Shown here: in pieces, positions 1-64,000 of the stretch
Position numbering within the stretch: position 1 is the stretch's first letter
Layout of the letters: the number at the start of each line of letters is the position of its first letter
DNA from: Victivallales bacterium
GTDB lineage: Bacteria; Verrucomicrobiota; Lentisphaeria; Oligosphaerales; Oligosphaeraceae
Assembly: GCA_017535315.1 (NCBI GenBank)
Contig: JAFXUD010000002.1
Span: 186,001 to 250,000, forward strand
Length of the DNA stretch: 64,000 bases
Direction: 5' to 3'
Translations under genes and position numbers: made by a program
The notes under the pieces: model-generated
The model's input: only the letters and a program-made list of their open reading frames with translations
What the model was told of the DNA's origin: nothing
Database searches by the model: none

Positions 1-623
1 ATGCCGTCCAGCGGCTTTCCGTCGCGCAGGCGCGCGAAAATCTCCAGCATGGTGAGTTCGCCCATGCCGTAGCAGAGGATGTCCGCCTTGGAATCGACAA
101 GCATGGAGGGGCGCATCTTGTCCTGCCAGTAGTCGTAATGGGCGACGCGGCGCAGGCTGACCTCGACGCCGCCAAGGACGACGGGAAGGCCAGGGAAGGC
201 CTGCCGCACCAGCTGTGAATAGACCACGGATGCGTGCGGCGGGCATAGGCCTGTTTTGCCGCCAGGGGAGAACATGTCTTCGTGGCGGAGGCGGCGACCA
301 GCCGTGTAGAGCTTGACCATGGAATCCATGTTGCCGCTGGCCACGCCGCAGCCGATGAGGGGCCGTCCGAAGGTCTTGAGGGAATCCGCGTTCTTCCAGT
401 CTGGCTGTGCGATGATGGCGACGCGGTAGCCAGCATCCAGAAGCACCCGCGCGATGAGAGGAGGCCCGAAGGTGGGGTGATCGACGTAGGCGTCGCCCGA
501 GACAATCAGGATGTCGATGGCGTCCCAGCCCCGTGCGTCCATCTCTGCGCGCGTCATTGGTACGAAGGCCGTCAATTTGTTGAATTGCCTGCCGTTATCT
601 TGATGTCTCTGGGGGCTTACCAT
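1..623 (-). CDS. ygiQ: YgiQ-family radical SAM protein, N-terminal part (runs off the window)
   Basis: The frame is open from the ATG at 623 to the window edge, giving about 207 residues of the N-terminal region. Recognisable YgiQ (UPF0313) blocks follow in order: the opening PMTRAEMDARGWD, then SGDAYVDHPTFG, IIAQPDW, a GNMDSM stretch, RRLRHEDMFSPGG, LGGVEVSLRRVAHYDYW and LVDSKADILCYGMGE. These match the E. coli YgiQ order closely. The radical SAM CxxxCxxC cluster would lie beyond the edge, so catalysis cannot be judged here. The start codon overlaps the stop of the upstream VWA gene in the string ATGGTAA, which suggests translational coupling. The cellular role of YgiQ is not well established; enzyme class is inferred from the family. 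Confidence 0.9.
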   Translation of the reverse strand, partial: MVSPQRHQDNGRQFNKLTAFVPMTRAEMDARGWDAIDILIVSGDAYVDHPTFGPPLIARVLLDAGYRVAIIAQPDWKNADSLKTFGRPLIGCGVASGNMDSMVKLYTAGRRLRHEDMFSPGGKTGLCPPHASVVYSQLVRQAFPGLPVVLGGVEVSLRRVAHYDYWQDKMRPSMLVDSKADILCYGMGELTMLEIFARLRDGKPLDG

Positions 624-1999
624 GGCTTCACCCCCTGCGGCGCGGCACGCAGTTGCCGTCTGGCCTTTGCCTCCTGGAGTTCACGCCAGCTTCCAAAACT
701 TCTGTCCTGCTTGTCATCAGCCTGTTCCTGCCCGTTGGCGTTTCCAGAACTTGCCTGTGTCTGTTCCTCGCCTGATTTCTGGCGGTCGTCGCTCTGCGGC
801 ATACCAGCGGAACTACCATCCTGCAGAAGCAGGCGTTGCGCCAGCTCCAGATTGGAGGCTGCGGCCTTCAGGCCAGGATCCAGTTTCAAGGCTGCCTGTG
901 CGGCAAAAACGGCTTCGGAGGCAAATCTTCCAGCCTGTTCAGGCTCCAGTTGCGCACGTTCACAGAGCAGGGCGGAGAGGTTGCTGTAAAGGCGGGCGCG
1001 GACGGCAGGCGACAACCTTGTCTGCCGAAGCTCCGCGCGCATTCCTTCAAGAACGTCATTCGTAGGGGATGGAGGGCGTGTCCCAAATTCCGCCGCTTCG
1101 CCAACGGCGCATAGAAACAGCAGAATTATTCCGCACAAAAAGCGTTTGACAATTGGCTCGACGCACAGCGACAGGAACAAAAGGATGATGGCGAACAGGA
1201 GGAGGAACTCGTTTCTGTTTTTCCCATTGCCGACATATTGCCGCAGAAACGCCATTGGCAACTCCTGGTTGGTGGCCTCGCTAACGCCTTCAAACGGGGC
1301 AGGGGAAAGCGCTGCGGCATGAAGGATGTTGTCGGTCGTGGGGATTGAGAGGGCAGGACGTCCAGTAGCTTCATCGAAAAACACGCCTGAACCATGTGGA
1401 ATCTCCTTTGGAACGCCGATTTCACCGCAGCAGACGGCTGTGAGAGGGAGCCGTCTGCCTTGCCATATCACTTGTGACGAGGCATCAGGAGGATTCATTT
1501 CACCGTCGCTGACGAGCACCAATGCGGCTGCTTCAAGCTGTTCCCCTTGCCGAATGGCCTGCTCTGGCGCGGATCCAGGGAGGTAGAGTTTGCCAGGTCC
1601 CGCCGACTGAAGGGCGGTGTCGAATGCAGCATGGTCTAGTGTCGGAGGGCAATCCACAAATGCGGAGCCTGCGTAGGTGACCAGCGCCACTTCACATTCG
1701 TAGAAGGCTTTTGCCATTCTTGCGATGACGGACTTGCCCTCCTCAAGACGGGTGCCTTCTCTCCCCTGCGCACGCATGCTTTCCGAGCAGTCAAGCAGGA
1801 AGACTATGCAAGGTGGACTCTCCTTTTGTACACGCCGACCAAAGAACATGCAGAGCAATGCCGATAGAATCAGCCCGCAGGAGAGCCAAAGGTGCCAGTT
1901 GCCGTTGTTGTTTTCCAGGTGTTTTCTAAGTCGCCAGCGACGCAAGTTGGCCCAGAAGATGAGAAATGCCGCTATGGTCAACAACCCCGTCAGCATCAT
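617..1999 (-). CDS. VWA-domain membrane protein, BatB/BatC-like
   Basis: This 460-residue protein has two N-terminal membrane segments (about 4-17 and 38-54). A von Willebrand A domain of about 62-240 follows, starting with the MIDAS motif DCSES. A third hydrophobic stretch lies near 265-290, and a helical TPR-like tail is rich in Ala, Gln and Glu. BatB and BatC are usually separate genes; here the VWA and TPR parts look fused. Bat proteins are membrane-anchored, and in other bacteria they have been linked to stress or aerotolerance and envelope integrity. The ATG overlaps the stop of the upstream coiled-coil gene (ATGA) and its own stop overlaps the ygiQ start, so the three genes probably form one transcript. 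Function beyond a membrane VWA protein is inference. Confidence 0.75.
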   Translation of the reverse strand: MMLTGLLTIAAFLIFWANLRRWRLRKHLENNNGNWHLWLSCGLILSALLCMFFGRRVQKESPPCIVFLLDCSESMRAQGREGTRLEEGKSVIARMAKAFYECEVALVTYAGSAFVDCPPTLDHAAFDTALQSAGPGKLYLPGSAPEQAIRQGEQLEAAALVLVSDGEMNPPDASSQVIWQGRRLPLTAVCCGEIGVPKEIPHGSGVFFDEATGRPALSIPTTDNILHAAALSPAPFEGVSEATNQELPMAFLRQYVGNGKNRNEFLLLFAIILLFLSLCVEPIVKRFLCGIILLFLCAVGEAAEFGTRPPSPTNDVLEGMRAELRQTRLSPAVRARLYSNLSALLCERAQLEPEQAGRFASEAVFAAQAALKLDPGLKAAASNLELAQRLLLQDGSSAGMPQSDDRQKSGEEQTQASSGNANGQEQADDKQDRSFGSWRELQEAKARRQLRAAPQGVKPW

Positions 2000-4900
2000 T
2001 CATTCCCCAACTTGCGGAAATAGTCTTCCACCTGGCGACGATATTTTTCTGGTGGCGCGGAGGAACGTCGCAGCAGTTGGCGCTGCTTTTTCGCGGTGAT
2101 GTCGTCCAGCATGTTGCCGATAATGGTGGCGGCCTCTGCAATGTCCCGCAGGGATATGCCGCCTGCCTGCGTTGGGTTTTCGCCGTTCGAGGGAAGAGTA
2201 AGGTTGTTGGAAATCTCCTGAAGACGCCTGTTCTTGGTGGCATTGGCGGCCTCGTCCGTGATACGTGCCGCCTCCTCCCGTGCCTCGTCAATCTGTTTCA
2301 TCGCGCGTTCCTGATTACCGTCCCGCATGGCGTTCTGCATTTTCGAAGCGGTGTTCTGCAGTTGTTCCAGCATCTCCCGCAGCTCCTGCTCGCCCATGCC
2401 AGGCATGGATTCCGCAGCGGAATGCAGGTTGTTTGCAAGCTCCTGCAGGAAGTTACCAGCGTCATTTTGTTCGCGGGCGGCGCGGTCAAACCGTTTGTAG
2501 AGCAGGGCGTTTTTGGCGCGCGTCTGGGCACGCTGGAGACCACGGGTGTCCGCCTGTTTCAAGGCCTCTGTCATCGCCTCCGTCGCCTTTGGGTAATCCT
2601 CTTCCAGCTCGCCGATCGCCTCGCGTATCTCGCGTTTCAGTTGTTCTGTTGCCTCGTTCAAAGTGTTCTGGCGTTCCCTGGCGCCAGAGGCGGCTTGTTC
2701 ATCACGTTTTTCCTGTTGCGAGAGTTGTTCGGAGTTTTGTGCTTCCTGGCGTTGGCTTTCGGAGAGTTGACCCGCCATTTCGGAGAGGCGCTTCACCTCG
2801 TTGGCGGAGGCACTGCGCAGGGCTTCCTCCAGTATCCGCAAGGCCGCGACCAGTTGCATTCGCGAACGCGCGCCATGGATGCCGCCCACCTGGCGATTTC
2901 CCGCTGTTAGGGCTTCTGTGCCGCTGCTCATTTCCGTGGATGCGCGTTTCAGCGAATGGGAAGCCTGTCCAAGTTCCTTGTGGGGCTCGACACGTCCATT
3001 CAATGCGTCTGTCGCCTCCTGGTTTTTCTTTTGCCGTGCTGCCATGCTCTCTAAGATTGTGTCTTCCCGTGCAAGCCCGCTGTTGATGCTCTCCTGTTGC
3101 GCAATGATTTTGCGCAACTCCTCAATCAGTTCTTTCAGCGCCTTCAGGTCGGGTTTGGCTGGCTGCGGTTTTTCGGAAGATGACTGCTCCTCTTTTTTCT
3201 CATCATTCTGTCCCTCTTCAGACTGCTGGTCTTCTCCCTTGCCTTTTTTGGATTTCATGGAGTTCTTGATGAGTTCCGTTTCAATGGCGACCAATGCCGC
3301 TAGGGCGCGCTCCTGCGGTGGGATGCTTTCCTCGAAAAGCCTGCGCTCGGCCATGCGCGAAGCGGCCAGGAGCTGTTCGGAGACCTGAGCAAAGAGGGAG
3401 GTCAAGGGTTCTCCCAGGTTTCCTCCCACCTCTTTGGCGAGGGAGGTGACACGCTTGCGAACTTCAAGCTCCAGTTCATTCAAGCCCACGACCAGCTCTT
3501 TTTCCATTCGGTCGCGCAGTGACGAGGAATCCATGCCCATGATGTCCCATGAGAGGCGCATCAGGCGTTTTGATTCGGCAATCAGGTCCGAGATGTCCGC
3601 CTTTTTTTCCTCACCAGCTTGGTCCGATTCCATTTCCATGGAGTCTTGGTCAGGCCGAATGACCACGAAAAAGAGGTCGCTTTTTGCCTGCTGATGGTTG
3701 GGCTGGCGGTTGTCTTTGGCAATTAACATGCAGGAAAGGAGGTCGCCTATCTCCAATTTCAAAGAGGGAATATCCCACAAACTGACAATCTCCCACTCTT
3801 TTTCAATCGTCGATGGCTCTGCCTTGCGCAGGGAAAGCGAATGACGTTCACCGCCATTGACAGAATAGAGGAGCTGGCATTCCTCCAGGCCGAAATCATC
3901 GGAAACCTGCGCCATGATGCGCAGGCTGTCGCCTGGCTTCAGCGTCACATCCTTGGTCGGCTCCGTCAATGCCAAAACGGGCGGCATGTCTGGTATCACC
4001 GTGATTTCCATGGAATAATGGCTGGTGTGACCTGCCTTGTCTTCCAGGAGTAGGGTGCATGGACCGCTTTTTGCTGGGGAGAAATCAAGCCGTCGCCAAC
4101 CGTCGCTGTCATTGGAAAGGGGCTGGCTTTTTTTCTCCCATTCAAGAGACGCCTTGACATCGGGGGCGGTCTTCAATGAGAGCTTGACCGTTTCTCCTGC
4201 CACCAGCTCCAAGTCGCAGTATTCATTGTATTTCCGTGCGTTTCTCTGCATATAAGGCAGAGGCTCGACCTCCATGCTAAGCTCTTCATAGACAGGCGGA
4301 TCATATACGGAGATTCTATGCCAGCCACTGGCAAGCGACGGCGTTGTCACCTTGAACTTGAAGTCGTCATTCACATCGTAGAAGGTAAATGAAAAAGAGT
4401 TGTCCGACACATGGTTCATTACATAGTTGGCATTGGGGGACTTAGTTGAATCGAAGAGTATCTTTGCCTGCTTTTCCCAGCGATGGACAGTGGCTTTGAT
4501 GGTGTAGTCGCTATGGCGCGCCGCTTCAGCTCCCGATATTTCTATGTCGATTCCCGCGTCGCCGACTGTCAAGGCACGCCATCCCCAGGCGAACTTCTCG
4601 TATGCAGGCAACAGAGTGATGAGAAACAACATGAGGACGGACACGGCTACAAGAGGCAAAAGCCAGCGGCTGCGCCTGCGAAAAACAGCAGGGACAAATT
4701 CAGGTTCGTCCTCGATACGCTCATGAATCTGCTCCAGCAATTGGCTTTCTATGGGGCGGAGTTCCCGTTGATTTGCCGTGCATTCCAGTTCGTATGCGCA
4801 GATGAAGGAATCCATCAGTTCTGGATGGGCCTCTTCCACCAGCAATGCCATTGCCTTCAGGCTGCCATGGCGGCGGTGGTTCCAGAACAGGTGGCAAAGG

Positions 4901-5103
4901 GGAGCGCAGATGGCGGCAAGGCACCCCAGGGTTCCGATGAGCATCACCGTATTTTCACGCAGTCCCCAGAAGGCCTGAACCAGGCTCAGCAAGCCGAACA
5001 ACGCAAAAAGGCTTGCGCACGCCAACGCAATGCCAACCAGAAGACGGTGGCAGGACAAGCGGAATCGTCCCTTGGAGAGCAATGTGTGCAGGGTGTTTTT
5101 CAT
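1996..5103 (-). CDS. Large membrane-anchored coiled-coil protein (DUF4175-like)
   Basis: 1035 residues from the ATG at 5103, chosen because AGAGG lies about nine bases upstream. A longer reading frame to 5289 only translates the tandem repeat and was rejected. Two membrane helices lie near residues 24-75 and a third near 150-170. Next comes a beta-rich region with segments such as YEELSMEVEPLPYMQRN, and then a long, very charged Gln/Glu/Lys/Arg helical region from about 500 to the end. This layout, next to a VWA/Bat gene, matches the large DUF4175-type proteins found in Bat operons of Bacteroidota and PVC bacteria. The helical part probably sits in the periplasm and binds partners. I see no catalytic motif. 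The gene overlaps the VWA gene by four bases. Confidence 0.65.
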   Translation of the reverse strand: MKNTLHTLLSKGRFRLSCHRLLVGIALACASLFALFGLLSLVQAFWGLRENTVMLIGTLGCLAAICAPLCHLFWNHRRHGSLKAMALLVEEAHPELMDSFICAYELECTANQRELRPIESQLLEQIHERIEDEPEFVPAVFRRRSRWLLPLVAVSVLMLFLITLLPAYEKFAWGWRALTVGDAGIDIEISGAEAARHSDYTIKATVHRWEKQAKILFDSTKSPNANYVMNHVSDNSFSFTFYDVNDDFKFKVTTPSLASGWHRISVYDPPVYEELSMEVEPLPYMQRNARKYNEYCDLELVAGETVKLSLKTAPDVKASLEWEKKSQPLSNDSDGWRRLDFSPAKSGPCTLLLEDKAGHTSHYSMEITVIPDMPPVLALTEPTKDVTLKPGDSLRIMAQVSDDFGLEECQLLYSVNGGERHSLSLRKAEPSTIEKEWEIVSLWDIPSLKLEIGDLLSCMLIAKDNRQPNHQQAKSDLFFVVIRPDQDSMEMESDQAGEEKKADISDLIAESKRLMRLSWDIMGMDSSSLRDRMEKELVVGLNELELEVRKRVTSLAKEVGGNLGEPLTSLFAQVSEQLLAASRMAERRLFEESIPPQERALAALVAIETELIKNSMKSKKGKGEDQQSEEGQNDEKKEEQSSSEKPQPAKPDLKALKELIEELRKIIAQQESINSGLAREDTILESMAARQKKNQEATDALNGRVEPHKELGQASHSLKRASTEMSSGTEALTAGNRQVGGIHGARSRMQLVAALRILEEALRSASANEVKRLSEMAGQLSESQRQEAQNSEQLSQQEKRDEQAASGARERQNTLNEATEQLKREIREAIGELEEDYPKATEAMTEALKQADTRGLQRAQTRAKNALLYKRFDRAAREQNDAGNFLQELANNLHSAAESMPGMGEQELREMLEQLQNTASKMQNAMRDGNQERAMKQIDEAREEAARITDEAANATKNRRLQEISNNLTLPSNGENPTQAGGISLRDIAEAATIIGNMLDDITAKKQRQLLRRSSAPPEKYRRQVEDYFRKLGNE

Positions 5104-5181
5104 TGTTTTTATCCTCTTTAGTAATATAAGTGCAGTCAACCATTCTGTCGATTGATTTGGTTGGTTTTTTTCAAGATTGCT

Positions 5182-5607
5182 TTTTAAGGGACAAGAGCGA
5201 CGGGAGGGACTTGAGCGACGCAAGGGGCACGAGACCATTAACAAGTTTTTTAAGGGACTGGAGCGACTTGAGCGACTTGAGCGACGCAAGGGGCATAATT
5301 ATTTCGTGCCACTTGCGTCGCTCAAGTCCCTCCCGTCGCTCATGTCCCTATAAAGGCATGCTAGTCTCGTGCCCCTTGCGTCGCTCCCGTCGCTCCCGTC
5401 CCTCATGTCCCTTAAAAATCTTGCTAGTCTCATGCCCCTTGCGTCGCTCAAGTCGCTCCCGTCCCTCCTGTCCCTTAAAAATCTTGTTAGTCTCATGCCC
5501 CTTGCGTCGCTCCCGTCCCTCCCGTCGCTCATGTCCCTATAAAGGCATGCTAGTCTCGTGCCACTTGCGTCGCTCCCGTCCCTCCCGTCGCTCATGTCCC
5601 TTTAGAA
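5182..5607. repeat. Intergenic minisatellite built from GAGCGAC/GAGGGAC words, inverted arms
   Basis: The interval is made almost wholly of seven- to nine-base words such as GAGCGACTT, GAGGGACTT and GCGACGCAAGGGGC. The left part (to about 5297) reads in one orientation and the right part carries about five units of roughly 65 bases in the opposite orientation, so transcripts could fold into a long imperfect hairpin. The units on the right are separated by a near-constant AAAAATCTTGCTAGTCTC or TATAAAGGCATGCTAGTCTC. Long translations through it are artefacts of the repeat. It lies between two divergently read genes. Confidence 0.9.
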
Positions 5608-5695
5608 ATTTTCTTGCAATCATATTTGAAATCTCAAAATTGCCAATATATTATTCTAAATAGAAATAAAATGCAATCTAAATCTCCTGCTATCC

Positions 5696-6388
5696 ATGCC
5701 GAAAAGCCAAACAGAAAGTGGTTCCCGTGCCTGTTTTCGTGTACGTTGCTGTGCTTTGGGGAGCATCGTGCAGGTTTCTGTTTTGGGAATCAGAAGGCAT
5801 AGTTCGGAATTGGGGCTGGACTGGGAGGAGCTGAGCCAGGAGACGCGCGCCAGTTGGATGTCGCTAATCGAGGCTCTGGAACTCTCCCCTGAAGAACGGG
5901 ATGTCGAGCTTCTTCTGCTGGAATCCGCCAAAAACCGTCTAAGTGTGGTGCTGGGCAGCCTGGAGAGCTGCATTGCGGGAAAAGGTCATCTGCCGTGGAG
6001 CTGCCAGTCCAAATCCTATATGAGGCTGTCCTCCGCCACCTACGCACCATTGAGCATTGAGGATGGCGACCTATTCTCTGCGTATTGCCTTTATTTCGAG
6101 GCGTTGAGGCATCGCCTTTCTCCCTGGCTGGACAATGTTGACGTCGAGGTGGTCGTCAACAGCATCCTGGTGATTGCGCGAAATGAATATCAGGCGTTGG
6201 AGAGGCACATTCGCGAATCAAAGGCCGAAGCCGATTATCTCCCGCTCCCCACGCCAACGGATGTGCTGCGCATCGCCCAGGAGGTGCCGCGCTGTCCCGT
6301 ATGCGGACAGCTTATGGAGAGGGACGATGAGGGAGACTGGTTCTGCGAAAACTGCCAAATTAAAGATGCTTCATTGACGCTTTTTTAG
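5696..6388 (+). CDS. Hypothetical protein with C-terminal zinc ribbon
   Basis: I do not recognise this 230-residue protein. The body is helical and acidic. The C-terminus has CPVCGQL followed 14 residues later by CENC, a two-knuckle zinc ribbon that could bind nucleic acid or a protein. The N-terminus is uncertain. The ATG at 5696 has no ribosome binding site, whereas an in-frame GTG at 5768 is preceded by GGGGAG and would remove 24 poorly structured residues (206 residues left). The gene lies upstream of rpsO and is read the same way, but the gap is long enough for a separate promoter. Function is unknown. Confidence 0.6.
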   Translation: MPKSQTESGSRACFRVRCCALGSIVQVSVLGIRRHSSELGLDWEELSQETRASWMSLIEALELSPEERDVELLLLESAKNRLSVVLGSLESCIAGKGHLPWSCQSKSYMRLSSATYAPLSIEDGDLFSAYCLYFEALRHRLSPWLDNVDVEVVVNSILVIARNEYQALERHIRESKAEADYLPLPTPTDVLRIAQEVPRCPVCGQLMERDDEGDWFCENCQIKDASLTLF

Positions 6389-6430
6389 CGATGGTTTTAT
6401 TGGTAATGAAGCACAAAAACGTCGAAGCAG

Positions 6431-6459
6431 TTGGAAAAAAGAGAATTCTGGTATATATT
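6431..6459 (+). promoter_or_regulatory. Candidate sigma-70 promoter for rpsO
   Basis: TTGGAA at 6431-6436 and TATATT at 6454-6459 are separated by 17 bases. The pair lies in an AT-rich stretch about 130 bases upstream of the rpsO start. It is consistent with a housekeeping promoter and a leader of roughly 120 bases; no experimental support is visible. Confidence 0.4.
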
Positions 6460-6585
6460 ATCTCATTCAAAATCTTGTTAAAGGCCAGAGTTTATGGAAA
6501 CCTGGGGCATGACTGTCTTATCGGGAAAAGGATTCTCGGAGTATGCCTTGGCGGCTCGGCGGGCAGGATTTATAGAGAAACACTA

Positions 6586-6849
6586 ATGAACAAAGAAACC
6601 AAAACCAAACTGATTGAAGAGTACAGACTGAACGAGAAGGACTGCGGTTCCAGCGAGGTCCAGATTGCGATTTTGACGGGGCGCATTGGCGAGCTCACCG
6701 AGCACATGAAGATCCACAAGAAGGACAATAGCACCAAGCGCGGACTGCTCGCGCTGGTCAACCGCCGCCGCCGCCTCCTGGCCTACCTCCAGAAGGAGGA
6801 CTTCCAGCGCTACTCCACACTCATCAAGAAGTTGGGTCTGCGTCACTAA
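6586..6849 (+). CDS. rpsO: 30S ribosomal protein S15
   Basis: The 87-residue product has the full S15 pattern: an N-terminal helix (LIEEYRLNEKDCGSSEVQIA), the loop ILTGRIGELTEHMKIHKKD and the RNA-binding block GLLALVNRRRRLLAYLQ, ending KKLGLRH. S15 binds the central domain of 16S rRNA early in small-subunit assembly. The ATG at 6586 gives the normal family length; an open extension upstream to 6391 is leader, not protein. rpsO is followed by pnp, the arrangement known from many bacteria, where S15 often represses its own mRNA. A hairpin follows the stop codon. Confidence 0.98.
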   Translation: MNKETKTKLIEEYRLNEKDCGSSEVQIAILTGRIGELTEHMKIHKKDNSTKRGLLALVNRRRRLLAYLQKEDFQRYSTLIKKLGLRH

Positions 6850-6862
6850 TTGTATCATTCCG

Positions 6863-6893
6863 AATACGGCCGCCGCTGTGCGCGGCCGTATTT
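6863..6893 (+). terminator. Hairpin terminator after rpsO
   Basis: AATACGGCCGC (6863-6873) pairs perfectly with GCGGCCGTATT (6882-6892) across an eight-base loop, 14 bases after the rpsO stop. Only a short T run follows (TTTC), so termination may be partial and allow read-through into pnp. Confidence 0.7.
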
Positions 6894-7127
6894 CTTATCT
6901 CCCTTGGTGGGAGCCTTTCCTCTTGTGGAATTCGTCGGCACGGGCGGCCAGTAAAAGAAGAGCCTGACCATCCGTTCCGCAATTCCGCAAAATTGAAAGC
7001 TGCGACAGCCTGCCACTGGAGAACGCAATCGAATCAAGAGAGCGCACAGCAGGACGCTGATTTGAAAAGCAAAGCCATTATGACAGCGTCCAGAACAACA
7101 CAAATGGCAGGAGTTTAACAGATTACA

Positions 7128-9218
7128 ATGAGTATTGAAAATGTGAAAATGGATTTGGGCGACGGTCGTTTCATCACCGTCGAAACAGGGAAGCTGGCGC
7201 TTCAGGCCAATGGTTCCGTCATGGTGACCCTGGGCGAGACCATGGTGCTGGTGGCCGTCTGCTCGGCTGACCCGAGGCCTGGCATCGACTTTTTCCCACT
7301 CTCCGTCGAATACCGCGAACGCTTCGCCGCCGCTGGCAAAATCCCAGGTGGCTTCTTCAAGCGCGAAGGGCGTCCGACCGAGAAGGAGATTCTCACGGCC
7401 CGCATGACGGACCGTCCGTTGCGTCCCCTCTTCCCCGAAGGCTTCATCAACGAAGTCCAGGTGGTTTCCACCCTTTTCAGCGCGGATGGCGAGAACGAGC
7501 CCGACGTGCTTTCCATCCTCGGCGCCTCCTGCGCCATGATGGTTTCTGACATCCCGTTCGGCGGACCCGTCGGCGCCCTGCGCGTTGGCCGCATCAACGG
7601 TCAGTTCGTGGCGAACCCCACCAACTCCCAGATGGAAAACAGCGACATCGACCTCGTCTATGCTGGTATTGCTGGCAAGGCCATCATGATTGAAGGCCGC
7701 TCCAGCGAGGTCAGCGAAGAGGACCTGCGCGACGCCATGCTGTTCGCGGACACCATCGTCTGCAAGCAGATCGAGGCTCAGAAGGAGCTGGCGGCCCGCG
7801 TCAACAAGCCGAAATATGCCTACACCCCCCATCTGCCAGAACCCGAAGTCCTCGCCGCAGCCGAGGAGTTCGTCGGCGACAAGCTCTTTGACGCTTGCTC
7901 ATCGCCCTCCAAGCTGGACAGGCAGAACAAGCAGGATGCTCTGAAGGAGGCCCTCTTCGAGGAGCTCACCAAGCGCTTCACTGCCGAGGACGGCACCACC
8001 CCCGACCTGGGGCTCATCTGGGAGACCATGATGGAGAAGAACATCCGCTCGCTCGTCCTTGACAGGGGCATCCGCCAGGATGGACGCAAGCTGGACGAAA
8101 TCCGCGAGCTTTCCTGCGAAGTCGGCCTTCTTCCGCGCGCCCACGGCAGTGCCTTGTTCCGCCGCGGTGAGACGCAGGCCCTCGTGACCGCTACCCTCGG
8201 CTCCACGGGCGATGCGCAGGAATACGATTCCATTACGGGCAGCGAGAAGACCAAGACCTTCATCCTGCACTACAACTTCCCGAACTTCTGCACGGGCGAA
8301 GTCGGCAAATATGGCTCTACTGGACGCCGTGAAATCGGCCATGGCGCGCTGGCGGAACGCTCCGTCGCGGGCGCGATGCCGAAGGACTTCCCCTACACGG
8401 TCCGCGTGACCAGCGAAATTCTTGGTTCCAACGGCTCCTCCTCCATGGCGACGGTCTGCGGTTCTACGCTGGCGCTGATGGACGCGGGTGTTCCGTTGTC
8501 CGACGCGGTGGTCGGCATCTCCATCGGTCTGGTGACGGGCAAGGACAAGCGCGAGTTCCTGACGGATATCCTCGGCTCTGAGGACCACTACGGCGACATG
8601 GATTTCAAGGTTGCGGGTACCACCAAGGGCATCACGGGCTTCCAGCTCGACCTTAAGATAGCGGGTCTTGACATCGAGGGCATGTACCAGGCGATGCTTC
8701 GCAACAAGGCTGCCCGCGAGAAGATTCGTGCCGTCATGAAGGCCTGCATTGCCGAGCCGCGCAAGCAGCTCAGCAAGTATGCGCCGCAGATGTCCGCCAT
8801 GAAGATCAACCCCGAGAAGATTGGCGCCCTCATCGGCCCTGGCGGTAAGAACATCCGCGGCATCACCGATTTGACTGGTGCGCAGATTGACGTCGATGAC
8901 GACGGCAACGTCAAAATCTACGCCAACAACGCTGAGGCGATGGAAAAGGCGAAGTACATGGTGGAAGGCTTCACGGGCGAGGCGGAGATTGGCAAGACCT
9001 ACCGCGGCCTTGTGAAGACCATCAAGGACTTCGGTGCCTTCGTTGAAATCTTGCCTGGCCAGGAGGGCATGGTTCACATCTCCGAGCTGGCGGATTACCG
9101 CGTTAAGAACGTCGAGGAAATCTGCAAGGTCGGCGATGAAATCACCGTCAAGGTCATCGACATCGATGACCGCGGGCGCATCCGCCTCAGCCGCAAGGCC
9201 GCCCTGTCCGAAAACTAA
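7128..9218 (+). CDS. pnp: Polyribonucleotide nucleotidyltransferase (PNPase)
   Basis: The 696-residue length and layout are typical. Two RNase PH domains (about 10-140 and 310-460) flank a helical linker. They are followed by a KH domain with the GPGGKNIRGI signature near residue 570 and a C-terminal S1 domain (GKTYRGLVKTIKDFGAFVEI, about 620-690). PNPase degrades RNA 3' to 5' by phosphorolysis and can add tails; it acts in the cytoplasm, often in a degradosome. An AGGAG lies about 15 bases before the ATG. The 230-base gap after rpsO contains no gene. The product ends right after the S1 domain without the acidic tail seen in some species. Confidence 0.98.
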   Translation: MSIENVKMDLGDGRFITVETGKLALQANGSVMVTLGETMVLVAVCSADPRPGIDFFPLSVEYRERFAAAGKIPGGFFKREGRPTEKEILTARMTDRPLRPLFPEGFINEVQVVSTLFSADGENEPDVLSILGASCAMMVSDIPFGGPVGALRVGRINGQFVANPTNSQMENSDIDLVYAGIAGKAIMIEGRSSEVSEEDLRDAMLFADTIVCKQIEAQKELAARVNKPKYAYTPHLPEPEVLAAAEEFVGDKLFDACSSPSKLDRQNKQDALKEALFEELTKRFTAEDGTTPDLGLIWETMMEKNIRSLVLDRGIRQDGRKLDEIRELSCEVGLLPRAHGSALFRRGETQALVTATLGSTGDAQEYDSITGSEKTKTFILHYNFPNFCTGEVGKYGSTGRREIGHGALAERSVAGAMPKDFPYTVRVTSEILGSNGSSSMATVCGSTLALMDAGVPLSDAVVGISIGLVTGKDKREFLTDILGSEDHYGDMDFKVAGTTKGITGFQLDLKIAGLDIEGMYQAMLRNKAAREKIRAVMKACIAEPRKQLSKYAPQMSAMKINPEKIGALIGPGGKNIRGITDLTGAQIDVDDDGNVKIYANNAEAMEKAKYMVEGFTGEAEIGKTYRGLVKTIKDFGAFVEILPGQEGMVHISELADYRVKNVEEICKVGDEITVKVIDIDDRGRIRLSRKAALSEN

Positions 9219-9224
9219 AAAACA

Positions 9225-9296
9225 GGGGTTAGGGAATAGGGATTAGGGGTTAGTGACTTGAAAATTACCCCCTAATCCCTACCCCCTAATCCCTAG
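9225..9296. repeat. GGGATTAG-type short repeats in inverted arms
   Basis: The left arm (9225-9253) is built from GGGGTTAG, GGGAATAG and GGGATTAG; the right arm (9268-9296) is the complement of the same words. The arms can fold into a near-perfect stem of about 29 pairs between pnp and rpmE. It may work as a terminator or RNA-end protector, but no T run follows. The same word family recurs at 53044-53295. Confidence 0.85.
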
Positions 9297-9353
9297 AACT
9301 TAAGATAACCCAGGGACCGCACGCAAGACGGTTCCATATAATGGAGAACGACA

Positions 9354-9560
9354 ATGAAAGAAAAAATTCATCCCAAGTACCAGAAGTGCATCGTGACCTG
9401 CGCCTGCGGCAACCAGTTCGAGGTCGAATCCACCGTTGCCAAGGTGTCCGTCGGCATCTGCTCGAAGTGTCATCCCTTCTACACTGGCAAGCAGAAGCTG
9501 GTTGACACGGAAGGACGTGTTGACGCCTTCCGCCGCCGCTACGCGAAGGCTGGCAAGTAA
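9354..9560 (+). CDS. rpmE: 50S ribosomal protein L31, zinc-binding type
   Basis: 68 residues. It opens [12 protein letters not shown] and keeps the family blocks [25 protein letters not shown] and [14 protein letters not shown]. The cysteines CxC and CxxC form the zinc site of the type A form. Bacteria with this form usually replace it with a cysteine-free paralogue under zinc shortage; none is seen here. GGAG lies about 11 bases upstream of the ATG. The gene directly precedes prfA, a common arrangement. Confidence 0.97.
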
Positions 9561-9581
9561 CCATATCAAAATCGAAGTACG

Positions 9582-9606
9582 GGCGCATGGGATTCTGCCA
9601 TGCGCC
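9582..9606 (+). terminator. Hairpin between rpmE and prfA
   Basis: GGCGCATGG (9582-9590) pairs with CCATGCGCC (9598-9606) over a seven-base loop. The following bases (TGTTGTGTTTA) are only moderately T-rich, so this may be a weak terminator or a processing site. Confidence 0.5.
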
Positions 9607-9630
9607 TGTTGTGTTTAATATCCACTCATT

Positions 9631-10719
9631 ATGAATCCACTTGAGTCCTACATACACAACTCCGAGATGAGGTGCGCCGAGCTTGAGCGCGCCATCTCTG
9701 TGTTTGACTTCAACAATGGCACCCAGGCGCAGTATCAGAAGCTGAACACCGAGTACCAGAAGCTCAAGCGGATCATGGACGCCTGGAACGAGTTGCAGAA
9801 GAGCAAGTCCGATCTTCAGGGCAACGATGAACTGCTGGCGGAGACGACCGATGAGGAGTTCCGCGAGGTCATCAAGTCCGACATCCAGGAGCTGAAGGAT
9901 AGAATCCATGCCCTGGAGGGCGAAATCAAGACCTTGATTCTCCCGACGCATCCCAACGAGGGCAAGAACGTCATCGTCGAGATACGTCCCGCCGCTGGCG
10001 GCGAGGAGGCCGCTCTCTTTGCTGCGGAACTCTACAGGATGTATATGCGCTACTGCGAAACGCAGGGGTGGCACACCGAGACCGTCGAATACAGCGACAC
10101 CGACCTCGGCGGGCTGAAAAGCTGCTCCTTCACCGTTGCGGGCGAGGGGGCCTGGACAAATCTCCGCTTCGAAAGTGGCGTGCATCGCGTCCAGCGTGTA
10201 CCCGTCACCGAGACCCAGGGGCGCATCCACACCTCCACGGTTACGGTGGCCGTGATGGCCGAGGCGACGCCCGTTGAGTTCGAACTGAACCCCGAGGAGC
10301 TACGCATCGATGTCTTCCGTGCCTCGGGACATGGTGGACAGTGCGTCAACACCACCGACTCAGCTGTTCGCGTCACCCACATTCCGACAGGCATGTTCGT
10401 GGCAAGCCAGCAGGAGAAGTCCCAGCACCGTAACAAGGAAATCGCCATGACGATTCTTCGCTCGCGCCTGCTGGAAATCAAACAGCGCGAGGAAGACGAG
10501 AAGAACGCGGGCGAGCGCAAGTCCCAGGTGGGCACGGGCGACCGTAGCGAGAAGATTCGCACCTACAACTTCCCGCAGAACCGCGTGACCGACCACCGCT
10601 TCGAGATTACCCTCTACGACTTGAACAACATTATGCAGGGCAACCTCGGCAACCTCCTGAACCAGATCCGCACCCTTGACGCGGAACGCCGCTTCAACGA
10701 CATGCTTATGCAGGCATGA
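9631..10719 (+). CDS. prfA: Peptide chain release factor 1
   Basis: 362 residues, the normal length. The GGQ motif at 235-237, within ASGHGGQCVN, is the peptidyl-tRNA hydrolysis centre. The stop-codon reading tripeptide is P-V-T at 191-193 (RVPVTETQGRIHTS), which is the PxT of RF1 (UAA/UAG) rather than the SPF of RF2. The helical N-terminal domain and the C-terminal TYNFPQNRVTDHR block are intact. The glutamine of GGQ is the usual target of the methylase PrmC, which is not in this window. The gene follows rpmE by about 70 bases. Confidence 0.97.
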   Translation: MNPLESYIHNSEMRCAELERAISVFDFNNGTQAQYQKLNTEYQKLKRIMDAWNELQKSKSDLQGNDELLAETTDEEFREVIKSDIQELKDRIHALEGEIKTLILPTHPNEGKNVIVEIRPAAGGEEAALFAAELYRMYMRYCETQGWHTETVEYSDTDLGGLKSCSFTVAGEGAWTNLRFESGVHRVQRVPVTETQGRIHTSTVTVAVMAEATPVEFELNPEELRIDVFRASGHGGQCVNTTDSAVRVTHIPTGMFVASQQEKSQHRNKEIAMTILRSRLLEIKQREEDEKNAGERKSQVGTGDRSEKIRTYNFPQNRVTDHRFEITLYDLNNIMQGNLGNLLNQIRTLDAERRFNDMLMQA

Positions 10720-10726
10720 GGGTGTA

Positions 10727-10787
10727 GCGGCGGCGTCCCGCCGTCGAAAAAGCCTGTTCTATGCCGCAGACTTCAGCCTGCGGTTTT
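10727..10787 (+). terminator. Two hairpins after prfA
   Basis: CGGCGG pairs with CCGCCG just after the prfA stop, and CCGCAG (10764-10769) pairs with CTGCGG (10778-10783) followed by TTTT. The second has the form of an intrinsic terminator. The gap before metX holds nothing else visible. Confidence 0.5.
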
Positions 10788-10806
10788 CAATCAATCTCAC
10801 AACCCA

Positions 10807-12225
10807 ATGGAGGATACGACCTTCGCCATCATGTCAGACACACCGCAGCAGAACCAGAGCAATGTTCCGTATTGGAAGCGCAAAAACAGTGTGAAGGCGC
10901 CCGACAACGTGGCGTCTGTTGGCTGGGTGCGCCCCAAGGTGTTTTTCCTGTGCCGCGAGAACGGTGGGAAGCCCTTTGTTCTGGAAAGCGGAAAAGAACT
11001 CAAGGACGTGGTCATCGAGTACGAGACCTACGGCTCCTTGAATCCCGAGAAGTCGAACGCCATCCTTATCACGCACGCTCTTTCGGGCGATGCCCATGTG
11101 GCGGGCTGGGATAGCACCGCCAACGCAAATTACCGTCCCTGGCGCCTGAAGGGACCAGGCTGGTGGGACAATCTCGTTGGCCCTGGGCAGCCCTTTGACA
11201 CCAATCGCTTCTTTGTCATCTGCGCCAATGTCATCGGCAGTTGCTATGGCTCGACGGGACCTGCCTCCCCGAATCCTGATGACGGCAACCGCCCGTACGG
11301 GCACTCCTTTCCGATGGTGACGGTAGGCGACTGGGTGAAGACGCAGGTTGCGCTGGTCGATTACCTTGGCATCCGCCAGCTTTATGCCGTCGTCGGCGGT
11401 TCGCTCGGCGGACAGCAGGCCCTGGAGTGGGCCATCGCCTATCCAGAGCGCGTTGGAAAGTGCATCATGCTTGCCTCGGGCGGCAAGTTGCCGACGCAGG
11501 GACTGGGCTTCAACCATGTCGCGAAGGTCACCATCCACTGCGACCCGAAATTCAACAACGGGAATATCTACGCGGAGAATGTGCGCGAACCCAACACGCT
11601 GATTGACCTTGCACGTGAGCAGGATCCATCTTTGCCTGATTTGCGCTACTATGCCATCAAGGACAGGCATCTGCCAAGCCTCCATTCTTCCCGTATGCTG
11701 GCGCATATTACCTACCTTTCCGCCAGCGGAATGGAAAGCAAATTCGGGCGCAAACTCCAGAAAGTCAATCCGAAATCGACCGAGTTCGCAGGGGACAGTG
11801 AAAGCGAACTGGAACTTTCCGTCCACGGCTACCTGACCCACCAGGGCGAGAGCTTCGTGGAGCGTTTTGATGCCAACAGCTATCTGCTGATTGCCGACGC
11901 GATGGATGCCTACAACGTGCAGCAGCGCTGGGGCGATGGCGACCTTGCGAAGGCGATGTCCCGTATCAGTGCCGAAATGATGGTGGTTTCGTTCTCCTCC
12001 GACTGGCTCTATCCCAGCACGGAAAGCCACTCCATCGTCACGGCTCTTTTGCAGAACCATCATCCCGTCACCTCCGTTGACGTGACCAGCAACTGCGGTC
12101 ACGACGCCTTCCTGGTGGAGGAGGAGAAGGTGACCCGCATCATCCGTTCCTTCCTGATGACCCCCGCCCCCGCCAAACTGCGCGGACGCGGCGACAGCGA
12201 TTGTCGCAAAGGAGGTGCAAAATGA
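10807..12225 (+). CDS. metX: Homoserine O-acyltransferase (MetX type, alpha/beta hydrolase)
   Basis: This 472-residue protein transfers an acyl group from CoA to homoserine, the first committed step of methionine synthesis. The nucleophile is the serine in GGSLGGQQ (S199); the aspartate of SSDWLYPS and the histidine of CGHDAFL complete the triad. The oxyanion and substrate block reads GSCYGSTGPASPNP. Many classical acetyltransferases have G-C-x-G-T-T there, and the serine-rich form reminds me of succinyl-type MetX, so the acyl donor is open. The ATG at 10807 lacks a Shine-Dalgarno; an in-frame ATG at 10831 is an alternative. The stop overlaps the metW start. Confidence 0.9.
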   Translation: MEDTTFAIMSDTPQQNQSNVPYWKRKNSVKAPDNVASVGWVRPKVFFLCRENGGKPFVLESGKELKDVVIEYETYGSLNPEKSNAILITHALSGDAHVAGWDSTANANYRPWRLKGPGWWDNLVGPGQPFDTNRFFVICANVIGSCYGSTGPASPNPDDGNRPYGHSFPMVTVGDWVKTQVALVDYLGIRQLYAVVGGSLGGQQALEWAIAYPERVGKCIMLASGGKLPTQGLGFNHVAKVTIHCDPKFNNGNIYAENVREPNTLIDLAREQDPSLPDLRYYAIKDRHLPSLHSSRMLAHITYLSASGMESKFGRKLQKVNPKSTEFAGDSESELELSVHGYLTHQGESFVERFDANSYLLIADAMDAYNVQQRWGDGDLAKAMSRISAEMMVVSFSSDWLYPSTESHSIVTALLQNHHPVTSVDVTSNCGHDAFLVEEEKVTRIIRSFLMTPAPAKLRGRGDSDCRKGGAK

Positions 12226-12959
12226 CGGAATATGAATCCCATTTCAACAACGACCTGCTTTTCAAGCGCACCTTGAGCAACTTTGGAATCGAGGCGGATT
12301 GCTCCTTCGAGATGCTCCGCCAGTGTTCGATGATGTACGATTCCACCCCAGCGGACACCCCTGTCCAGCGCTGGCATGACGATATCATCAAGCGTCTCGT
12401 CAAATGCGATGATTCCCTGCTGGATTTGGGCTGCGGCGACGGCGAGCTGATGGCGCGCCTCTCGTATGCATGCAATTGCTGGCTTCAGGGCATCGAGAAC
12501 AACGAGGACTTGGTCAACCGCTGCGTGGAGCGTGGCCTCCCTGTCTGCCACGGCGATTTGAGCGATATTCTGGAGATTCTGCCTGACAAAAGCTACACGT
12601 GGGCTGTGCTGGAGGATACCCTTTTCACCCTGAATGCCCCGCTGGATGTCATGAATGAGATGCTGCGCGTGGCGGACAAATGCATCGTCACCTTCCCGAA
12701 CTTCGCGCACTGGAGCGTCCGCTTTACCTTCAGTCTCGGCGGGCGCATGCCTGTCACAAAATCCCTGCCGCATACCTGGTACAACACCCCGAACATCCAC
12801 CTGTGTAGCATCAGCGACTTCATGGACTGGGTGCGCTCCGATGGCGTGGATGTTCTGGAGGCCTGGGTACTCGTCGATGGCAAGGTCCTGGTTTTCGACC
12901 CGACTAAGTCCCATAACATCATCGGCGAGCAGGCCCTCTTTGTCATACGCAGGGCGTAA
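12222..12959 (+). CDS. metW: MetW-family methyltransferase-like protein
   Basis: 245 residues from the ATG at 12222, which overlaps the metX stop (ATGA) and follows AAGGAGG. SAM-binding motif I is LLDLGCGDGE at about 66-75. The later blocks VLEDTLFTLNAP, VTFPNFAHWSVR and HTWYNTPNIHLCSISDF are typical of MetW. MetW is nearly always next to metX; in some bacteria it has been shown to be needed for, or to stimulate, MetX activity. Coupled translation here fits a complex of the two. A leading stretch of about 65 residues precedes motif I, somewhat longer than in short MetW proteins. Confidence 0.92.
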   Translation: MTEYESHFNNDLLFKRTLSNFGIEADCSFEMLRQCSMMYDSTPADTPVQRWHDDIIKRLVKCDDSLLDLGCGDGELMARLSYACNCWLQGIENNEDLVNRCVERGLPVCHGDLSDILEILPDKSYTWAVLEDTLFTLNAPLDVMNEMLRVADKCIVTFPNFAHWSVRFTFSLGGRMPVTKSLPHTWYNTPNIHLCSISDFMDWVRSDGVDVLEAWVLVDGKVLVFDPTKSHNIIGEQALFVIRRA

Positions 12960-12976
12960 GAGTGAACCGAACCTTA

Positions 12977-13063
12977 AAGGGACGGGAGAGACGGGAGCGA
13001 CAACGAATTATCGTTAGCTTCCCAGTTCTGTCGCTCCCGTCGCTCACGTCTCTCCCGTCCCTC
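12977..13063. repeat. GGGACGGGAG/GAGCGAC repeat hairpin after metW
   Basis: The left arm (12977-13001) carries GGGACGGGAGAGACGGGAG and the right arm (13029-13063) carries complementary words (CGCTCCCGTCGCTCACGTC and CTCCCGTCCCTC). It uses the same words as the array at 5182-5607 and probably folds into a hairpin that ends the metX-metW transcript. Confidence 0.85.
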
Positions 13064-13088
13064 AATGCTAAGATAAGTCATCCAGGCT

Positions 13089-14726
13089 ATGAAAAAGCTC
13101 ATTCTGCCATTGTTAATGATGTTTGCCTTGGCGGCTTATCTTCTGTGGCCTTCTTTGGGGGAAAGAAGGGTGCCCCAAACGGGTCAATCGTCACAGAAAT
13201 CTGTCCATTTGCGAAATCGTGCTAGGCATCACACGAGGGGGCAAATCGGCGAGGATGCCCAATCTGTTGCGTTGGATGGTATGGAGAATGAAGAGCAGCC
13301 GACCGAACTGGCGGTTATTGTCAAGGACGACGAGCAGTTTCTTGCGATGCTCGAAGCCGCCCGCAAGGCGGGTGTTTTGCTTTCGAATATGCGTGCATTG
13401 CGCGCTGTGCGTCTGCGTGGCACATCGGCAAAACTGAAGAGACTGTTGTCGGATGATGCCTTTTCGGAGCTGGTTGTCTATGAGAATCACATCGAATGGC
13501 TCATTCCCGAGTATGACGAGGATGAGTTGTCTGCATCGTCTGGCCGTCCATTCGGCACTCGTGCTTTGCGTTGGTTGGGGATTGACGAGACGGCTGAAAA
13601 TCGAGGCAAAGGCGTGAAAATTGTCGTCTTGGACACGGCCATTGATGCCAGTGCGCCTTCCCTTGAGGGTGTGTCCATCCAGGAGCAGGATTTGTTTGGT
13701 TTGGGGAAGGCCAGTGAGAAGGCGACCTCCTTGCATGGGACGATGGTTGCTTCGATTTTGGCTGGCGACAACGGTGTTGTTGGCTGCGTCCCTTCGGCGA
13801 GCATTTTGTCGATTCCCGTGATGAATGCGGCTGGCTATGGTTCTTCGCATGATGTCGCGCAGGCGATAGTCGCGGCTGTTGATGGTGGTGCGCAGATAAT
13901 CACCATGAGCATGGGTTTCACACAAGGCGACGCGCTTCTGGAGATGGCGGTGGATTATGCTACTTCCAAGGGAGTGCTTATTGTCGCGGCAGCTGGCAAT
14001 GAAGGGAGTGCCACGGCAGGTGAAAGCACTATCCTGTATCCTGCCGCGTACAAAGGCGTGCTGGCGGTGGGCGCCGTCAATGCGGACAGCCTACGCCCTG
14101 AATTCAGCTCCACGGGCACGGAGTTGGCTCTGGTCGCCCCTGGCGTGGGGCTGCTGGCCGACGATGGTTCCGACTATGTCATGTTCAGCGGCACCTCCGC
14201 CTCTGTCCCCTGCGTGACAGGCAGCCTTGCCTATTTGATGAGTTCGAAGGAGGAGGTTTCGGCTACCAAGGCGGCGGAGTTGCTTTTGGAGAACGCCAAT
14301 GACATGGGGGAGCCCGCAGATGATGTTGAATACGGCCTGGGCGGTGTCAGCGTGGAACGTGCCTTGAATGCCGACACACCTGGAATCTTCGATGCCGCCG
14401 CCGCCGATGTGGCCGTTGTGAAAAACGCGGCAGGGCATGTGGAGAGCGTTTATTTTACGGCGCAGAACCGCGGGACGGAGGAGGTGGAGCGCATGACGCT
14501 GGTGTGTACCTTGACTGATGCATTGACGGGAAAAACGGTTTACAGTGAGGAAAAGGTGTTCGAGAATGTTCCCGTGGGTGGAAGCGTCTCGGTCGTGTTG
14601 AGCGACGGAGAGTTTTCCGACAAGCTCTCGGCCTCCGTGGAAGTCCGCTCTGCAGAAGACTTCAATAACCATAACAACCGTGTCAGGCGGTCCTTCGAGG
14701 TTGTGCATCCATCTTCAGAAAAATGA
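13089..14726 (+). CDS. Exported subtilisin-like serine protease (S8 family)
   Basis: 545 residues. The N-terminus KKLILPLLMMFALAAYLLWP is a signal peptide or anchor. A propeptide-like region of about 60-150 precedes the catalytic domain. The triad is clear: D182 in VVLDTAID, H216 in LHGTMVAS and S370 in SGTSASVP, with the oxyanion asparagine in AAAGNEGS. A beta-sandwich-like domain of about 130 residues follows (VESVYFTAQNRGTEEVERM), similar to CARDB-type adhesion modules. It probably acts outside the cytoplasm. The stop overlaps the start of the GH106-like gene (ATGA), so the two are co-translated, although I know no functional link. Confidence 0.92.
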   Translation: MKKLILPLLMMFALAAYLLWPSLGERRVPQTGQSSQKSVHLRNRARHHTRGQIGEDAQSVALDGMENEEQPTELAVIVKDDEQFLAMLEAARKAGVLLSNMRALRAVRLRGTSAKLKRLLSDDAFSELVVYENHIEWLIPEYDEDELSASSGRPFGTRALRWLGIDETAENRGKGVKIVVLDTAIDASAPSLEGVSIQEQDLFGLGKASEKATSLHGTMVASILAGDNGVVGCVPSASILSIPVMNAAGYGSSHDVAQAIVAAVDGGAQIITMSMGFTQGDALLEMAVDYATSKGVLIVAAAGNEGSATAGESTILYPAAYKGVLAVGAVNADSLRPEFSSTGTELALVAPGVGLLADDGSDYVMFSGTSASVPCVTGSLAYLMSSKEEVSATKAAELLLENANDMGEPADDVEYGLGGVSVERALNADTPGIFDAAAADVAVVKNAAGHVESVYFTAQNRGTEEVERMTLVCTLTDALTGKTVYSEEKVFENVPVGGSVSVVLSDGEFSDKLSASVEVRSAEDFNNHNNRVRRSFEVVHPSSEK

Positions 14727-17206
14727 CCATGGCAAATACACTTGATACCTTTCGTCCGATTCCATTCTATTTTCTCACGACACGCAACCAAGACGACTAC
14801 ACGACGGAGGCTGTCGGTGCCGCGATGGATGCCGTCAAGGCTGCTGGCTTCGGCGGAATCGTCTTTTTCAACAAGCCGCCCCATGGTTTCGACGAGGCTA
14901 CCTATCTATCCGATTTCTACTATGAAGTGTTGGAGCATTTTGTACTGGCCTGCCGTGAGCGGGAACTTGCACTGTGGATTAACGACGGCTTCAATTTTCC
15001 GCCAGGTGACGCAGCAGGACGCATTGAAAAGCAAAATCCAACGCTGAAGCAGCAGCGCATCCGCCCCAACGCAGAAGGGCGTCTTGAAGTCGTAGAAGTT
15101 CCCTGGGGCTTTCCTGCATTCGAAGAAGAGGAAAGTTCCCGCCTTTTCCGCGAAATCGTCTATGAGGGCCACAAGAAGCACCTTGGACACTATTTCGGCA
15201 ATGGTATCACAGGCTTTTTCTCCGATGCGGACAATCGCCGCCTCAATTCTGGACTGGACCGCATTTTAGGCCAGGAACGCTACTACCCCTGGAGCCGCAC
15301 TTTTGAAAAAACCTTCCAGACACGCTATGGCTATGCCATCACGGAGCATCTTAATGGGCTGTTCGGCGGCACGGAGCCGTCTGTCTGCCGCGACTACTGG
15401 CAGCTTTGCGGGGAACTCTACCAGCAGTGGTTTGCGAACAATGCCAAGTGGTGCGCGGCGAATCACCTGAACTATACCTTCCACACCTCTGACACTGGAC
15501 CACTGGAGTGGGTAAAATGCCACCGCAGCTCCCTTTTCTCAGAGGGGAATCCCATCAGCCTGCTGATGCACTCCCCCATGCCTGGAACCGACCACGAGAT
15601 TCTTGTGCTGGATGGCGGCACCCACTACGACAGCAGACTTTTCACTCCCGAGGTCACGCGCGGCGCGGCTCCCGAAAAGCTGTGGCATCCGCGATTCAAT
15701 GACACCAGTTGCGACGCCCGCGCCAAGTACGCTGGAAGCGTGGCGGCGTTGAAAGGGGTGTCACGTGCGATGTGCGAGATGTTTGCCGCCACCAACTGGG
15801 GTGCCACCTATCAGGATTTGCGCCGCATCGCAACCTGGCAAATCATGCAGGGCATCAATTTCATCGTGCCTCATGCGGTGCATCACCGCTTTATGGACTG
15901 GTCGAAATTCTTTGCACCGCCTGAATTCATCCATGGCACCAATCTGCACGGCATCCGCACGTTTAACGACATGCTGGCAGAGTACTGCCAGGCGGCAACC
16001 GCTGGTCGCCTGAAAGCGGAGGTTGCCCTGCTGGAGCCGACAGAAGAGGTTTGGCAAGGCAACTCCTCAGAAATGTTCTTCAAACTATTCGACAGGCTGA
16101 ACCGCTATGCAGGCGGCTATGTCATCTGCCCCAAAGCAATGGCAAACCGTTATTCCTGCGTGATTGATTCCATGATCGTTGCTAATGCGGAAGCTGTTTC
16201 CCTGCCACAGGTTCCCATTGCCTTCAGCGGCGGCGATGTGCTGTTTATGAGGCGGGAGCTTGAGGATGGCACGGAGTATCTGCTGGTGGCGAATATCTGG
16301 TCGAACGAGGCATTATCTGGTGTGCTATCCTTCTTTGGACGGCAGATTCAGCTGGTTCTGGAGCCTGGTGAAATCGCCGTCGTAGGCGGTCCATACGAAT
16401 CATATCGCATGGTTTCGAAGCCGAAAAACGTGGCCAGAGTATGGGACACGCCCCTGCCAGTGCGCTGGGGAAGCGACAACCTCGTGCCGTTCAACAAAAA
16501 GCTGGAATTTCAGGCTGCCGAGCCGACACGTCTGCGCCTTTATCTTCCAGCAGGAACTGTTGCTACGCTGGACGGCACGCTGCTTGTCAATGGCGTGAAG
16601 CCAAAGGTGGCCATACGTTTTTCAGGAAGCGTCACAGAGGGCGGCAATTCTCTGTGGGACGACGACTATGTCAGCTATGCCTTTGAGGTGCAGGACGAGG
16701 CTGTGCACTCTCTGAAAGTGCATGATTTGGAGGGAAACCGCAGCTCATTTTTCGAGACACCTGCCCTGCTGGAGGGGGATTTCAGCGTGGAATCCCGCCG
16801 CAAGAGCGACTATGCGCGGCACGTTAAAACAACCTATATGCTTTCCATCTACGAGCCTGAAGAGGAGCTGACATTTCTGTCGCCGAGGAGAACGCATCTA
16901 CGCGCCGACACGGGCTGGGAAAAGCAAGGTTGTCTCTTCTACTCGGGAACAGTTGAATACGATCTAGGGACACTGGATGTTGTCGAAGGGGATGTGCTTG
17001 CCTTTGAGGTGGCGGGCGTTGCTGAGCTAATCATCGACGATGTGTCGCAGGGTGTTGTGGTTGCACGACCGTGGCAGTTTGCGCTGAATGTCCCCAGCGG
17101 GAAGCATCATCTGGTGCTACGCTGTTCTAATACCATGGCCAACCGCATGGAACGGTATGCCGCCCCATCGGGACTAGTCGGAACCCCTCGCCTCCTGCGT
17201 GGCTAA
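14723..17206 (+). CDS. GH106-like glycoside hydrolase (alpha-L-rhamnosidase related)
   Basis: 827 residues. The opening motif (RPIPFYFLTTRN, then VKAAGFGGIVFFN and a RERELALWINDGFNFPPGDAAGR stretch) follows the barrel start of GH106-related proteins. The middle part holds a barrel-like region with FHTSDTGPLEW and NWGATYQDLRRIATWQIMQGINFIVPHA. The C-terminal third has beta-sandwich modules, ending with a jelly-roll-like domain (GKHHLVLRCSNTM). No signal peptide is visible, so it may act in the cytoplasm on imported oligosaccharides. The start overlaps the subtilase stop; the next gene begins one base later or 18 bases later. Substrate is not determined. Confidence 0.65.
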   Translation: MTMANTLDTFRPIPFYFLTTRNQDDYTTEAVGAAMDAVKAAGFGGIVFFNKPPHGFDEATYLSDFYYEVLEHFVLACRERELALWINDGFNFPPGDAAGRIEKQNPTLKQQRIRPNAEGRLEVVEVPWGFPAFEEEESSRLFREIVYEGHKKHLGHYFGNGITGFFSDADNRRLNSGLDRILGQERYYPWSRTFEKTFQTRYGYAITEHLNGLFGGTEPSVCRDYWQLCGELYQQWFANNAKWCAANHLNYTFHTSDTGPLEWVKCHRSSLFSEGNPISLLMHSPMPGTDHEILVLDGGTHYDSRLFTPEVTRGAAPEKLWHPRFNDTSCDARAKYAGSVAALKGVSRAMCEMFAATNWGATYQDLRRIATWQIMQGINFIVPHAVHHRFMDWSKFFAPPEFIHGTNLHGIRTFNDMLAEYCQAATAGRLKAEVALLEPTEEVWQGNSSEMFFKLFDRLNRYAGGYVICPKAMANRYSCVIDSMIVANAEAVSLPQVPIAFSGGDVLFMRRELEDGTEYLLVANIWSNEALSGVLSFFGRQIQLVLEPGEIAVVGGPYESYRMVSKPKNVARVWDTPLPVRWGSDNLVPFNKKLEFQAAEPTRLRLYLPAGTVATLDGTLLVNGVKPKVAIRFSGSVTEGGNSLWDDDYVSYAFEVQDEAVHSLKVHDLEGNRSSFFETPALLEGDFSVESRRKSDYARHVKTTYMLSIYEPEEELTFLSPRRTHLRADTGWEKQGCLFYSGTVEYDLGTLDVVEGDVLAFEVAGVAELIIDDVSQGVVVARPWQFALNVPSGKHHLVLRCSNTMANRMERYAAPSGLVGTPRLLRG

Positions 17207-17224
17207 ATGACAAGGAATCAAACA

Positions 17225-17884
17225 ATGCGGAGAAAGAAAATGGCGATTGGAATTGCGGTGGTTGTGGTGTTGGTGGTTTGCGGGGTGTTCTATGCGTGTT
17301 GCCACGGACATGCGCCTGCATCGGTGCCCGAAGTGGCAAAACGACCAAAGGGGCGCGTATTAATCGTCTGCTATTCGCAGTCGAACACGAAAAGCACGTT
17401 GACGATGGGGCGTTGGATTCAGCAGATGACGGGTGGCAACCTGATGGAAATCGAGCCTGTGAACCCCTATCCCGATGGCTATGCCGCTACCGTGAAGCAG
17501 GCCTATGGTGAACTCAAGGAGAAGTTCAAGCCCGCTTTGAAGCCGCTGGACAAAACAGCAAATGACTACGACATCGTCTTCCTTGGCACGCCCGTCTGGT
17601 TCGGCACCTTTGCGCCGCCTGTCAGGAGTTTTCTTGCCGAGAGCAACCTGTCTGGCAAGAAGGTCATTCCCTTCTGCACCCACGGCGGAGGCGGTGCCTC
17701 CCATACCTTCGCCGACCTCGCCGCCGAACTCCCAGGTGCAACTCTCCTGGAAGGTCTCGCCCTCCGCGGTCCCAATGTCGTCCAGCGCAAAATGGGCAAG
17801 GGCCTCGAAACCCTCTCCTACCCCGAAGACGTCCGCCAATGGCTTATGAAGTTGGATTTGGGATGGGAGGAAACCACGAAGTAA
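17225..17884 (+). CDS. Membrane-anchored flavodoxin-like protein
   Basis: 219 residues from the ATG at 17225, preferred to the in-frame ATG at 17207 because AAGGAAT lies just upstream. A hydrophobic segment (AIGIAVVVVLVVCGVFYACC) precedes a flavodoxin-4-like domain. That domain has the phosphate loop CYSQSNTKST, then NPYPDGYAAT, a DIVFLGTPVWFGTFAPP block and the loop FCTHGGGGASH. It should bind FMN on the outer face of the membrane and carry electrons, although the partner is unknown. The CC pair near residue 30 could be part of a lipobox. It is the last gene of the protease-glycosidase-flavodoxin set and is followed by a strong terminator. Confidence 0.8.
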   Translation: MRRKKMAIGIAVVVVLVVCGVFYACCHGHAPASVPEVAKRPKGRVLIVCYSQSNTKSTLTMGRWIQQMTGGNLMEIEPVNPYPDGYAATVKQAYGELKEKFKPALKPLDKTANDYDIVFLGTPVWFGTFAPPVRSFLAESNLSGKKVIPFCTHGGGGASHTFADLAAELPGATLLEGLALRGPNVVQRKMGKGLETLSYPEDVRQWLMKLDLGWEETTK

Positions 17885-17919
17885 ACTTTGTATGTAGAGA
17901 GGTATTTTCCTCGTATGTT

Positions 17920-17950
17920 CACCTGGCGGATTTCCACCAGGTGTTTTTTT
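17920..17950 (+). terminator. Intrinsic terminator after the flavodoxin gene
   Basis: CACCTGG (17920-17926) pairs with CCAGGTG (17937-17943) and is followed at once by seven T residues. It separates the preceding operon from the CRISPR locus. The AT-rich bases 17951-18017 that follow must contain the promoter of the next gene, but I see no pair of boxes with good spacing. Confidence 0.9.
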
Positions 17951-18017
17951 GTCTATTGTTTGATTTTTAAATATTTTTTATTATATTATGTAAAAATAAT
18001 TGAAAAGGATATTGAGA

Positions 18018-19610
18018 ATGAAAACATTGTACAGTTGGATAGGTCATGCAGATTTGAAGAGTTACTATAATAATGAACAAGCTTTTCAATATCGTAATAG
18101 AATTCAACGAATAATTGGACAAGAAAAGGTGTTGTCTGAGTCTTCTACTCTTGGCCCCATAGAGACCGCTATTCATCACTCTGAATATGCAAGAATTGTG
18201 TTATTATGGAGCTATTCGGATACTATACTTTTGTCAGCGTATCAGAAGTTTTTAGGGGCAAACTGTCATGCGATTACTGTTAGAGTTAACAATCCAATCG
18301 ACTATGCTGAGATTTACGATATTGTGGATAATCTCCTGCAGAGTGAGGATTCTTCATCTGATAATGAAAGAGTTATGCTTCTTTCATCAGGCACACCTGT
18401 CATGACTGCCATTTGGCTTCTTCTTGGCAAGACTAAATATCCTGCTTCTTTTTTGCAGGTTTACAACGGAAAAGTCATCCCAACGGATTTACCATTTGAC
18501 ATACGTGTGGATGTTATACATAAGTTGTTAACTAATAATGATAAAAATATAAACGGCATATCAGATGATATGTTAATGGATAATAGTGGCTTTCAAAGTA
18601 TTGTTGGAGAAAGCCAAGCCATTCAAATGGCAGTCACTAGGGGAAAAATGGTTGCATTGCATGATGTCAATGTGCTTTTGACAGGGGAGAGTGGTACGGG
18701 CAAAGAGATGTTTGCACGAGCAATACATCTGGCAGGACATAGGCATAATAAACAATTCATAGCAGTGAACTGTGGGGCATTTTCAGAACAACTGCTTGCT
18801 TCTGAATTATTTGGATATAAAAAGGGAGCATTCACTGGCGCAAATGCCGATAAAGCTGGATTGTTTAAACAAGCTGATGGCGGCACATTGTTTTTAGATG
18901 AAATAGGAGAATGTTCACTTGAAATGCAGAAAACATTGCTTCGTGTACTCCAGCCTCCAGCCGAAAAGCCGTTTACCTACCGTGAGTTCATGCCCATAGG
19001 AGGCACGGAGACAATCCATGCTGATGTTAGGATTATCGCCGCAACTAACAAAGACCTTTTATCAATATCCAATGCGGGACAATTTCGCCTCGACCTCTAT
19101 TATCGTCTAGCTACTACGGCAATATGTTTGCCATCTCTTCGCGAACGGGGAAAAGACGTAGTTCTGCTTGCAGAACGTCTATTGGACAGAATCAATAAGG
19201 AACTTGGCAAAAGACCTGAATACATTACGAAGCATTTGTCTATTGACGCAATAAATGCCATCGAAAAGAACAAATGGCCTGGTAACGTGCGTGAGCTTCT
19301 TAACGTCATCACGCAGGGTGCTGTCATGGCACTTGGAGATACAATTCATCCAGAAGATCTTGGCTTACACATGGATGAAAAGATGAATGAGGTAGCTGTA
19401 GAGGAAGAGAATGACAATGGCAACTCAACGGAAGAAGAGTTAAATCTGGACTTGGCCGTATGCAACTTGAAGAAAAGGCTGATTCATAAGGCTATTGAAG
19501 AATCTGGAAAAAGCAAGTCAATTGCATATAAGTTACTTGGAATGAAGAGCTACCAGCGTTTAGATTCTATGATGAAAAGCCTTGGGATGAAGATGGAGTT
19601 TGATGAGTAA
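18018..19610 (+). CDS. CARF-like domain / sigma-54 activator (RtcR-like) heading the CRISPR locus
   Basis: 530 residues from the ATG at 18018 (AAGGA upstream; a TTG at 18000 was set aside). Residues 1-150 look like a CARF sensor: an opening beta strand (TLYSWIGHADL) and the loop LLSSGTPVMTAIWLLLG, similar to the nucleotide-binding loop of CARF proteins and to the RtcR N-terminus. A full sigma-54 AAA domain follows, with Walker A GESGTGKE (223-230), the sigma-54 contact loop GAFTGA (270-275), Walker B TLFLDE and the arginine-rich block PSLRERGKD. A Fis-type helix-turn-helix lies near 485-525. A sigma-54 promoter starts seven bases after the stop and reads into cmr2. Inferred role: to switch on the cmr operon when bound to a cyclic oligoadenylate. 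The gene is much more AT-rich than the housekeeping genes. Confidence 0.85.
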   Translation: MKTLYSWIGHADLKSYYNNEQAFQYRNRIQRIIGQEKVLSESSTLGPIETAIHHSEYARIVLLWSYSDTILLSAYQKFLGANCHAITVRVNNPIDYAEIYDIVDNLLQSEDSSSDNERVMLLSSGTPVMTAIWLLLGKTKYPASFLQVYNGKVIPTDLPFDIRVDVIHKLLTNNDKNINGISDDMLMDNSGFQSIVGESQAIQMAVTRGKMVALHDVNVLLTGESGTGKEMFARAIHLAGHRHNKQFIAVNCGAFSEQLLASELFGYKKGAFTGANADKAGLFKQADGGTLFLDEIGECSLEMQKTLLRVLQPPAEKPFTYREFMPIGGTETIHADVRIIAATNKDLLSISNAGQFRLDLYYRLATTAICLPSLRERGKDVVLLAERLLDRINKELGKRPEYITKHLSIDAINAIEKNKWPGNVRELLNVITQGAVMALGDTIHPEDLGLHMDEKMNEVAVEEENDNGNSTEEELNLDLAVCNLKKRLIHKAIEESGKSKSIAYKLLGMKSYQRLDSMMKSLGMKMEFDE

Positions 19611-19616
19611 CGATAA

Positions 19617-19633
19617 TTGGCATGGTTTTTGCT
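19617..19633 (+). promoter_or_regulatory. Sigma-54 (-24/-12) promoter of the cmr operon
   Basis: TTGGCATG, four bases, then TTGCT. The invariant GG (19619-19620) and GC (19631-19632) are exactly ten bases apart, and the match to the known consensus YTGGCACG-N4-TTGCW differs by one base. Transcription would begin near 19644, leaving a leader of about 43 bases before the cmr2 ATG at 19687, which has AAAGGA upstream. The adjacent upstream gene encodes a sigma-54 activator. Confidence 0.85.
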
Positions 19634-19686
19634 AAGCATAATTTTGACGATTTGAGAATAACTTCTTTTTAAGAAAAGGACAAAAA

Positions 19687-22341
19687 ATGGCAACAGATGA
19701 AAATGTTTGGAAAAGAAAGCTGAAGGCCTATCTGCATGACCCACCATGCAAGGCCATGGACATAAGGGAACACGAAAGGATTGCAGCTAGCTTTTTGAAG
19801 GCAGAATTCCCCGAGGACGAACGGTTCTCTGTAGAGGCAAAGCAGGCAGATCATTTGGCATCCTCGATAGATCGTTTCCCTTTTCCACAGGGCGTGGCAT
19901 CATCCTTCTTTGACGGAAAGCACTCTCATTCTTTCCGCCATCCCTTTATGAGCAGTGATGACAACTGGTATAAAGTCGATTTGAAGACGGTGCCGCTATA
20001 TGAAGAGGCCTTGCATAATGCCGTGAAGGGTATTCAAGGAGATGTCAAACAAAAGTTCTATTTGTACTGGCGGCGGTGGCGTGAGGAAAGTGTACTTCAA
20101 AACATGTCTGAGCTGGCTTTCTTCCCTGCAGATACGCGTATTCCAGACCATTCAATTTGGACACATTTGGATGTGACATCCGCCTTGCAAGGATGCTTTA
20201 ATCTTGAAAAAGGCAAGATTGAACCTGCATTTCTGATATTCCAAGCTGGCCCCGTACAGAGCTTTGTTGCGGCAGCACGGTCAACGCGCGACCTCTGGAG
20301 TGGCTCCTATATGCTTTCCTGGCTGACAGGCAACGCAATCAAGGCCGTTACAGACGAGTGCGGTCCCGATTCCATTATCTTCCCTGCCTTGCGTGGTAAT
20401 GGCATTTTTGATATCCTTAACAAAGAAGATATCTACGACAAGATTTCATTTACTGGAAAAGCGGGGGAAACAGAGACGCTTTGGGATCGCCTTTATGGCA
20501 AGCGTGAGGAGATGGTGAAAACCTTGACAAACCCGACACTGCCCAACCGCTTCTTTGCCGTGGTTCCTGCTTGGAAGGCAAAGGAGCTTGCGCAAAATGC
20601 CGAAAATGCGTTTCGCAAGGAATTGGAGAGAATCTCTGAACGATGCCTTGCAGAGTTTCAGAAGCACATTGAAAAGAAGGAAGTTGCCTTTGATGAAAGC
20701 TGGGCAGAACGCTGGCGGAAACAGGTTGCTCTTCACCCTGAAATCACATGGCAGGTTTATCCTGCTGACACAGATATTGAGACCATTTTGGAAAAGGCCG
20801 TGAAACTGCCTGGACAGGATTCCCTTACATCGCAATTGAACAATGTCAAGAAGATGATTGAATTCGCTACGGTGAAAATGCCGGTGGCAGAACGGGATGA
20901 ACGCTACTATGCAGATGCATCTAAGACCCGTCTGAAAAGTTGGGGGATTGCTTGGGCATTGAACTATGCCCAGACGGAACACAGGTTGGCTGCCCGTAGA
21001 AACACACGTGATTTCCTTGCTTTCCAGACGGATGATTTCCAGGCAGGTGCGCCGAAGGATGCACTAACAGGCATGGCGGAAGTCATCGGCACGGAGGAAT
21101 TGTGGAAAGAAAAACTGCGCGCCCCAAAGGGGCAGCCCAAAGATGACGTACGGTGGTTCTTCAACTACAACGAGAAGTGCTATGGGGCATTGAGTATTAT
21201 CAAGCGGATATGGTGTGCCAGCAATGAGAGTTATCTTCTTGCGAAGCTTGGCATTTCACGCGAGGAGTTCAAGAAGGCCATTCGATTTGACTCCGTGCTG
21301 GATGTTGCCGAGAAAAACAGGCGTGGAAGAAAGGAGAATGGTAAAAGCAGCAGCCCATACGTGGCGGTAATCGCATTGGATGGTGACGAGATGGGCAAAT
21401 GGCTCAGCGGGGAAAAGGCACCGCAATACAAGTACCTTCTCGCTGGTAATGCGTTGGAGTATTTCAAGGCGAACGGATATGAGGACATCAAACGCTCCTT
21501 GACGCCTTCTTGGCATCTCCAATTCTCGGAGGCACTTTCCAACTTCTCCAACTACATTGCTGAAAAAGTGGTTGACACCTATGATGGGCAGTTGATTTAC
21601 GCTGGAGGAGATGATGTGATAGCCATGCTTCCTGCCGACCAGGCTCTGGAATGTGCCTGCGCTCTGCGTGGACTATTCAGGGGAGATTGGAAGTTCCTTG
21701 AAGAGTGTGTGCCTGGTTATTCAAAGCTGAAGCAGCAGAAGATAGAGGCAACGCAGAACGGCTTTGTCGAGGCAGATTCAAAGCAGCTTTTGGTTCCAGG
21801 CTGTGATGCGGATGTTTCCTGCGGGATTGCGGTTGCACATTGCAAATACCCCTTGCAGAATATCGTGGCTGAGGCGCGAAAAGCGGAGACACGGGCAAAG
21901 ACACACCATGGGCGCGGAGCGGTTGCTGTTTCACTTCTCAAGCGTAGCGGCGAAATTATCCATTGGGGCACCAAATGGAATTCTGGTGCCGTGGAGCTGT
22001 ACAATCAATATAATGCCTTGTGCGACATGGAAGGCGAAGAGGCCCCTGGAAAACGCTTCCCATACGCGCTTGCAGCTCTACTGGACAACTACGGCCTTGA
22101 CAAGGGACAGTTCGTGGATGGTTTCGATGTAAAAGGAGTTCTTCTTCAAGAGTTCGACCATGTCCTGTCGCGGCAAATGGCCAATGTGCCTGAAAGTGTC
22201 CAAAAAGAGTTACGAGACAAGGCAGAACACTACCTTGACCAGTTGCTACTCTCCCATGTTGATGGGAAAGACACTCTTGCCGATTTTGGCAAGCTGTTTT
22301 TGGTTGCGGCATTCATCGAGAGAAACAGGGAGGATTTGTGA
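19687..22341 (+). CDS. cmr2: Type III-B CRISPR protein Cmr2/Cas10
   Basis: 884 residues, the large subunit of the Cmr complex. The N-terminus has the Cmr2 form of the HD site (AYLHDPPCKAMDI followed by EHERI), so DNase activity is possible. The first palm strand is VAVIALDGDEMGKWLSG. The cyclase motif GGDD at 640-643 (IYAGGDDVIAMLP) is intact, so the protein should make cyclic oligoadenylate when the complex binds target RNA. The intact cyclase agrees with the CARF-type proteins encoded on both sides. It is the first gene of the cmr operon, directly downstream of the sigma-54 promoter; cmr3 starts immediately after the stop. Confidence 0.95.
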   Translation: MATDENVWKRKLKAYLHDPPCKAMDIREHERIAASFLKAEFPEDERFSVEAKQADHLASSIDRFPFPQGVASSFFDGKHSHSFRHPFMSSDDNWYKVDLKTVPLYEEALHNAVKGIQGDVKQKFYLYWRRWREESVLQNMSELAFFPADTRIPDHSIWTHLDVTSALQGCFNLEKGKIEPAFLIFQAGPVQSFVAAARSTRDLWSGSYMLSWLTGNAIKAVTDECGPDSIIFPALRGNGIFDILNKEDIYDKISFTGKAGETETLWDRLYGKREEMVKTLTNPTLPNRFFAVVPAWKAKELAQNAENAFRKELERISERCLAEFQKHIEKKEVAFDESWAERWRKQVALHPEITWQVYPADTDIETILEKAVKLPGQDSLTSQLNNVKKMIEFATVKMPVAERDERYYADASKTRLKSWGIAWALNYAQTEHRLAARRNTRDFLAFQTDDFQAGAPKDALTGMAEVIGTEELWKEKLRAPKGQPKDDVRWFFNYNEKCYGALSIIKRIWCASNESYLLAKLGISREEFKKAIRFDSVLDVAEKNRRGRKENGKSSSPYVAVIALDGDEMGKWLSGEKAPQYKYLLAGNALEYFKANGYEDIKRSLTPSWHLQFSEALSNFSNYIAEKVVDTYDGQLIYAGGDDVIAMLPADQALECACALRGLFRGDWKFLEECVPGYSKLKQQKIEATQNGFVEADSKQLLVPGCDADVSCGIAVAHCKYPLQNIVAEARKAETRAKTHHGRGAVAVSLLKRSGEIIHWGTKWNSGAVELYNQYNALCDMEGEEAPGKRFPYALAALLDNYGLDKGQFVDGFDVKGVLLQEFDHVLSRQMANVPESVQKELRDKAEHYLDQLLLSHVDGKDTLADFGKLFLVAAFIERNREDL

Positions 22342-23565
22342 ATGATGAAATACAGAATCGATTTTGAAGCACGAGATTTACTCTACTTTGGTGATGGGCA
22401 TGAGGCGGATGGCTCTATGGCTGGCAATGGCTCAAATTGGCCATTACCATCGGTTGTCAATTCCGCACTGATACAGGCCATGCATCGGGGGCTTGAAGAG
22501 AAGGTCGGCGAAATAGAGTCCAAACACACGAGTTTGAATAAGCGTGAAAGACAAAAAGGGAGCGGTGTGCGTTTCAGCTTTGGGGGCACGCAGACTATTG
22601 GTCCTTTCCCCGTGAAGAATGGTAAAATGCTCATTCCGATTCCAGCCGATTTACAGATGGGGGCGGACAAGGCGTTCCAGTTGATGCACATTCTCGACAA
22701 CGACGGGGAAAACAATCTGCCGAGTCCCTTGACAAAGTTAGTTGCGCCAGTTCTTCCTCCTTCCAAGGAGGAACCAGGCTCCTGGATGGAGTGGGATGAC
22801 CTGGAAGGCTATTTAGAGGGCTGTGCCGCATTCAAGTCCATCCAGACCTCTGAAATCTACAAGTCGGAATGGCGAATGGGTCTCGGCATTGATGCCTCGA
22901 CGCAGACTGTCGAGGATGGAAAACTGTATTCTGCTGAGTATATGCGCTTGGAACAAGGTGTTGCCTTGCGGGTCTATGCCTCATACGAAGCCTCTGGCTA
23001 TCATGGAAAGAACAAGACAGACATAATGGCGAACGCAAAAGAACAGCGCATTTTGGAGCATATCACACTTGGTGGACAACAGGGTGTGGCTATGCAGGTT
23101 GCCTTTGAGGAGGAAACTCTCAAATTACCTCCCATCAAACCGACGAGACGGCTCAAATGGATTCTTTTGGCTCCCGCTCTCTTTTCGGCTGGTTGGCGAC
23201 CAGGCTTCGTGGATGCCACAGGAAAGGTTCGCCTGAAACAGGATACTATTCCCCGTGGAAAACTCCCACGGGACGAATGGCGCAGGCAGATGCGCCAGGC
23301 TTCTGAAATCAATGCGAAACTAGTGGCGGCGCGCATCCCCAAGCACAAGGTTGTTTCTGGATGGAAGCTCAATGGTTCCACTACTGGACAGCCAAAGGCC
23401 TCCAGACGGCTTGTCCCAGCTGGCAGTGTGTTCTATTTCGAATGCGATGACGATTCGAACGCGAAGATGCTCGCAACGGTCTTGCATGGCCGCATGCACT
23501 CCGATGAGTGCGGCGAACAGGGATTCGGTTTTGGTGTCTGTGGTAATTGGAATAATCAAATCTAA
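22342..23565 (+). CDS. cmr3: Type III-B CRISPR protein Cmr3
   Basis: 407 residues. The start (YRIDFEARDLLYFGDGHEA, then NWPLPSVVNSALIQAM) is the usual beginning of Cmr3. The RAMP glycine-rich loop near the C-terminus reads GEQGFGFGVCGNW. In the complex Cmr3 sits with Cmr2 at the crRNA 5' end and holds the repeat-derived tag. A GGGAGG ribosome binding site lies inside the end of cmr2, and the ATG directly abuts the cmr2 stop; a second ATG follows at once. The gap to cmr4 is 16 bases. Confidence 0.85.
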   Translation: MMKYRIDFEARDLLYFGDGHEADGSMAGNGSNWPLPSVVNSALIQAMHRGLEEKVGEIESKHTSLNKRERQKGSGVRFSFGGTQTIGPFPVKNGKMLIPIPADLQMGADKAFQLMHILDNDGENNLPSPLTKLVAPVLPPSKEEPGSWMEWDDLEGYLEGCAAFKSIQTSEIYKSEWRMGLGIDASTQTVEDGKLYSAEYMRLEQGVALRVYASYEASGYHGKNKTDIMANAKEQRILEHITLGGQQGVAMQVAFEEETLKLPPIKPTRRLKWILLAPALFSAGWRPGFVDATGKVRLKQDTIPRGKLPRDEWRRQMRQASEINAKLVAARIPKHKVVSGWKLNGSTTGQPKASRRLVPAGSVFYFECDDDSNAKMLATVLHGRMHSDECGEQGFGFGVCGNWNNQI

Positions 23566-23581
23566 ACAGGAGAATGCTATT

Positions 23582-24469
23582 ATGAAACTCAACAAAGTTG
23601 TTACATTGTTTGCGCGTACCCCTCTTCATGTCGGTGCAGGTAATTCTGTCGGTGCCATTGATTCCCCCATCATTCGTGAACGCCACACCAATGTGGCGTT
23701 GATTCCAGGTTCCTCCCTGAAAGGGGTCTTGGCTGACCTTTGGAAGAATGAAAAGATTGGTACTAAGAAAGTCGATGGCAAGGAGGTTGATGTCCTAGGG
23801 CGTGGAGAAGAGGCCAGGGAGATTTTTGGCGATGATTCTCAAGACAAATTCTGTGCAGGCGAGTTGCTGGTTGGCGAGGCCAGGGTGGTTGCGTTCCCCG
23901 TTCGCTCTGCCAAAAACTCCTTTGTCTGGATTGTTTCACCAATGGTATTGCAACGTTTTTATCGAGACTTTGGAAAAAAGATGCCAAATCTTCTAGAGCT
24001 TGATGAGAAAAGTTGTCTTGCACCTGATGAAGTCTGTCTTGATGGCAACGTCGTCTTGGAAGAATACTTGTTCCAGAAAAAAGGTACAGTCAATCAAGAA
24101 ATAGTAGATATCTTCAAAGCTCTATCAAACGAGCCTCTTTGGAAAGATACTAACGCGAGCCGTCTTGTTATTGTCAGTGACGAGATTTTCTCCTATTTTA
24201 TCAAAAACGCCTGTGAGGTGACGACTCGCATCCGCATAGAAGACACAATCGGGAGTGTAGCCAAAGGTGCGTTGTTCAATCAAGAGCAACTTCCCTCGGA
24301 AACCATGCTTTATGCCATTCTTGGTGAACTTGAGCTTCCTAGGAGTCAACCCATAAATGCCGTTGATAAGGTTAAAACCAAGGTCGAACAAGCCAATAAT
24401 CTTTTGCAGATTGGCGGCGATGCCACCATCGGCCTCGGATTCTGCTCTGTCAACTTTATCAATCTGTAG
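23582..24469 (+). CDS. cmr4: Type III-B CRISPR protein Cmr4 (backbone RNase)
   Basis: 295 residues from the ATG at 23582, which follows AGGAG. A longer in-frame reading begins inside cmr3 and was discarded. Family blocks are TLFARTPLHVGAGNSVGAIDSPIIRERHT and IPGSSLKGVLADLW, and the C-terminal glycine loop is QIGGDATIGLGFCSV. Cmr4 copies form the helical backbone along the crRNA and cut target RNA at six-base intervals. The catalytic aspartate of the family is likely the one in AIDSPI, near residue 26. It is co-transcribed with cmr3 and cmr5. Confidence 0.92.
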   Translation: MKLNKVVTLFARTPLHVGAGNSVGAIDSPIIRERHTNVALIPGSSLKGVLADLWKNEKIGTKKVDGKEVDVLGRGEEAREIFGDDSQDKFCAGELLVGEARVVAFPVRSAKNSFVWIVSPMVLQRFYRDFGKKMPNLLELDEKSCLAPDEVCLDGNVVLEEYLFQKKGTVNQEIVDIFKALSNEPLWKDTNASRLVIVSDEIFSYFIKNACEVTTRIRIEDTIGSVAKGALFNQEQLPSETMLYAILGELELPRSQPINAVDKVKTKVEQANNLLQIGGDATIGLGFCSVNFINL

Positions 24470-24480
24470 GAGGAACAACC

Positions 24481-24810
24481 ATGAAAAATCTTGAACAGAT
24501 ACGCGCTAAAAACGCTATGCCCAAGCAGGAAGGTGCATCTTTGGTTGACACTGCAAAGGCGATGACCACTATGATTATGGACAATGGCTTGCTTGCCACG
24601 GGTGCCTTTGCCAAGGAAAAAGGTGGAGAGTACCAGCAAGTGACAGAAACTATATACAAGCATCTGGCTGATGCAGAGATTCATTTGATAACTCGTCCAG
24701 CAAGCATAGTTGAGTTTATTAGACTTCTCTGCAACATGGAGGCCGTACAACTTCGGTTAATTACAGCTGAAACTATGGCATTCATGAACTATATGCGGCG
24801 TTTGTCTTGA
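24481..24810 (+). CDS. cmr5: Type III-B CRISPR protein Cmr5 (small subunit)
   Basis: A 109-residue all-helical protein. It opens NLEQIRAKNAM, the characteristic Cmr5 start, and continues with VDTAKAMTTMIMDNGLLATGAFAKEK, a typical Cmr5 helix pair. Cmr5 forms the belly of the complex with Cmr4 and contacts target RNA. TAGGAGGAA lies eight bases upstream of the ATG. The stop is 20 bases before the cmr6 ATG. Confidence 0.93.
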   Translation: MKNLEQIRAKNAMPKQEGASLVDTAKAMTTMIMDNGLLATGAFAKEKGGEYQQVTETIYKHLADAEIHLITRPASIVEFIRLLCNMEAVQLRLITAETMAFMNYMRRLS

Positions 24811-24830
24811 GAGCAAGCAAAGGAGAAACG

Positions 24831-26063
24831 ATGATTCCCAATTACTTAAGAGATATTCAAGTCCGCGAAAAGACTGATTCCCCTTCGTTGCGGCTAGAAA
24901 AATACGTGATACTCGGAGACACCAAAGAGTATAAATCTCGTGAAATCAACGGCGTGATTGACGCATATAAAAAAGGTGCAAGGAATTGCAATCTGCTTTT
25001 CATACATCCAGCTGCGGAAAACGTCAGGTTAATGCTTAGGGGACGTTTAATCATCAACCAGGCGGGAGGTGTGTTGGAGAATAGCGGTCTCTGCCTTCAT
25101 CGCAATCTTGGGATACCATATATCCCAGGCAGTGCGGTCAAAGGGGTGACACGCCATTATGCCTGGGAAAAGTGGAATGAGGCACCAGAAGAAGAAAAGC
25201 TGGCTTTGGCAGAAAAGATTGCCAAGAACTTTGGGTTTCCAACAGGAGATTCGAAGAGGGAACCAAAGCTGGATGACTATCTTCGCGAGCAGAAACCTGA
25301 AGAATATACGCAGGAAACTATCTTTTCAGGGGCTGTTTCATTTCTGGGAGGTATTCCCGAAACAACTCCCAGACTGGTGAAGGATATCGTAACTCCACAT
25401 CATCTTAAGTATTACGCAGAAGATGCAGATTACCTTGAACACTACAACGGCCTTGCACTAGATAATGAGATTCCTATCCCCAACCCTTTTCTTGCAATCG
25501 AAAGTGGAGTACGCTTTGTATTCCAACTGCTTCTTCTAAAGCCAACAGAAGGGGATTTGGCATGGTGCAAAGATATGCTTGTCCACGCACTTCGGTATAA
25601 TGGAATTGGCTCCAAGACTTCTGCTGGCTATGGCTGGTTTGACGATGGAAAGACAAAGGCGGAAATTGAAAAAGAAGGCTTAGAAGCAAAAAAGCAAGAA
25701 CGGGAAGAAGCTGCAAAAAAACGAGACGAAGAAGAAACACGTATTCAACGTGAAATAGCAGAACGTATTCGTCTGCAAAATGAAGAGGAAGCCAACGCAA
25801 AAAAAGAAAAACTATCTAGCAAAGGCTTTGAAGGATTTGAAGACATAGGATGGAGTAGTATGCAGAAGAAGATAGAAAAACTACTGAAAGCAGGCATTGT
25901 CTTTTCTGAAGAACAAAAATCAGAATTGGAACAGATTATCTCCGATAATTCTAAAATACAGGCAAAGGATATCGAAAAGAGCAGGAACTCTTTTAAACGT
26001 TATTTTGGAGATGAAGGAGAAACCTTTGACCGCATTATGGCACGAAAGGGAGGCCAGGCATGA
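24831..26063 (+). CDS. cmr6: Type III-B CRISPR protein Cmr6 with long charged C-terminal extension
   Basis: 410 residues from the ATG at 24831, which has AAAGGAG upstream. The RAMP core covers about residues 40-280: GLCLHRNLGIPYIPGSAVKGVTRHYAW, FSGAVSFLGGIPE, IVTPHH and the glycine loop GIGSKTSAGYGWF. A normal Cmr6 would end soon after that loop. Here about 125 further residues follow: a Glu/Lys/Arg helix (EREEAAKKRDEEETRI and more) and then a second helical block ending FDRIMARKGGQA. The tail may bind a partner or lengthen the 3' end of the complex; its role is unknown. Its stop overlaps the cmr1 start. Confidence 0.88.
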   Translation: MIPNYLRDIQVREKTDSPSLRLEKYVILGDTKEYKSREINGVIDAYKKGARNCNLLFIHPAAENVRLMLRGRLIINQAGGVLENSGLCLHRNLGIPYIPGSAVKGVTRHYAWEKWNEAPEEEKLALAEKIAKNFGFPTGDSKREPKLDDYLREQKPEEYTQETIFSGAVSFLGGIPETTPRLVKDIVTPHHLKYYAEDADYLEHYNGLALDNEIPIPNPFLAIESGVRFVFQLLLLKPTEGDLAWCKDMLVHALRYNGIGSKTSAGYGWFDDGKTKAEIEKEGLEAKKQEREEAAKKRDEEETRIQREIAERIRLQNEEEANAKKEKLSSKGFEGFEDIGWSSMQKKIEKLLKAGIVFSEEQKSELEQIISDNSKIQAKDIEKSRNSFKRYFGDEGETFDRIMARKGGQA

Positions 26064-27094
26064 AAACATACACCGTGACATTCGAATTGGTCACCCCTTG
26101 CATTTCCGCAGGGGCTGGCCAGAAAAGTGCAGAAATCCGTGTACCAGAAATACGTGCCTTGTTTCGTTCTTGGCTTAGATGGGCTGGTATGGGAAGAGAT
26201 GTCGAGGAAACACTCTTTGGCAAACTGGGCGAGTCCCCTAAAGCGGGTAAAATAGTCGTTAGAATGACTAGTAGACAACCACAATCAATAGAGCTTGTAC
26301 CACCTAGAAATGATTATTTTCTCTGGACGCTAGCACATCAAGCTAATAACCGTGGTTTCTTCCGTCCAGGTGCAGAAATTGAATTGGAAATCCTTGATAG
26401 GGCTGAACAAACGAATAGTATTTCTTTCAGAAAAGTCCTTGAAATGGCTCTTCTTCTAGGCAGTCTTGGCACACGCTCACGCCGTGGATATGGCTCCATT
26501 TATCCTGTAAGTGTCGTTTGTGATGACGGTTGGGAAATGACAGTTCCCCGCACGCTTCAGGTATTCAAAGATAAATTAACGGAATTCAACCTGAAAGGTA
26601 TCAGGATTCTGTCTTTGGGAAAGGTGGTAAATGATTACAGTAATGCAATTAGTCAGTGTTCGATTTTCCTTCATAAGGCTCGCTGTGGAAGCAATGGACC
26701 AGCGATAAACGCTTCACAGTGGGGTAGTGAGGACAATGAAGGAATCAGGTCGCAGAATCCCTCTACATTATCGCGTCCTGCCTTGGGCCTTCCCATGCCA
26801 ATTCGATATAAAAGGGGAGGCCAATATAGTATTACTCTTTCGGATGATGAAAAAGAAAGCCGCTGGGCAAGTCCTGTGATCTTCAAGGTGATTAAACTAA
26901 ATCAAGACCATGTCCCACTTGCTATTTTTCTGAAAAGGTATTGTATGCCCGAAGGCACAGACCTCAAGGTTAACGTCATAGGAACCAGAAGAGTAATGAA
27001 TGCGTCAGCAAGTCGTAAGCTGTTTGATGTACTTATGAATCCTGCAAGGCACAAAGAGTTCGATTTCAACGGAGCAGAGGTTCTTTGGGGATAA
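26060..27094 (+). CDS. cmr1: Type III-B CRISPR protein Cmr1
   Basis: 344 residues. The N-terminal RAMP domain starts with TVTFELVTPCISAGAGQ, then PEIRALFRSWLRW, which is the Cmr1 signature, and carries the glycine loop LGSLGTRSRRGYGS near residues 135-150. Cmr1 caps the crRNA 3' end with Cmr6. The start overlaps the cmr6 stop (ATGA) and has GGGAGG upstream. Cmr1 placed last, after Cmr6, differs from the cmr1-first order of many loci. The following 200 bases hold no gene but do hold strong hairpins. Confidence 0.92.
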   Translation: MKTYTVTFELVTPCISAGAGQKSAEIRVPEIRALFRSWLRWAGMGRDVEETLFGKLGESPKAGKIVVRMTSRQPQSIELVPPRNDYFLWTLAHQANNRGFFRPGAEIELEILDRAEQTNSISFRKVLEMALLLGSLGTRSRRGYGSIYPVSVVCDDGWEMTVPRTLQVFKDKLTEFNLKGIRILSLGKVVNDYSNAISQCSIFLHKARCGSNGPAINASQWGSEDNEGIRSQNPSTLSRPALGLPMPIRYKRGGQYSITLSDDEKESRWASPVIFKVIKLNQDHVPLAIFLKRYCMPEGTDLKVNVIGTRRVMNASASRKLFDVLMNPARHKEFDFNGAEVLWG

Positions 27095-27103
27095 AAAAAG
27101 AGT

Positions 27104-27217
27104 CTGTCCTATGCAGAGGGCGCAAGCTCGCGGAACTGCCACCGCCAAAGAACGGGGGGGCAGCCCCCCGCCCCCCGTTAGGGGGGCTGTCCTGTGCGCG
27201 AGCGACAAGCTTGCGGA
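27104..27217 (+). promoter_or_regulatory. GC-rich spacer with mutually exclusive hairpins between cmr1 and the CARF nuclease
   Basis: AACGGGGGG (27151-27159) can pair with CCCCCCGTT (27171-27179), while CAGCCCCCC (27161-27169) can pair with GGGGGGCTG (27181-27189); both cannot form together. The pair is flanked by two related 31-base segments (27104-27134 and 27187-27217), both beginning CTGTCCT and ending GCGGA. This could be an attenuator that sets downstream expression or the scar of an insertion. The rest of the gap up to 27297 holds a ribosome binding site (AAAGGAG) and no clear promoter. Confidence 0.5.
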
Positions 27218-27297
27218 GGCGTGGGGTGATGGCCTTTTGACGATGGTCGTTATCCCTAGCGCATTTTCTCTATAACCATGTCTATAAAGGAGTAGTT

Positions 27298-28440
27298 ATG
27301 TCTCATCATTTATGTTTAGTTTCTGACCAGACGATGCCAAACTATCTGCCTATCAAGGCGCAAGAGATTAAGCCTTCCAAAGTCACCTTGGCGGTTACTG
27401 ATAAAATGAAAACACAGGGTGAACGCCTGAGGCAGGAGTTAAGTGGACACGGCATCATGGTTGACATCTTAAGCTTGGGCGCGGACGCCGCTTCGTTCGA
27501 CGAGCTTCAGGATATCTTTCTTGAATGGGTTAGCAACCATGAAACGGAGGATATCGTTCTGAATGTCACAGGGGGGACAAAACCAATGGCCATTGCCGCG
27601 CAGGAAGTTTTCCGAGGATTTCGAAAGCCCGTCTTCTATGTGGATGTCGATACGGACAAGGTCTGGTGGCTGGACAGCAGCCTGGACACCCCCAAATGGA
27701 GTGTCAAATGCAATATTACCAAACCTATCACGACCGCCACATACCTCGCATTGCATGGCGTTACGCTGGAAAGCGGCCAGCAGGCTTTTAAGAATCCAGA
27801 ATGGTTCGAGTTTGCGAAGGAACTGGCAGAAAAGGCCAGTAACAGAAACTTCGGCAATCTGCTTGGACAGCTTAATCGCTTGGCCAAGGAAGCCGAAAAC
27901 CGCAACTCTCTGGATGGGGGCCAGGGGGACGTTTCATCGACGGAATGGATGAATCTTCTGGAAAGTCTTTGGGCAAACGAGATTACACGCGACAAAACAC
28001 GGCTGCTCTTCCGTTCAAATGAAGCCAGGTTTTTTGCCAATGGCGGCTGGTTGGAGGCATACTTGTTCCATTACATCAAGAGGATTGTGCCCTATAATGA
28101 CACAACTTATCTCAATTCCATCCTGAAAGGCGCAAGCGGCGAAAGGAATGAAATCGACGTGTTGACACAGACACACAATCAACTATTTGTCTTTGAGTGC
28201 AAAACCCGTAATTACTCAAATGAAAATAGCGCGGCGGAAGCTCTTTACAAGTTGCTGGCCATTGGAAGTCCAAAGAACATCGGCCTCCGCACTAACAACA
28301 TTTTTGTCACCTATCGCGACCTCAATGATGCAGACCTAAAGCGCGCAGACAGCTATCGTATTAAAATCATTAGGGCTAATGAACTGCACCCTAAGCATAT
28401 AGAATCAAAACTTAAAGCTATCTTGGAAAGAGAATTATGA
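27298..28440 (+). CDS. CARF-domain nuclease, Can2/Card1-like (DUF1887)
   Basis: 380 residues. The N-terminal CARF domain has the characteristic loop NVTGGTKPMAIA (TGGTK at 91-95) that binds cyclic oligoadenylate in this family. A linker leads to a C-terminal PD-(D/E)xK-type nuclease: D287 in NEIDVL, then E300 and K302 in FVFECKT. Can2/Card1 enzymes are dimers that nick DNA and, in some cases, cut RNA when bound to cyclic tetra-adenylate, causing dormancy or phage resistance. The length is typical of the family. AAAGGAG precedes the ATG. The stop overlaps the next gene (ATGA), the candidate ring nuclease. Ligand size (cA4 or cA6) is not readable from the sequence. Confidence 0.88.
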   Translation: MSHHLCLVSDQTMPNYLPIKAQEIKPSKVTLAVTDKMKTQGERLRQELSGHGIMVDILSLGADAASFDELQDIFLEWVSNHETEDIVLNVTGGTKPMAIAAQEVFRGFRKPVFYVDVDTDKVWWLDSSLDTPKWSVKCNITKPITTATYLALHGVTLESGQQAFKNPEWFEFAKELAEKASNRNFGNLLGQLNRLAKEAENRNSLDGGQGDVSSTEWMNLLESLWANEITRDKTRLLFRSNEARFFANGGWLEAYLFHYIKRIVPYNDTTYLNSILKGASGERNEIDVLTQTHNQLFVFECKTRNYSNENSAAEALYKLLAIGSPKNIGLRTNNIFVTYRDLNDADLKRADSYRIKIIRANELHPKHIESKLKAILEREL

Positions 28441-28817
28441 CCACTATAGACACATCATCCGTTCTCATCGGCAACTCGTTTCCCCTGTCTCTGATTCGGC
28501 GTAGCGTGCGAATTGAACCAATAAGTGAGGTGGATCTGATTGCTACAATCAAAGGCGGCCAGATAGCATCCTTTTGGGGACATTCCAACACCTTGGCGGC
28601 TGTCAATGGCTGGCTCGGCTTGGATTTAACGCCAAAATCAGAGCGTCCTGTATTATGCCTGTCAGAAAACAAACTGCCGCAGTTGGATGGAGTGGAGTAC
28701 CAGGCATGTTTTATCTTCTCTCCCGACTACCGTCCTGGCTTCCGTCCCGCTATCGGAGCAGAGGTTGATGCGGCCAATATTATAGGCTGGCAAATTCTGA
28801 AAATCGTCTGGGAATAA
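28437..28817 (+). CDS. Candidate ring nuclease of the DUF1874 (Crn2/AcrIII-1-like) type
   Basis: 126 residues. The order of elements resembles DUF1874 proteins: a first strand with a GNSFPLSLI turn, an SEVDLIATIKGG helix, then SFWGHSNTLAAVNGWLGLDLTP. There the histidine (H49) in G-H-x-x-T occupies the place of the catalytic histidine (H47) of the viral SIRV1 gp29 ring nuclease. The C-terminal part carries PGFRPAIGAEV, where the family has an R-L-x-E-G-type motif. Similarity is by eye and partial. Its four-base overlap with the CARF nuclease fits a signal-degrading partner that clears cyclic tetra-adenylate. Alternatively it is an unrelated small Csx protein. Confidence 0.5.
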   Translation: MTTIDTSSVLIGNSFPLSLIRRSVRIEPISEVDLIATIKGGQIASFWGHSNTLAAVNGWLGLDLTPKSERPVLCLSENKLPQLDGVEYQACFIFSPDYRPGFRPAIGAEVDAANIIGWQILKIVWE

Positions 28818-28821
28818 GTTA

Positions 28822-29844
28822 ATGCCTACACTCTACATCAACGGAAAAGACACGGAGGTCAATCTGGATGACAGGCGGTTGGCTATCAACTGGATGGACT
28901 TGAAGAACGATGAGGTTTTCAGCAGGGATGTACCGTTGCACGACCTCGACCGCGTTGTGATCATCGGGATGCCATCCATCTCGATGGCAGTCCTGCACTC
29001 GCTGCTAAAGGCAGAAATACCCGTTTTCCTCCTTTCCTACAACGGCCACTGGCTGGGCAGCATGATGCCAAACAACGACATGAACGGGGCACGGCGTCTG
29101 CGCCAGTATGAGGTCTCTAGCGATGAAGACCTGCAGTTGCGCGTTGCCAAACGTCTTGTCCATGCCAAGATACGGAATATGCGCCGCGTTTTGCAACGTT
29201 TGGCTGCCAATCGTAAACAGTCAGCAGATATGGAGCAGCTCGACGCATGTAACTCCCTTGCCGCCCTGATCAACGATCTGGAGCGGACGGATTTGCTTGA
29301 ATCCGTCAGAGGCTATGAAGGCGTTGCTACAGCCATCTATTTCAAGCGGCTTGGTGCCTTTTTCCCGCCCGAATTCCCCTTTGTCTCGCGAAGTCGACAC
29401 CCCCCACAGGACGAGACCAACTCCCTGCTCTCTTGGACTTATACCATCGTGATGGCAGAAATTGAGGCGGAAATCCGCTGCGCAGGACTGGATCCCTGTT
29501 TTGGATTCCTGCATGAAATCTCCACTGGACGCTCCTCTTTGGCTTGCGACCTGCTTGAGCCGTTGCGGGCACCGCTGTGCGATTTGCTTGTAATGAACCT
29601 TGTCAACCACGGACTCATCAAGAAGGAACACTTCCACAGGGATGCGGACGACGGCGGAGTCTATCTCAACAACAGTGCACGTGGCATCTTCTTCAATGAG
29701 TACGAGGAGTATATGCTGCGCCGATTCGCCGAAACAAAAGGAGGAATGCACGTGAACTTCCGAAAGGTCATCTTCAACATGATTCATGCCATCTGCAACA
29801 CAATTGAGGACAAGGAGGATAGGGATTTCTTTCTGATGCCATGA
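28822..29844 (+). CDS. cas1: CRISPR integrase Cas1
   Basis: 340 residues. The N-terminal beta domain (about 1-80) starts TLYINGKDTEVNLDD. The catalytic metal ligands are in place: E166 in RGYEGVA, H231 in GFLHEISTG, D243 and E246 in CDLLEPLR. Cas1 with Cas2 integrates new spacers at the leader end of the array. No reverse transcriptase or Cas6 domain is fused. The gene begins four bases after the candidate ring nuclease and overlaps cas2 by four bases. Confidence 0.96.
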   Translation: MPTLYINGKDTEVNLDDRRLAINWMDLKNDEVFSRDVPLHDLDRVVIIGMPSISMAVLHSLLKAEIPVFLLSYNGHWLGSMMPNNDMNGARRLRQYEVSSDEDLQLRVAKRLVHAKIRNMRRVLQRLAANRKQSADMEQLDACNSLAALINDLERTDLLESVRGYEGVATAIYFKRLGAFFPPEFPFVSRSRHPPQDETNSLLSWTYTIVMAEIEAEIRCAGLDPCFGFLHEISTGRSSLACDLLEPLRAPLCDLLVMNLVNHGLIKKEHFHRDADDGGVYLNNSARGIFFNEYEEYMLRRFAETKGGMHVNFRKVIFNMIHAICNTIEDKEDRDFFLMP

Positions 29845-30230
29845 CGACACTAACTGACGAATATGACAGAGGCATCAACTGGCCAGACAGGTACTACCCT
29901 GCCGACCGAATCCCGTATGACCCTATCGATCAAGATATCAAAAATATGATGAGAATCATTGCATACGACATTTGCGATGCAACGCGCTTGCGCAAGGTAG
30001 CCAAAATATGCGAACTTTACGGAGTCCGCATCGAGAAAAGCGTCTTTGAAGCAGACTTGACCGATGAGCTTTTTACTCAGTTCTGGTGTGAACTTATGGA
30101 CATTATCGAAGAAGACGATGACGCTGTCATCGCTTACCCCATCCCCAAGAATGCCGCTAGGGAAATCCTTTCCATGGGCATCATCAAACGCCCGATGAAG
30201 CGACTCTGCTATGTCTGCGGATGCTGCTGA
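29841..30230 (+). CDS. cas2: CRISPR protein Cas2 with N-terminal extension
   Basis: 129 residues if it starts at the overlapping ATG (29841). The Cas2 fold begins at residue 36: MMRIIAYDICDATRLRKVAKICELYGVRIEKSVFEADL, written here only as the family block with the metal-site aspartate in the first strand. The preceding 35 residues, rich in Asp, Tyr and Pro, are unusual; two ATG codons at 29946 and 29949 would give a normal-length start but have no good ribosome binding site. The C-terminus ends in a cysteine cluster (CYVCGCC). It pairs with Cas1 in spacer integration. The array leader begins directly after its stop. Confidence 0.88.
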   Translation: MTTLTDEYDRGINWPDRYYPADRIPYDPIDQDIKNMMRIIAYDICDATRLRKVAKICELYGVRIEKSVFEADLTDELFTQFWCELMDIIEEDDDAVIAYPIPKNAAREILSMGIIKRPMKRLCYVCGCC

Positions 30231-30422
30231 CACCCTGTCGGCGGCTCACCTCTCGCCCCCCAATATGCAGACCTCCCGCCGACATTGCAATAACAAGTGG
30301 TTATTGCTTTTTAACAGTGTAGCACTACACAATTCTATACTACTATTCTTGCGTTGTGTTGAGTATTCCCGCCGACCAAACTTGTATAATCCTTCTTTTG
30401 CATTATCTTATGTCTCGGTGCT
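30231..30422 (+). promoter_or_regulatory. CRISPR leader
   Basis: 192 bases between cas2 and the first repeat, mostly AT-rich. A TATAAT box lies at 30385-30390, about 33 bases before the first repeat, without a well-spaced -35 partner. The motif CCCGCCGAC occurs at 30275-30283 and again at 30368-30376, and its complement GTCGGCGG lies at 30237-30244 just after the cas2 stop; these could be leader motifs read by the integrase or a hairpin. The position on the cas side agrees with decayed repeats at the far end. Confidence 0.7.
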
Positions 30423-32652
30423 CTCAAACAGCACCCTTTAACCGAAAGGTGATTGAGACGTTAGGATGATGCTTGTCATGCCGCAGCCCTCCCTGTACTC
30501 AAACAGCACCCTTTAACCGAAAGGTGATTGAGACCTTGCCCGCCCTGCGCGTTGTCCACGAAGAAAGCGTGGCTCAAACAGCACCCTTTAACCGAAAGGT
30601 GATTGAGACGTTGTTGCTAACTCTGTTAATTGCCTTGCAAGCTCCTACTCAAACAGCACCCTTTAACCGAAAGGTGATTGAGACCGGAATCTCCTCGGGT
30701 GTCTTGTTCATGTTCAGCCTTTCTCAAACAGCACCCTTTAACCGAAAGGTGATTGAGACTAAAAACTCCTTGACTTCATTAACCACGGCGCCAATCCTCT
30801 CAAACAGCACCCTTTAACCGAAAGGTGATTGAGACTTCACAATAGGTTTTAGCGTATTCCTCTTCCAACTTACTCAAACAGCACCCTTTAACCGAAAGGT
30901 GATTGAGACTTCCAAGGAGAGACATGATTTGATTCTTCAAGGTCTCTCAAACAGCACCCTTTAACCGAAAGGTGATTGAGACGGTTTTCAATCCACCAGC
31001 TAGCGGATTCGTGCTTCTCGCACTCAAACAGCACCCTTTAACCGAAAGGTGATTGAGACTCTGCATCGCCTCCGTGAATCTAACCGCAAACTCAACGGCT
31101 CAAACAGCACCCTTTAACCGAAAGGTGATTGAGACTAGCCATAATAAACCTCCTAAAGTTAAATTTCACCACACGCTCAAACAGCACCCTTTAACCGAAA
31201 GGTGATTGAGACTGAGGTAATCGCCATTGCCATTGTTGAAGCGGGTGTGGAAGCTCAAACAGCACCCTTTAACCGAAAGGTGATTGAGACGGTTACGCCA
31301 CACGTATTATCGAGACTAAAACACACGCTCAAACAGCACCCTTTAACCGAAAGGTGATTGAGACACATTATCGTGTCAACATATTTCCCGTCCATCCGAT
31401 ACCTCAAACAGCACCCTTTAACCGAAAGGTGATTGAGACGGGAAGGTGGCAATCAGGTTGCCGCGTCCGTCAACTAGCCTCAAACAGCACCCTTTAACCG
31501 AAAGGTGATTGAGACGCCAGTTTCTCCACATCACAATCACCAATAGCCATAGCCTCAAACAGCACCCTTTAACCGAAAGGTGATTGAGACTATTTCGCTT
31601 TCAATCAATTCAACTTGCATTTTGCACTCAAACAGCACCCTTTAACCGAAAGGTGATTGAGACACGCCACACGAAAACGCGAATCCATCACACGCGCATA
31701 TACTCAAACAGCACCCTTTAACCGAAAGGTGATTGAGACCCCCAATTTTGTTTTGGACATAATCCGACTTGCCAACTAGACTCAAACAGCACCCTTTAAC
31801 CGAAAGGTGATTGAGACTTGCAAGCTCCGAGTGTTGATATCTCTCTAACCGCCTTGCCCTCAAACAGCACCCTTTAACCGAAAGGTGATTGAGACGAATT
31901 GATATTCCATATCTTTGTACATGACTTTTGCGCCACTCAAACAGCACCCTTTAACCGAAAGGTGATTGAGACCTTATCCGTGGGATACAGCTTCTTCGAC
32001 ACGGCAAACAATCTCAAACAGCACCCTTTAACCGAAAGGTGATTGAGACATAAGGCACGCCACACACACCTAATGCACACAAGACACAGCTCAAACAGCA
32101 CCCTTTAACCGAAAGGTGATTGAGACTGTAATACCATTTTGCCTTTTTCAAGTCTTCCTGCCAGCTCAAACAGCACCCTTTAACCGAAAGGTGATTGAGA
32201 CTTCTGGATGCGCTTGCAAAGCCCGTAGGCGGCGGCTTCGGGCTCAAACAGCACCCTTTAACCGAAAGGTGATTGAGACGTGTCCTCGTCGGGGTTGTAG
32301 TTGTCTCCACAGTCCCCCGCTCAAACAGCACCCTTTAACCGAAAGGTGATTGAGACGTAGCCGCTTTTTGCGCGGTTGGTCGGATCGGGCAAACCTCAAA
32401 CAGCACCCTTTAACCGAAAGGTGATTGAGACGCGGGTTTTCCATGCACAATATACATATTCTGCATGATGCTCAAAAAGCACCCTTTAACCGAAAGGTGA
32501 TTGAGACCGCCAACACCTGATGGTACAGGCACACCAAACCTGGACTCAAACAGCACCCTTTAACCGAAAGGTGTTTGTGACTGGATTCCAGGATGGTATA
32601 GTATGCGTCCCTGCAAGTTTGCCTAAACAGCACCCTTTAACAGAATACTGTG
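30423..32652 (+). CRISPR. CRISPR array: 29 recognisable 37-nt repeats plus one decayed terminal repeat
   Basis: The repeat begins CTCAAACAGCACCC and ends GGTGATTGAGAC. Its inner part can form a stem of CCTTT with AAAGG. The first 27 copies, starting at 30423, 30498, 30573 and so on to 32395, are identical. Copy 28 (32471) has one change, copy 29 (32545) has two changes near its end, and copy 30 (32622) is largely lost. Period is 73-78 bases, so spacers are 36-41 bases. The repeat end ATTGAGAC is the typical eight-base crRNA 5' tag, so transcription runs on the plus strand, away from cas2. Decay at the far end confirms the older, leader-distal side. Spacer targets cannot be named from sequence alone. 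Confidence 0.99.
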
Positions 32653-32786
32653 TTTCCCATAAGAGTTAGGTAGCTGCTTTGTTTGCATATTATCGCTTCA
32701 ACTAGACAAGCAGCGTAGCCGCGAAAGAGATTAGTCGCTGGCAAGCGAAATCAGGCGAACGTGGTGCATGGAAAGAAAGCTGTTTT

Positions 32787-32840
32787 TGAGTTCAGGCCCC
32801 GCAGGGGCGGTTTTTGCCGCCCCTGCGGGGCCTGAACTCA
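32787..32840. repeat. Perfect 24-bp inverted repeat downstream of the array
   Basis: The arm at 32787-32810 (TGAGTTCAGGCCCCGCAGGG and four more bases) is matched exactly by the arm at 32817-32840, around a six-base TTTTTG loop. It could be a two-way terminator for the array and the convergent gene, or a mobile-element end. No long T run follows on either strand. The rest of 32653-33217 holds only a doubtful small reading frame. Confidence 0.85.
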
Positions 32841-32852
32841 TTTGAGAAAGAT

Positions 32853-33155
32853 ATGAGCTGCACTTGCACAATGGCGGATGTCGATGCTCGCAAAGGAGTA
32901 CTTGAAACTGATGTGTCAACGGAACTTGACGCAGGCAGTGCTGATGAGGATACTAGCAGCAACGTCAACAGTGTCTTTCAAGAAGTTGATGAAAGCTGCG
33001 TCCACAGTACTATAGCCGAGAAAACTGGTGGAACGCGCAATCTAGAAGATAGACACAGCGGCAAGGAACACGATGATGTGCCTTCAGACAAGAAAAGAAA
33101 GAGTTCCAAGAAGAATGGCGGGAAACAGCAGGAGAGAAGAGCGGCAAGGTCATGA
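32853..33155 (+). CDS. Doubtful small ORF, charged and low complexity
   Basis: It would give a 100-residue protein rich in Asp, Glu, Ser, Lys and Arg with no recognisable domain. It begins 13 bases after the large hairpin; only a weak GAGAAAG precedes the ATG. The Lys/Arg-rich end is unlike its neighbours. It may be a remnant of a lost gene or non-coding; I would not assign a function. Confidence 0.2.
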   Translation: MSCTCTMADVDARKGVLETDVSTELDAGSADEDTSSNVNSVFQEVDESCVHSTIAEKTGGTRNLEDRHSGKEHDDVPSDKKRKSSKKNGGKQQERRAARS

Positions 33156-33217
33156 AATTGCCTTTATCGAATCCCTAAAACACTCCCCCTCTTTAGGAAC
33201 AAAGCATTTGGAGGTGG

Positions 33218-36200
33218 CTACTCCTTCGCCTGGCGGTAGGCGACATCGCTCCAGAAACGCCAGGCGGGGGTGTCGCACTTGAGCTGCGGAATCAGATATG
33301 GGACGAGGCCCGTGTTCCAGAAGGTGCGGTCGAAGAGGTAGTCCTCCTCGGCAAACAGCAGGGGCTGCACGACAATGCCGCAGACAATCGCTTCGCCTGA
33401 AATCGCCAGCGTCGCCTTGCCGTTGCGTATGTAGGCGGGCAGGACAACGGTTCTCTTGGAACCTTCCGCGATGTCAAAGGCAACCTGCCTGCCGTTGATG
33501 GAGGCAGTCCCTTTGGATGGTCCCGCCAAAGCCACATTGACCAGCACCAGCGCGTCAGGATGCGTGAGCGTCAGCGAATTATCACCACTTACTTTTGCGC
33601 CTGCGGAGAAGAGCGGTCCGCCAAGGCGGGTTTTCACGATGGAGACAGGCTTGCTCCATAGTTTCAGCGAGCCATTCTCAAACTCCTTAGAGTACATCAC
33701 CCTCTGCGGATGAATCGCCATGCCCATGGCCGTGTTGCCGTCCGTGAACTGGATGCGCTGGCTGGCGCCACGGTTGTACTGATAATGCGCAAAACGGGTC
33801 GGGTGGATGCGGTCGAAATCCGTCACGCCAGAGCGCACCACAATCTTGTGGCAGTACTTTGCACCGTAGCGGAAACGTCCGCTGGCCATAAAGGCCACAT
33901 AGCTGTCGCCATCGACCAAAAAGAAAGAGTAGGTTTCACTGGAGAGGTCGTCGTTGAAGAGGCCCCACGGCCCCATGGGCGTGAAGTCGATGCTGAAGGG
34001 AACCTTGCCGTTGATCTGGATGTCACGCACCTGGCTGAGTTCCCGCAAGTGCCCGTCAGGCTCCTTGCCCGTGAAGGTGTATTGCTTGGGCGGGGGATCG
34101 CTTCGGTGCATCCCGTGATGGACGGTGGCGGTGGCACCCGCCAGCAGCTTCTTGGGGATGCGCAGGGCATAGCCGAAGCCATTCAGCTGGTAGTCCTTGG
34201 GAAGGAGCGTGCCGCCAACCGTCACCTCCAGGCGTCCATCGTCGCGCAAAACGGTTTCGCGCACGGCGGAGCAGTCGCCCTCCATGCCACTCATGGAGGT
34301 CAGGAAGCCGCAGTTCTTGCCGTTTCTCCAGCCGACTGTAGTGGCGTTCTCCTGGAAGGAGGCGTGTCGCACAGGCAGCGTCACCTCGTTTTCAGATTGC
34401 CAGAGCTCGCCCGTGAAAAGCAGCTCGCCCTTCAGATAGACGGCACCGTCCGCATTGACGGTGAAATCGCCAGATTCGAAGCTTTTTGGAGCCTCGACAA
34501 TCTCGCCGCGCATTTCAGCGGGCTTGTAGAACTGCTCGGCGCGGAACGGCTGTTCCAACGGCGCATATCTCTTGCCCGCGCCCGCCTTGACCATCGGCGG
34601 CTCCAGTATCTTCATCTGCGGCTTGGCACCACCGATTTTCAGTTGGGCGAAGCTCTTGAGCTCCTTGCCAGGGACGATGAAAAGCGTGGCAGAGCCCACC
34701 TTGTGCCCAGGTATGGCGATATTCCCCTCAAAGGGACGCTCCAAGAGCGCGTCTGTTCCGCAGGGAATCATCACCTTCACCGCCAAGTCTCCTTTGATTT
34801 CGGGGAAGGTGATGTTTTCGGGTGTTCCATAGCTGTAGGTCTTGCCGTATTCAACATCCTTTCCGCTGAAGTTCATCAGGTGGACGTAGATGGTGCCCGC
34901 GTCGGAGCCGTCCATCAACTGGTTGGCGATGGCGGGGACATCCTTCGGGAAGCCCTCGAACTCCACCAGAGCATCCTTGACGGCATGGCGGTAGAGCCAG
35001 CAGAGAAACTCTGCCGCGCCTGGGTTCTCGCGGTAGTTGTAGCGACTGCCGTTGCGCATCTCCAGCTCGTAGAGCAGCGTGCCGATTTGCCCGCCAACCG
35101 TGATGAAGCGTCCCTCGCCGCAGGAGGTTTCCAAGGTGAATGGGTGGCGTGAACCGCCGATTTTTGCCTCGGCAAGGAGCTTGACGGAGTTGTCCGTCGG
35201 CACCAGCTTGTCAATTCCTGCCAGTTCGAATGAGGTGGAGCTGCCTGGTGCGGCAATGGTTGCGGTGCCGTTCAGGGAACCGTCCCACTTGACCTTGAGC
35301 GTTTCGGCGAGGCGGTAGTTCATCAGGGGGTTGCCAGATTCGTCGAAGCGCGAAGTATTGCCCGTGATGACGGCTGTGCCGCCTGCCTTTACCCAGTTCA
35401 CGAGGTTGTTGCACTGCGTGGCGGAGAGGGCGGCCTGGCTGGGGAGGATGAGCACCGTGTATTGTCCAAGGCGGTTGGGGTAGAAAAAGTCTCCATCCAG
35501 CAGCGTGGTGTATTGCAGGTTGTTGCGCAGGAAGGTGTCTGCGGTGCCGATGTAGTCGAACCAGGCGAACTCGCGGCTGTTGGAGGCCTTCTGCGTCTGC
35601 GTGGAGTTGAGCATGCCGACCTTGGTGAAGGGGCGCGCAAAGCGGTGCGGCATCCTGTCGGTCCACTTGTTGTACGTTTTGAAGAATGCCTTGCACTCAT
35701 CATCGGTTGTAAGCCCCCTGTTTCCGTACCAGATGCCGTGGCGGCCCGCCTGGCACATCATCCAGCTCACATAGTTGGCGTTCGGGGTGACACACTCGCG
35801 GTTCAGGCTCCAGACGGGGATATTGTAGAAGTCACCGTACCCGTTGCGCATCTTCAGGTTGCGCATATTGCTCACCCAACTGTTGCGCGTGTTGTAGATC
35901 ATATTCTCCCAGCCGACGAAGGGGCAGTTGTAGGCGGCAGTGCGCGTCAGGTCCTCGTTGGCGCTGACGGCATCGCCATAGTCGCTGCAATAGGTCATCA
36001 TAATGGTGTCGGGGCGTATCTCCTGCATGGCGTTCAGCATGTCGGATTCCAGCTCCAGAACCTTGGTTACGGCGAAGCGGCGGTAGTCCCGCTGGACCGC
36101 ATCCATCGCCCTTGGGTTGGACCAGTCGGGCGCGGACTTGCCCGTCTCCTTTGCATAGCTGGCACGGCAGTGGTCGCACGCGCAGAAGTTCCCGCTGCCA

Positions 36201-37402
36201 TACGTCAGCTCGTCAATCATGAAGCCCGCTGCGCCGACAGCCTGCTGGTAGCGCCGCAGATAGTCAATCATATAGCGCACAAAATCAGGGTTCTGCGGGC
36301 AGTACCAATAGCTTGTCTCGCCTGTGCGGATATCCCGCTGGAGCCAGTCGATCGTGTGGAGCATCATCGGATAGCCCCTATAGCTCATGATGGTGGGGTC
36401 ATGGTGTTCGATGAGCTCGATGCCCTTCGTCTTGAGGGCGGTGGAAAGCAGCCTGCCCGCCTCGTTGATTTTGTCAAACTCCTCCAGGAAGTTGGCGCGG
36501 AAGTGGCGACCGCTGTAGAGGACGACGTTGAAGCCCAGCTCCTCAAGCTCCTTGGCGCGCTTCTCTGCGGCTTCTGGTGTGGCCAACGCCATCCTGTCGT
36601 TCTGGTTGTCGCCTGCAAGTCCAACGATGGCGGCGTTGTAGAGGGCGGTGTTCACGTGCTGGTAGTGCCTCGGGGCCGTTGCACAGTACTCCTCGCCACC
36701 ATTTTCGGCCTCGCCTGGACGGCGTGCCAGCGAGGTCAGTTCGCCTTCGTTCAGCGTGTTCAGCGCAAGTTTGTCCATTCGGAAGTTCATGCCGTCGTTG
36801 ACGCTGACCGTTGCGGAATGGATGGTGGCGGTGTCTGGGATAAAGGCGATGCACTTCTGGAGGCCCGTGCTGAAGAGCGTCTGTCCGTCGGCCTGCACAA
36901 CGGCGGCGGCGCGTCCTTCGTTCGTGTCCAGAAGCAGCAACATGGAGAGCGGGGAATCGACGGGGAAGTTGAAGGGTAGCTCCAGGTTCTTCTCGCCGAG
37001 CATCAACGAGGCCTTGCGGTTGCGGTGGTAGCGTCCACTGGAGAGGTAGAAGCCGACAGTGGACTTGGAGGCGGCATCCTTCAGGATAATGCCCCAGCGC
37101 CCCGATGACTGGCTCTTGCCGTTTGGGGTGGTGTTGAAGATGGCGGCGTCCAGGCGCAATGCCAGAAACACGCCACTTGCTGGCGGCGTAAAAGTGCGCA
37201 CCAGTGAGACATCGGCCCCCTGGTTCAGGCTGTCGTTGCGCAGAAGCGAAACCTGCCCCTTCTCGACTGTCGGCACCAAGCGTCCCGCCACTTGGAAGCC
37301 AACCAGCCCGCTTTTTTCAAAATCCGCCTCGAAAACAGTCTCCTTCGCGGTTAATGAAAACGCTGTAAGGACAACAACCAGAAAAGAAAAAAGTTTGCTC
37401 AT
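33218..37402 (-). CDS. Large secreted glycoside-hydrolase-like protein (GH42-like barrel and GATase-like domain)
   Basis: 1394 residues with a clear signal peptide (SKLFSFLVVVLTAFSLTA). Residues about 20-220 form a laminin-G or jelly-roll-like sandwich. A barrel-like domain (about 240-620) contains SYWYCPQNPDFVRYMIDYL, AAGFMIDELTYGSGNFCACDHC (a possible acid residue beside a CxCxxC knuckle) and TYCSDYGDA. The next domain (about 650-800) resembles the glutamine-amidotransferase-like module of GH42 beta-galactosidases (YTVLILPSQAALSATQCN, WVKAGGTAVITGNTSRFDE). The remaining 600 residues are beta-rich, perhaps carbohydrate-binding. It probably acts on an extracellular glycan; substrate is unknown. 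No terminator is obvious after it. Confidence 0.7.
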   Translation of the reverse strand: MSKLFSFLVVVLTAFSLTAKETVFEADFEKSGLVGFQVAGRLVPTVEKGQVSLLRNDSLNQGADVSLVRTFTPPASGVFLALRLDAAIFNTTPNGKSQSSGRWGIILKDAASKSTVGFYLSSGRYHRNRKASLMLGEKNLELPFNFPVDSPLSMLLLLDTNEGRAAAVVQADGQTLFSTGLQKCIAFIPDTATIHSATVSVNDGMNFRMDKLALNTLNEGELTSLARRPGEAENGGEEYCATAPRHYQHVNTALYNAAIVGLAGDNQNDRMALATPEAAEKRAKELEELGFNVVLYSGRHFRANFLEEFDKINEAGRLLSTALKTKGIELIEHHDPTIMSYRGYPMMLHTIDWLQRDIRTGETSYWYCPQNPDFVRYMIDYLRRYQQAVGAAGFMIDELTYGSGNFCACDHCRASYAKETGKSAPDWSNPRAMDAVQRDYRRFAVTKVLELESDMLNAMQEIRPDTIMMTYCSDYGDAVSANEDLTRTAAYNCPFVGWENMIYNTRNSWVSNMRNLKMRNGYGDFYNIPVWSLNRECVTPNANYVSWMMCQAGRHGIWYGNRGLTTDDECKAFFKTYNKWTDRMPHRFARPFTKVGMLNSTQTQKASNSREFAWFDYIGTADTFLRNNLQYTTLLDGDFFYPNRLGQYTVLILPSQAALSATQCNNLVNWVKAGGTAVITGNTSRFDESGNPLMNYRLAETLKVKWDGSLNGTATIAAPGSSTSFELAGIDKLVPTDNSVKLLAEAKIGGSRHPFTLETSCGEGRFITVGGQIGTLLYELEMRNGSRYNYRENPGAAEFLCWLYRHAVKDALVEFEGFPKDVPAIANQLMDGSDAGTIYVHLMNFSGKDVEYGKTYSYGTPENITFPEIKGDLAVKVMIPCGTDALLERPFEGNIAIPGHKVGSATLFIVPGKELKSFAQLKIGGAKPQMKILEPPMVKAGAGKRYAPLEQPFRAEQFYKPAEMRGEIVEAPKSFESGDFTVNADGAVYLKGELLFTGELWQSENEVTLPVRHASFQENATTVGWRNGKNCGFLTSMSGMEGDCSAVRETVLRDDGRLEVTVGGTLLPKDYQLNGFGYALRIPKKLLAGATATVHHGMHRSDPPPKQYTFTGKEPDGHLRELSQVRDIQINGKVPFSIDFTPMGPWGLFNDDLSSETYSFFLVDGDSYVAFMASGRFRYGAKYCHKIVVRSGVTDFDRIHPTRFAHYQYNRGASQRIQFTDGNTAMGMAIHPQRVMYSKEFENGSLKLWSKPVSIVKTRLGGPLFSAGAKVSGDNSLTLTHPDALVLVNVALAGPSKGTASINGRQVAFDIAEGSKRTVVLPAYIRNGKATLAISGEAIVCGIVVQPLLFAEEDYLFDRTFWNTGLVPYLIPQLKCDTPAWRFWSDVAYRQAKE

Positions 37403-37519
37403 GGCGGTATGGGATGGGTTTGGTTAATTGGGGCAGTTTGATGCAACAAAATTTAGTCTATTTTTTGTGCCTAACAAGTGAAAAAACAGCAAAGAGTAAG
37501 AGTAATCGTTGAGTCTTCT

Positions 37520-38941
37520 TCATGCCTCTGCAAAGAGGTCATCCTGCGTAATGACGGACTGGAATAGTCCTGAATGCAGATTGTTCTTCACACCATTTGC
37601 CGTGACAAGCGTCAAGTGGACCGCCTGACGTGGCTTGACATGCTGTATGAACAGCTCCTCTTTACGCAGAATATCCTTTTCCACTTCTTTACTCACGACA
37701 AACTCCGTCCTGGAGTATTTCATTTCGCAGATGTTGATAATCTGGTCCTGCCTCTCAATCAGCAAATCAATTTGCGCACCATCCTCTTCAGCATCTCCTT
37801 TGACGGCCCATGACGAGACGCTTGTGCTGACGCCAGCGATGCCGAGCGCCTTTTTTATTTGTGGGAGATGAAGCAGACACACCTGCTCGAAGGCAATCCC
37901 AATCCAGGCGTGATATGCAGGGGAGTTCAGCATGTTCTGCCAGGCTCCGCCACCGCTTATCCTATTGTTTTTCATAAATCTGTAATAAAAAAGCGTGAAT
38001 GGGTCCTCAAGCTGGAAGAGCCCATCCTTTTGCTTCTTGCCTATTGCCCGATAATAGCGGATGAATCCGCAGTGCTCCAATGCCTCCAAGACCTTTGTAA
38101 GACGGCCATTCTCGCAAAGGCCAGTCGCCTTGAGCAGCTCCTTCTTGCCCAAACCGCAAAGCCTGCCAGCCAGTGCCGTCACAATCGCCAAATAGGGCTC
38201 TGGCTGCCGAAAGAGCGAGGCATAAAGGGCATTGAACTCATAATGCAGTTCACCGTTTTCCCTGAAGAAAAGCCTGTCAATCGCCTGTGATACGCTTTCC
38301 CCCCTCTCGATGAAGCTCCAATAGTGCGGTATTCCCCCCATGACCATATAGCACTCAAGCACCTGCATCCGATTCCACCCCAGCTTCTTCTTTTCCGCAT
38401 ATATTTCGCATTCATGAAGGCTGAATGGAAGCAACTGCAAGCTGCGCGTAATTCGGTTGTGAAGACCACCGTAGTTTTTGATGATTTTCTCTATAATCCA
38501 TGAAGTGGCCGAACCGCAGACGACAAGCACAATATCGGAACGGGCTGCGCACCATCCGTTCCAGAAATGGTCCAATGCGCTTACAAATTCCGAGCGTGGG
38601 GTTTCCATCCACGGCAGTTCATCCAAAAACACCACCTTCTTCCCTGCATGGCATGTAGCCAGGAAACGCTCCAGCAAGTGAAACGCCGAATACCAGTCTT
38701 TCGCCATGCATTTCTCGCGGCACCCTGCCTGCTGGAGTGACATGCAAAACTCCCTGATTTGGTGCTTCATGTCCCCAGACGCCAACCCCGTGTGCTGGAA
38801 AACAATCTGATTTGCATAGGTTTTACGCACCAAGAACGTCTTGCCAACACGACGCCGACCATAAACGGCGATGAACTCCGAATTGTCGCTCTCCAGCGCC
38901 GACAACAACCTGCGCCGCTCATTCTCACGCCCTATGAACAT
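37520..38941 (-). CDS. AAA ATPase with C-terminal PD-(D/E)xK-like domain (DUF234 family)
   Basis: 473 residues. The start FIGRENERRRLLSAL is followed by Walker A GRRRVGKT (about 28-35), Walker B VVFLDELPWM (about 104-113) and the sensor stretch VVCGSATSW. A winged-helix-like middle part follows. The C-terminal DUF234-type region ends with AQIDLLIERQDQIINICEMKYS, whose D and E-x-K spacing fits a PD-(D/E)xK nuclease fold. This family is common in gut bacteria and archaea and often lies in mobile or defence-rich regions; its task is not known. GGAG precedes the ATG. It stands alone, divergent from nothing, next to a MITE-like element. Confidence 0.85.
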   Translation of the reverse strand: MFIGRENERRRLLSALESDNSEFIAVYGRRRVGKTFLVRKTYANQIVFQHTGLASGDMKHQIREFCMSLQQAGCREKCMAKDWYSAFHLLERFLATCHAGKKVVFLDELPWMETPRSEFVSALDHFWNGWCAARSDIVLVVCGSATSWIIEKIIKNYGGLHNRITRSLQLLPFSLHECEIYAEKKKLGWNRMQVLECYMVMGGIPHYWSFIERGESVSQAIDRLFFRENGELHYEFNALYASLFRQPEPYLAIVTALAGRLCGLGKKELLKATGLCENGRLTKVLEALEHCGFIRYYRAIGKKQKDGLFQLEDPFTLFYYRFMKNNRISGGGAWQNMLNSPAYHAWIGIAFEQVCLLHLPQIKKALGIAGVSTSVSSWAVKGDAEEDGAQIDLLIERQDQIINICEMKYSRTEFVVSKEVEKDILRKEELFIQHVKPRQAVHLTLVTANGVKNNLHSGLFQSVITQDDLFAEA

Positions 38942-39121
38942 GCTTCTACTCCGTTATTGCTCACTAGTGTTTTTCACGCTAATATACCTCAACAATGCAT
39001 TATATCCAGCTAAAAGTCATTTTTTTTAGTAGATTTAGCTGATTATAACCACTTTCAAATGCTTGTTTCTTGTTCAAAGCAGGCTTTTGCGTGCAAAAAA
39101 ACGCTAGTTTTTTCCATTAGC

Positions 39122-39307
39122 TATGTTCCCCCAAGGGTAGGTAAGGCAACGTTTTTTGTTGCGCCCTAACGGGCGCGTATATTTGGGGGCAAACCTACCC
39201 AATGCCACGCGCCCTTTCGGGCGCTTGCATTGGGCTACGATTGTTGCGCACGATCGTGCGCTGGCCGCTTCGCGGCCTCCGAAAACTACCCTCGGGGGAA
39301 CAGAGCG
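39122..39307. mobile_element. MITE-like element, copy A
   Basis: A 186-base hairpin-rich segment with terminal inverted repeats: TGTTCCCCCAAGGGTAG (39124-39140) against CTACCCTCGGGGGAACA (39286-39302), one mismatch. It is flanked by an 11-base direct repeat TTTCCATTAGC at 39111-39121 and 39308-39318, which looks like a target duplication. Inside are further short stems (GCGCCCTAACGGGCGC, GGCCGCTTCGCGGCC). No reading frame is present, so movement would need an enzyme from elsewhere. Copy B lies at 45244-45417 in the opposite orientation. The upstream gap (38942-39110) is AT-rich with nothing recognisable. Confidence 0.75.
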
Positions 39308-39318
39308 TTTCCATTAGC

Positions 39319-41304
39319 CTATTCAACGAAGTCCAGCTTGATTGCTGAAAGCGATGGCAGGCGAACTGATTTGCCGTCCACTTTGACGGTTTGCGGCTGC
39401 GGGAGGAAATTAACCAGGAAGGTCGCTTTTCGTCCATCGGGGGCCTCCCAGCTGGAATGGAATACACTGGGGTATTCACGCACCTCACCGTTGCTCAAAT
39501 GCAGCTGCCACGTGCCAGATGTGATTTCGTGCAGTGGCTTGTGCATTTTGCCATGGCGCAGGAACTCAGGATACTTCCTGCGCATGGCGTTCAGGTTCTT
39601 CAGCAAACACAAGATAGGTTCTTGTTCTGGAGGACGCGCATTTCCATCGGCCGCCCCCCAACTGATCAAACCGTTTTCCCGCAGGGGAACCGTCAGCATA
39701 TCGCCTGCATGGAAAGCGTATCCCAGACGCCACAAAAAGTTGTGCGGACACTTCTCCACGGCCAGTTTTGAAGGGAACTGGCATTGATTGCCCATGAAGT
39801 TATTGGTGTATTCGTGGAAGACATATTGATAGAGCGGCACGGGGGTTCCCAGGTTCATTACGAACTGTGGTCGCAAGTCGTTGATTGGCAGTCCCTCGAT
39901 GAAAGGCTCGGCGGCGGCGCATTCTGTCCCGATCAGCATGTTCTTGCCCAAGGCGCGGATATCCTTCTGCATTTCCGCAAGCAGACTCGTCATAGCCTTG
40001 GTATTGACAGCGGAGGGATGCGGCAGATGATGATGGTCGTGAGAAAAACAACACCGCGCCCCGCCCCCGAGGTCCTGGTCGAAAAGCTGGTACACATCGA
40101 TATTGTTGCGTGCGGCGGCACGGATCTGCTCACGCAGCACTTCACGACCGAATGATTCGGTCAGACACAGGTGATACCCCATGCGGATTCTGCGCGAGAA
40201 GAAACGTTTTGGTTTGCCGTTGGTGCCGCACACCATGAAACGAGCCAGCTTTTTCCTGCGGTATTCGGCAACGCCAGAATAGCTGTTGGTCGTACTGCGC
40301 TGCGTCCATGCGGCTCCAGAGCCATAGATGCCGATATGATGTCCCTGCCGATGCAAGGGTTCGGTCAATTCCGCCATTGCTTTCTCGCCTCCCATAGGGG
40401 GCCAGACGTATGGGGGAAGCCAGGGACCGTGCTGGTCGGCGCGCATCAGCATCACCAGCAGCCTGCTGTCCACTGCCTTGGCCAGACGTCCCGCATGGGG
40501 CAGGATGTTGGAGTATGGGAAATACTCGTTGGCTCCGTCGGCTATCTCCGCTCCGCCCCGCACTGTCACGATCATCGTCACAGGAGACTCGTCCAGCCAC
40601 TTCGGCAGCATCGGGTTCTTAGGCATGGGGCGGTAGGACTCAATCCAGTCGCGGTAAATCTCCGCGGCATCCATCCAGTCCCCCTCAAAGCCAGTCAGCA
40701 TATACTCGAACTCAGGATTGCCGAAGGTTTCAATTGCCAGGCGCAAATTGCCGTGGTTGTCCGCGAAAAACTCTGGCATTTTGGGGCCGTGCTGTTTGTC
40801 CAGCGCGGCAAAGAAAACACCGCCTCCCGCCAGCAGATGTGCGATGAACTGCATTTGGCAGCGCCCTGGATAGATATGGATATATTGCTCTGGTTTGAAA
40901 TGAATGATGCGGTTGTGCGCGTCATCGGAGAGCACCCCCTCGCTGTACGGTGATAAAACCTTCCCGTTATCAGCACAGACAATCACCAGCGGGTCGAGCA
41001 GACGTACCGACATGTTTTCAAAGACATAGCGGAAATAGAACCGCCCGTTTCGGCAACGGATGCGAAGACGGACGCTCCATTCGGGGTGGCCTGGATACGC
41101 GCCATAGCAGAACTCGTTGTCCTCGAAGACAAACGAAGTGAACTTACGACTATGGACACGGGTTCCATCATCCAGGGTCAGACTGAAAAGCTCCCCTGCT
41201 GGTTTCAGATGTTCACAATCCCCGCGTAGGAAGGAGCGCAGGGCGCCGTTTCGCCTGGAAAAAGAGAGGCGATTCTTTCCTGATGTCAAAACAATCTCTT
41301 TCAT
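39319..41304 (-). CDS. DUF6259-type glycoside hydrolase-like protein
   Basis: 661 residues from the ATG at 41304; a longer frame to 41349 needs a TTG start. No signal peptide is visible. An N-terminal beta sandwich (about 1-190) resembles those of alpha-galactosidase-type enzymes. The barrel region (about 200-560) includes GFEGDWMDAAEIYRDWIESYRP, NIDVYQLFDQDLGGGARCC and LIGTECAAAEPF, where acidic residues could be catalytic. A C-terminal sandwich ends the protein. It is distantly similar in plan to the protein at 60513-62318. Substrate is unknown. The stop is adjacent to MITE-like copy A, on the right side of its duplicated target. Confidence 0.6.
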   Translation of the reverse strand: MKEIVLTSGKNRLSFSRRNGALRSFLRGDCEHLKPAGELFSLTLDDGTRVHSRKFTSFVFEDNEFCYGAYPGHPEWSVRLRIRCRNGRFYFRYVFENMSVRLLDPLVIVCADNGKVLSPYSEGVLSDDAHNRIIHFKPEQYIHIYPGRCQMQFIAHLLAGGGVFFAALDKQHGPKMPEFFADNHGNLRLAIETFGNPEFEYMLTGFEGDWMDAAEIYRDWIESYRPMPKNPMLPKWLDESPVTMIVTVRGGAEIADGANEYFPYSNILPHAGRLAKAVDSRLLVMLMRADQHGPWLPPYVWPPMGGEKAMAELTEPLHRQGHHIGIYGSGAAWTQRSTTNSYSGVAEYRRKKLARFMVCGTNGKPKRFFSRRIRMGYHLCLTESFGREVLREQIRAAARNNIDVYQLFDQDLGGGARCCFSHDHHHLPHPSAVNTKAMTSLLAEMQKDIRALGKNMLIGTECAAAEPFIEGLPINDLRPQFVMNLGTPVPLYQYVFHEYTNNFMGNQCQFPSKLAVEKCPHNFLWRLGYAFHAGDMLTVPLRENGLISWGAADGNARPPEQEPILCLLKNLNAMRRKYPEFLRHGKMHKPLHEITSGTWQLHLSNGEVREYPSVFHSSWEAPDGRKATFLVNFLPQPQTVKVDGKSVRLPSLSAIKLDFVE

Positions 41305-41622
41305 AGAACTGTAGAACTGTGAATATTGGTTAATTCGTCTGAAGTTCAATCAGCTAATTACCTGGCACCCAGACGGGAACGCTGTTGTCTGGCGTCCAGC
41401 CTTCCCACGATTCGGCAGAGTGGCGACGGCTTTCAGGCGCAATCGGCTTGACTGGCGACGGCTGCATCTCCATGACAATGGCAAACGCGGAGTCGTGGCG
41501 TTGGAAAACACCAGAATGTGTGTTCCATTTGTAATCCATGCGCGGTAACAAGCGTTAATATATCTTCAATCTGCATTATAGCCAGCGATATTTTGTTGAT
41601 TTAGGTTATTGTGCGAAATATG

Positions 41623-42107
41623 TTGATGACAACAATGGAATTGGCGTTGAGGCCAGCTTCACAAACCCAGCAAGGAAACTATCCCGTATCCGCATCGGCA
41701 CCCGACAGACTCTATTAATGTCCCTGATGCTGACGCTGTTCATATCGGTGCTGGTATGGACTTTTGAAGAGGAGATTGTGGCGATTTGCGGTCTTGGAGG
41801 CGAAGCAGGCGGCTATTGCCTGCGGCATCTTAGCGCCGTAGCCCTTATCAACATCGTCCTCTCCGTCTATATCCCGCTTTTCGGTGTCTTCCAGGGGACG
41901 GGGCACAGTGGCGTCCCCGCCATCGTGGCCATCGGAGCACTGGGGATGCGCGTTCTAGTTACCTATCTTTTCCGCTACAGCGCATTTCTGGGCAGCTCTG
42001 TCATCTGGTGGAATGGTATCTTCGGCTTCGGAACTGGCTTCCTGATTTCCTGGTCATACTATCTCGCAGGCCATTGGATGCAACAGAAACCATCAAACAG
42101 AAAATAA
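41623..42107 (+). pseudogene. MATE efflux transporter remnant (C-terminal half)
   Basis: Only the second half of a MATE-type transporter is present. The frame reads GIGVEASFTNPARKLSRIRI, the conserved start of a MATE half, and continues through membrane segments MSLMLTLFISVLVWTF, LINIVLSVYIPLFGVFQGTGHSG and VTYLFR to the normal-looking end. Twelve-helix MATE proteins have about 450 residues; here about 160 remain, and upstream the frame runs into unrelated AT-rich DNA with no start or membrane helices. The 129-residue frame from the ATG at 41718 is only a fragment. I treat it as a relic of a deletion. Confidence 0.7.
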
Positions 42108-42148
42108 CTTATGGCATGGTGGACAAAACATATATATTCAATATATTG

Positions 42149-42197
42149 TCTAGGGTAATAGTTCTAGAACCTCTAGAACCTCTAGAGCCTCTAGTTT
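42149..42197. repeat. CTAG-rich short tandem repeat
   Basis: Repeats of CTAGAACCT and related words between the MATE remnant and the next gene. CTAG is normally a rare tetranucleotide in bacteria, yet it occurs five times here, and the same habit returns at 53100-53145, 60324-60367 and 62328-62600. Confidence 0.8.
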
Positions 42198-42224
42198 ACC
42201 AGCAAACAATCAAAGGGCCAAAAC

Positions 42225-42728
42225 ATGAAACGAGCGATTTTAGCAACCATTCTAGTGGCTGTTCTGGGCGTATGCCAGGCGGCCGAGGGCAACAAAACCA
42301 ATTCAGAGGAGGAGCGCACGATGTCAATTCAAAAGACCTATCAGTTCATCAAGGACGCAAAGACCTATTACCTGGCGACGGTGGAGAAGGACCAGCCCCG
42401 CGTGCGCCCCTTCGGAACCATCCACATTTTCGAGGGCAAACTCTATATCCAGACGGGCCGCAAGAAGAACGTGGCGCAGCAGCTTTTGGCCAACGGCAAG
42501 GCGGAAATCTGCGCCTTCAAGGACGGCAAGTGGATCCGTGTTTCAGGCGTACTTGTGGATGACCCGCGCCGCGAGGCCAAGGCCTCCATGCTCAGCGAAT
42601 ATGAATCCCTGAAGAAAATCGGCTATTCTGCCGACGACGAGAACACGATGGTGCTCTACTTCCAACCAGGAACGGTCACATCGACCATCTACTCCTTCAC
42701 CAATCCGCCAGAAGAAATGAAGTTCTAG
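42225..42728 (+). CDS. Pyridoxamine 5'-phosphate oxidase-like protein with signal-like N-terminus
   Basis: 167 residues. The core (QKTYQFIKDAKTYYLATVE, then DQPRVRPFGTIHIFEGKLY and TGRKKNVAQQL) is the split-barrel of small FMN-binding proteins of the PNPOx-like group. Ahead of it lies a hydrophobic leader (RAILATILVAVLGVCQAAEG) that looks like a signal peptide. A second start at 42321 (MSIQKTY) has a better ribosome binding site, GAGGAGGAG, and would give a 135-residue cytoplasmic form. Either the leader was added later or both forms are made. Likely a flavin reductase or oxidase of unknown substrate. The next gene starts 13 bases later. Confidence 0.75.
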   Translation: MKRAILATILVAVLGVCQAAEGNKTNSEEERTMSIQKTYQFIKDAKTYYLATVEKDQPRVRPFGTIHIFEGKLYIQTGRKKNVAQQLLANGKAEICAFKDGKWIRVSGVLVDDPRREAKASMLSEYESLKKIGYSADDENTMVLYFQPGTVTSTIYSFTNPPEEMKF

Positions 42729-42741
42729 AGGATATTACAAT

Positions 42742-45231
42742 ATGGGCAAATCCACGCATTGCAGAATGGCGGCAAAGCTTTTGGTGCTTCTGACATTTGT
42801 TCTTCCTGTTCTGTTCGGGGCGGAGCTAGAGCTTGTCAACGAAGGCAAGACGCTTTATGTCATCACCTATGCCGATAGTCCCTCGCAGAATCTGTTCCTC
42901 CAGTACCGTAATGCGGCGGATTTACTCAAGGAACTCATCGCAAAACGCACAGGCGTGACGCTGAAAGTCGTTCCTGAAAAATCACTGGAAGCAGACGTTC
43001 ACGCCATCCATGTCGGACCGACCGCCGCCGCAAAATCGCGTGGGTTGGTCAAGAGCGAATGGCTCCTTAACGAGTATCGCATGAAGGCGGACAAAGGGGA
43101 TGTTTTCCTGTTGGGCGATGACAACGATCCTGTCCCAACGCAGAAACAGGGCTTCCACCGTCTGCGTCTGGGCTCCGTGAAGGCCATTCTGGAGTTTGCA
43201 AAAAAGTTTGTGGGCGCCGATTTCCTCTATCCCGACAAGGAAGGCATTTACGTCCCACACAGCACAAGCCTTGCGGTGCCAGAGGAGCTGGATGTTACCG
43301 CCGTCCCCTACACGCGCTTCGCCATCGGGCGCAGCACAGAACCGTACTACGCAATGGCCAACGACATGCTGCCCGCGCCGTGGTACCGCTGCCATGGTGG
43401 ACACTCACACATCCCCGCCATTCCCCCTGCCAAATACCTTCAGGAGCATCTGGAGTACTTTGCTGTGGTCAATGGCAAGCGCAACGGCTACGCCTCGATA
43501 CCGCAGTACTGCCTCTCCAATCCAGAAGTCCAGAAGCTGATCTATCAGGAGCTGCTGGATTCGCTCAACCTTCCAGGCGTGCAGGAGACCCAGCTGGCGC
43601 AGACCGACGGCTTCCGCGTCTGCGAGTGCGACGCCTGCAAGGAGTTCTTCAAGGAGGGCGCAGGAGAGGCGCTGTGGAAGCTGCACCTTAGGATGGCAGA
43701 GCGCCTGCTAAAAGAGCGTCCAGGCAAATTCGTGCGCATCATTGCCTACGGCCCCACCGTCGAACCGCCTTCTTTTACAAAGGTCTTCCCGCAGAATGTC
43801 TCCGTCACATTGGCTGCAGGCCAGAAAATGAGTGAAAGTTATCTCAAGCGGTGGCAAGAGTGCAAGGTGCCTGGCGGTTTTGACGTATATCTCTACAACT
43901 GGGGCGAATACCACACTGAAGGCCTGACGCCTTCCTTCTCCATAAAGAAGGCGCAAGAACAGACTGCCTTGTTCAGAAAGTATGGCATCAACGCCATCTA
44001 CTTCTGCGGTTTGACGGAGCTGCCAGGCATGAACAGCCCCGTCGTCACCTATTACCTCCGTGCTTTTGCAGGTGACACGAATTCGCCCGAGGCCTTCCTC
44101 AAGAGCTTCTGCGAAAAGAGCTTCGGTTCAGAAGCCGCCTCCTATATGGAGCAGTTCTACACTCTGCTTTACTCCCGTATCGACCTGTCTGATGCAGCAA
44201 AAGAGGACTACACCATGCCTGGTGCCCAAAAGCAGAGTAAGAGCGTTTTTGCGCCCAATGTGGCTTTGCTCCATCAACGCTACCCCGACGAGATGCTTGC
44301 GAAGCTGGACACCCTGTTGAAAAACGGGGAGGAGAAGGCCACCAGTGGCAGGAAGCTGCTGGAACGGGCGCGTCTTGAAATGGACTACTTGAAGCTCACA
44401 GCTGGAGGTTGCAACGACTTCTACGCCTATCACGCCACCCCTACCCAGGAGGTGTTTGAACGGTTAGCAAAACGCATCATCGACCGCAAGCAATTCATCA
44501 AAGCCCTGCCTACCTATCCAGTAGGCGGCAAGCAATACATGAAGGGAAACCTCTATCTCCCCACATTGGGGCATTTCCCCGTGGAGATGGTCATGGACAA
44601 CGGCAGGCTGGGCGCCCCCTTGAAGGCCCCCTTCAACTGGGATGTGGAGTACTACCTTGAAAAGCACATACGCCCGTCAGGCAGAATCCTGAAGGCGGGG
44701 GATAGCGAATGGCAGCAGATGATCGATGTCTTCGGCAACGGCCAGAACGCCTACGTCAAGGAGCACCCTGTCTTTGTGCGCTGCCGCGTGGAGGGCGAAA
44801 ACCTCATCGCCGAAATGCGCTACGACAACCTGGAGACCGACGTCAAGAGGGGCACCATCTGGGTGCGGCTCCAGAAGGACGCGCAGTCTCCGCGCTATCG
44901 CGTGTGGTGCAATGCCTTCGGCGGAGACATCGCCATCGCCGTTCGCACAAAGGTCCAGGAGGGCAACGACTACGACGACAAGTATGAAAACAACCCAGAA
45001 CTGCTCAAAAAGTTCCCCGTCAAAACCCAATTCATCGCCAACGAGGGCGAAAGCCCCTTCACTCGCATCACCATCCCCCTTGAGCTTTTCGGTGGTCCCG
45101 CCACGCCTGGCGAAAAGCGCTTCATCGACTTCAACTTCCATTTCAAGAAAGAGGTGTACACCTGGGAATACAACCTCAACCTGCTGAACTGGCGCCACCG
45201 CTACACCTCTATCGGAACACTGGAGTTCTAA
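42742..45231 (+). CDS. Secreted DUF4838-domain protein, copy 1
   Basis: 829 residues with a signal peptide (LLVLLTFVLPVLFGAELELV). The early part (about 30-200) is an alpha/beta domain like those before GH20 or GH67 barrels (SPSQNLFLQYRNAADLLKELI). The DUF4838 core has EYFAVVNGKRNG, CLSNPEVQKLIYQELLDSL, LAQTDGFRVCECDACKEFF and YLYNWGEYHTEGLTP. The C-terminal 150 residues resemble a family 9 carbohydrate-binding sandwich. It probably acts on or binds an extracellular polysaccharide. A paralogue (47898-50471) lies downstream beyond the AbiE pair, sharing the same motifs in the same order. Enzyme activity is not established for the family. Confidence 0.75.
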   Translation: MGKSTHCRMAAKLLVLLTFVLPVLFGAELELVNEGKTLYVITYADSPSQNLFLQYRNAADLLKELIAKRTGVTLKVVPEKSLEADVHAIHVGPTAAAKSRGLVKSEWLLNEYRMKADKGDVFLLGDDNDPVPTQKQGFHRLRLGSVKAILEFAKKFVGADFLYPDKEGIYVPHSTSLAVPEELDVTAVPYTRFAIGRSTEPYYAMANDMLPAPWYRCHGGHSHIPAIPPAKYLQEHLEYFAVVNGKRNGYASIPQYCLSNPEVQKLIYQELLDSLNLPGVQETQLAQTDGFRVCECDACKEFFKEGAGEALWKLHLRMAERLLKERPGKFVRIIAYGPTVEPPSFTKVFPQNVSVTLAAGQKMSESYLKRWQECKVPGGFDVYLYNWGEYHTEGLTPSFSIKKAQEQTALFRKYGINAIYFCGLTELPGMNSPVVTYYLRAFAGDTNSPEAFLKSFCEKSFGSEAASYMEQFYTLLYSRIDLSDAAKEDYTMPGAQKQSKSVFAPNVALLHQRYPDEMLAKLDTLLKNGEEKATSGRKLLERARLEMDYLKLTAGGCNDFYAYHATPTQEVFERLAKRIIDRKQFIKALPTYPVGGKQYMKGNLYLPTLGHFPVEMVMDNGRLGAPLKAPFNWDVEYYLEKHIRPSGRILKAGDSEWQQMIDVFGNGQNAYVKEHPVFVRCRVEGENLIAEMRYDNLETDVKRGTIWVRLQKDAQSPRYRVWCNAFGGDIAIAVRTKVQEGNDYDDKYENNPELLKKFPVKTQFIANEGESPFTRITIPLELFGGPATPGEKRFIDFNFHFKKEVYTWEYNLNLLNWRHRYTSIGTLEF

Positions 45232-45243
45232 ACTTGCTTTCTT

Positions 45244-45417
45244 CTCCAAGAGAGTTGTTTAGCGTAGGTCGCGTAAGCGGCCAGCGCACGGAGTGCGCGA
45301 CAATCGTAGCCCAATGCAAGCACCCGTAGGGTACGCAGCATTGGGGGAAGGCCGCCCTCCTGACTTCGCGCCCGCTAGGGCGCAACAAAAAACGTTGCCG
45401 TTACCTATTCTCTTGAG
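45244..45417. mobile_element. MITE-like element, copy B (inverted relative to copy A)
   Basis: The complement of 45363-45399 and of 45277-45315 matches the inside of copy A closely: GGCAACGTTTTTTGTTGCGC and GCATTGGGCTACGATTGT are shared. The ends have changed to CTCCAAGAGA (45244-45253) and TCTCTTGAG (45409-45417), still inverted repeats of each other, which suggests selection for pairing or an independent end. No clear target duplication is visible. It fills most of the gap between the DUF4838 gene and the next gene. Confidence 0.7.
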
Positions 45418-45457
45418 CAACATAAAACGTTTGCAATAAATAGTCAAAGATACAACA

Positions 45458-46255
45458 ATGTTCAAAACGAAATATGAGATAAGAACGTTGCTTGGCATTG
45501 TGGGTATCATTCTTTTCGGCATCGTTCTTTTTAACTATTATTCCTACTACAAACTAAAGAGAAGCTATCATTGGGATAAAAATGACCAACATGTTTTGAA
45601 CGATATTTCAAGCTTAGCTCGTATATTAGGAGTCCCCAGAACTCTTTTTGACTTCTCGATTGGGAAGACAGATTTGTTTTTTATTCATTATGAGGAAACA
45701 CCAATCTCCACTTACCTGATACGTCCTGAAAGGAAATATCTGTACGATGATAATCCATACACTTTTGGACATCTTTATGCTTTGGTTGTGGATGCACACG
45801 ATAATGTAGTCGCACGAATGGATGTCACAGAATGCAGGTCCTTGCTAATAGCTAAGTTTAAGCTCTTAGAGCGTTTTTCTTTTACATCAGCACCTTTGGA
45901 ATTAAGAGCAAGGGGATTAAGCAGGATTAATTCTCTAGGTAATATCGGTATAATGGAAAAAGGGACTTTTAGTGATAATCAAATCACAGCGTCTGAGCTC
46001 TGTTTTGTTCGCGGAGGTACCATTGTACACCTGGTAGCGTTGCCTGAGACAACGAATCTGCTGGATATAGCCAAGACCATAGACAAGGCATTATTCTGGG
46101 CAATATGGCGGAAACGGTTACTCTGGCTATGTGTTATTATTTCACTGTTAGCCGTTTTGAACCTGTGCTTGCGCATGCGTTCATCAGGAGCGAAAAAAAG
46201 CAATGAATACAAGCTAGATTCACCGCCAAAACAGGACAAACAAGAAGAAGGGTAG
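45458..46255 (+). CDS. Hypothetical two-helix membrane protein
   Basis: I do not recognise this 265-residue protein. It has a membrane helix near 10-30 (LLGIVGIILFGIVLFNYYSYY), an extracytoplasmic-looking domain of about 190 residues, a second helix near 222-242 (LLWLCVIISLLAVLNLCL) and a Lys/Glu/Gln-rich cytoplasmic tail. The gene is AT-rich compared with the hydrolase genes around it, as is the AbiE pair that follows, which suggests one acquired block. It lies directly after MITE-like copy B. No conserved catalytic motif is visible. Confidence 0.6.
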   Translation: MFKTKYEIRTLLGIVGIILFGIVLFNYYSYYKLKRSYHWDKNDQHVLNDISSLARILGVPRTLFDFSIGKTDLFFIHYEETPISTYLIRPERKYLYDDNPYTFGHLYALVVDAHDNVVARMDVTECRSLLIAKFKLLERFSFTSAPLELRARGLSRINSLGNIGIMEKGTFSDNQITASELCFVRGGTIVHLVALPETTNLLDIAKTIDKALFWAIWRKRLLWLCVIISLLAVLNLCLRMRSSGAKKSNEYKLDSPPKQDKQEEG

Positions 46256-46364
46256 TTTTGAAATTACCTCTTTAGCGCAGTAATTGTAAACTAAATCTAT
46301 AAAAAATGTATTTTATCTACAGATATGGCTTGCATTTGTAAAAAGACAAGCTAGATTAATCGTC

Positions 46365-46997
46365 ATGGACAAAGCCATTGACATAGTCTATATTCGTGGG
46401 AAAATACCTAACGATATATTCACCACCCTGGAACTGAAAGAACTCCTAAAAGGCTATCAGAATCCAGGGGCCAAGATAGCATCTTTGCTTCATAGTGGAC
46501 ATATAATTTCTTTAAGACGAGGGCTTTATACCTTTTCTGAACCATTGAGAAGAGGGCCTTTGTCCGATGGTGTCATGGCAAACAGCATTTACGGCCCCAG
46601 CTATGTTTCCGAGGAGTTTGCCCTAAGCTATCATGGCCTTATACCTGAAACGCCTGGTATGGTGACCTCCATTGCCATGGGGCGTTCCAGGATGTTTTCC
46701 AATGATTTCGGCGTTTTTACATATCGCTATTGCCGTTCCAAGGCCTACTCCATCGGGGTCATGCTAGCTGGTGCAGAGAAGCAACGCTTTCTTATAGCAT
46801 CCCCCTTTAAGGCTTTGTACGACAAAGTACTAAACGATACGCGCTGGGATGGCGACGATCCTGAATGCTATCTGGAAGAGGATTTGCGAATCGACTTGGA
46901 AGTTTTGCAAACGCAGGACAAGCAGACTCTTCATGACCTCGCTCCTTTTATGGAAGGACATCTGAGAAAACTGTATCACTTTCTGGAGAAACTATGA
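46365..46997 (+). CDS. abiEi: AbiEi-type antitoxin / transcriptional regulator
   Basis: 210 residues. The N-terminal winged helix (FTTLELKELLKGYQNPGAKIASLLHSGHIISLRRGLYTF is the family block, about 20-58) and the YVSEEFALSYHGLIPETP stretch are typical of AbiEi-like antitoxins. In type IV toxin-antitoxin systems the AbiEi protein represses the shared promoter and counteracts the AbiEii nucleotidyltransferase without a stable complex. Its stop overlaps the abiEii start by four bases (ATGA). The AT-rich bases 46256-46364 probably hold the promoter; I see no certain operator. Confidence 0.8.
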   Translation: MDKAIDIVYIRGKIPNDIFTTLELKELLKGYQNPGAKIASLLHSGHIISLRRGLYTFSEPLRRGPLSDGVMANSIYGPSYVSEEFALSYHGLIPETPGMVTSIAMGRSRMFSNDFGVFTYRYCRSKAYSIGVMLAGAEKQRFLIASPFKALYDKVLNDTRWDGDDPECYLEEDLRIDLEVLQTQDKQTLHDLAPFMEGHLRKLYHFLEKL

Positions 46998-47866
46998 GCG
47001 TAAATCCAGTCATAATAGAAATGTTGGCAGCTTATCGTTGCCAAAACGAAAGGGAAGTGGTTGGGGCTTTGCGTGAAATCATGCAGAATGTCGCCCTGCT
47101 TGCTCTTTCGCGTACAGACTTTTTTCAGAAAGCCGCTTTCTACGGTGGAACGGCTCTTCGCATACTCTACGGCCTCAACAGAGGCTCTGAAGATATGGAT
47201 TTCACGTTATTGGAACAAGATGAATCATTTGACTTGAAGGATTATTCAAGTGAATTGGAAACAGAGTTCAGCTCCTTTGGACTTCATGCCGTCTTTTCCA
47301 GAAAGCTAAAGGCTGATGGAAACAACATCCAGTCTGGCTTTCTCAAAAGCAATACTCTTGTGCAGTTGCTCTCCATAGGATTGGACGAAGAGTTAATCAA
47401 ACGCATTCATCCTCAAAGCGAAATCAAAATCAAGGTGGAGGTGGATGTATGCCCGCCAGAGGGCGTGCATACAGAGATTCGCTACGTCTATCAGCCCATA
47501 CCATTTGCCATACGTTCATGCACACTGCCCACGTTGCTATCTGGAAAACTCCATGCCGTGCTTTTCCGCAAATGGCGTACGCGCATAAAGGGACGTGACT
47601 GGTATGATCTGGCATGGTATGCCGCTAAACATCCAGAATATAACCGAAAGCATTTGGAAATGAGGTCAAGACAATCAGGTGATTATGACAAACAGGAACC
47701 TCTGACAGCATCAACAGTCCTGCAGCTTTTGACACAACGCCTCGAAGAGGTGGATATCGAGGCAATGAAAGCTGATGTGCGACCATTTTTGCGTAATCCA
47801 AAAGATATTGACTTCTGGAACAAAGAGTTTTTCCTTGATGCGTTCAGCAAACTAAAGGAAATGTGA
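46994..47866 (+). CDS. abiEii: AbiEii-type nucleotidyltransferase toxin
   Basis: 290 residues. The nucleotidyltransferase motif is complete: FYGGTALRILYGLNRGSEDMDFTLL, with the G-G-T, R-x-S-E-D and D-x-D elements of the DNA polymerase beta-like fold at about 51-75. The later IKVEVDV strand gives the third acidic residue, and GRDWYDLAWYAA is the usual C-terminal block. AbiEii-type toxins modify RNA, in some family members tRNA, and stop growth during phage infection. It forms a two-gene operon with the upstream antitoxin. No transposase is visible nearby. Confidence 0.88.
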   Translation: MSVNPVIIEMLAAYRCQNEREVVGALREIMQNVALLALSRTDFFQKAAFYGGTALRILYGLNRGSEDMDFTLLEQDESFDLKDYSSELETEFSSFGLHAVFSRKLKADGNNIQSGFLKSNTLVQLLSIGLDEELIKRIHPQSEIKIKVEVDVCPPEGVHTEIRYVYQPIPFAIRSCTLPTLLSGKLHAVLFRKWRTRIKGRDWYDLAWYAAKHPEYNRKHLEMRSRQSGDYDKQEPLTASTVLQLLTQRLEEVDIEAMKADVRPFLRNPKDIDFWNKEFFLDAFSKLKEM

Positions 47867-47897
47867 TCAGATTATATAATTGAGGAAATTGCAGACC

Positions 47898-50471
47898 ATG
47901 AAAAAACATCTACTCACACTTTGTAGCATTCTTCTGCTAATGACCGCTTGCAAAAGCGTTCCTGAAACAAAGAACCTCCAAACGGGGAAACTCCAAACAG
48001 GGAGCCTTCCGTTCATTGAGCTGACAAAAAGCAGTGCTGTCCGTATCGTCATTCCAGCGGAGCACGCCAATCCAGGGATTGAGACATTTCTCCAGCAGTG
48101 CGCCAATGTTATCAGACGCGGCTTGAAGGAAACGCTGGGCATTGACGCACCCGTCGAAGTCGAAGGGAAGCGCAACGCTTTCGAGGGGCACACCTTCTTC
48201 CTTGGCAACACGCAGGCCATCCGCAGCATTGGCTTCGAGCCAGCCACGTTTGAGAACTTCGACGCCGTCATCGCCACGCGCGGCAATGACATCTTCATCG
48301 CAGGCAACGACCGCCACCGTTTCGGGAAGCCAGAGGCCGTGCGCGGCAGCAACCAGTGCGTGCTCGGCACAGTCACGGGCACTGTGCGCTTCGTCGAAAA
48401 GTACCTCAACGGACGCTTCCTCCTTCCTGGCAGCGTCGGGCTGGACTTTGAAGAGTGCGCAAAACTATCCGTTCCAGCAAACTTCACCTGGCGCATTTCC
48501 CCGCGCATCATCATGGGCGGCGGACGCTATAACGAGCTCTTCTACGACTACTCCAACTCCAACCCTGGCTACGGTGGAATCCATCTCTACGGAGGGCACT
48601 CCTACTACACCGCCGTTCCAGCCAAGGAGTACGCCCAAAGCCATCCAGAGTATTTCGCGTGGCGCGACGGCAAGCGCTCATCGCTTGGCAACCACCTCTG
48701 CATCTCCAATCCCGATGTGCAGGAGCTCATCTACAAGGAGATGCTCAGTAAGCTGGATGGGGGCGCGGAGGCCGTGGAGCTGGCGCAGACCGACGGCTTT
48801 ACACCCTGCCTTTGCGACCAATGCAAAGCCTATGGCAACACTGACGACTATGGCGAAAAGCTCTGGATTCTCCATCGCTCCATGGCGGAACGTCTGCTGA
48901 AGGAGCGCCCTGGCAAGAAGGTGGTCATCATCTGCTATCCCCCAAACTCCGAGCCGCCGAAGAGCTTCAGCGAGTTTCCCGCCAACACCATGATTGAACT
49001 CTGCCGCTACTCAGACGAGTTCTTCAACGAGTGGAAAAAAGTCAAGGTGCCTGGCGGCTTCCTCACCTATATCTACAACTGGGGCGACTACCAGGTGACG
49101 GGGTACACGCCCAAGCTGCCGCCCTCCTATATTGCCGCCCAGGCGAGAACCTTTGCCGCCAATGGTGTCAAGGGTGTCTATCGCTGCGGGTGCGGCGAGC
49201 TTTGCGGACTGGAAGGCCCCGTCTATTATCTCTATGGCAAGATGCTGGAAGACCCTAGCTTGAACGTTGAAGCGCTGCTCAAGGAATACTACGCAAGGGC
49301 CTATTACGAAAGCGCGGCACCCATGCGCACCTTCTTCGACACCCTCCACCGTGCGCTGGAGTTTATGTCTTGGAACAAGGAGAACCGCTACTTCTCCAAC
49401 CAGAGGAATGTATTCAGCGCACTCTATCCGCCCGATGTGATGGAAACGCTCGAAAAGAACCTTGCCCGTGCGGAAAAGCAGGCGACACAGGAGAAGGTCA
49501 AGGCGAGGCTGCTGCTTGTCCGCAAGGAGTTCGACTACTTGAAATCCATTGTGGATGTGGTGCGGCTCTATCAAGCCTACCGCACCGCTCCCTCCTGGGA
49601 GACCTTCGATCTGCTTGCACAGAAAATCGACACACGGAACGCATTGATTGCGTCCATGCTGGGCAAAAACGGACGCGCGGCACGCCTGTCGGAGTTCCCT
49701 GAAGTTCGCTTCTTCGATGGAGCCTCCAAGGCCTACCTGGCGGACAATGGGCGCAGCGCGACTTTGGGTGCCCCCTTCAACTGGAACACCGCCTTCCTCA
49801 AGGAGAAGGGCATTCTCCCAGGTACTACGGCGAAAAAACTCACGGTGAAAAGAATCAAAGGTGATGCCGTGTTCAACGACTTTGCCACTGGCGTATGGGA
49901 GGCTCTTCCATGGGAGGAACTGGGGGGCATCCAGCTGGGGCCAATCGTCGAGAAGACTCGCTTCAAAGCCGCCTACGACGACAAGAATTTCTACCTTGCC
50001 TTCGTTTCCGATCTAGACCCCAAAAAGACATTCAATTCACTAGGCAAGGACGGTCCTTGCTGGCGCAACGACTGCATCGAAATCTTGCTGGACCCTGCTG
50101 GCGACCGCCAGAGCTTCTACCACGTGATCTACACGCCCGCTGAGGAATCGCGCTATGACGAGGCGTTTGGCTTCATCACCGACCCGCTGCATCCCCTCTA
50201 CAACAAGAACGACCCTTCGTGGGACGGCGACTGGAGCTATTCGTGTCGCCGCGAAGGCGGGAAGTGGTATTCCCTTTTCACCGTGCCTTTTGAAGCTCTG
50301 AAGACCCAAGTCCCGAAGCCAGGAAACACCTGGACGCTGAACGTTGGGCGTGAATCGCGCATTATCGGCGGCAGCGGCAACGAAGTCCCCGAGCTTTCGC
50401 TCTGGTCGCCGAACCTCGAAAACGCAGGTTTTCATGACCGCGAGACCTTCGGCGAAGCCGTGTTTGAATGA
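47898..50471 (+). CDS. DUF4838-domain lipoprotein, copy 2
   Basis: 857 residues from the ATG at 47898 (AGGAAA upstream; a TTG at 47880 was set aside). The N-terminus MKKHLLTLCSILLLMTACKS is a lipoprotein signal with the lipobox LMTAC. The DUF4838 core repeats the motifs of copy 1: EYFAWRDGKRSS, CISNPDVQELIYKEMLSKL, LAQTDGFTPCLCDQCKA and YIYNWGDYQVTGYTP. The last 190 residues form a family 9-like carbohydrate-binding sandwich (CIEILLDPAGDRQSFYHVIY). It is probably displayed on the outer membrane. Copy 1 and copy 2 are separated by the AT-rich block with AbiE. Confidence 0.78.
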   Translation: MKKHLLTLCSILLLMTACKSVPETKNLQTGKLQTGSLPFIELTKSSAVRIVIPAEHANPGIETFLQQCANVIRRGLKETLGIDAPVEVEGKRNAFEGHTFFLGNTQAIRSIGFEPATFENFDAVIATRGNDIFIAGNDRHRFGKPEAVRGSNQCVLGTVTGTVRFVEKYLNGRFLLPGSVGLDFEECAKLSVPANFTWRISPRIIMGGGRYNELFYDYSNSNPGYGGIHLYGGHSYYTAVPAKEYAQSHPEYFAWRDGKRSSLGNHLCISNPDVQELIYKEMLSKLDGGAEAVELAQTDGFTPCLCDQCKAYGNTDDYGEKLWILHRSMAERLLKERPGKKVVIICYPPNSEPPKSFSEFPANTMIELCRYSDEFFNEWKKVKVPGGFLTYIYNWGDYQVTGYTPKLPPSYIAAQARTFAANGVKGVYRCGCGELCGLEGPVYYLYGKMLEDPSLNVEALLKEYYARAYYESAAPMRTFFDTLHRALEFMSWNKENRYFSNQRNVFSALYPPDVMETLEKNLARAEKQATQEKVKARLLLVRKEFDYLKSIVDVVRLYQAYRTAPSWETFDLLAQKIDTRNALIASMLGKNGRAARLSEFPEVRFFDGASKAYLADNGRSATLGAPFNWNTAFLKEKGILPGTTAKKLTVKRIKGDAVFNDFATGVWEALPWEELGGIQLGPIVEKTRFKAAYDDKNFYLAFVSDLDPKKTFNSLGKDGPCWRNDCIEILLDPAGDRQSFYHVIYTPAEESRYDEAFGFITDPLHPLYNKNDPSWDGDWSYSCRREGGKWYSLFTVPFEALKTQVPKPGNTWTLNVGRESRIIGGSGNEVPELSLWSPNLENAGFHDRETFGEAVFE

Positions 50472-50597
50472 CGGCTATTTGGTAATGCCTCACCGATGGG
50501 TATGAGGAGTCGCTTACCTTTCGAGTCAGGAAGGCGGTGGACAAGCGAAATGCCTGCGATTGAGTTGATTCCTTCGGAACAGCGAGTAAATTTATAC

Positions 50598-50667
50598 ATG
50601 ACAACCTCATTTGTGATTTGATTGATTCTCTATGTTCATAATATGCTGTAAACAAATGAGTTGTCAT
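50598..50667. promoter_or_regulatory. Inverted repeat upstream of the heparinase-like gene
   Basis: ATGACAACCTCATTTGT (50598-50614) and ACAAATGAGTTGTCAT (50652-50667) are inverted copies differing by one inserted base, 37 bases apart. They lie in an AT-rich gap about 110 bases before the next start. They could be a paired operator or a hairpin. The rest of 50472-50778 shows nothing else. Confidence 0.45.
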
Positions 50668-50778
50668 TTAGAATGCCTGCATTTTGTTAGTTTTTTGAAG
50701 TTTTCTTAACGGATTCAGGTGTTTGCGTATATCTGCCGTTATGCCAACACTTCTTTGAAACAGGGGAGATTTGGAAGA

Positions 50779-53043
50779 ATGAAATTGCCTTTGCGTTCTA
50801 AAACTTTTCTTCTTTGGGGTGTGCTTGGATTGATGGTTGCTCATGCCGAGAGTTTCCACCCGCTGATGGAAAAATACCTGACGCAGATTCCGAATGGCAT
50901 TGGACGCCCACGGGTGCTGTTTACCGATGCCGTTTTCAAGCAGATGCAGGAGGACATGCTGCATAATCTGGAACTGAAGAAGGGCTTTGAGCGCCTGAAG
51001 GGCAAGGTTGACGCCTATCCAGAGGATATCAGCGAAGAGGCCTGGAGCAAGGTTTTCTACACCCGTGACAAGTTCGGGCCGACCGCCTTGCGCTGCGCAT
51101 TTGTCTGGAAGCTGGTAGGTGGGGAGCAGTATCGTGACAAGGGGATCAAGCTGGTAGCGGCCGCCGCCAAATGGTATAATGACTGCTATGCCGCGGAAAC
51201 CGCCATCGACTGGACGGCCTTCACGCGCATTGACGCCCTGTGCGCATACGACTGGCTCTATGAAGCCATGACCGAAGATGAGCGCAAGAATATAGGCACC
51301 GCCTTGTTCAATCATGTCAAGGCTGCCCAGGACACAACCTGGATTATCAAGTCTGGGATGCAGCACAAGGGCGAGGGTACCAGCAACTGGAAGGCCAGCT
51401 TTTACGGCACACCCCTCCTGAAGTTCTATGCAGGACTGGCATTCCTCAACGCTGGCATTGACGACGCCTGCGCGGAAAACTACTTGAAGAGTGGGCTGTC
51501 GGATTATCTGAACATGCTGAGCTATCGTGCGGAGATGGCGGGCGAGGACGGCGGCGGTAACAACAGCTCCCCAGGCTATGCCTTCGGCGACGCACCCGTC
51601 TGCGAATGGTACTTCTATCACTGCTGGCGCAGCCTGACTGGGAAGAACATCGCGATGGACTTCCCAGGCAACGGGATGCTTCCACACTGGTTATTCTACG
51701 CCTCCTTTCCCGCCATGGACGGCAAGCTGCTGGAGCATGGCACGGGCGGAGCCTGGCATATCGACAATCAGCTGAAGATGAATCTGCGATACCTGGCGCA
51801 ATACCGCGCCTTCTTCGACAACCACCCCGCTGCTTGGCTGGTGGACTATTTCATCTCCCTGCAGGATGATTTCAAGAGCGACGAATACATCTATTTCTCT
51901 GGCTCCTGGTCGTTTGCAGGCTATCAGCCCTGGATGCCCTTCATGTACAAATACACCAGGCGGGCAGATCTCAAGATCGACATGGCGCGCTTCGAGCAGT
52001 TTCCAAAGGCCTACTTCTTTCCCAAGCTGGGACAGACCTACATGTTCAGCGGCCGAGGCAAGGAGGACACCTATGCGTTGTTCACCTGCGGCGCACAGTC
52101 GGCGGCACACAAGCAGAATGACGAGAACCACTTCGTGATCTACAAGGGCGGCTTCCTGGCTTTGGACAGCGGCACTCGGACGGCCTCTGGCTGGAAGGAC
52201 TGGCTGGATGACTGCTGGCATGACAACAACTACTCCGCCACCAGCATCGCCCACAACGTGGTGCTCATCCGTATGGAGGGGGAGACCTTCAACGGCTGGC
52301 CTGAGCAGAGATTTGCGGTAGCCAACCACGGCGGCATGCGCAAGTCCACAGGCGGCGTGGTCAAGGCCTTTGAGACCAACGACCTCTTTACCTACGTATG
52401 CGGCGATTCCACCGCCTGCTACCATCCTGGCAAATGCAAGAAGATGGTTCGCCAGTTCCTCTTTGTGCAACCAGATTACTTTGTCATCTGCGACAGCGTA
52501 GAAAGCGTCTCCTCCGACCAGCCTCAGACCTGGCTGCTCCATTCGCAGAATGAGCCTGTCGAGGAGGGCGACCTCTTCCATTTCGATGAACTGGCTGGTC
52601 GCCTCTACTGCAAGACCTTCCTGCCAAAGGGCTATAAACGCACGAAGGTCGGCGGCCCTGGCAAGGAGTTTTGGGTGGACGGCAAGAACTACCCCCTGGG
52701 AAACACCCGCCTGGAGGAGTACAAGAAACGCAACGTCACTAATCCGCTCTGGGGTAATTGGCGCATGGAGCTTGCTTCAGGAGAGCCGTCCCAGAAGGTG
52801 CGCTTCCTGAACATGCTCCAGGTGGGGATGAAGGAGCAGCTTCAGAGCATGGTCCAGGCGGAATACCTCCAGGAGAACGACATGGATGGCGTGCGCTTCA
52901 ACGCCATCGACGGCACCGAATACACTGTCTTCTTCAGCGAGGATGGCCTAGGAGGCAGAATCCGCGTCAAGCGCAATAATGCGACAATCCTGGAGCGCGA
53001 CCTGACCACCACAGTGCAAAAACAGACACCCTTTCAAAAGTGA
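50779..53043 (+). CDS. Secreted heparinase II/III-like protein
   Basis: 754 residues from the ATG at 50779, which has GGAAG nearby and starts a signal peptide (SKTFLLWGVLGLMVAHA). The alpha/alpha toroid (about 30-380) includes PRVLFTDAVFKQM, DWTAFTRIDALCAYDWLYEAM and PGYAFGDAPVCEWYFYHCW. The beta-sandwich part carries the heparinase II/III motif QNDENHFVIYKGGFLALDSG, with the histidine expected at the active site, and HNVVLIRMEGE. Such enzymes cleave uronic-acid polysaccharides by beta-elimination. A second, longer member lies at 55143-58256 on the other strand. The gene ends inside the start of a tandem repeat. Confidence 0.82.
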   Translation: MKLPLRSKTFLLWGVLGLMVAHAESFHPLMEKYLTQIPNGIGRPRVLFTDAVFKQMQEDMLHNLELKKGFERLKGKVDAYPEDISEEAWSKVFYTRDKFGPTALRCAFVWKLVGGEQYRDKGIKLVAAAAKWYNDCYAAETAIDWTAFTRIDALCAYDWLYEAMTEDERKNIGTALFNHVKAAQDTTWIIKSGMQHKGEGTSNWKASFYGTPLLKFYAGLAFLNAGIDDACAENYLKSGLSDYLNMLSYRAEMAGEDGGGNNSSPGYAFGDAPVCEWYFYHCWRSLTGKNIAMDFPGNGMLPHWLFYASFPAMDGKLLEHGTGGAWHIDNQLKMNLRYLAQYRAFFDNHPAAWLVDYFISLQDDFKSDEYIYFSGSWSFAGYQPWMPFMYKYTRRADLKIDMARFEQFPKAYFFPKLGQTYMFSGRGKEDTYALFTCGAQSAAHKQNDENHFVIYKGGFLALDSGTRTASGWKDWLDDCWHDNNYSATSIAHNVVLIRMEGETFNGWPEQRFAVANHGGMRKSTGGVVKAFETNDLFTYVCGDSTACYHPGKCKKMVRQFLFVQPDYFVICDSVESVSSDQPQTWLLHSQNEPVEEGDLFHFDELAGRLYCKTFLPKGYKRTKVGGPGKEFWVDGKNYPLGNTRLEEYKKRNVTNPLWGNWRMELASGEPSQKVRFLNMLQVGMKEQLQSMVQAEYLQENDMDGVRFNAIDGTEYTVFFSEDGLGGRIRVKRNNATILERDLTTTVQKQTPFQK

Positions 53044-53295
53044 TTAGTGATTAGGGATTAGGGATTAGTGATTAGTGATTAGTGATTAGGCTTCTGGAGG
53101 CTCTAGAAACTTAGAAACCTAGGAGTCTAGAAGCTCTAGAAACCCAGATTACACTAAGCACTGACCAATGACCACTAACCACTAGTCACTAACCACTAAT
53201 CCCTGACCCCTAACCCCTGACCACTAATCCCTGACCACTAACCACTAACCCCTGACCACTGACCACTAACCACTAATCACTGACCACTAACCACT
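53044..53295. repeat. GGGATTAG/CTAG/CCACTAA repeat block with inverted arms
   Basis: The left arm (53044-53090) is GATTAGTGATTAGGGATTAG and similar. A middle part (53098-53145) is CTAGAAAC-like. The right arm (53160-53295) is the complementary CCACTAACCACTAATCCCTG family. Transcripts could form a long branched hairpin. The words match those at 9225-9296. It separates the heparinase-like gene from the next operon. Confidence 0.9.
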
Positions 53296-53326
53296 GTAGC
53301 ATCCCTCGAGGAGGAGAATCTTGACG

Positions 53327-54367
53327 ATGAAACCTTGTAGAATCAGTTTTTGCGGGGCGGGCAAATGGGTGCGCGCCTTTCATATTCCCATGCTGGAGCA
53401 GCGTGCCGACCGTTTTGCCATCCGCGGCTTTTACGATGTCTTCCAGGAAAATGCGGTTGCCTCTGCGGCGGGGAAATACCATGTATTCAGCAGCATGGAG
53501 GAGTTGCTTCAGGATGACGAGACCGATGTGGTCCTGGTCGCGACGAAGCCAGTGGATACCCATTATGAGGCGACGATGCGGCTGCTGGAGGCGGGGAGGA
53601 ATGTCATCCTTGAAAAGCCGATGACCTACAGCTCTGAGCAATGCGATGCACTGATTGCGAAGGCGAAGGAGAAGGGGGTGCTGTTTACGGTCAACCACAA
53701 TCTTCGGTGCAGTGTCTGCCTGAAGGCGACCAAGGAGGTCATACGCCAGGGGCATGTGGGTGAGGCCGTCAATGTGGAGATCACCTCGCCGCGTTCCTGG
53801 TATGATCAGATTGACTTCAGCAACTATGCCGTGCATATGATTGACCAGGCGCTGGCGATAAACCGTTCTCCACTGAAGGAGGTGATGGCCTGCACGGCGC
53901 ATCGCAACGACCCCATGTCGAGCTGCGGCTACGGGGCGGCGCTGCTGGTATTTGAAAAGCTGCCAAGCATCACCGTCTCGCTGCTTCCCCTGCCCATGAA
54001 GCAGGCTATTGCGGACGAGCATCCCTACAGGGGTTATTTCCGTTTCCGCGTCACTGGCACAAAGGACAGCTTTGCCATTGCCGACCTCAGCCACATTCCT
54101 GCTGCCGAACAGCTCCTCTGCAGGAGCTCCTACTACTTCGACAATGCTGAGCCTGACTTTACGCGGCCCGAGTTTGTCCAGAGCCTGGACAAGGCCTGGT
54201 ATGACTTCTTCTACGAGAGCTGGGCGGGGGGTGCGCCGCTGCTGGTGTCGCCCGAGGAGGCCCGCAACAATATCCGCTGCGCGGAGCTCATCACCGAATC
54301 GTCGCGCTTGAACCGCGCCGTTGACGCCACCAACATGCTGCCGATTCGAAAGGAATGTCTGATATGA
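53327..54367 (+). CDS. Gfo/Idh/MocA-family NAD(P)-dependent oxidoreductase
   Basis: 346 residues from the ATG at 53327 (an in-frame TTG six bases earlier also follows GAGGAGGAG). The Rossmann fold begins RISFCGAGKWVRAFHIPML, with the loop FCGAGKW replacing the usual G-x-G-x-x-G. The EKP motif (NVILEKPMTYS) that places the active-site lysine is present, as is the GEAVNVEITSPRSWYDQIDF stretch of the C-terminal sheet. Members oxidise or reduce sugars and inositols. The next gene, a ThuA-like protein, overlaps its stop; this pairing is common in sugar-catabolic clusters. Substrate is unknown. Confidence 0.85.
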   Translation: MKPCRISFCGAGKWVRAFHIPMLEQRADRFAIRGFYDVFQENAVASAAGKYHVFSSMEELLQDDETDVVLVATKPVDTHYEATMRLLEAGRNVILEKPMTYSSEQCDALIAKAKEKGVLFTVNHNLRCSVCLKATKEVIRQGHVGEAVNVEITSPRSWYDQIDFSNYAVHMIDQALAINRSPLKEVMACTAHRNDPMSSCGYGAALLVFEKLPSITVSLLPLPMKQAIADEHPYRGYFRFRVTGTKDSFAIADLSHIPAAEQLLCRSSYYFDNAEPDFTRPEFVQSLDKAWYDFFYESWAGGAPLLVSPEEARNNIRCAELITESSRLNRAVDATNMLPIRKECLI

Positions 54368-55056
54368 AAAAGATTTTGATCATGGGGGGAGGGGAGTTCC
54401 ATGACTACGAGGGATGCAGCGAGGTTATGGCGCGTCAGCTCCGTGCCTTGCCAGGCTATGAGGTCGAGGTCTCCATCAACGATCTCAACCGCCTCCGTCG
54501 GGGGGCCATTGACCAGGTGGACATCCTGGTTTTCTATTGGACCAAGGACCACTTGAGCGAGGAACAGAAGCAGGACCTGCTCTCCTGGTGCGCAGAGAAG
54601 GGCAAGTTCGTGGGGGTTCATTGCGCCGCCACCGCCTTCAAGGACTGCCCCGAATACGAGGCAATGCTAGGGGGCCGCTTCCGCAAGCATCCGCCGTACC
54701 GCGAGTTTTACGTGACGGTCAAGCCTGGCCATCCTGCCATGAAGTACTTTGATTCCATCACCCCGCCAGAGGAGTGGGCCAACTGGAGGGTGCATGAATG
54801 CAAGGTCAAGGATGAGCAGTTCCTGATTCGCTACGACACCCGCGTCAATGTCGCCGCGGAGGCCGCCTTCAACGGTCGGCTCTGGCCCGTCGTTTGGACC
54901 AAGAGCTGGGGGCAGGGAAGAATCTACTATCTCTCCCTGGGGCATGATGTGCCCGCCTGCGACAATGAGTTCTTCAAGCATCTTCTATATGCGGGAATTG
55001 GCTGGGTGGATTCGGAGGAGCTGGAGCCCGTGGACGATTCGCCCTTCATCTTCTAA
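54364..55056 (+). CDS. ThuA-like protein
   Basis: 230 residues from the ATG at 54364, which overlaps the upstream stop (ATGA) and has AAGGA nine bases before it; a start at 54355 is possible. The family blocks are ILIMGGGEFHDYEGC, VDILVFYWTKDHLSEEQ, WCAEKGKFVGVHCAATAF and YYLSLGHDVPACDNEFFKHLL. ThuA proteins have a class I glutamine amidotransferase-like fold and occur in disaccharide or inositol use; recent work on related proteins suggests keto-sugar chemistry, but activity here is unproved. It is co-translated with the oxidoreductase. The following 86 bases hold no strong terminator. Confidence 0.87.
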   Translation: MKKILIMGGGEFHDYEGCSEVMARQLRALPGYEVEVSINDLNRLRRGAIDQVDILVFYWTKDHLSEEQKQDLLSWCAEKGKFVGVHCAATAFKDCPEYEAMLGGRFRKHPPYREFYVTVKPGHPAMKYFDSITPPEEWANWRVHECKVKDEQFLIRYDTRVNVAAEAAFNGRLWPVVWTKSWGQGRIYYLSLGHDVPACDNEFFKHLLYAGIGWVDSEELEPVDDSPFIF

Positions 55057-55142
55057 TTCTGGAGGTAATTTTCAAAACTATCATCGAAATGCGCATCGAC
55101 ATAAACGCACTGCCTACTCTTGGGGAACAAAGCACCTTCAAA

Positions 55143-58100
55143 TCAAGGTATCGCATTCTGTACTGTCGGCATCGCGAGGTGGTCGAAAGTGATAGTGTTC
55201 TGGTGACCGTCTGACCAGCGGATTTGCAGGCTTTTTTCCGCCAGCTTCTCCACAGTCGGCAACGGCTGGCTGTTGTCGCGCCTGGGGACGACGACCATCA
55301 GGAAGTGCGGGTTCTCCACATCCTTCACTGTGTGGATAAAGCGCTGGTGGGAACCGTTGTGCGAGGTCTCGTACCAGTCGTGTGAGTTGTGCCCTTCAGG
55401 AGTGCCGACGATGAACAGGGTTGCCGTGACCTCGCTGGCCTCCTCCGCACCGAAGCGCCGCACCTCGAACGGCTTCTCCTTGTCCTGCTCTGCATCAGCA
55501 ATGGTGAGTACCACGGTGTTCTTGGAGGCAACCTCGGGCGTTGCGCCTATCTCCACATCGTAGGGCACAAGTGCCATTTTGGCGAGGACAGCCCCCCATT
55601 CACGCTTGCGCAGGCGGACAACCACCTTTTCCTGTCCTTTCAATGTGAACTTGCGGGGTACGGCTTCCCCGCGTCCCTTTACCTCCGACCAGGCTAGATT
55701 CCGTGTAGGGGCGATGTCCCATGTGCCGAGCTCCTCGCCATTGATGTCCAGGAAGAAGCTGTCGGACTGTCCAATGGAGGCACCTCGTGCGGCGGTCAGC
55801 CCAGCCAGTTTGTAGTCACCGTCGGCAGGGACTGTGAAGGAGAAGGTTGCGGAGGCATCGCCCTTGTTTTCAAGCGTGGTGAAAACGAGCAGTCCCTCCT
55901 TGTTGGAACCCAGTGTGACCTGTGCGCCATTATCCGTGATTTTCAGGTGTGCACCAAAGTGCCACAGCCACGAGAAGGTATGCTTTGCTGTATCGTTTTT
56001 GCAGATGTCGTCGGAAATGACGAGGCAGGGCGGGTGGTCTCCGCTGGAGCGCAACAGCAGGAACTGTCGTTCATAGCGTTTCACGTTGCCATCGGCTGGA
56101 ACGGGATACAAGTCGTTGATGTACTCCGTGTTCCAGGCCTCAGACGCATCCACGCGAATCCAGTCGTAGTCATCTGAATGCGAGTAGCCTGTGATGGCAC
56201 CGCCGCTGTTGTTGTGGTAGGGCGAGAGGTGCTGCCCCTGGCCGTCGATGAGCACCATGTTGTGGGCGTGGCTGCTGCTGCTTTTGAGGAGTTGCCCGTC
56301 GTTGCCATAGCCGCTGTCGATGAAAATGTCCATTCCATACGCCGACAAGGTGAAGCTGCCCTTGTCCGCCTGGTCGTGACCAGCGGCGTGGGGGCCTGCC
56401 TCCACGGCGAGATGCAGGGATTCGGGGCCGAAGCCGATGCGGCTGACGACCAGTCCTCGCCCCCTGAAATGCTGGGATTCGGGCAGAAGTTCCGCTGGGT
56501 CGTCAACAGGTTGCATGTACTTGAAGAATAGGGTGTTGATGAGGGAGAGTCGTGCATCCATCAAAGCCAGGTTCTTGTAGAGCGGGCCTGCGCTCCAGCT
56601 CCACGAGAGGAGCCGTCCAAGCGATTCGTAGCTGAGGGGGCGTTCGCCTGGCTTCTCAGAAAAGTGACGAAGGTACTCTAGACTTGTCATGGTAGCGGGG
56701 GAGGCAGGCCACTTTTCGTCCTTTCTAGCTGGGTCTGACTGTGCCAACTCGGCATAGCGCCCCAGGGCATAGTGGTAGAATTGCCCGCCCGAAGGTAGTG
56801 CGCGATTGCAGTCGTTGAGGTCGTTCCAGCTTGTGCGTCCAGGCAGCATCTCGAAGGCAAGCCATGGGGCGATAAGGTGTGCGTTGGTGTCGGTGAAGAG
56901 GTCGCCTCGTCCCTGCTGGCGCAGTGCCTCCATAAAGATGATGCCGCAGCCGATGCCGTAGTTGATGTAGGCGGGACCTTCCATGCACGCGCCGTCGGAG
57001 TCAATACCGAGGGTGAGGTAGTCACGCAGGTGGCGCCTGCACTCGAAGATCATGGCGGCCTCTGGTTCGGTTGTCTCGCCTTCCAGTGCCAGCAGTCCCA
57101 GTCCCGCGCAACTCATGAGGCCAGGGTTCCAGTTCCAGATGCGTTGCAGCGGATGCTTTCCCCAGTGCTCCAGCCAGCTGCGGTTGTAAATCTCCAGGAC
57201 GAAGCCAAGAAGAGTGGTTTTGACGGTCGTTCGCTGCTCTGGCGTGAGAAAATCATGGCACCAGTCGTAGCCCATAGCTAGGGCACGCACATAGAGCGTA
57301 CGCGTGTAGTAAAAGCCAAACGCCAGCTCTGGGCTGCTTACGTCAAGCTGCTTGGCCATATTTGCCAGCATGGTGGCTGCCTTGCGCGAATAGCTCTCAT
57401 CGCCAGTGATGAGCCCCGCTGCCGCCAGAATTTCCACGGGGGTGGATGCATCCCGAAGCAGGTATTCAAAGGCGGCGCGGTTCTTCTGGAAGTTGACACC
57501 CTCATTGTTACGAAAGGCAAGCACTGCCTTCAGCGGCTCGTTCTCATCCACGTTCTCCATATAGCTGTTGGCCCATTTGAGCAGAGTTTCGTAGCCCGTC
57601 TGCTCCATGCCGCCCGCCGTCGCCTTGGCGCGCACCTTCTCCAGAAAATCCCCTTTCAGTAGGATTTTCGGGTGGTTTGTCGTGCCTTCGCGCAGGCGGT
57701 TGGTTATATGCAGCGACCGTAGCCGCTTGAGCTCTGTTGGGGGGGCGGAATCCTGCACCACGTGCAGGGAATCAAGCTCGGCAACTGTCGTACTGCGCAG
57801 TTTTTCCAGGATGAATTGCAGGTTGTCACCCTCCATCAGCTCCTTCACGGAAAATGGCGTTGCCGTGCCCCCGTGCGGTGAAAAAGCGGTTATGGGGAGA
57901 AAGAACTCGTGCCAGCCGTTATCGCCCTGTCGCAAGTACATGATTGTCTGATGATAATAGCGGATGGGCTCGCGGAACATGACGATATTTGTGGAAAAGA
58001 GCCCCCCGCAGCCGCTGACTAGCCGCACACGCCCTGCAAACCCTTGGATGCGGCCATACTCGCACGGTGGGATGGCAGCGCGCCACCAGGTGAAATTGAA

Positions 58101-58256
58101 GCGTGTTGTATCAATTTCCGTGCGAACTGTTCCCGCTGAAGTCGAAACAGTGGCGTTGTTCTTCGCCTGCCAGTCCTCTGGCTGTCTGGTGAAAAAGAGC
58201 TCCTGTGCCACAAGAATCTGTAGGGATAGCAGGGAGTATAATAGGGTGGTTTTCAT
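55143..58256 (-). CDS. Large heparinase II/III-family protein, secreted
   Basis: 1037 residues from the ATG at 58256 (AAGGT upstream). The signal peptide is short (KTTLLYSLLSLQILVAQ). After an N-terminal sandwich (about 20-175), the toroid (about 200-560) contains TLYVRALAMGYDWCHDFL, RIWNWNPGLMSCAGLGLLAL and CMEGPAYINYGIG. The heparinase II/III sheet has EAGPHAAGHDQADKGSFTLS and HAHNMVLIDGQGQH, with histidines expected at the catalytic site. About 270 further beta-rich residues follow. It should be a polysaccharide lyase on uronic-acid glycans. It is convergent with ThuA and follows the FliB-like gene, separated by three hairpins. Confidence 0.82.
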   Translation of the reverse strand: MKTTLLYSLLSLQILVAQELFFTRQPEDWQAKNNATVSTSAGTVRTEIDTTRFNFTWWRAAIPPCEYGRIQGFAGRVRLVSGCGGLFSTNIVMFREPIRYYHQTIMYLRQGDNGWHEFFLPITAFSPHGGTATPFSVKELMEGDNLQFILEKLRSTTVAELDSLHVVQDSAPPTELKRLRSLHITNRLREGTTNHPKILLKGDFLEKVRAKATAGGMEQTGYETLLKWANSYMENVDENEPLKAVLAFRNNEGVNFQKNRAAFEYLLRDASTPVEILAAAGLITGDESYSRKAATMLANMAKQLDVSSPELAFGFYYTRTLYVRALAMGYDWCHDFLTPEQRTTVKTTLLGFVLEIYNRSWLEHWGKHPLQRIWNWNPGLMSCAGLGLLALEGETTEPEAAMIFECRRHLRDYLTLGIDSDGACMEGPAYINYGIGCGIIFMEALRQQGRGDLFTDTNAHLIAPWLAFEMLPGRTSWNDLNDCNRALPSGGQFYHYALGRYAELAQSDPARKDEKWPASPATMTSLEYLRHFSEKPGERPLSYESLGRLLSWSWSAGPLYKNLALMDARLSLINTLFFKYMQPVDDPAELLPESQHFRGRGLVVSRIGFGPESLHLAVEAGPHAAGHDQADKGSFTLSAYGMDIFIDSGYGNDGQLLKSSSSHAHNMVLIDGQGQHLSPYHNNSGGAITGYSHSDDYDWIRVDASEAWNTEYINDLYPVPADGNVKRYERQFLLLRSSGDHPPCLVISDDICKNDTAKHTFSWLWHFGAHLKITDNGAQVTLGSNKEGLLVFTTLENKGDASATFSFTVPADGDYKLAGLTAARGASIGQSDSFFLDINGEELGTWDIAPTRNLAWSEVKGRGEAVPRKFTLKGQEKVVVRLRKREWGAVLAKMALVPYDVEIGATPEVASKNTVVLTIADAEQDKEKPFEVRRFGAEEASEVTATLFIVGTPEGHNSHDWYETSHNGSHQRFIHTVKDVENPHFLMVVVPRRDNSQPLPTVEKLAEKSLQIRWSDGHQNTITFDHLAMPTVQNAIP

Positions 58257-58270
58257 AGAGGTACCTTTTC

Positions 58271-58363
58271 CGCCGCTCTGAAGCGCGGCGCATGGGACAG
58301 GTATGCTTTTAGCCTCGCGTTGAAATAATGCGAGGCTGGCAAATGGCGCATTTACGTGCGCCA
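58271..58363 (-). terminator. Three hairpins between the FliB-like gene and the heparinase gene
   Basis: CGCCGC/GCGGCG (58271-58290), AGCCTCGC/GCGAGGCT (58311-58337) and TGGCGCA/TGCGCCA (58344-58363) are three separate stems in about 95 bases. They follow the FliB-like stop when read on the minus strand. None has a strong U run, so they may protect RNA ends rather than terminate. Confidence 0.5.
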
Positions 58364-58376
58364 CAGGAGCTTGCGA

Positions 58377-59477
58377 CTATAGCTGGAGTAGGGCGGCCAG
58401 CTGTTGTTCCTCGGTGCAGCCCAGCTCTTTGAGGCGGTTGGCTGCGTATGCGTCGAAAGAGGTATGGGAGATAAAGCGGAAGGCGGCGGCGCAGACGTCG
58501 ATGAACTCTGTCTCCGACGGGTGCTCGGCCAGCCATCCGAGACAGAGGAATCGCAGCATGGCATAGACGGCACACACGCCTAGAAATTTGTCCGCGAAGT
58601 CCATCGGGCGTTCCTGAAAGGGGAAGCGCTCGAAGAAGAGATGGTTCACCAGCATCTGCTCGAAGGCAATCTCCCAGTCGGGCAGGAGTTTCTCGAAGCG
58701 TGCCTTTGCCTCTGCATAGTTGGCAATGGCCGCCTCGCCTGTGCCAAACCAGTTCAAAGCGGCCTCGCCGTAGTCGTGGACACTGCGGCTACGCGTGTCT
58801 ATCTCCTGCAGCATCTTTTCGGCAATGTTCAGCCCGTATTCGAGGTTCCCAGAGATGGAAGGGGGAGCGATGGCTGCTTGCGCCTCGTGAAGTGCCTGTC
58901 GCAATGTGAAAAGCCGTTGGGGAAGAGAATAGTTCCGATCTTGCAAGATGCGGATGAAGTGAAGGCGTAACTGCTGCTCTTCCACGGGGGTGAGGTGAGA
59001 TGTTCCCGTTTCCGCTTTGCGGGAACTAGAGGGTGCGTCCAGTGCCAGCGGCATTGTGACGAAGCGCATGGGGGCCTGGTGGTGGATTAGCGTCTCTAGC
59101 ACAGCCTCGCAACTGTTTGCGCAGGAAGCCTCGTACACGCCGTCGGTGCGGATGCCCCTTGGGTAGAGACGGCAGACATCGGAGAGTGCCTTCTCGCCCA
59201 GTTCTGCGTGGAGGCCGCAGCGTCCGTCGGGAAGCCTCATTCCGCAGTTGCCGTCGTAGCGCGGTGAAATCTGCGCGTATTTGCTCTCCGTCGGGTAGTC
59301 GTAGAGGTGTAACGCCGTGTCGATGCGGCGTCGAAGCTCCTCGCTGCAAGGGAGGCTCAGCAGCTTGAAGTAGTCCTTCATCGTCACCGAGATGGCCCAT
59401 CCTTCGCAGCAGGAGTGGCGGCAGCCGCCAATCTTGCATCGGAACGACGGATAATAATCAGGGACCAGGTAGTCCAT
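58377..59477 (-). CDS. fliB: FliB-family flagellin lysine-N-methylase-like protein
   Basis: 366 residues. It has the FliB-type cysteine arrangement: CKIGGCRHSCCEGWAISVTM near the start, then C-G-M-R, CGLHAELGEKALSDVCRLYPR and a CANSCEAVL block. These cysteines may hold an iron-sulfur or zinc centre. FliB adds methyl groups to flagellin lysines in some enterics; homologues also occur in bacteria without flagella, where the target is unknown. No flagellar gene is present in this window. The ATG directly follows the stop of the barrel-like gene upstream, so the two are likely co-transcribed. Confidence 0.8.
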   Translation of the reverse strand: MDYLVPDYYPSFRCKIGGCRHSCCEGWAISVTMKDYFKLLSLPCSEELRRRIDTALHLYDYPTESKYAQISPRYDGNCGMRLPDGRCGLHAELGEKALSDVCRLYPRGIRTDGVYEASCANSCEAVLETLIHHQAPMRFVTMPLALDAPSSSRKAETGTSHLTPVEEQQLRLHFIRILQDRNYSLPQRLFTLRQALHEAQAAIAPPSISGNLEYGLNIAEKMLQEIDTRSRSVHDYGEAALNWFGTGEAAIANYAEAKARFEKLLPDWEIAFEQMLVNHLFFERFPFQERPMDFADKFLGVCAVYAMLRFLCLGWLAEHPSETEFIDVCAAAFRFISHTSFDAYAANRLKELGCTEEQQLAALLQL

Positions 59478-60296
59478 CTAGAACCTCAGTTTCAGGACGC
59501 ATCCTACATTGGAGTTGAAGGCGTTGCAGTGCTGGCGTGCTTTCCATCCCTCGCGGACATCGTGGTCAAGTGCCCAGCCGAAGCTCATCATTGGTCCGAT
59601 TGAGCAATGCTTGTTGATTTTGTAGTCCAGGCCAATCGTATAGATGAAGGAGTGAACGCCGTCCTTATAGCAATCGCCCAATGGATTTCCTGCCCGCTTG
59701 TAATTCCTTGCCGTCTTCCAACCGCCTGGACAGGCCACGCCGTTGAACTTTGCGCTGCCCATCCAAATGTCGGCAGAGTTGTTCAGCACCCACTTTGGTG
59801 ACAGGTCGAAGCTCTTGGAAAGCCTGAAACGGAACATGGTACGGTCGGTCTTGGTCGTGTAGCGGCTTTGAAGCTCGCTTTTTATGCCATAGTCGAAATC
59901 CGTATTGATGAAGAAGCGCACGTCTTCGCAGTCGTGTCTGGAGTGGCTTGGCTCATCGTAGTAGTTGTAACGGAAGATCAGCTTGACGGATTTGACAACA
60001 GGCCAGTCGAGAGCGAAACGGTACCCATAGCCTGCGTAGTAGTCCCATTCAATAGCCTCGCCATGCCTATGGGATTTGCCTTCCAGATCGGCGTAGGACC
60101 AGATGCCCGCGTGGAAGCCATACCACTCGCCGTACAGTGAATCCTCCCGTATCCACCCGTCCAAGCTTCTGCGTCCCTTGCTGAGATAAACGTTGCTATG
60201 CGTTTCGAACAGCGAGATTTTGGGCAGCTCCATCTCCGCCCAAAGGGAGGCGGCGGCAAAAAGAAGAATGATTAGAAGCTGGTTTCTAGTGGTCAT
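59478..60296 (-). CDS. Candidate outer-membrane beta-barrel protein
   Basis: 272 residues with a signal peptide (RNQLLIILLFAAASLWAE). The mature part alternates polar and hydrophobic residues in strand-like stretches rich in Tyr, Trp and Phe (WDYYAGYGYRFALDWPVV, KLIFRYNYYDEP, FRFRLSKSFDLSPKWVLN). It ends in phenylalanine (VLKLRF), the usual C-terminal signal of outer-membrane barrels. I recognise no named family. No good ribosome binding site precedes the ATG. It lies directly before the FliB-like gene on the same strand; a link, such as modification of an envelope protein, is only a guess. Confidence 0.65.
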   Translation of the reverse strand: MTTRNQLLIILLFAAASLWAEMELPKISLFETHSNVYLSKGRRSLDGWIREDSLYGEWYGFHAGIWSYADLEGKSHRHGEAIEWDYYAGYGYRFALDWPVVKSVKLIFRYNYYDEPSHSRHDCEDVRFFINTDFDYGIKSELQSRYTTKTDRTMFRFRLSKSFDLSPKWVLNNSADIWMGSAKFNGVACPGGWKTARNYKRAGNPLGDCYKDGVHSFIYTIGLDYKINKHCSIGPMMSFGWALDHDVREGWKARQHCNAFNSNVGCVLKLRF

Positions 60297-60323
60297 ATTC
60301 AGCGTGTCTGTTCCAGGTGATGC

Positions 60324-60367
60324 TCTAGACTGTCTAGATTGTCTAGATTGTCTAGATTGTCTAGATT
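60324..60367. repeat. TGTCTAGATT tandem repeat
   Basis: About four units of a ten-base word (CTAGATTGT) just upstream of the barrel-like gene. It is another CTAG-based array; it has no inverted partner arm here. Confidence 0.85.
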
Positions 60368-60440
60368 ATGATATAATATCCCATAGGCATTTTTCAAATA
60401 GGCAGGGGCAAAATCGCTGATGATACTCTTTTGTAAAAGC

Positions 60441-60504
60441 GTTCGATTTTCTTGACACTTTTAATAAAAAACTAAGAAAGTGTTCGTTTTTCTTGACACT
60501 TTTA
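60441..60504 (+). repeat. Direct repeat carrying TTGACA
   Basis: A 23-base segment, GTTCGATTTTCTTGACACTT and three more bases (60441-60463), is repeated with one change at 60482-60504, 41 bases apart. Each copy contains TTGACA, but no plus-strand gene follows; both neighbouring genes are on the minus strand. It may be a binding site pair. Nothing else is seen in 60368-60512. Confidence 0.6.
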
Positions 60505-60512
60505 TCTTGGAG

Positions 60513-62318
60513 CTACTCCTTTACTTCCACAACATACGCGGCGGAGGTGTTGGGGATGCGGAGAAGATCACCGTCGAAGGGGAGTTCCTGCCATGCACTG
60601 TCCTTATTGCCGCGGCAGCGGGCTGTGCGTCCATGGGGCAGGTTGACGGTGACCTCCAGCGTCTCCACCGACGAGTTGCCCAGGAAGGCAAAGAAGTAGT
60701 TGTCTGTCTGGAGGCTGCGGAACACCTCGTACTCATAGCCAAGCGGCAGCGAGACGGGGTTCGCCTCCAGGCAGAACTCCGTCTGAAGCAGCGGCTCAAT
60801 CAAAGGCGTATATTCCGCGAACAGCTGGCGTATGGCAGGCGTCTGAACGGGCGGATTACGCAGGGTTGACGAGCCGCCGACAGACCACGCAGCACCCGCC
60901 AGCAGGCAATAGCGCAGCATCGCCTCCGCCTTGAAGCTATCTGTCGGGTAGGTATGCACCAAACGTGGCTTGCGTATGCAGAGGTACTTTTGCCCTTGCG
61001 AGAATCCAGTCGTCCCTTCGCACATCATGCCATCGATGTACTTGGCTATCTCCATGTCGAAGGGGCCATTCCCCCAGACCAGCTTGTGCGCAGCGTGGAT
61101 GGCTGTCGTCACCTTCTGGATGCCGTGTTCGTAGGAGATACCTAACTGATAGGCGGGGCGTCCATCAACGCAGGTATAGCCGTCGGAGTGGGCGTAGTCG
61201 ATGGCGTGGTAGCAGAGCTGGTCGATGAAGACTCCGTCCATTTCAGAGTACCTCTCCAGGAAGCGGTCAATCTGGTCATTCATGAATTTCCCGAATTGGG
61301 TGGATGGGTCTGCATTGAGGAGGCAGCACTCCCTCCAGGTCGGGAAGGGCTTACCTGCGGAATCGCGCGCGATGGCGTCGGGGAAATACTTCTCGGCCCA
61401 GGGGATGAAGCCATCGCCTGTACACTGTATATACATCATAGCCAGTATGTTGCTTTCATGCAGTCGCCATATTTGCTGGTGTATGAGCTCGGGCGAGATG
61501 CGCGATGGGATTTCGCCTTTCAAGTCGGGGTAATCGTGAAGTACTACGCTTTCCCAGTCGGGAACCTCTGGCGCATAATTGCCGTAGTTCGGGAAGTGGT
61601 TGTGGAGCTCGCTCCAGCGAACTCCGTGGGCCTCCAGACGCTTCACGGTCTCGGGCGTGGAGAAGGGGCTCGTGATGGCAAAGGGGCCGTGGTATTTCCA
61701 CGCCTTCGGATTCGGCGGCAGGAAGTAGTCGGGGTAACAGTCGGCAAACCAGCGGAGGCCTGGCCTCCAGCAGCCGACATGTCCGCACAGCAGCAGCTCC
61801 AGCTGGATTTCTGCACCTGGCTTCAGGGCGAAATCGCTGAATACCACCTCCATACCCTCCTCGGGATCGGCACCGAAATGGAAGAAGAAGCGTCCACCTG
61901 TGCGTTTTAGCGGTTTGGCAATTGTGAGGCCGATATTGCGTTTCTGGTCGTAGAGGCAGACCAACGGGATGACCGTCCCGTTACTGACGCCGCCATAGTA
62001 GAGGTTGAGCCCGCCGAGGTCGCAGAGCGGTTCAGGGAAACGTTTGTTTGCCGCCCAGGTCATCAGTTGGCATGGTGGATTCGAGTATGGGATTTTTACC
62101 TTCAGGAAGCCCGAACGCAGGGGCTTCCCCGCTGTCTCGCGCAGGTGGAATCTCCACGAAAGCCCACCTTTGATGGACTTTACAGACTGGCTCCACTCCA
62201 CGCCGTCAGGCACGGTGACGCTTCCTGCATAGCCGTTGAATTGTACCCCGCCGATGTGGATGCCAGACAGGGTCTGACCTTCAAAAGATAGCTCAAGTTT
62301 TTTTATGTCGTGATTCAT
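60513..62318 (-). CDS. DUF6259-like glycoside hydrolase, second member
   Basis: 601 residues without a signal peptide. The N-terminal sandwich (about 1-190) ends before a barrel with CGHVGCWRPGLRWFADCYPDYF, GVRWSELHNHFPNYGNY, a region SEMDGVFIDQLCYHAIDYAHSD, where the aspartate after FI could be catalytic, and FDMEIAKYIDGMMCEG. A C-terminal beta domain closes the protein. The plan matches the protein at 39319-41304, although identity looks low. AGGAG lies upstream of the ATG. It probably hydrolyses an imported or periplasmic oligosaccharide; substrate is unknown. Confidence 0.6.
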   Translation of the reverse strand: MNHDIKKLELSFEGQTLSGIHIGGVQFNGYAGSVTVPDGVEWSQSVKSIKGGLSWRFHLRETAGKPLRSGFLKVKIPYSNPPCQLMTWAANKRFPEPLCDLGGLNLYYGGVSNGTVIPLVCLYDQKRNIGLTIAKPLKRTGGRFFFHFGADPEEGMEVVFSDFALKPGAEIQLELLLCGHVGCWRPGLRWFADCYPDYFLPPNPKAWKYHGPFAITSPFSTPETVKRLEAHGVRWSELHNHFPNYGNYAPEVPDWESVVLHDYPDLKGEIPSRISPELIHQQIWRLHESNILAMMYIQCTGDGFIPWAEKYFPDAIARDSAGKPFPTWRECCLLNADPSTQFGKFMNDQIDRFLERYSEMDGVFIDQLCYHAIDYAHSDGYTCVDGRPAYQLGISYEHGIQKVTTAIHAAHKLVWGNGPFDMEIAKYIDGMMCEGTTGFSQGQKYLCIRKPRLVHTYPTDSFKAEAMLRYCLLAGAAWSVGGSSTLRNPPVQTPAIRQLFAEYTPLIEPLLQTEFCLEANPVSLPLGYEYEVFRSLQTDNYFFAFLGNSSVETLEVTVNLPHGRTARCRGNKDSAWQELPFDGDLLRIPNTSAAYVVEVKE

Positions 62319-62327
62319 GGTTGGGGC

Positions 62328-62600
62328 TCCTAGGGGGGCTGCTGGGGTCTGGATCTGCTAGGGTAGGTCTTCTAGGGTAGGTCTGCTAGGGTAGGTCTGC
62401 TAGGGTAGGTCTGCTAGGGTAGGTCTTCTAGGGTAGGTCTGCTAGGGTAGGTCTGCTAGGGTAGGTCTGCTAGGGTAGGTCTGCTAGGGCTACTAGGATA
62501 AGTCTGCTAAGTCTTCTAAGTCATCTAGGGGGTAGGTCTTCTAGGGTAAGTCCTCTAGGGTAAGTCCTCTAGGGTAAGTCTTCTAGGTTGAGTCTTCTAG
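62328..62600. repeat. CTAGGGTAGGTCTG tandem repeat array
   Basis: About 15 to 18 units of 13-14 bases, mostly CTAGGGTAGGTCTG with variants ending CTT or CCT. Variants increase towards the right end (CTAGGGTAAGTCCT). It lies immediately upstream of the DUF6259-like gene, so it may also affect its promoter. It contains many CTAG sites. Confidence 0.92.
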
Positions 62601-62634
62601 AAAAAACATACCCTAAATACCTATAAGAAAACCC

Positions 62635-62728
62635 TTTTCCGCGCCGCGTAGCGGCGCGGAAAAGCATCTGGGATAGAGGGTGGGGGCTGGGGCGGGGGGA
62701 AGGGCCATGGCCCTTCCCCCCGCCCCAG
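62635..62728. repeat. Two perfect palindromic hairpins
   Basis: TTTTCCGCGCCGC/GCGGCGCGGAAAA (62635-62663, three-base loop) is perfect, with a U run on both strands, so it can terminate either way. A second perfect palindrome of 42 bases (62687-62728, centre CCATGG) follows. The stretch to 62769 repeats CCCCAGAAAAAGCT twice. They probably end the transcript of the partial gene at the window edge. Confidence 0.8.
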
Positions 62729-62769
62729 AAAAAGCTCCTCCCCAGAAAAAGCTTCGCCTTGGGAAAAGA

Positions 62770-64000
62770 CTAGATGGGTTCCTGCTCGGTGCCGCGGGTC
62801 CATTCGGGCATGGTTGAGATGTCGAGGGTGGTATCGCCGATATTGTCGATATAGATTTCGGTGATATCGTCGATGCTTTTGAAGAAGAAGCTGATGCGGC
62901 GGTATTGTGTGGCAGTGGGGTCGGTCAGTTTGGGTTGTCCATCGGAGCGTGCCCAGAGGGGGATGATTTCTTGTGTCCACTTGTTGGTGGGGGACATGCG
63001 GTGGTTCAGATAGTGTGCAGCGGGGTCTGCGACGGGGGAGATTCTATCGACCAGGTAGTTGTTTGCGAAGCTGAAGCCTGTTTTGGCGGCGACGAGCCGA
63101 TGGTCGAGCAGCACCGCCTTGGTGCCTTTTGCGATAGAGTAGGGCAAATCGATGGAGATACGCAGGTAGCTGGCGTCTTCTTGGCGTCCCGTGTATTCGC
63201 CTTTGGGAACGGTGATTTTCAGAACCTTGCTCTTTGAAGGCGAGGTCGGGTCGTCAATAATCTCCACGCGTGTGTTAGCTTCCAGGCTTGGTGATACATT
63301 CACCTTCACGTCGCCCATGCCCTGCTCGAAGTCGGCGACGATGTGCGGTTTCGGTGCGGCATTGTCATTGACTCCGACGCGATTCACCATTACGGCTGGG
63401 TTGAAGGGCTCGACAGGCTTGGGGAATGGACGGTCTGCGCTATACGCCGATAATGCCAGCAGGACAGGTGAGATACCGTCGGTCTTCTTGGTGCCGAAAA
63501 TGATGTTTTTGATGGGCTTTTCGGGGTGGGGGTTCTGCCAATCGTAGATGCCGAAGCTGTAGTAGCGCTGCTCGGAATCCAATCCGCGCACGGCAAAGCG
63601 CATGCCTGTCCCGCCGAATGTGCGGTTCCAGTCAACGATATCTCGGCGGTAGGCCAGTTCGACGACAGCATTGGTGCCATCACTATAGACCACGTTCAGC
63701 GTCGAGACGGGTGGATACTGGAAACGTTTTGCGCCGTAGAATCTCCCGCCTGCGTAGGCTCGCGGATCTGTCGAGCGGGAGGTGGTCATCAGGAAGGCGA
63801 GTTGCGAGGCCTTGCGTCCACCGATGTCAACGGCGATGCCCTGGCGGTTGGTGCGGTCGTCTTTGTAACCCGTCACGCGTAGGCCGTAGTATTTCCCGCC
63901 TGGGGAGGTGACAAGGTGGAAGCGTTCTGGCAGGGAGGCAAGGATCGTCTTCAGCTCCATTGTCTCCGCGTCGGTGGTGAAATGCGGGAAGCGTCCCGTA
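62770..64000 (-). CDS. Large beta-rich protein, C-terminal part (5' end beyond the window)
   Basis: The frame stays open from the stop at 62770 to the window edge; the first methionine in the window (63960) is probably internal because coding continues upstream (FPHFTTDAETMELKTILASL). About 410 residues are visible. They look like a chain of beta-sandwich domains: one near the start (AYAGGRFYGAKRFQYPPVSTLN), one from about residue 215 with FEQGMGDVKVNVSPSLEANTRVEIIDD, and a final domain ending DNIGDTTLDISTMPEW. These resemble carbohydrate-binding or laminin-G-like modules of secreted glycan-active proteins. Catalytic parts, if any, lie outside the window. Confidence 0.6.
   Translation of the reverse strand, partial: TGRFPHFTTDAETMELKTILASLPERFHLVTSPGGKYYGLRVTGYKDDRTNRQGIAVDIGGRKASQLAFLMTTSRSTDPRAYAGGRFYGAKRFQYPPVSTLNVVYSDGTNAVVELAYRRDIVDWNRTFGGTGMRFAVRGLDSEQRYYSFGIYDWQNPHPEKPIKNIIFGTKKTDGISPVLLALSAYSADRPFPKPVEPFNPAVMVNRVGVNDNAAPKPHIVADFEQGMGDVKVNVSPSLEANTRVEIIDDPTSPSKSKVLKITVPKGEYTGRQEDASYLRISIDLPYSIAKGTKAVLLDHRLVAAKTGFSFANNYLVDRISPVADPAAHYLNHRMSPTNKWTQEIIPLWARSDGQPKLTDPTATQYRRISFFFKSIDDITEIYIDNIGDTTLDISTMPEWTRGTEQEPI

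Follow-up and report, generated by a model that had tools for sequence, protein, structure and literature searches.

A type III-B CRISPR locus of a Victivallales bacterium encodes a CARF nuclease and, overlapping the end of the nuclease gene, a protein of 126 residues. The locus raises the question of how such a nuclease is switched off once its signal has appeared, and whether the small protein is the enzyme responsible. The nuclease Can2 is activated by cyclic tetra-adenylate (cA4), and no ring nuclease activity was seen when it was tested (PMC7969007). The authors propose that its shut-off is "outsourced" to an adjoining crn2 or csx16 gene (PMC7969007), so a small ring nuclease next to can2 is to be expected rather than surprising. 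Here we analysed the locus within a 64,000-nucleotide stretch of DNA (the window) taken from a 4.9 Mb assembly.

Organisation of the type III-B locus

The type III-B locus is complete, comprising cas10 with its GGDD motif, cmr1, cmr3-6, cas1, cas2 and an array of 29 repeats, and the cyclase is apparently intact. All genes lie on the forward strand. The cas10/cmr2 gene (19687-22341; TIGR02577, E=2e-72) encodes HD at residue 17 and the GGDD cyclase motif at residue 640, and its product is presumed to be the source of cyclic oligoadenylate. It is followed by cmr3 (22342-23565; TIGR01888, E=7e-22, below the cut-off of that model), cmr4 (23576-24469; TIGR02580, E=2e-55), cmr5 (24481-24810; TIGR01881, E=1.6e-6), cmr6 (24831-26063; TIGR01898, E=3e-28) and a divergent cmr1 (26060-27094), which was assigned from its operon position and homologues together with a match to TIGR01894 that falls below the cut-off (E=0.003).

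Downstream of cmr1 lie the two open reading frames that a preliminary description of this DNA had reported as an overlapping pair, and both were found. The can2/card1-like effector gene (27298-28440, 380 residues) and the gene for the 126-residue protein (28437-28817) share the ATGA at 28437-28440, an arrangement compatible with translational coupling. Overlaps of four bases at ATGA are frequent in bacterial operons. The overlap was seen in the window locus and not in related loci, where homologues of the small gene are located before can2, upstream of cas10, after can2 with an intervening gap, or at sites lacking can2. What is conserved of the proposed unit of effector and signal remover is the functional association, in that the small gene keeps company with type III loci and CARF effectors; the overlapping arrangement is confined to this genome. 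The cas1 gene (28822-29844; TIGR00287, E=6e-68) starts four bases past the stop codon of the small gene, and is followed by cas2 (29841-30230), whose homologues pair with cas1 in related loci, and by the CRISPR array (30423-32581), in which a 37-base repeat occurs 29 times at a spacing of about 76 bases.

The 203 bases between cmr1 and can2 (27095-27297) are GC-rich and contain a strong inverted repeat. This gap may place the effector and adaptation genes on a separate transcript. The notion that it represents a repeat family was dropped, as its recurrence in the genome was limited to one 33-base stretch.

The effector is a Can2/Card1 nuclease

The product of 27298-28440 contains a CARF domain (approximately residues 4-120, with TGGTK at 91-95) and a PD-(D/E)xK nuclease domain (approximately residues 241-364, with E285/D287, E300 and K302). 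The residues cited in the preliminary description (T91-G-G-T-K95, D287, E300 and K302) all occupy the positions given there. Both domains were matched well above the Pfam cut-offs, by CARF_Card1 (PF23400, E=1.1e-16, 61.5 bits against 24.6) and by Card1_endonuc (PF09002, E=1.5e-20, 73.6 bits against 26.4). The protein also matched the PDB entry 7bdv "Can2" (E=7e-33) and the PADLOC model CARF_PDDEXK (E=5e-86). With Pfam, PADLOC and the PDB in agreement, the original call of a Can2/Card1-like effector was right, and by homology the assignment to the Can2/Card1 CARF-PD-(D/E)xK nucleases is beyond doubt.

The small protein is predicted to adopt a DUF1874 fold

The 126-codon frame is a real gene, with 22 full-length matches in the genomes sampled and nine residues invariant over 38 sequences. 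Searched alone, its product gave no credible match in Pfam (none at E<=10), NCBIfam, PADLOC or PHROGs, only chance matches. The DUF1874 model PF08960 was likewise silent in its own genome and in 289 genomes of the phylum, while a Bacillus subtilis control genome gave a signal. PF08960 was nevertheless the best Pfam family across the 38 relatives; its best match (E=0.008) fell short of the cut-off, which no single member of the family reached.

Profile-based comparisons were more informative. When a profile of the 38 sequences was searched against the PDB, three of 177,635 sequences had E<10, and all three were DUF1874 proteins (SIRV1 114, AFV3-109 and STIV B116; E 0.11-0.92). The individual E-values are weak, but it is telling for this sequence comparison that the matches share a single family. 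Alignment of the family with an independent alignment of 12 viral or plasmid DUF1874 proteins using hhalign gave 93.5% and E=2e-7 over residues 8-79. With trimmed profiles the score was 45.2; 200 column shuffles averaged 11.0 and reached no more than 20.7, and the reversed profile scored 12.7. The profile match is confined to residues 8-79, and the likeness of the C-terminal part relies on the structural model.

An AlphaFold2 model built from the family's own alignment had a pLDDT of 92.9 and a pTM of 0.85. It was built without templates and without DUF1874 sequences, and the evidence from the fold is therefore largely independent of that from sequence. In a Foldseek search of the PDB the best 15 matches were all DUF1874/AcrIII-1/Crn2 structures with probability 1.00, including AcrIII-1 in 6scf and Csx1-Crn2 in 8y7g, and the 16th had E=0.79 and probability 0.09. 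TM-scores of the fold matches were moderate (0.49-0.61). The DUF1874 family again ranked first in a viral structure library. The resemblance to DUF1874 suggested earlier from a short motif and the order of elements is thus borne out by structure and by profile-profile comparison, while no direct match was obtained to PF08960 or to a Csx family.

Other identities were considered and set aside. No match to Csx15, Csx16 or Csx20 was found among the NCBIfam CRISPR and ring nuclease models, PADLOC or Pfam, where these libraries have models, and these three identities were rejected on both fold and profiles. For Csx16 (PF09652), neither the protein nor its 38-member family gave a profile match, and the model found nothing in the 289 phylum genomes, with controls equally silent. 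Crn4 was rejected because DUF1874 was the sole fold matched and no T-x-H occurs near the N terminus. A phmmer search of the PDB also matched Spo0F (E=0.02), which was discounted as a relative because neither the family profile nor the fold supports it.

Conservation of the putative active site

The G48-H49-x-x-T52 motif is present where the preliminary description placed it. In the structural family, residues G46, H47, T50 and R66 of SIRV1 gp29 align with G48, H49, T52 and R70 of the small protein. G48, H49 and R70 were found in all 38 sequences, and T52 in 37. The invariant set also includes L19, S45, W47, L75, P81 and P104, with G12, F15, P16, R21, R103 and W118 among those nearly invariant. 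The aligned histidine matters in a characterised relative, as the H495A substitution in Csx1-Crn2 abolished degradation of cA4 (PMC7293037).

One difference concerns an acidic residue. The DUF1874 segment R85-L-x-E88-G89 corresponds to R103-P-x-[IVP]-G107 in the family, and the glutamate is gone at the aligned position: E88 is nearly invariant in DUF1874, whereas position 106 is isoleucine, valine, proline, leucine or alanine. Judging from this substitution, catalysis may be altered. One might speculate that D97 (aspartate or glutamate in 30 of the 38 sequences) or E109 (conserved in 29) provides a displaced acidic substitute; the alignment with DUF1874 in this C-terminal region is not settled by profiles.

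Association with type III systems

Full-length matches to the small protein were found in 22 of the 289 phylum genomes, its own included, the others being 41-57% identical. A scan of public genome contigs gave 39 loci with relatives, mostly from Lentisphaerota/Verrucomicrobiota. In this evenly drawn sample, 46 genomes gave a Cas10/Cmr2 match and 20 of them had the gene, compared with 2 of the 243 that gave none. Conversely, Cas10 was matched in 20 of the 22 gene-bearing genomes and in 26 of the 267 others (Fisher p=3e-16, which is nominal as the genomes are related), and one of the two gene-bearing genomes that gave no Cas10/Cmr2 match does have Cas10 by tblastn.

The neighbourhoods of 43 cellular loci were tallied by tblastn with cas and neighbouring proteins, on contigs that were often short and after duplicate records had been merged by hand. 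In 37 loci a core gene of a type III system was detected, either Cmr or another Cas10 accompanied by Cas6/RAMP genes, and 42 had some gene linked to type III systems or CARF effectors. The partners varied, with a Can2-like protein in 13 loci, a Csx1-like CARF-HEPN protein in five and a four-gene cassette in 13; any CARF-bearing partner was found in 31. Steady presence beside changing effectors is as expected of an enzyme that removes their signal.

Marginal matches with E>1e-4 (L023-L026) were discarded, and L049, a response-regulator protein, was not counted as a relative. Apparent gene fusions were also rejected. In two long open frames (L009 and L016) the extra frame is of low complexity and resembles out-of-frame translation, and in a third (L010) the gene's own ATG lies deep inside the frame.

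Outside cellular genomes, close homologues were absent from phage and plasmid collections with the exception of one 69 kb IMG/VR contig (IMGVR_UViG_3300005613_000049, L051). It carries a phage-borne homologue of 118 residues that is 43% identical (4992-5345) and retains SFWGH-x-N-T, and its neighbours include proteins matching PHROGs. The phage copy is a candidate new anti-CRISPR belonging to the branch of the 126-residue protein.

A model for signal removal and its alternatives

The predicted fold, the profile match, the conserved H49 and the type III/CARF context support a model in which the 126-residue protein very probably acts as a cA4 ring nuclease, of a divergent Crn2 type within the DUF1874 superfamily, and thereby resets Can2. 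Here dimerisation, ligand, cleavage and the effect on Can2 are carried over from characterised relatives. Binding of invader RNA by the Cmr complex would lead Cas10 to synthesise cA4, which would switch on the Can2 nuclease and cause indiscriminate cutting of nucleic acid, harming the cell itself if left on. A dimer of the small protein would then bind cA4, and H49 together with R70 and other conserved residues would open the ring to yield linear A2>P. With the loss of cA4, Can2 would be turned off and the cell could recover.

The missing equivalent of E88 and the remodelled C-terminal segment are also what might be seen in a DUF1874-fold protein that has lost catalysis but binds cA4 and, in the manner of a sponge or a sensor, adjusts the threshold of Can2. 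Loss of catalysis need not abolish binding in this fold, as the H47A variant of AcrIII-1 is inactive yet retains cA4 binding (KD about 25 nM; PMC7213978). We regard this alternative as unlikely, because H49 and R70 do not vary across the family and T52 hardly does, the phage copy included, and a mere binder has no evident need for a catalytic histidine. Slightly less probable still is a ring nuclease directed at other or wider signals (cA3, cA5 or cA6), or a hydrolase of SAM-AMP. The aromatic collar SFWGH and the altered C-terminal segment do set the protein apart from Crn2, many relatives lie near an undescribed cassette, and broad specificity exists in Crn4 (PMC12830947). The commonest identified partners, however, are Can2 and Csx1-like CARF-HEPN proteins, both of them cA4 families, and those Crn2 proteins that have been characterised act as ring nucleases on cA4 (PMC12409355; PMC7293037).

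It appears very improbable that the fold serves a purpose unconnected with cyclic nucleotides, for instance binding DNA or assembling a complex. "DNA binding protein" is the annotation of some viral DUF1874 records, and one relative (L072) lies outside any CRISPR locus; against this stand the conserved catalytic signature, the association of the gene with type III cores and with CARF effectors of several kinds, and the existence of a copy in a phage, as is also the case for AcrIII-1.

Relationship to known ring nucleases

The protein was compared with Crn2/AcrIII-1 (DUF1874, PF08960), with SIRV1 gp29 (2x4i, 6scf), STIV B116 (2j85) and AFV3-109 (2j6b) as references. The two groups resemble each other in predicted fold, order of elements and size, and share N-x-F near the N terminus, G-H-x-x-T, an arginine about 20 residues further on (R66/R70) and a C-terminal R-x-x-x-G. 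Both are found in CRISPR loci as well as in viruses. They differ in that the 126-residue protein falls below the Pfam cut-off, does not conserve E88, has SFWGH in place of an aliphatic residue before GH, carries extra residues around an LSPDY strand, and has gained W118 and W125. Because it lies below the Pfam definition and lacks the nearly invariant E88, the protein is a divergent branch of the DUF1874 superfamily and not a member of PF08960.

The can2-crn2 and can2-csx16 neighbours described previously (PMC7969007) likewise have a gene for Can2 and one for a distinct ring nuclease side by side within a type III locus; here the genes overlap, and the branch is missed by the DUF1874 model. 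The Marinitoga Csx1-Crn2 fusion (PMC7293037; 8y7g, 8y7f) also joins a CARF effector to Crn2, and its structures are among the best 15 fold matches, but it is one polypeptide with an HEPN ribonuclease, whereas two proteins and a PD-(D/E)xK nuclease are found here. Crn4b (PMC12830947) is similarly a small, Can2-associated ring nuclease with a catalytic histidine; its fold is unrelated, its family was described from type III-D loci, and its T-x-H ... R signature is absent from the 126-residue protein. Csx16 is another small ring nuclease near can2, and a structural match between Csx16 and the Crn2 homologue 2j6b has been reported (PMC12409355); the family described here differs in lacking a Csx16 profile match.

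The pairing of Can2 with a Crn2-type ring nuclease is already known. The novelty lies in the branch, in how frequent it is within this bacterial group, in its range of partners and in the phage copy. No description of the branch was found in the literature surveyed, which did not extend to a 2020 CARF classification, and an earlier mention is possible. A 2025 survey found Crn2 in only seven prokaryotic loci and in 36 phage genomes, and made the case that Crn2 is chiefly a viral anti-CRISPR that hosts have acquired (PMC12409355). The present branch is mostly cellular, and since it is invisible to the DUF1874 model and occurs in 22 of the 289 genomes, including 20 of the 46 in which Cas10/Cmr2 was matched, these results suggest that cellular Crn2 is commoner than thought. 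The branch would offer the missing off-switch for Can2 loci that seemingly have none, and is a natural test of which residues, E88 in particular, are required for DUF1874 catalysis.

A CARF-sigma54 activator upstream of the operon

Immediately upstream of cas10 is a gene for a CARF-AAA+-HTH sigma54 activator of the RtcR_PspF2 type (18018-19610, forward strand; PADLOC PDLC01995, E=1.4e-143; PF00158 Sigma54_activat, E=5e-63). The 76-base gap between the two genes contains a sigma54 -24/-12 promoter-like site, TTGGCATGGTTTTTGCT (19617-19633, forward strand), which is the sole match with at most one mismatch in the 64 kb; the mean expected by chance is 0.24 per window. The genome contains rpoN, and a similar -24/-12 element adjoins the activator gene in four of six activator relatives (L116-L119), with the queried type III genes not seen nearby. 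Taken together, the near-perfect site in the gap, the presence of rpoN and the recurrence of the element suggest that the activator probably drives the operon from a promoter at 19617-19633.

It had also been proposed that three proteins of this locus read or remove the same signal, and for the activator this was not supported. Its CARF domain has SSGTP in place of the TGGTK of Can2, without the lysine, and its relatives have S-[SP]-G-T. The queried type III and effector genes were not found within the stretches fetched for the six relatives. RtcR-like CARF domains are described as unusual for their lack of CRISPR association, with relatives linked to restriction-modification and different ligands suggested (PMC4012209). 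On the basis of the motif, the context of the relatives and this literature, the activator probably does not read cA4 and senses something else.

A broader picture is offered tentatively. The small protein may represent a separate, mainly cellular DUF1874 lineage that has rearranged its active site (E88 absent, WGH as collar) and partners Can2, Csx1-like proteins or the cassette, and whose operon here is switched by a CARF-sigma54 activator, so that transcription, nuclease and signal removal would form one circuit.

Further settings of the small gene

The cassette beside homologues of the small gene consists of up to four genes (encoding about 160, 310, 390 and 460 residues). It is exemplified by Oligosphaera ethanolica (L076, 10652-14785) and occurs also in L053, L055, L058, L061, L064, L067, L068, L069, L074 and L088, among others. 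The product of gene 4 has a C-terminal CARF domain (PADLOC, E about 1e-6). That of gene 2 shows a weak likeness to sigma factors (NCBIfam RpoD, E=0.02), and sigma factors made up most of the top fold matches (E>=0.016) for what is a poor model; no match was found for the two remaining genes. The cassette may be a type III effector or a transcription module that has yet to be described.

In Lentisphaeria UBA7640 a homologue (L040, 13447-13857, reverse strand; L072, 4976-5356) has no CRISPR gene nearby and adjoins genes that appeared by eye to be hydrogenase-related. It may act in trans, or be the remnant of a mobile element. At another type III-B locus (L078), several copies or fragments of the small gene were observed (219-269, 1311-1439 and 9998-10387), one next to cas10 and one after a CARF nuclease.
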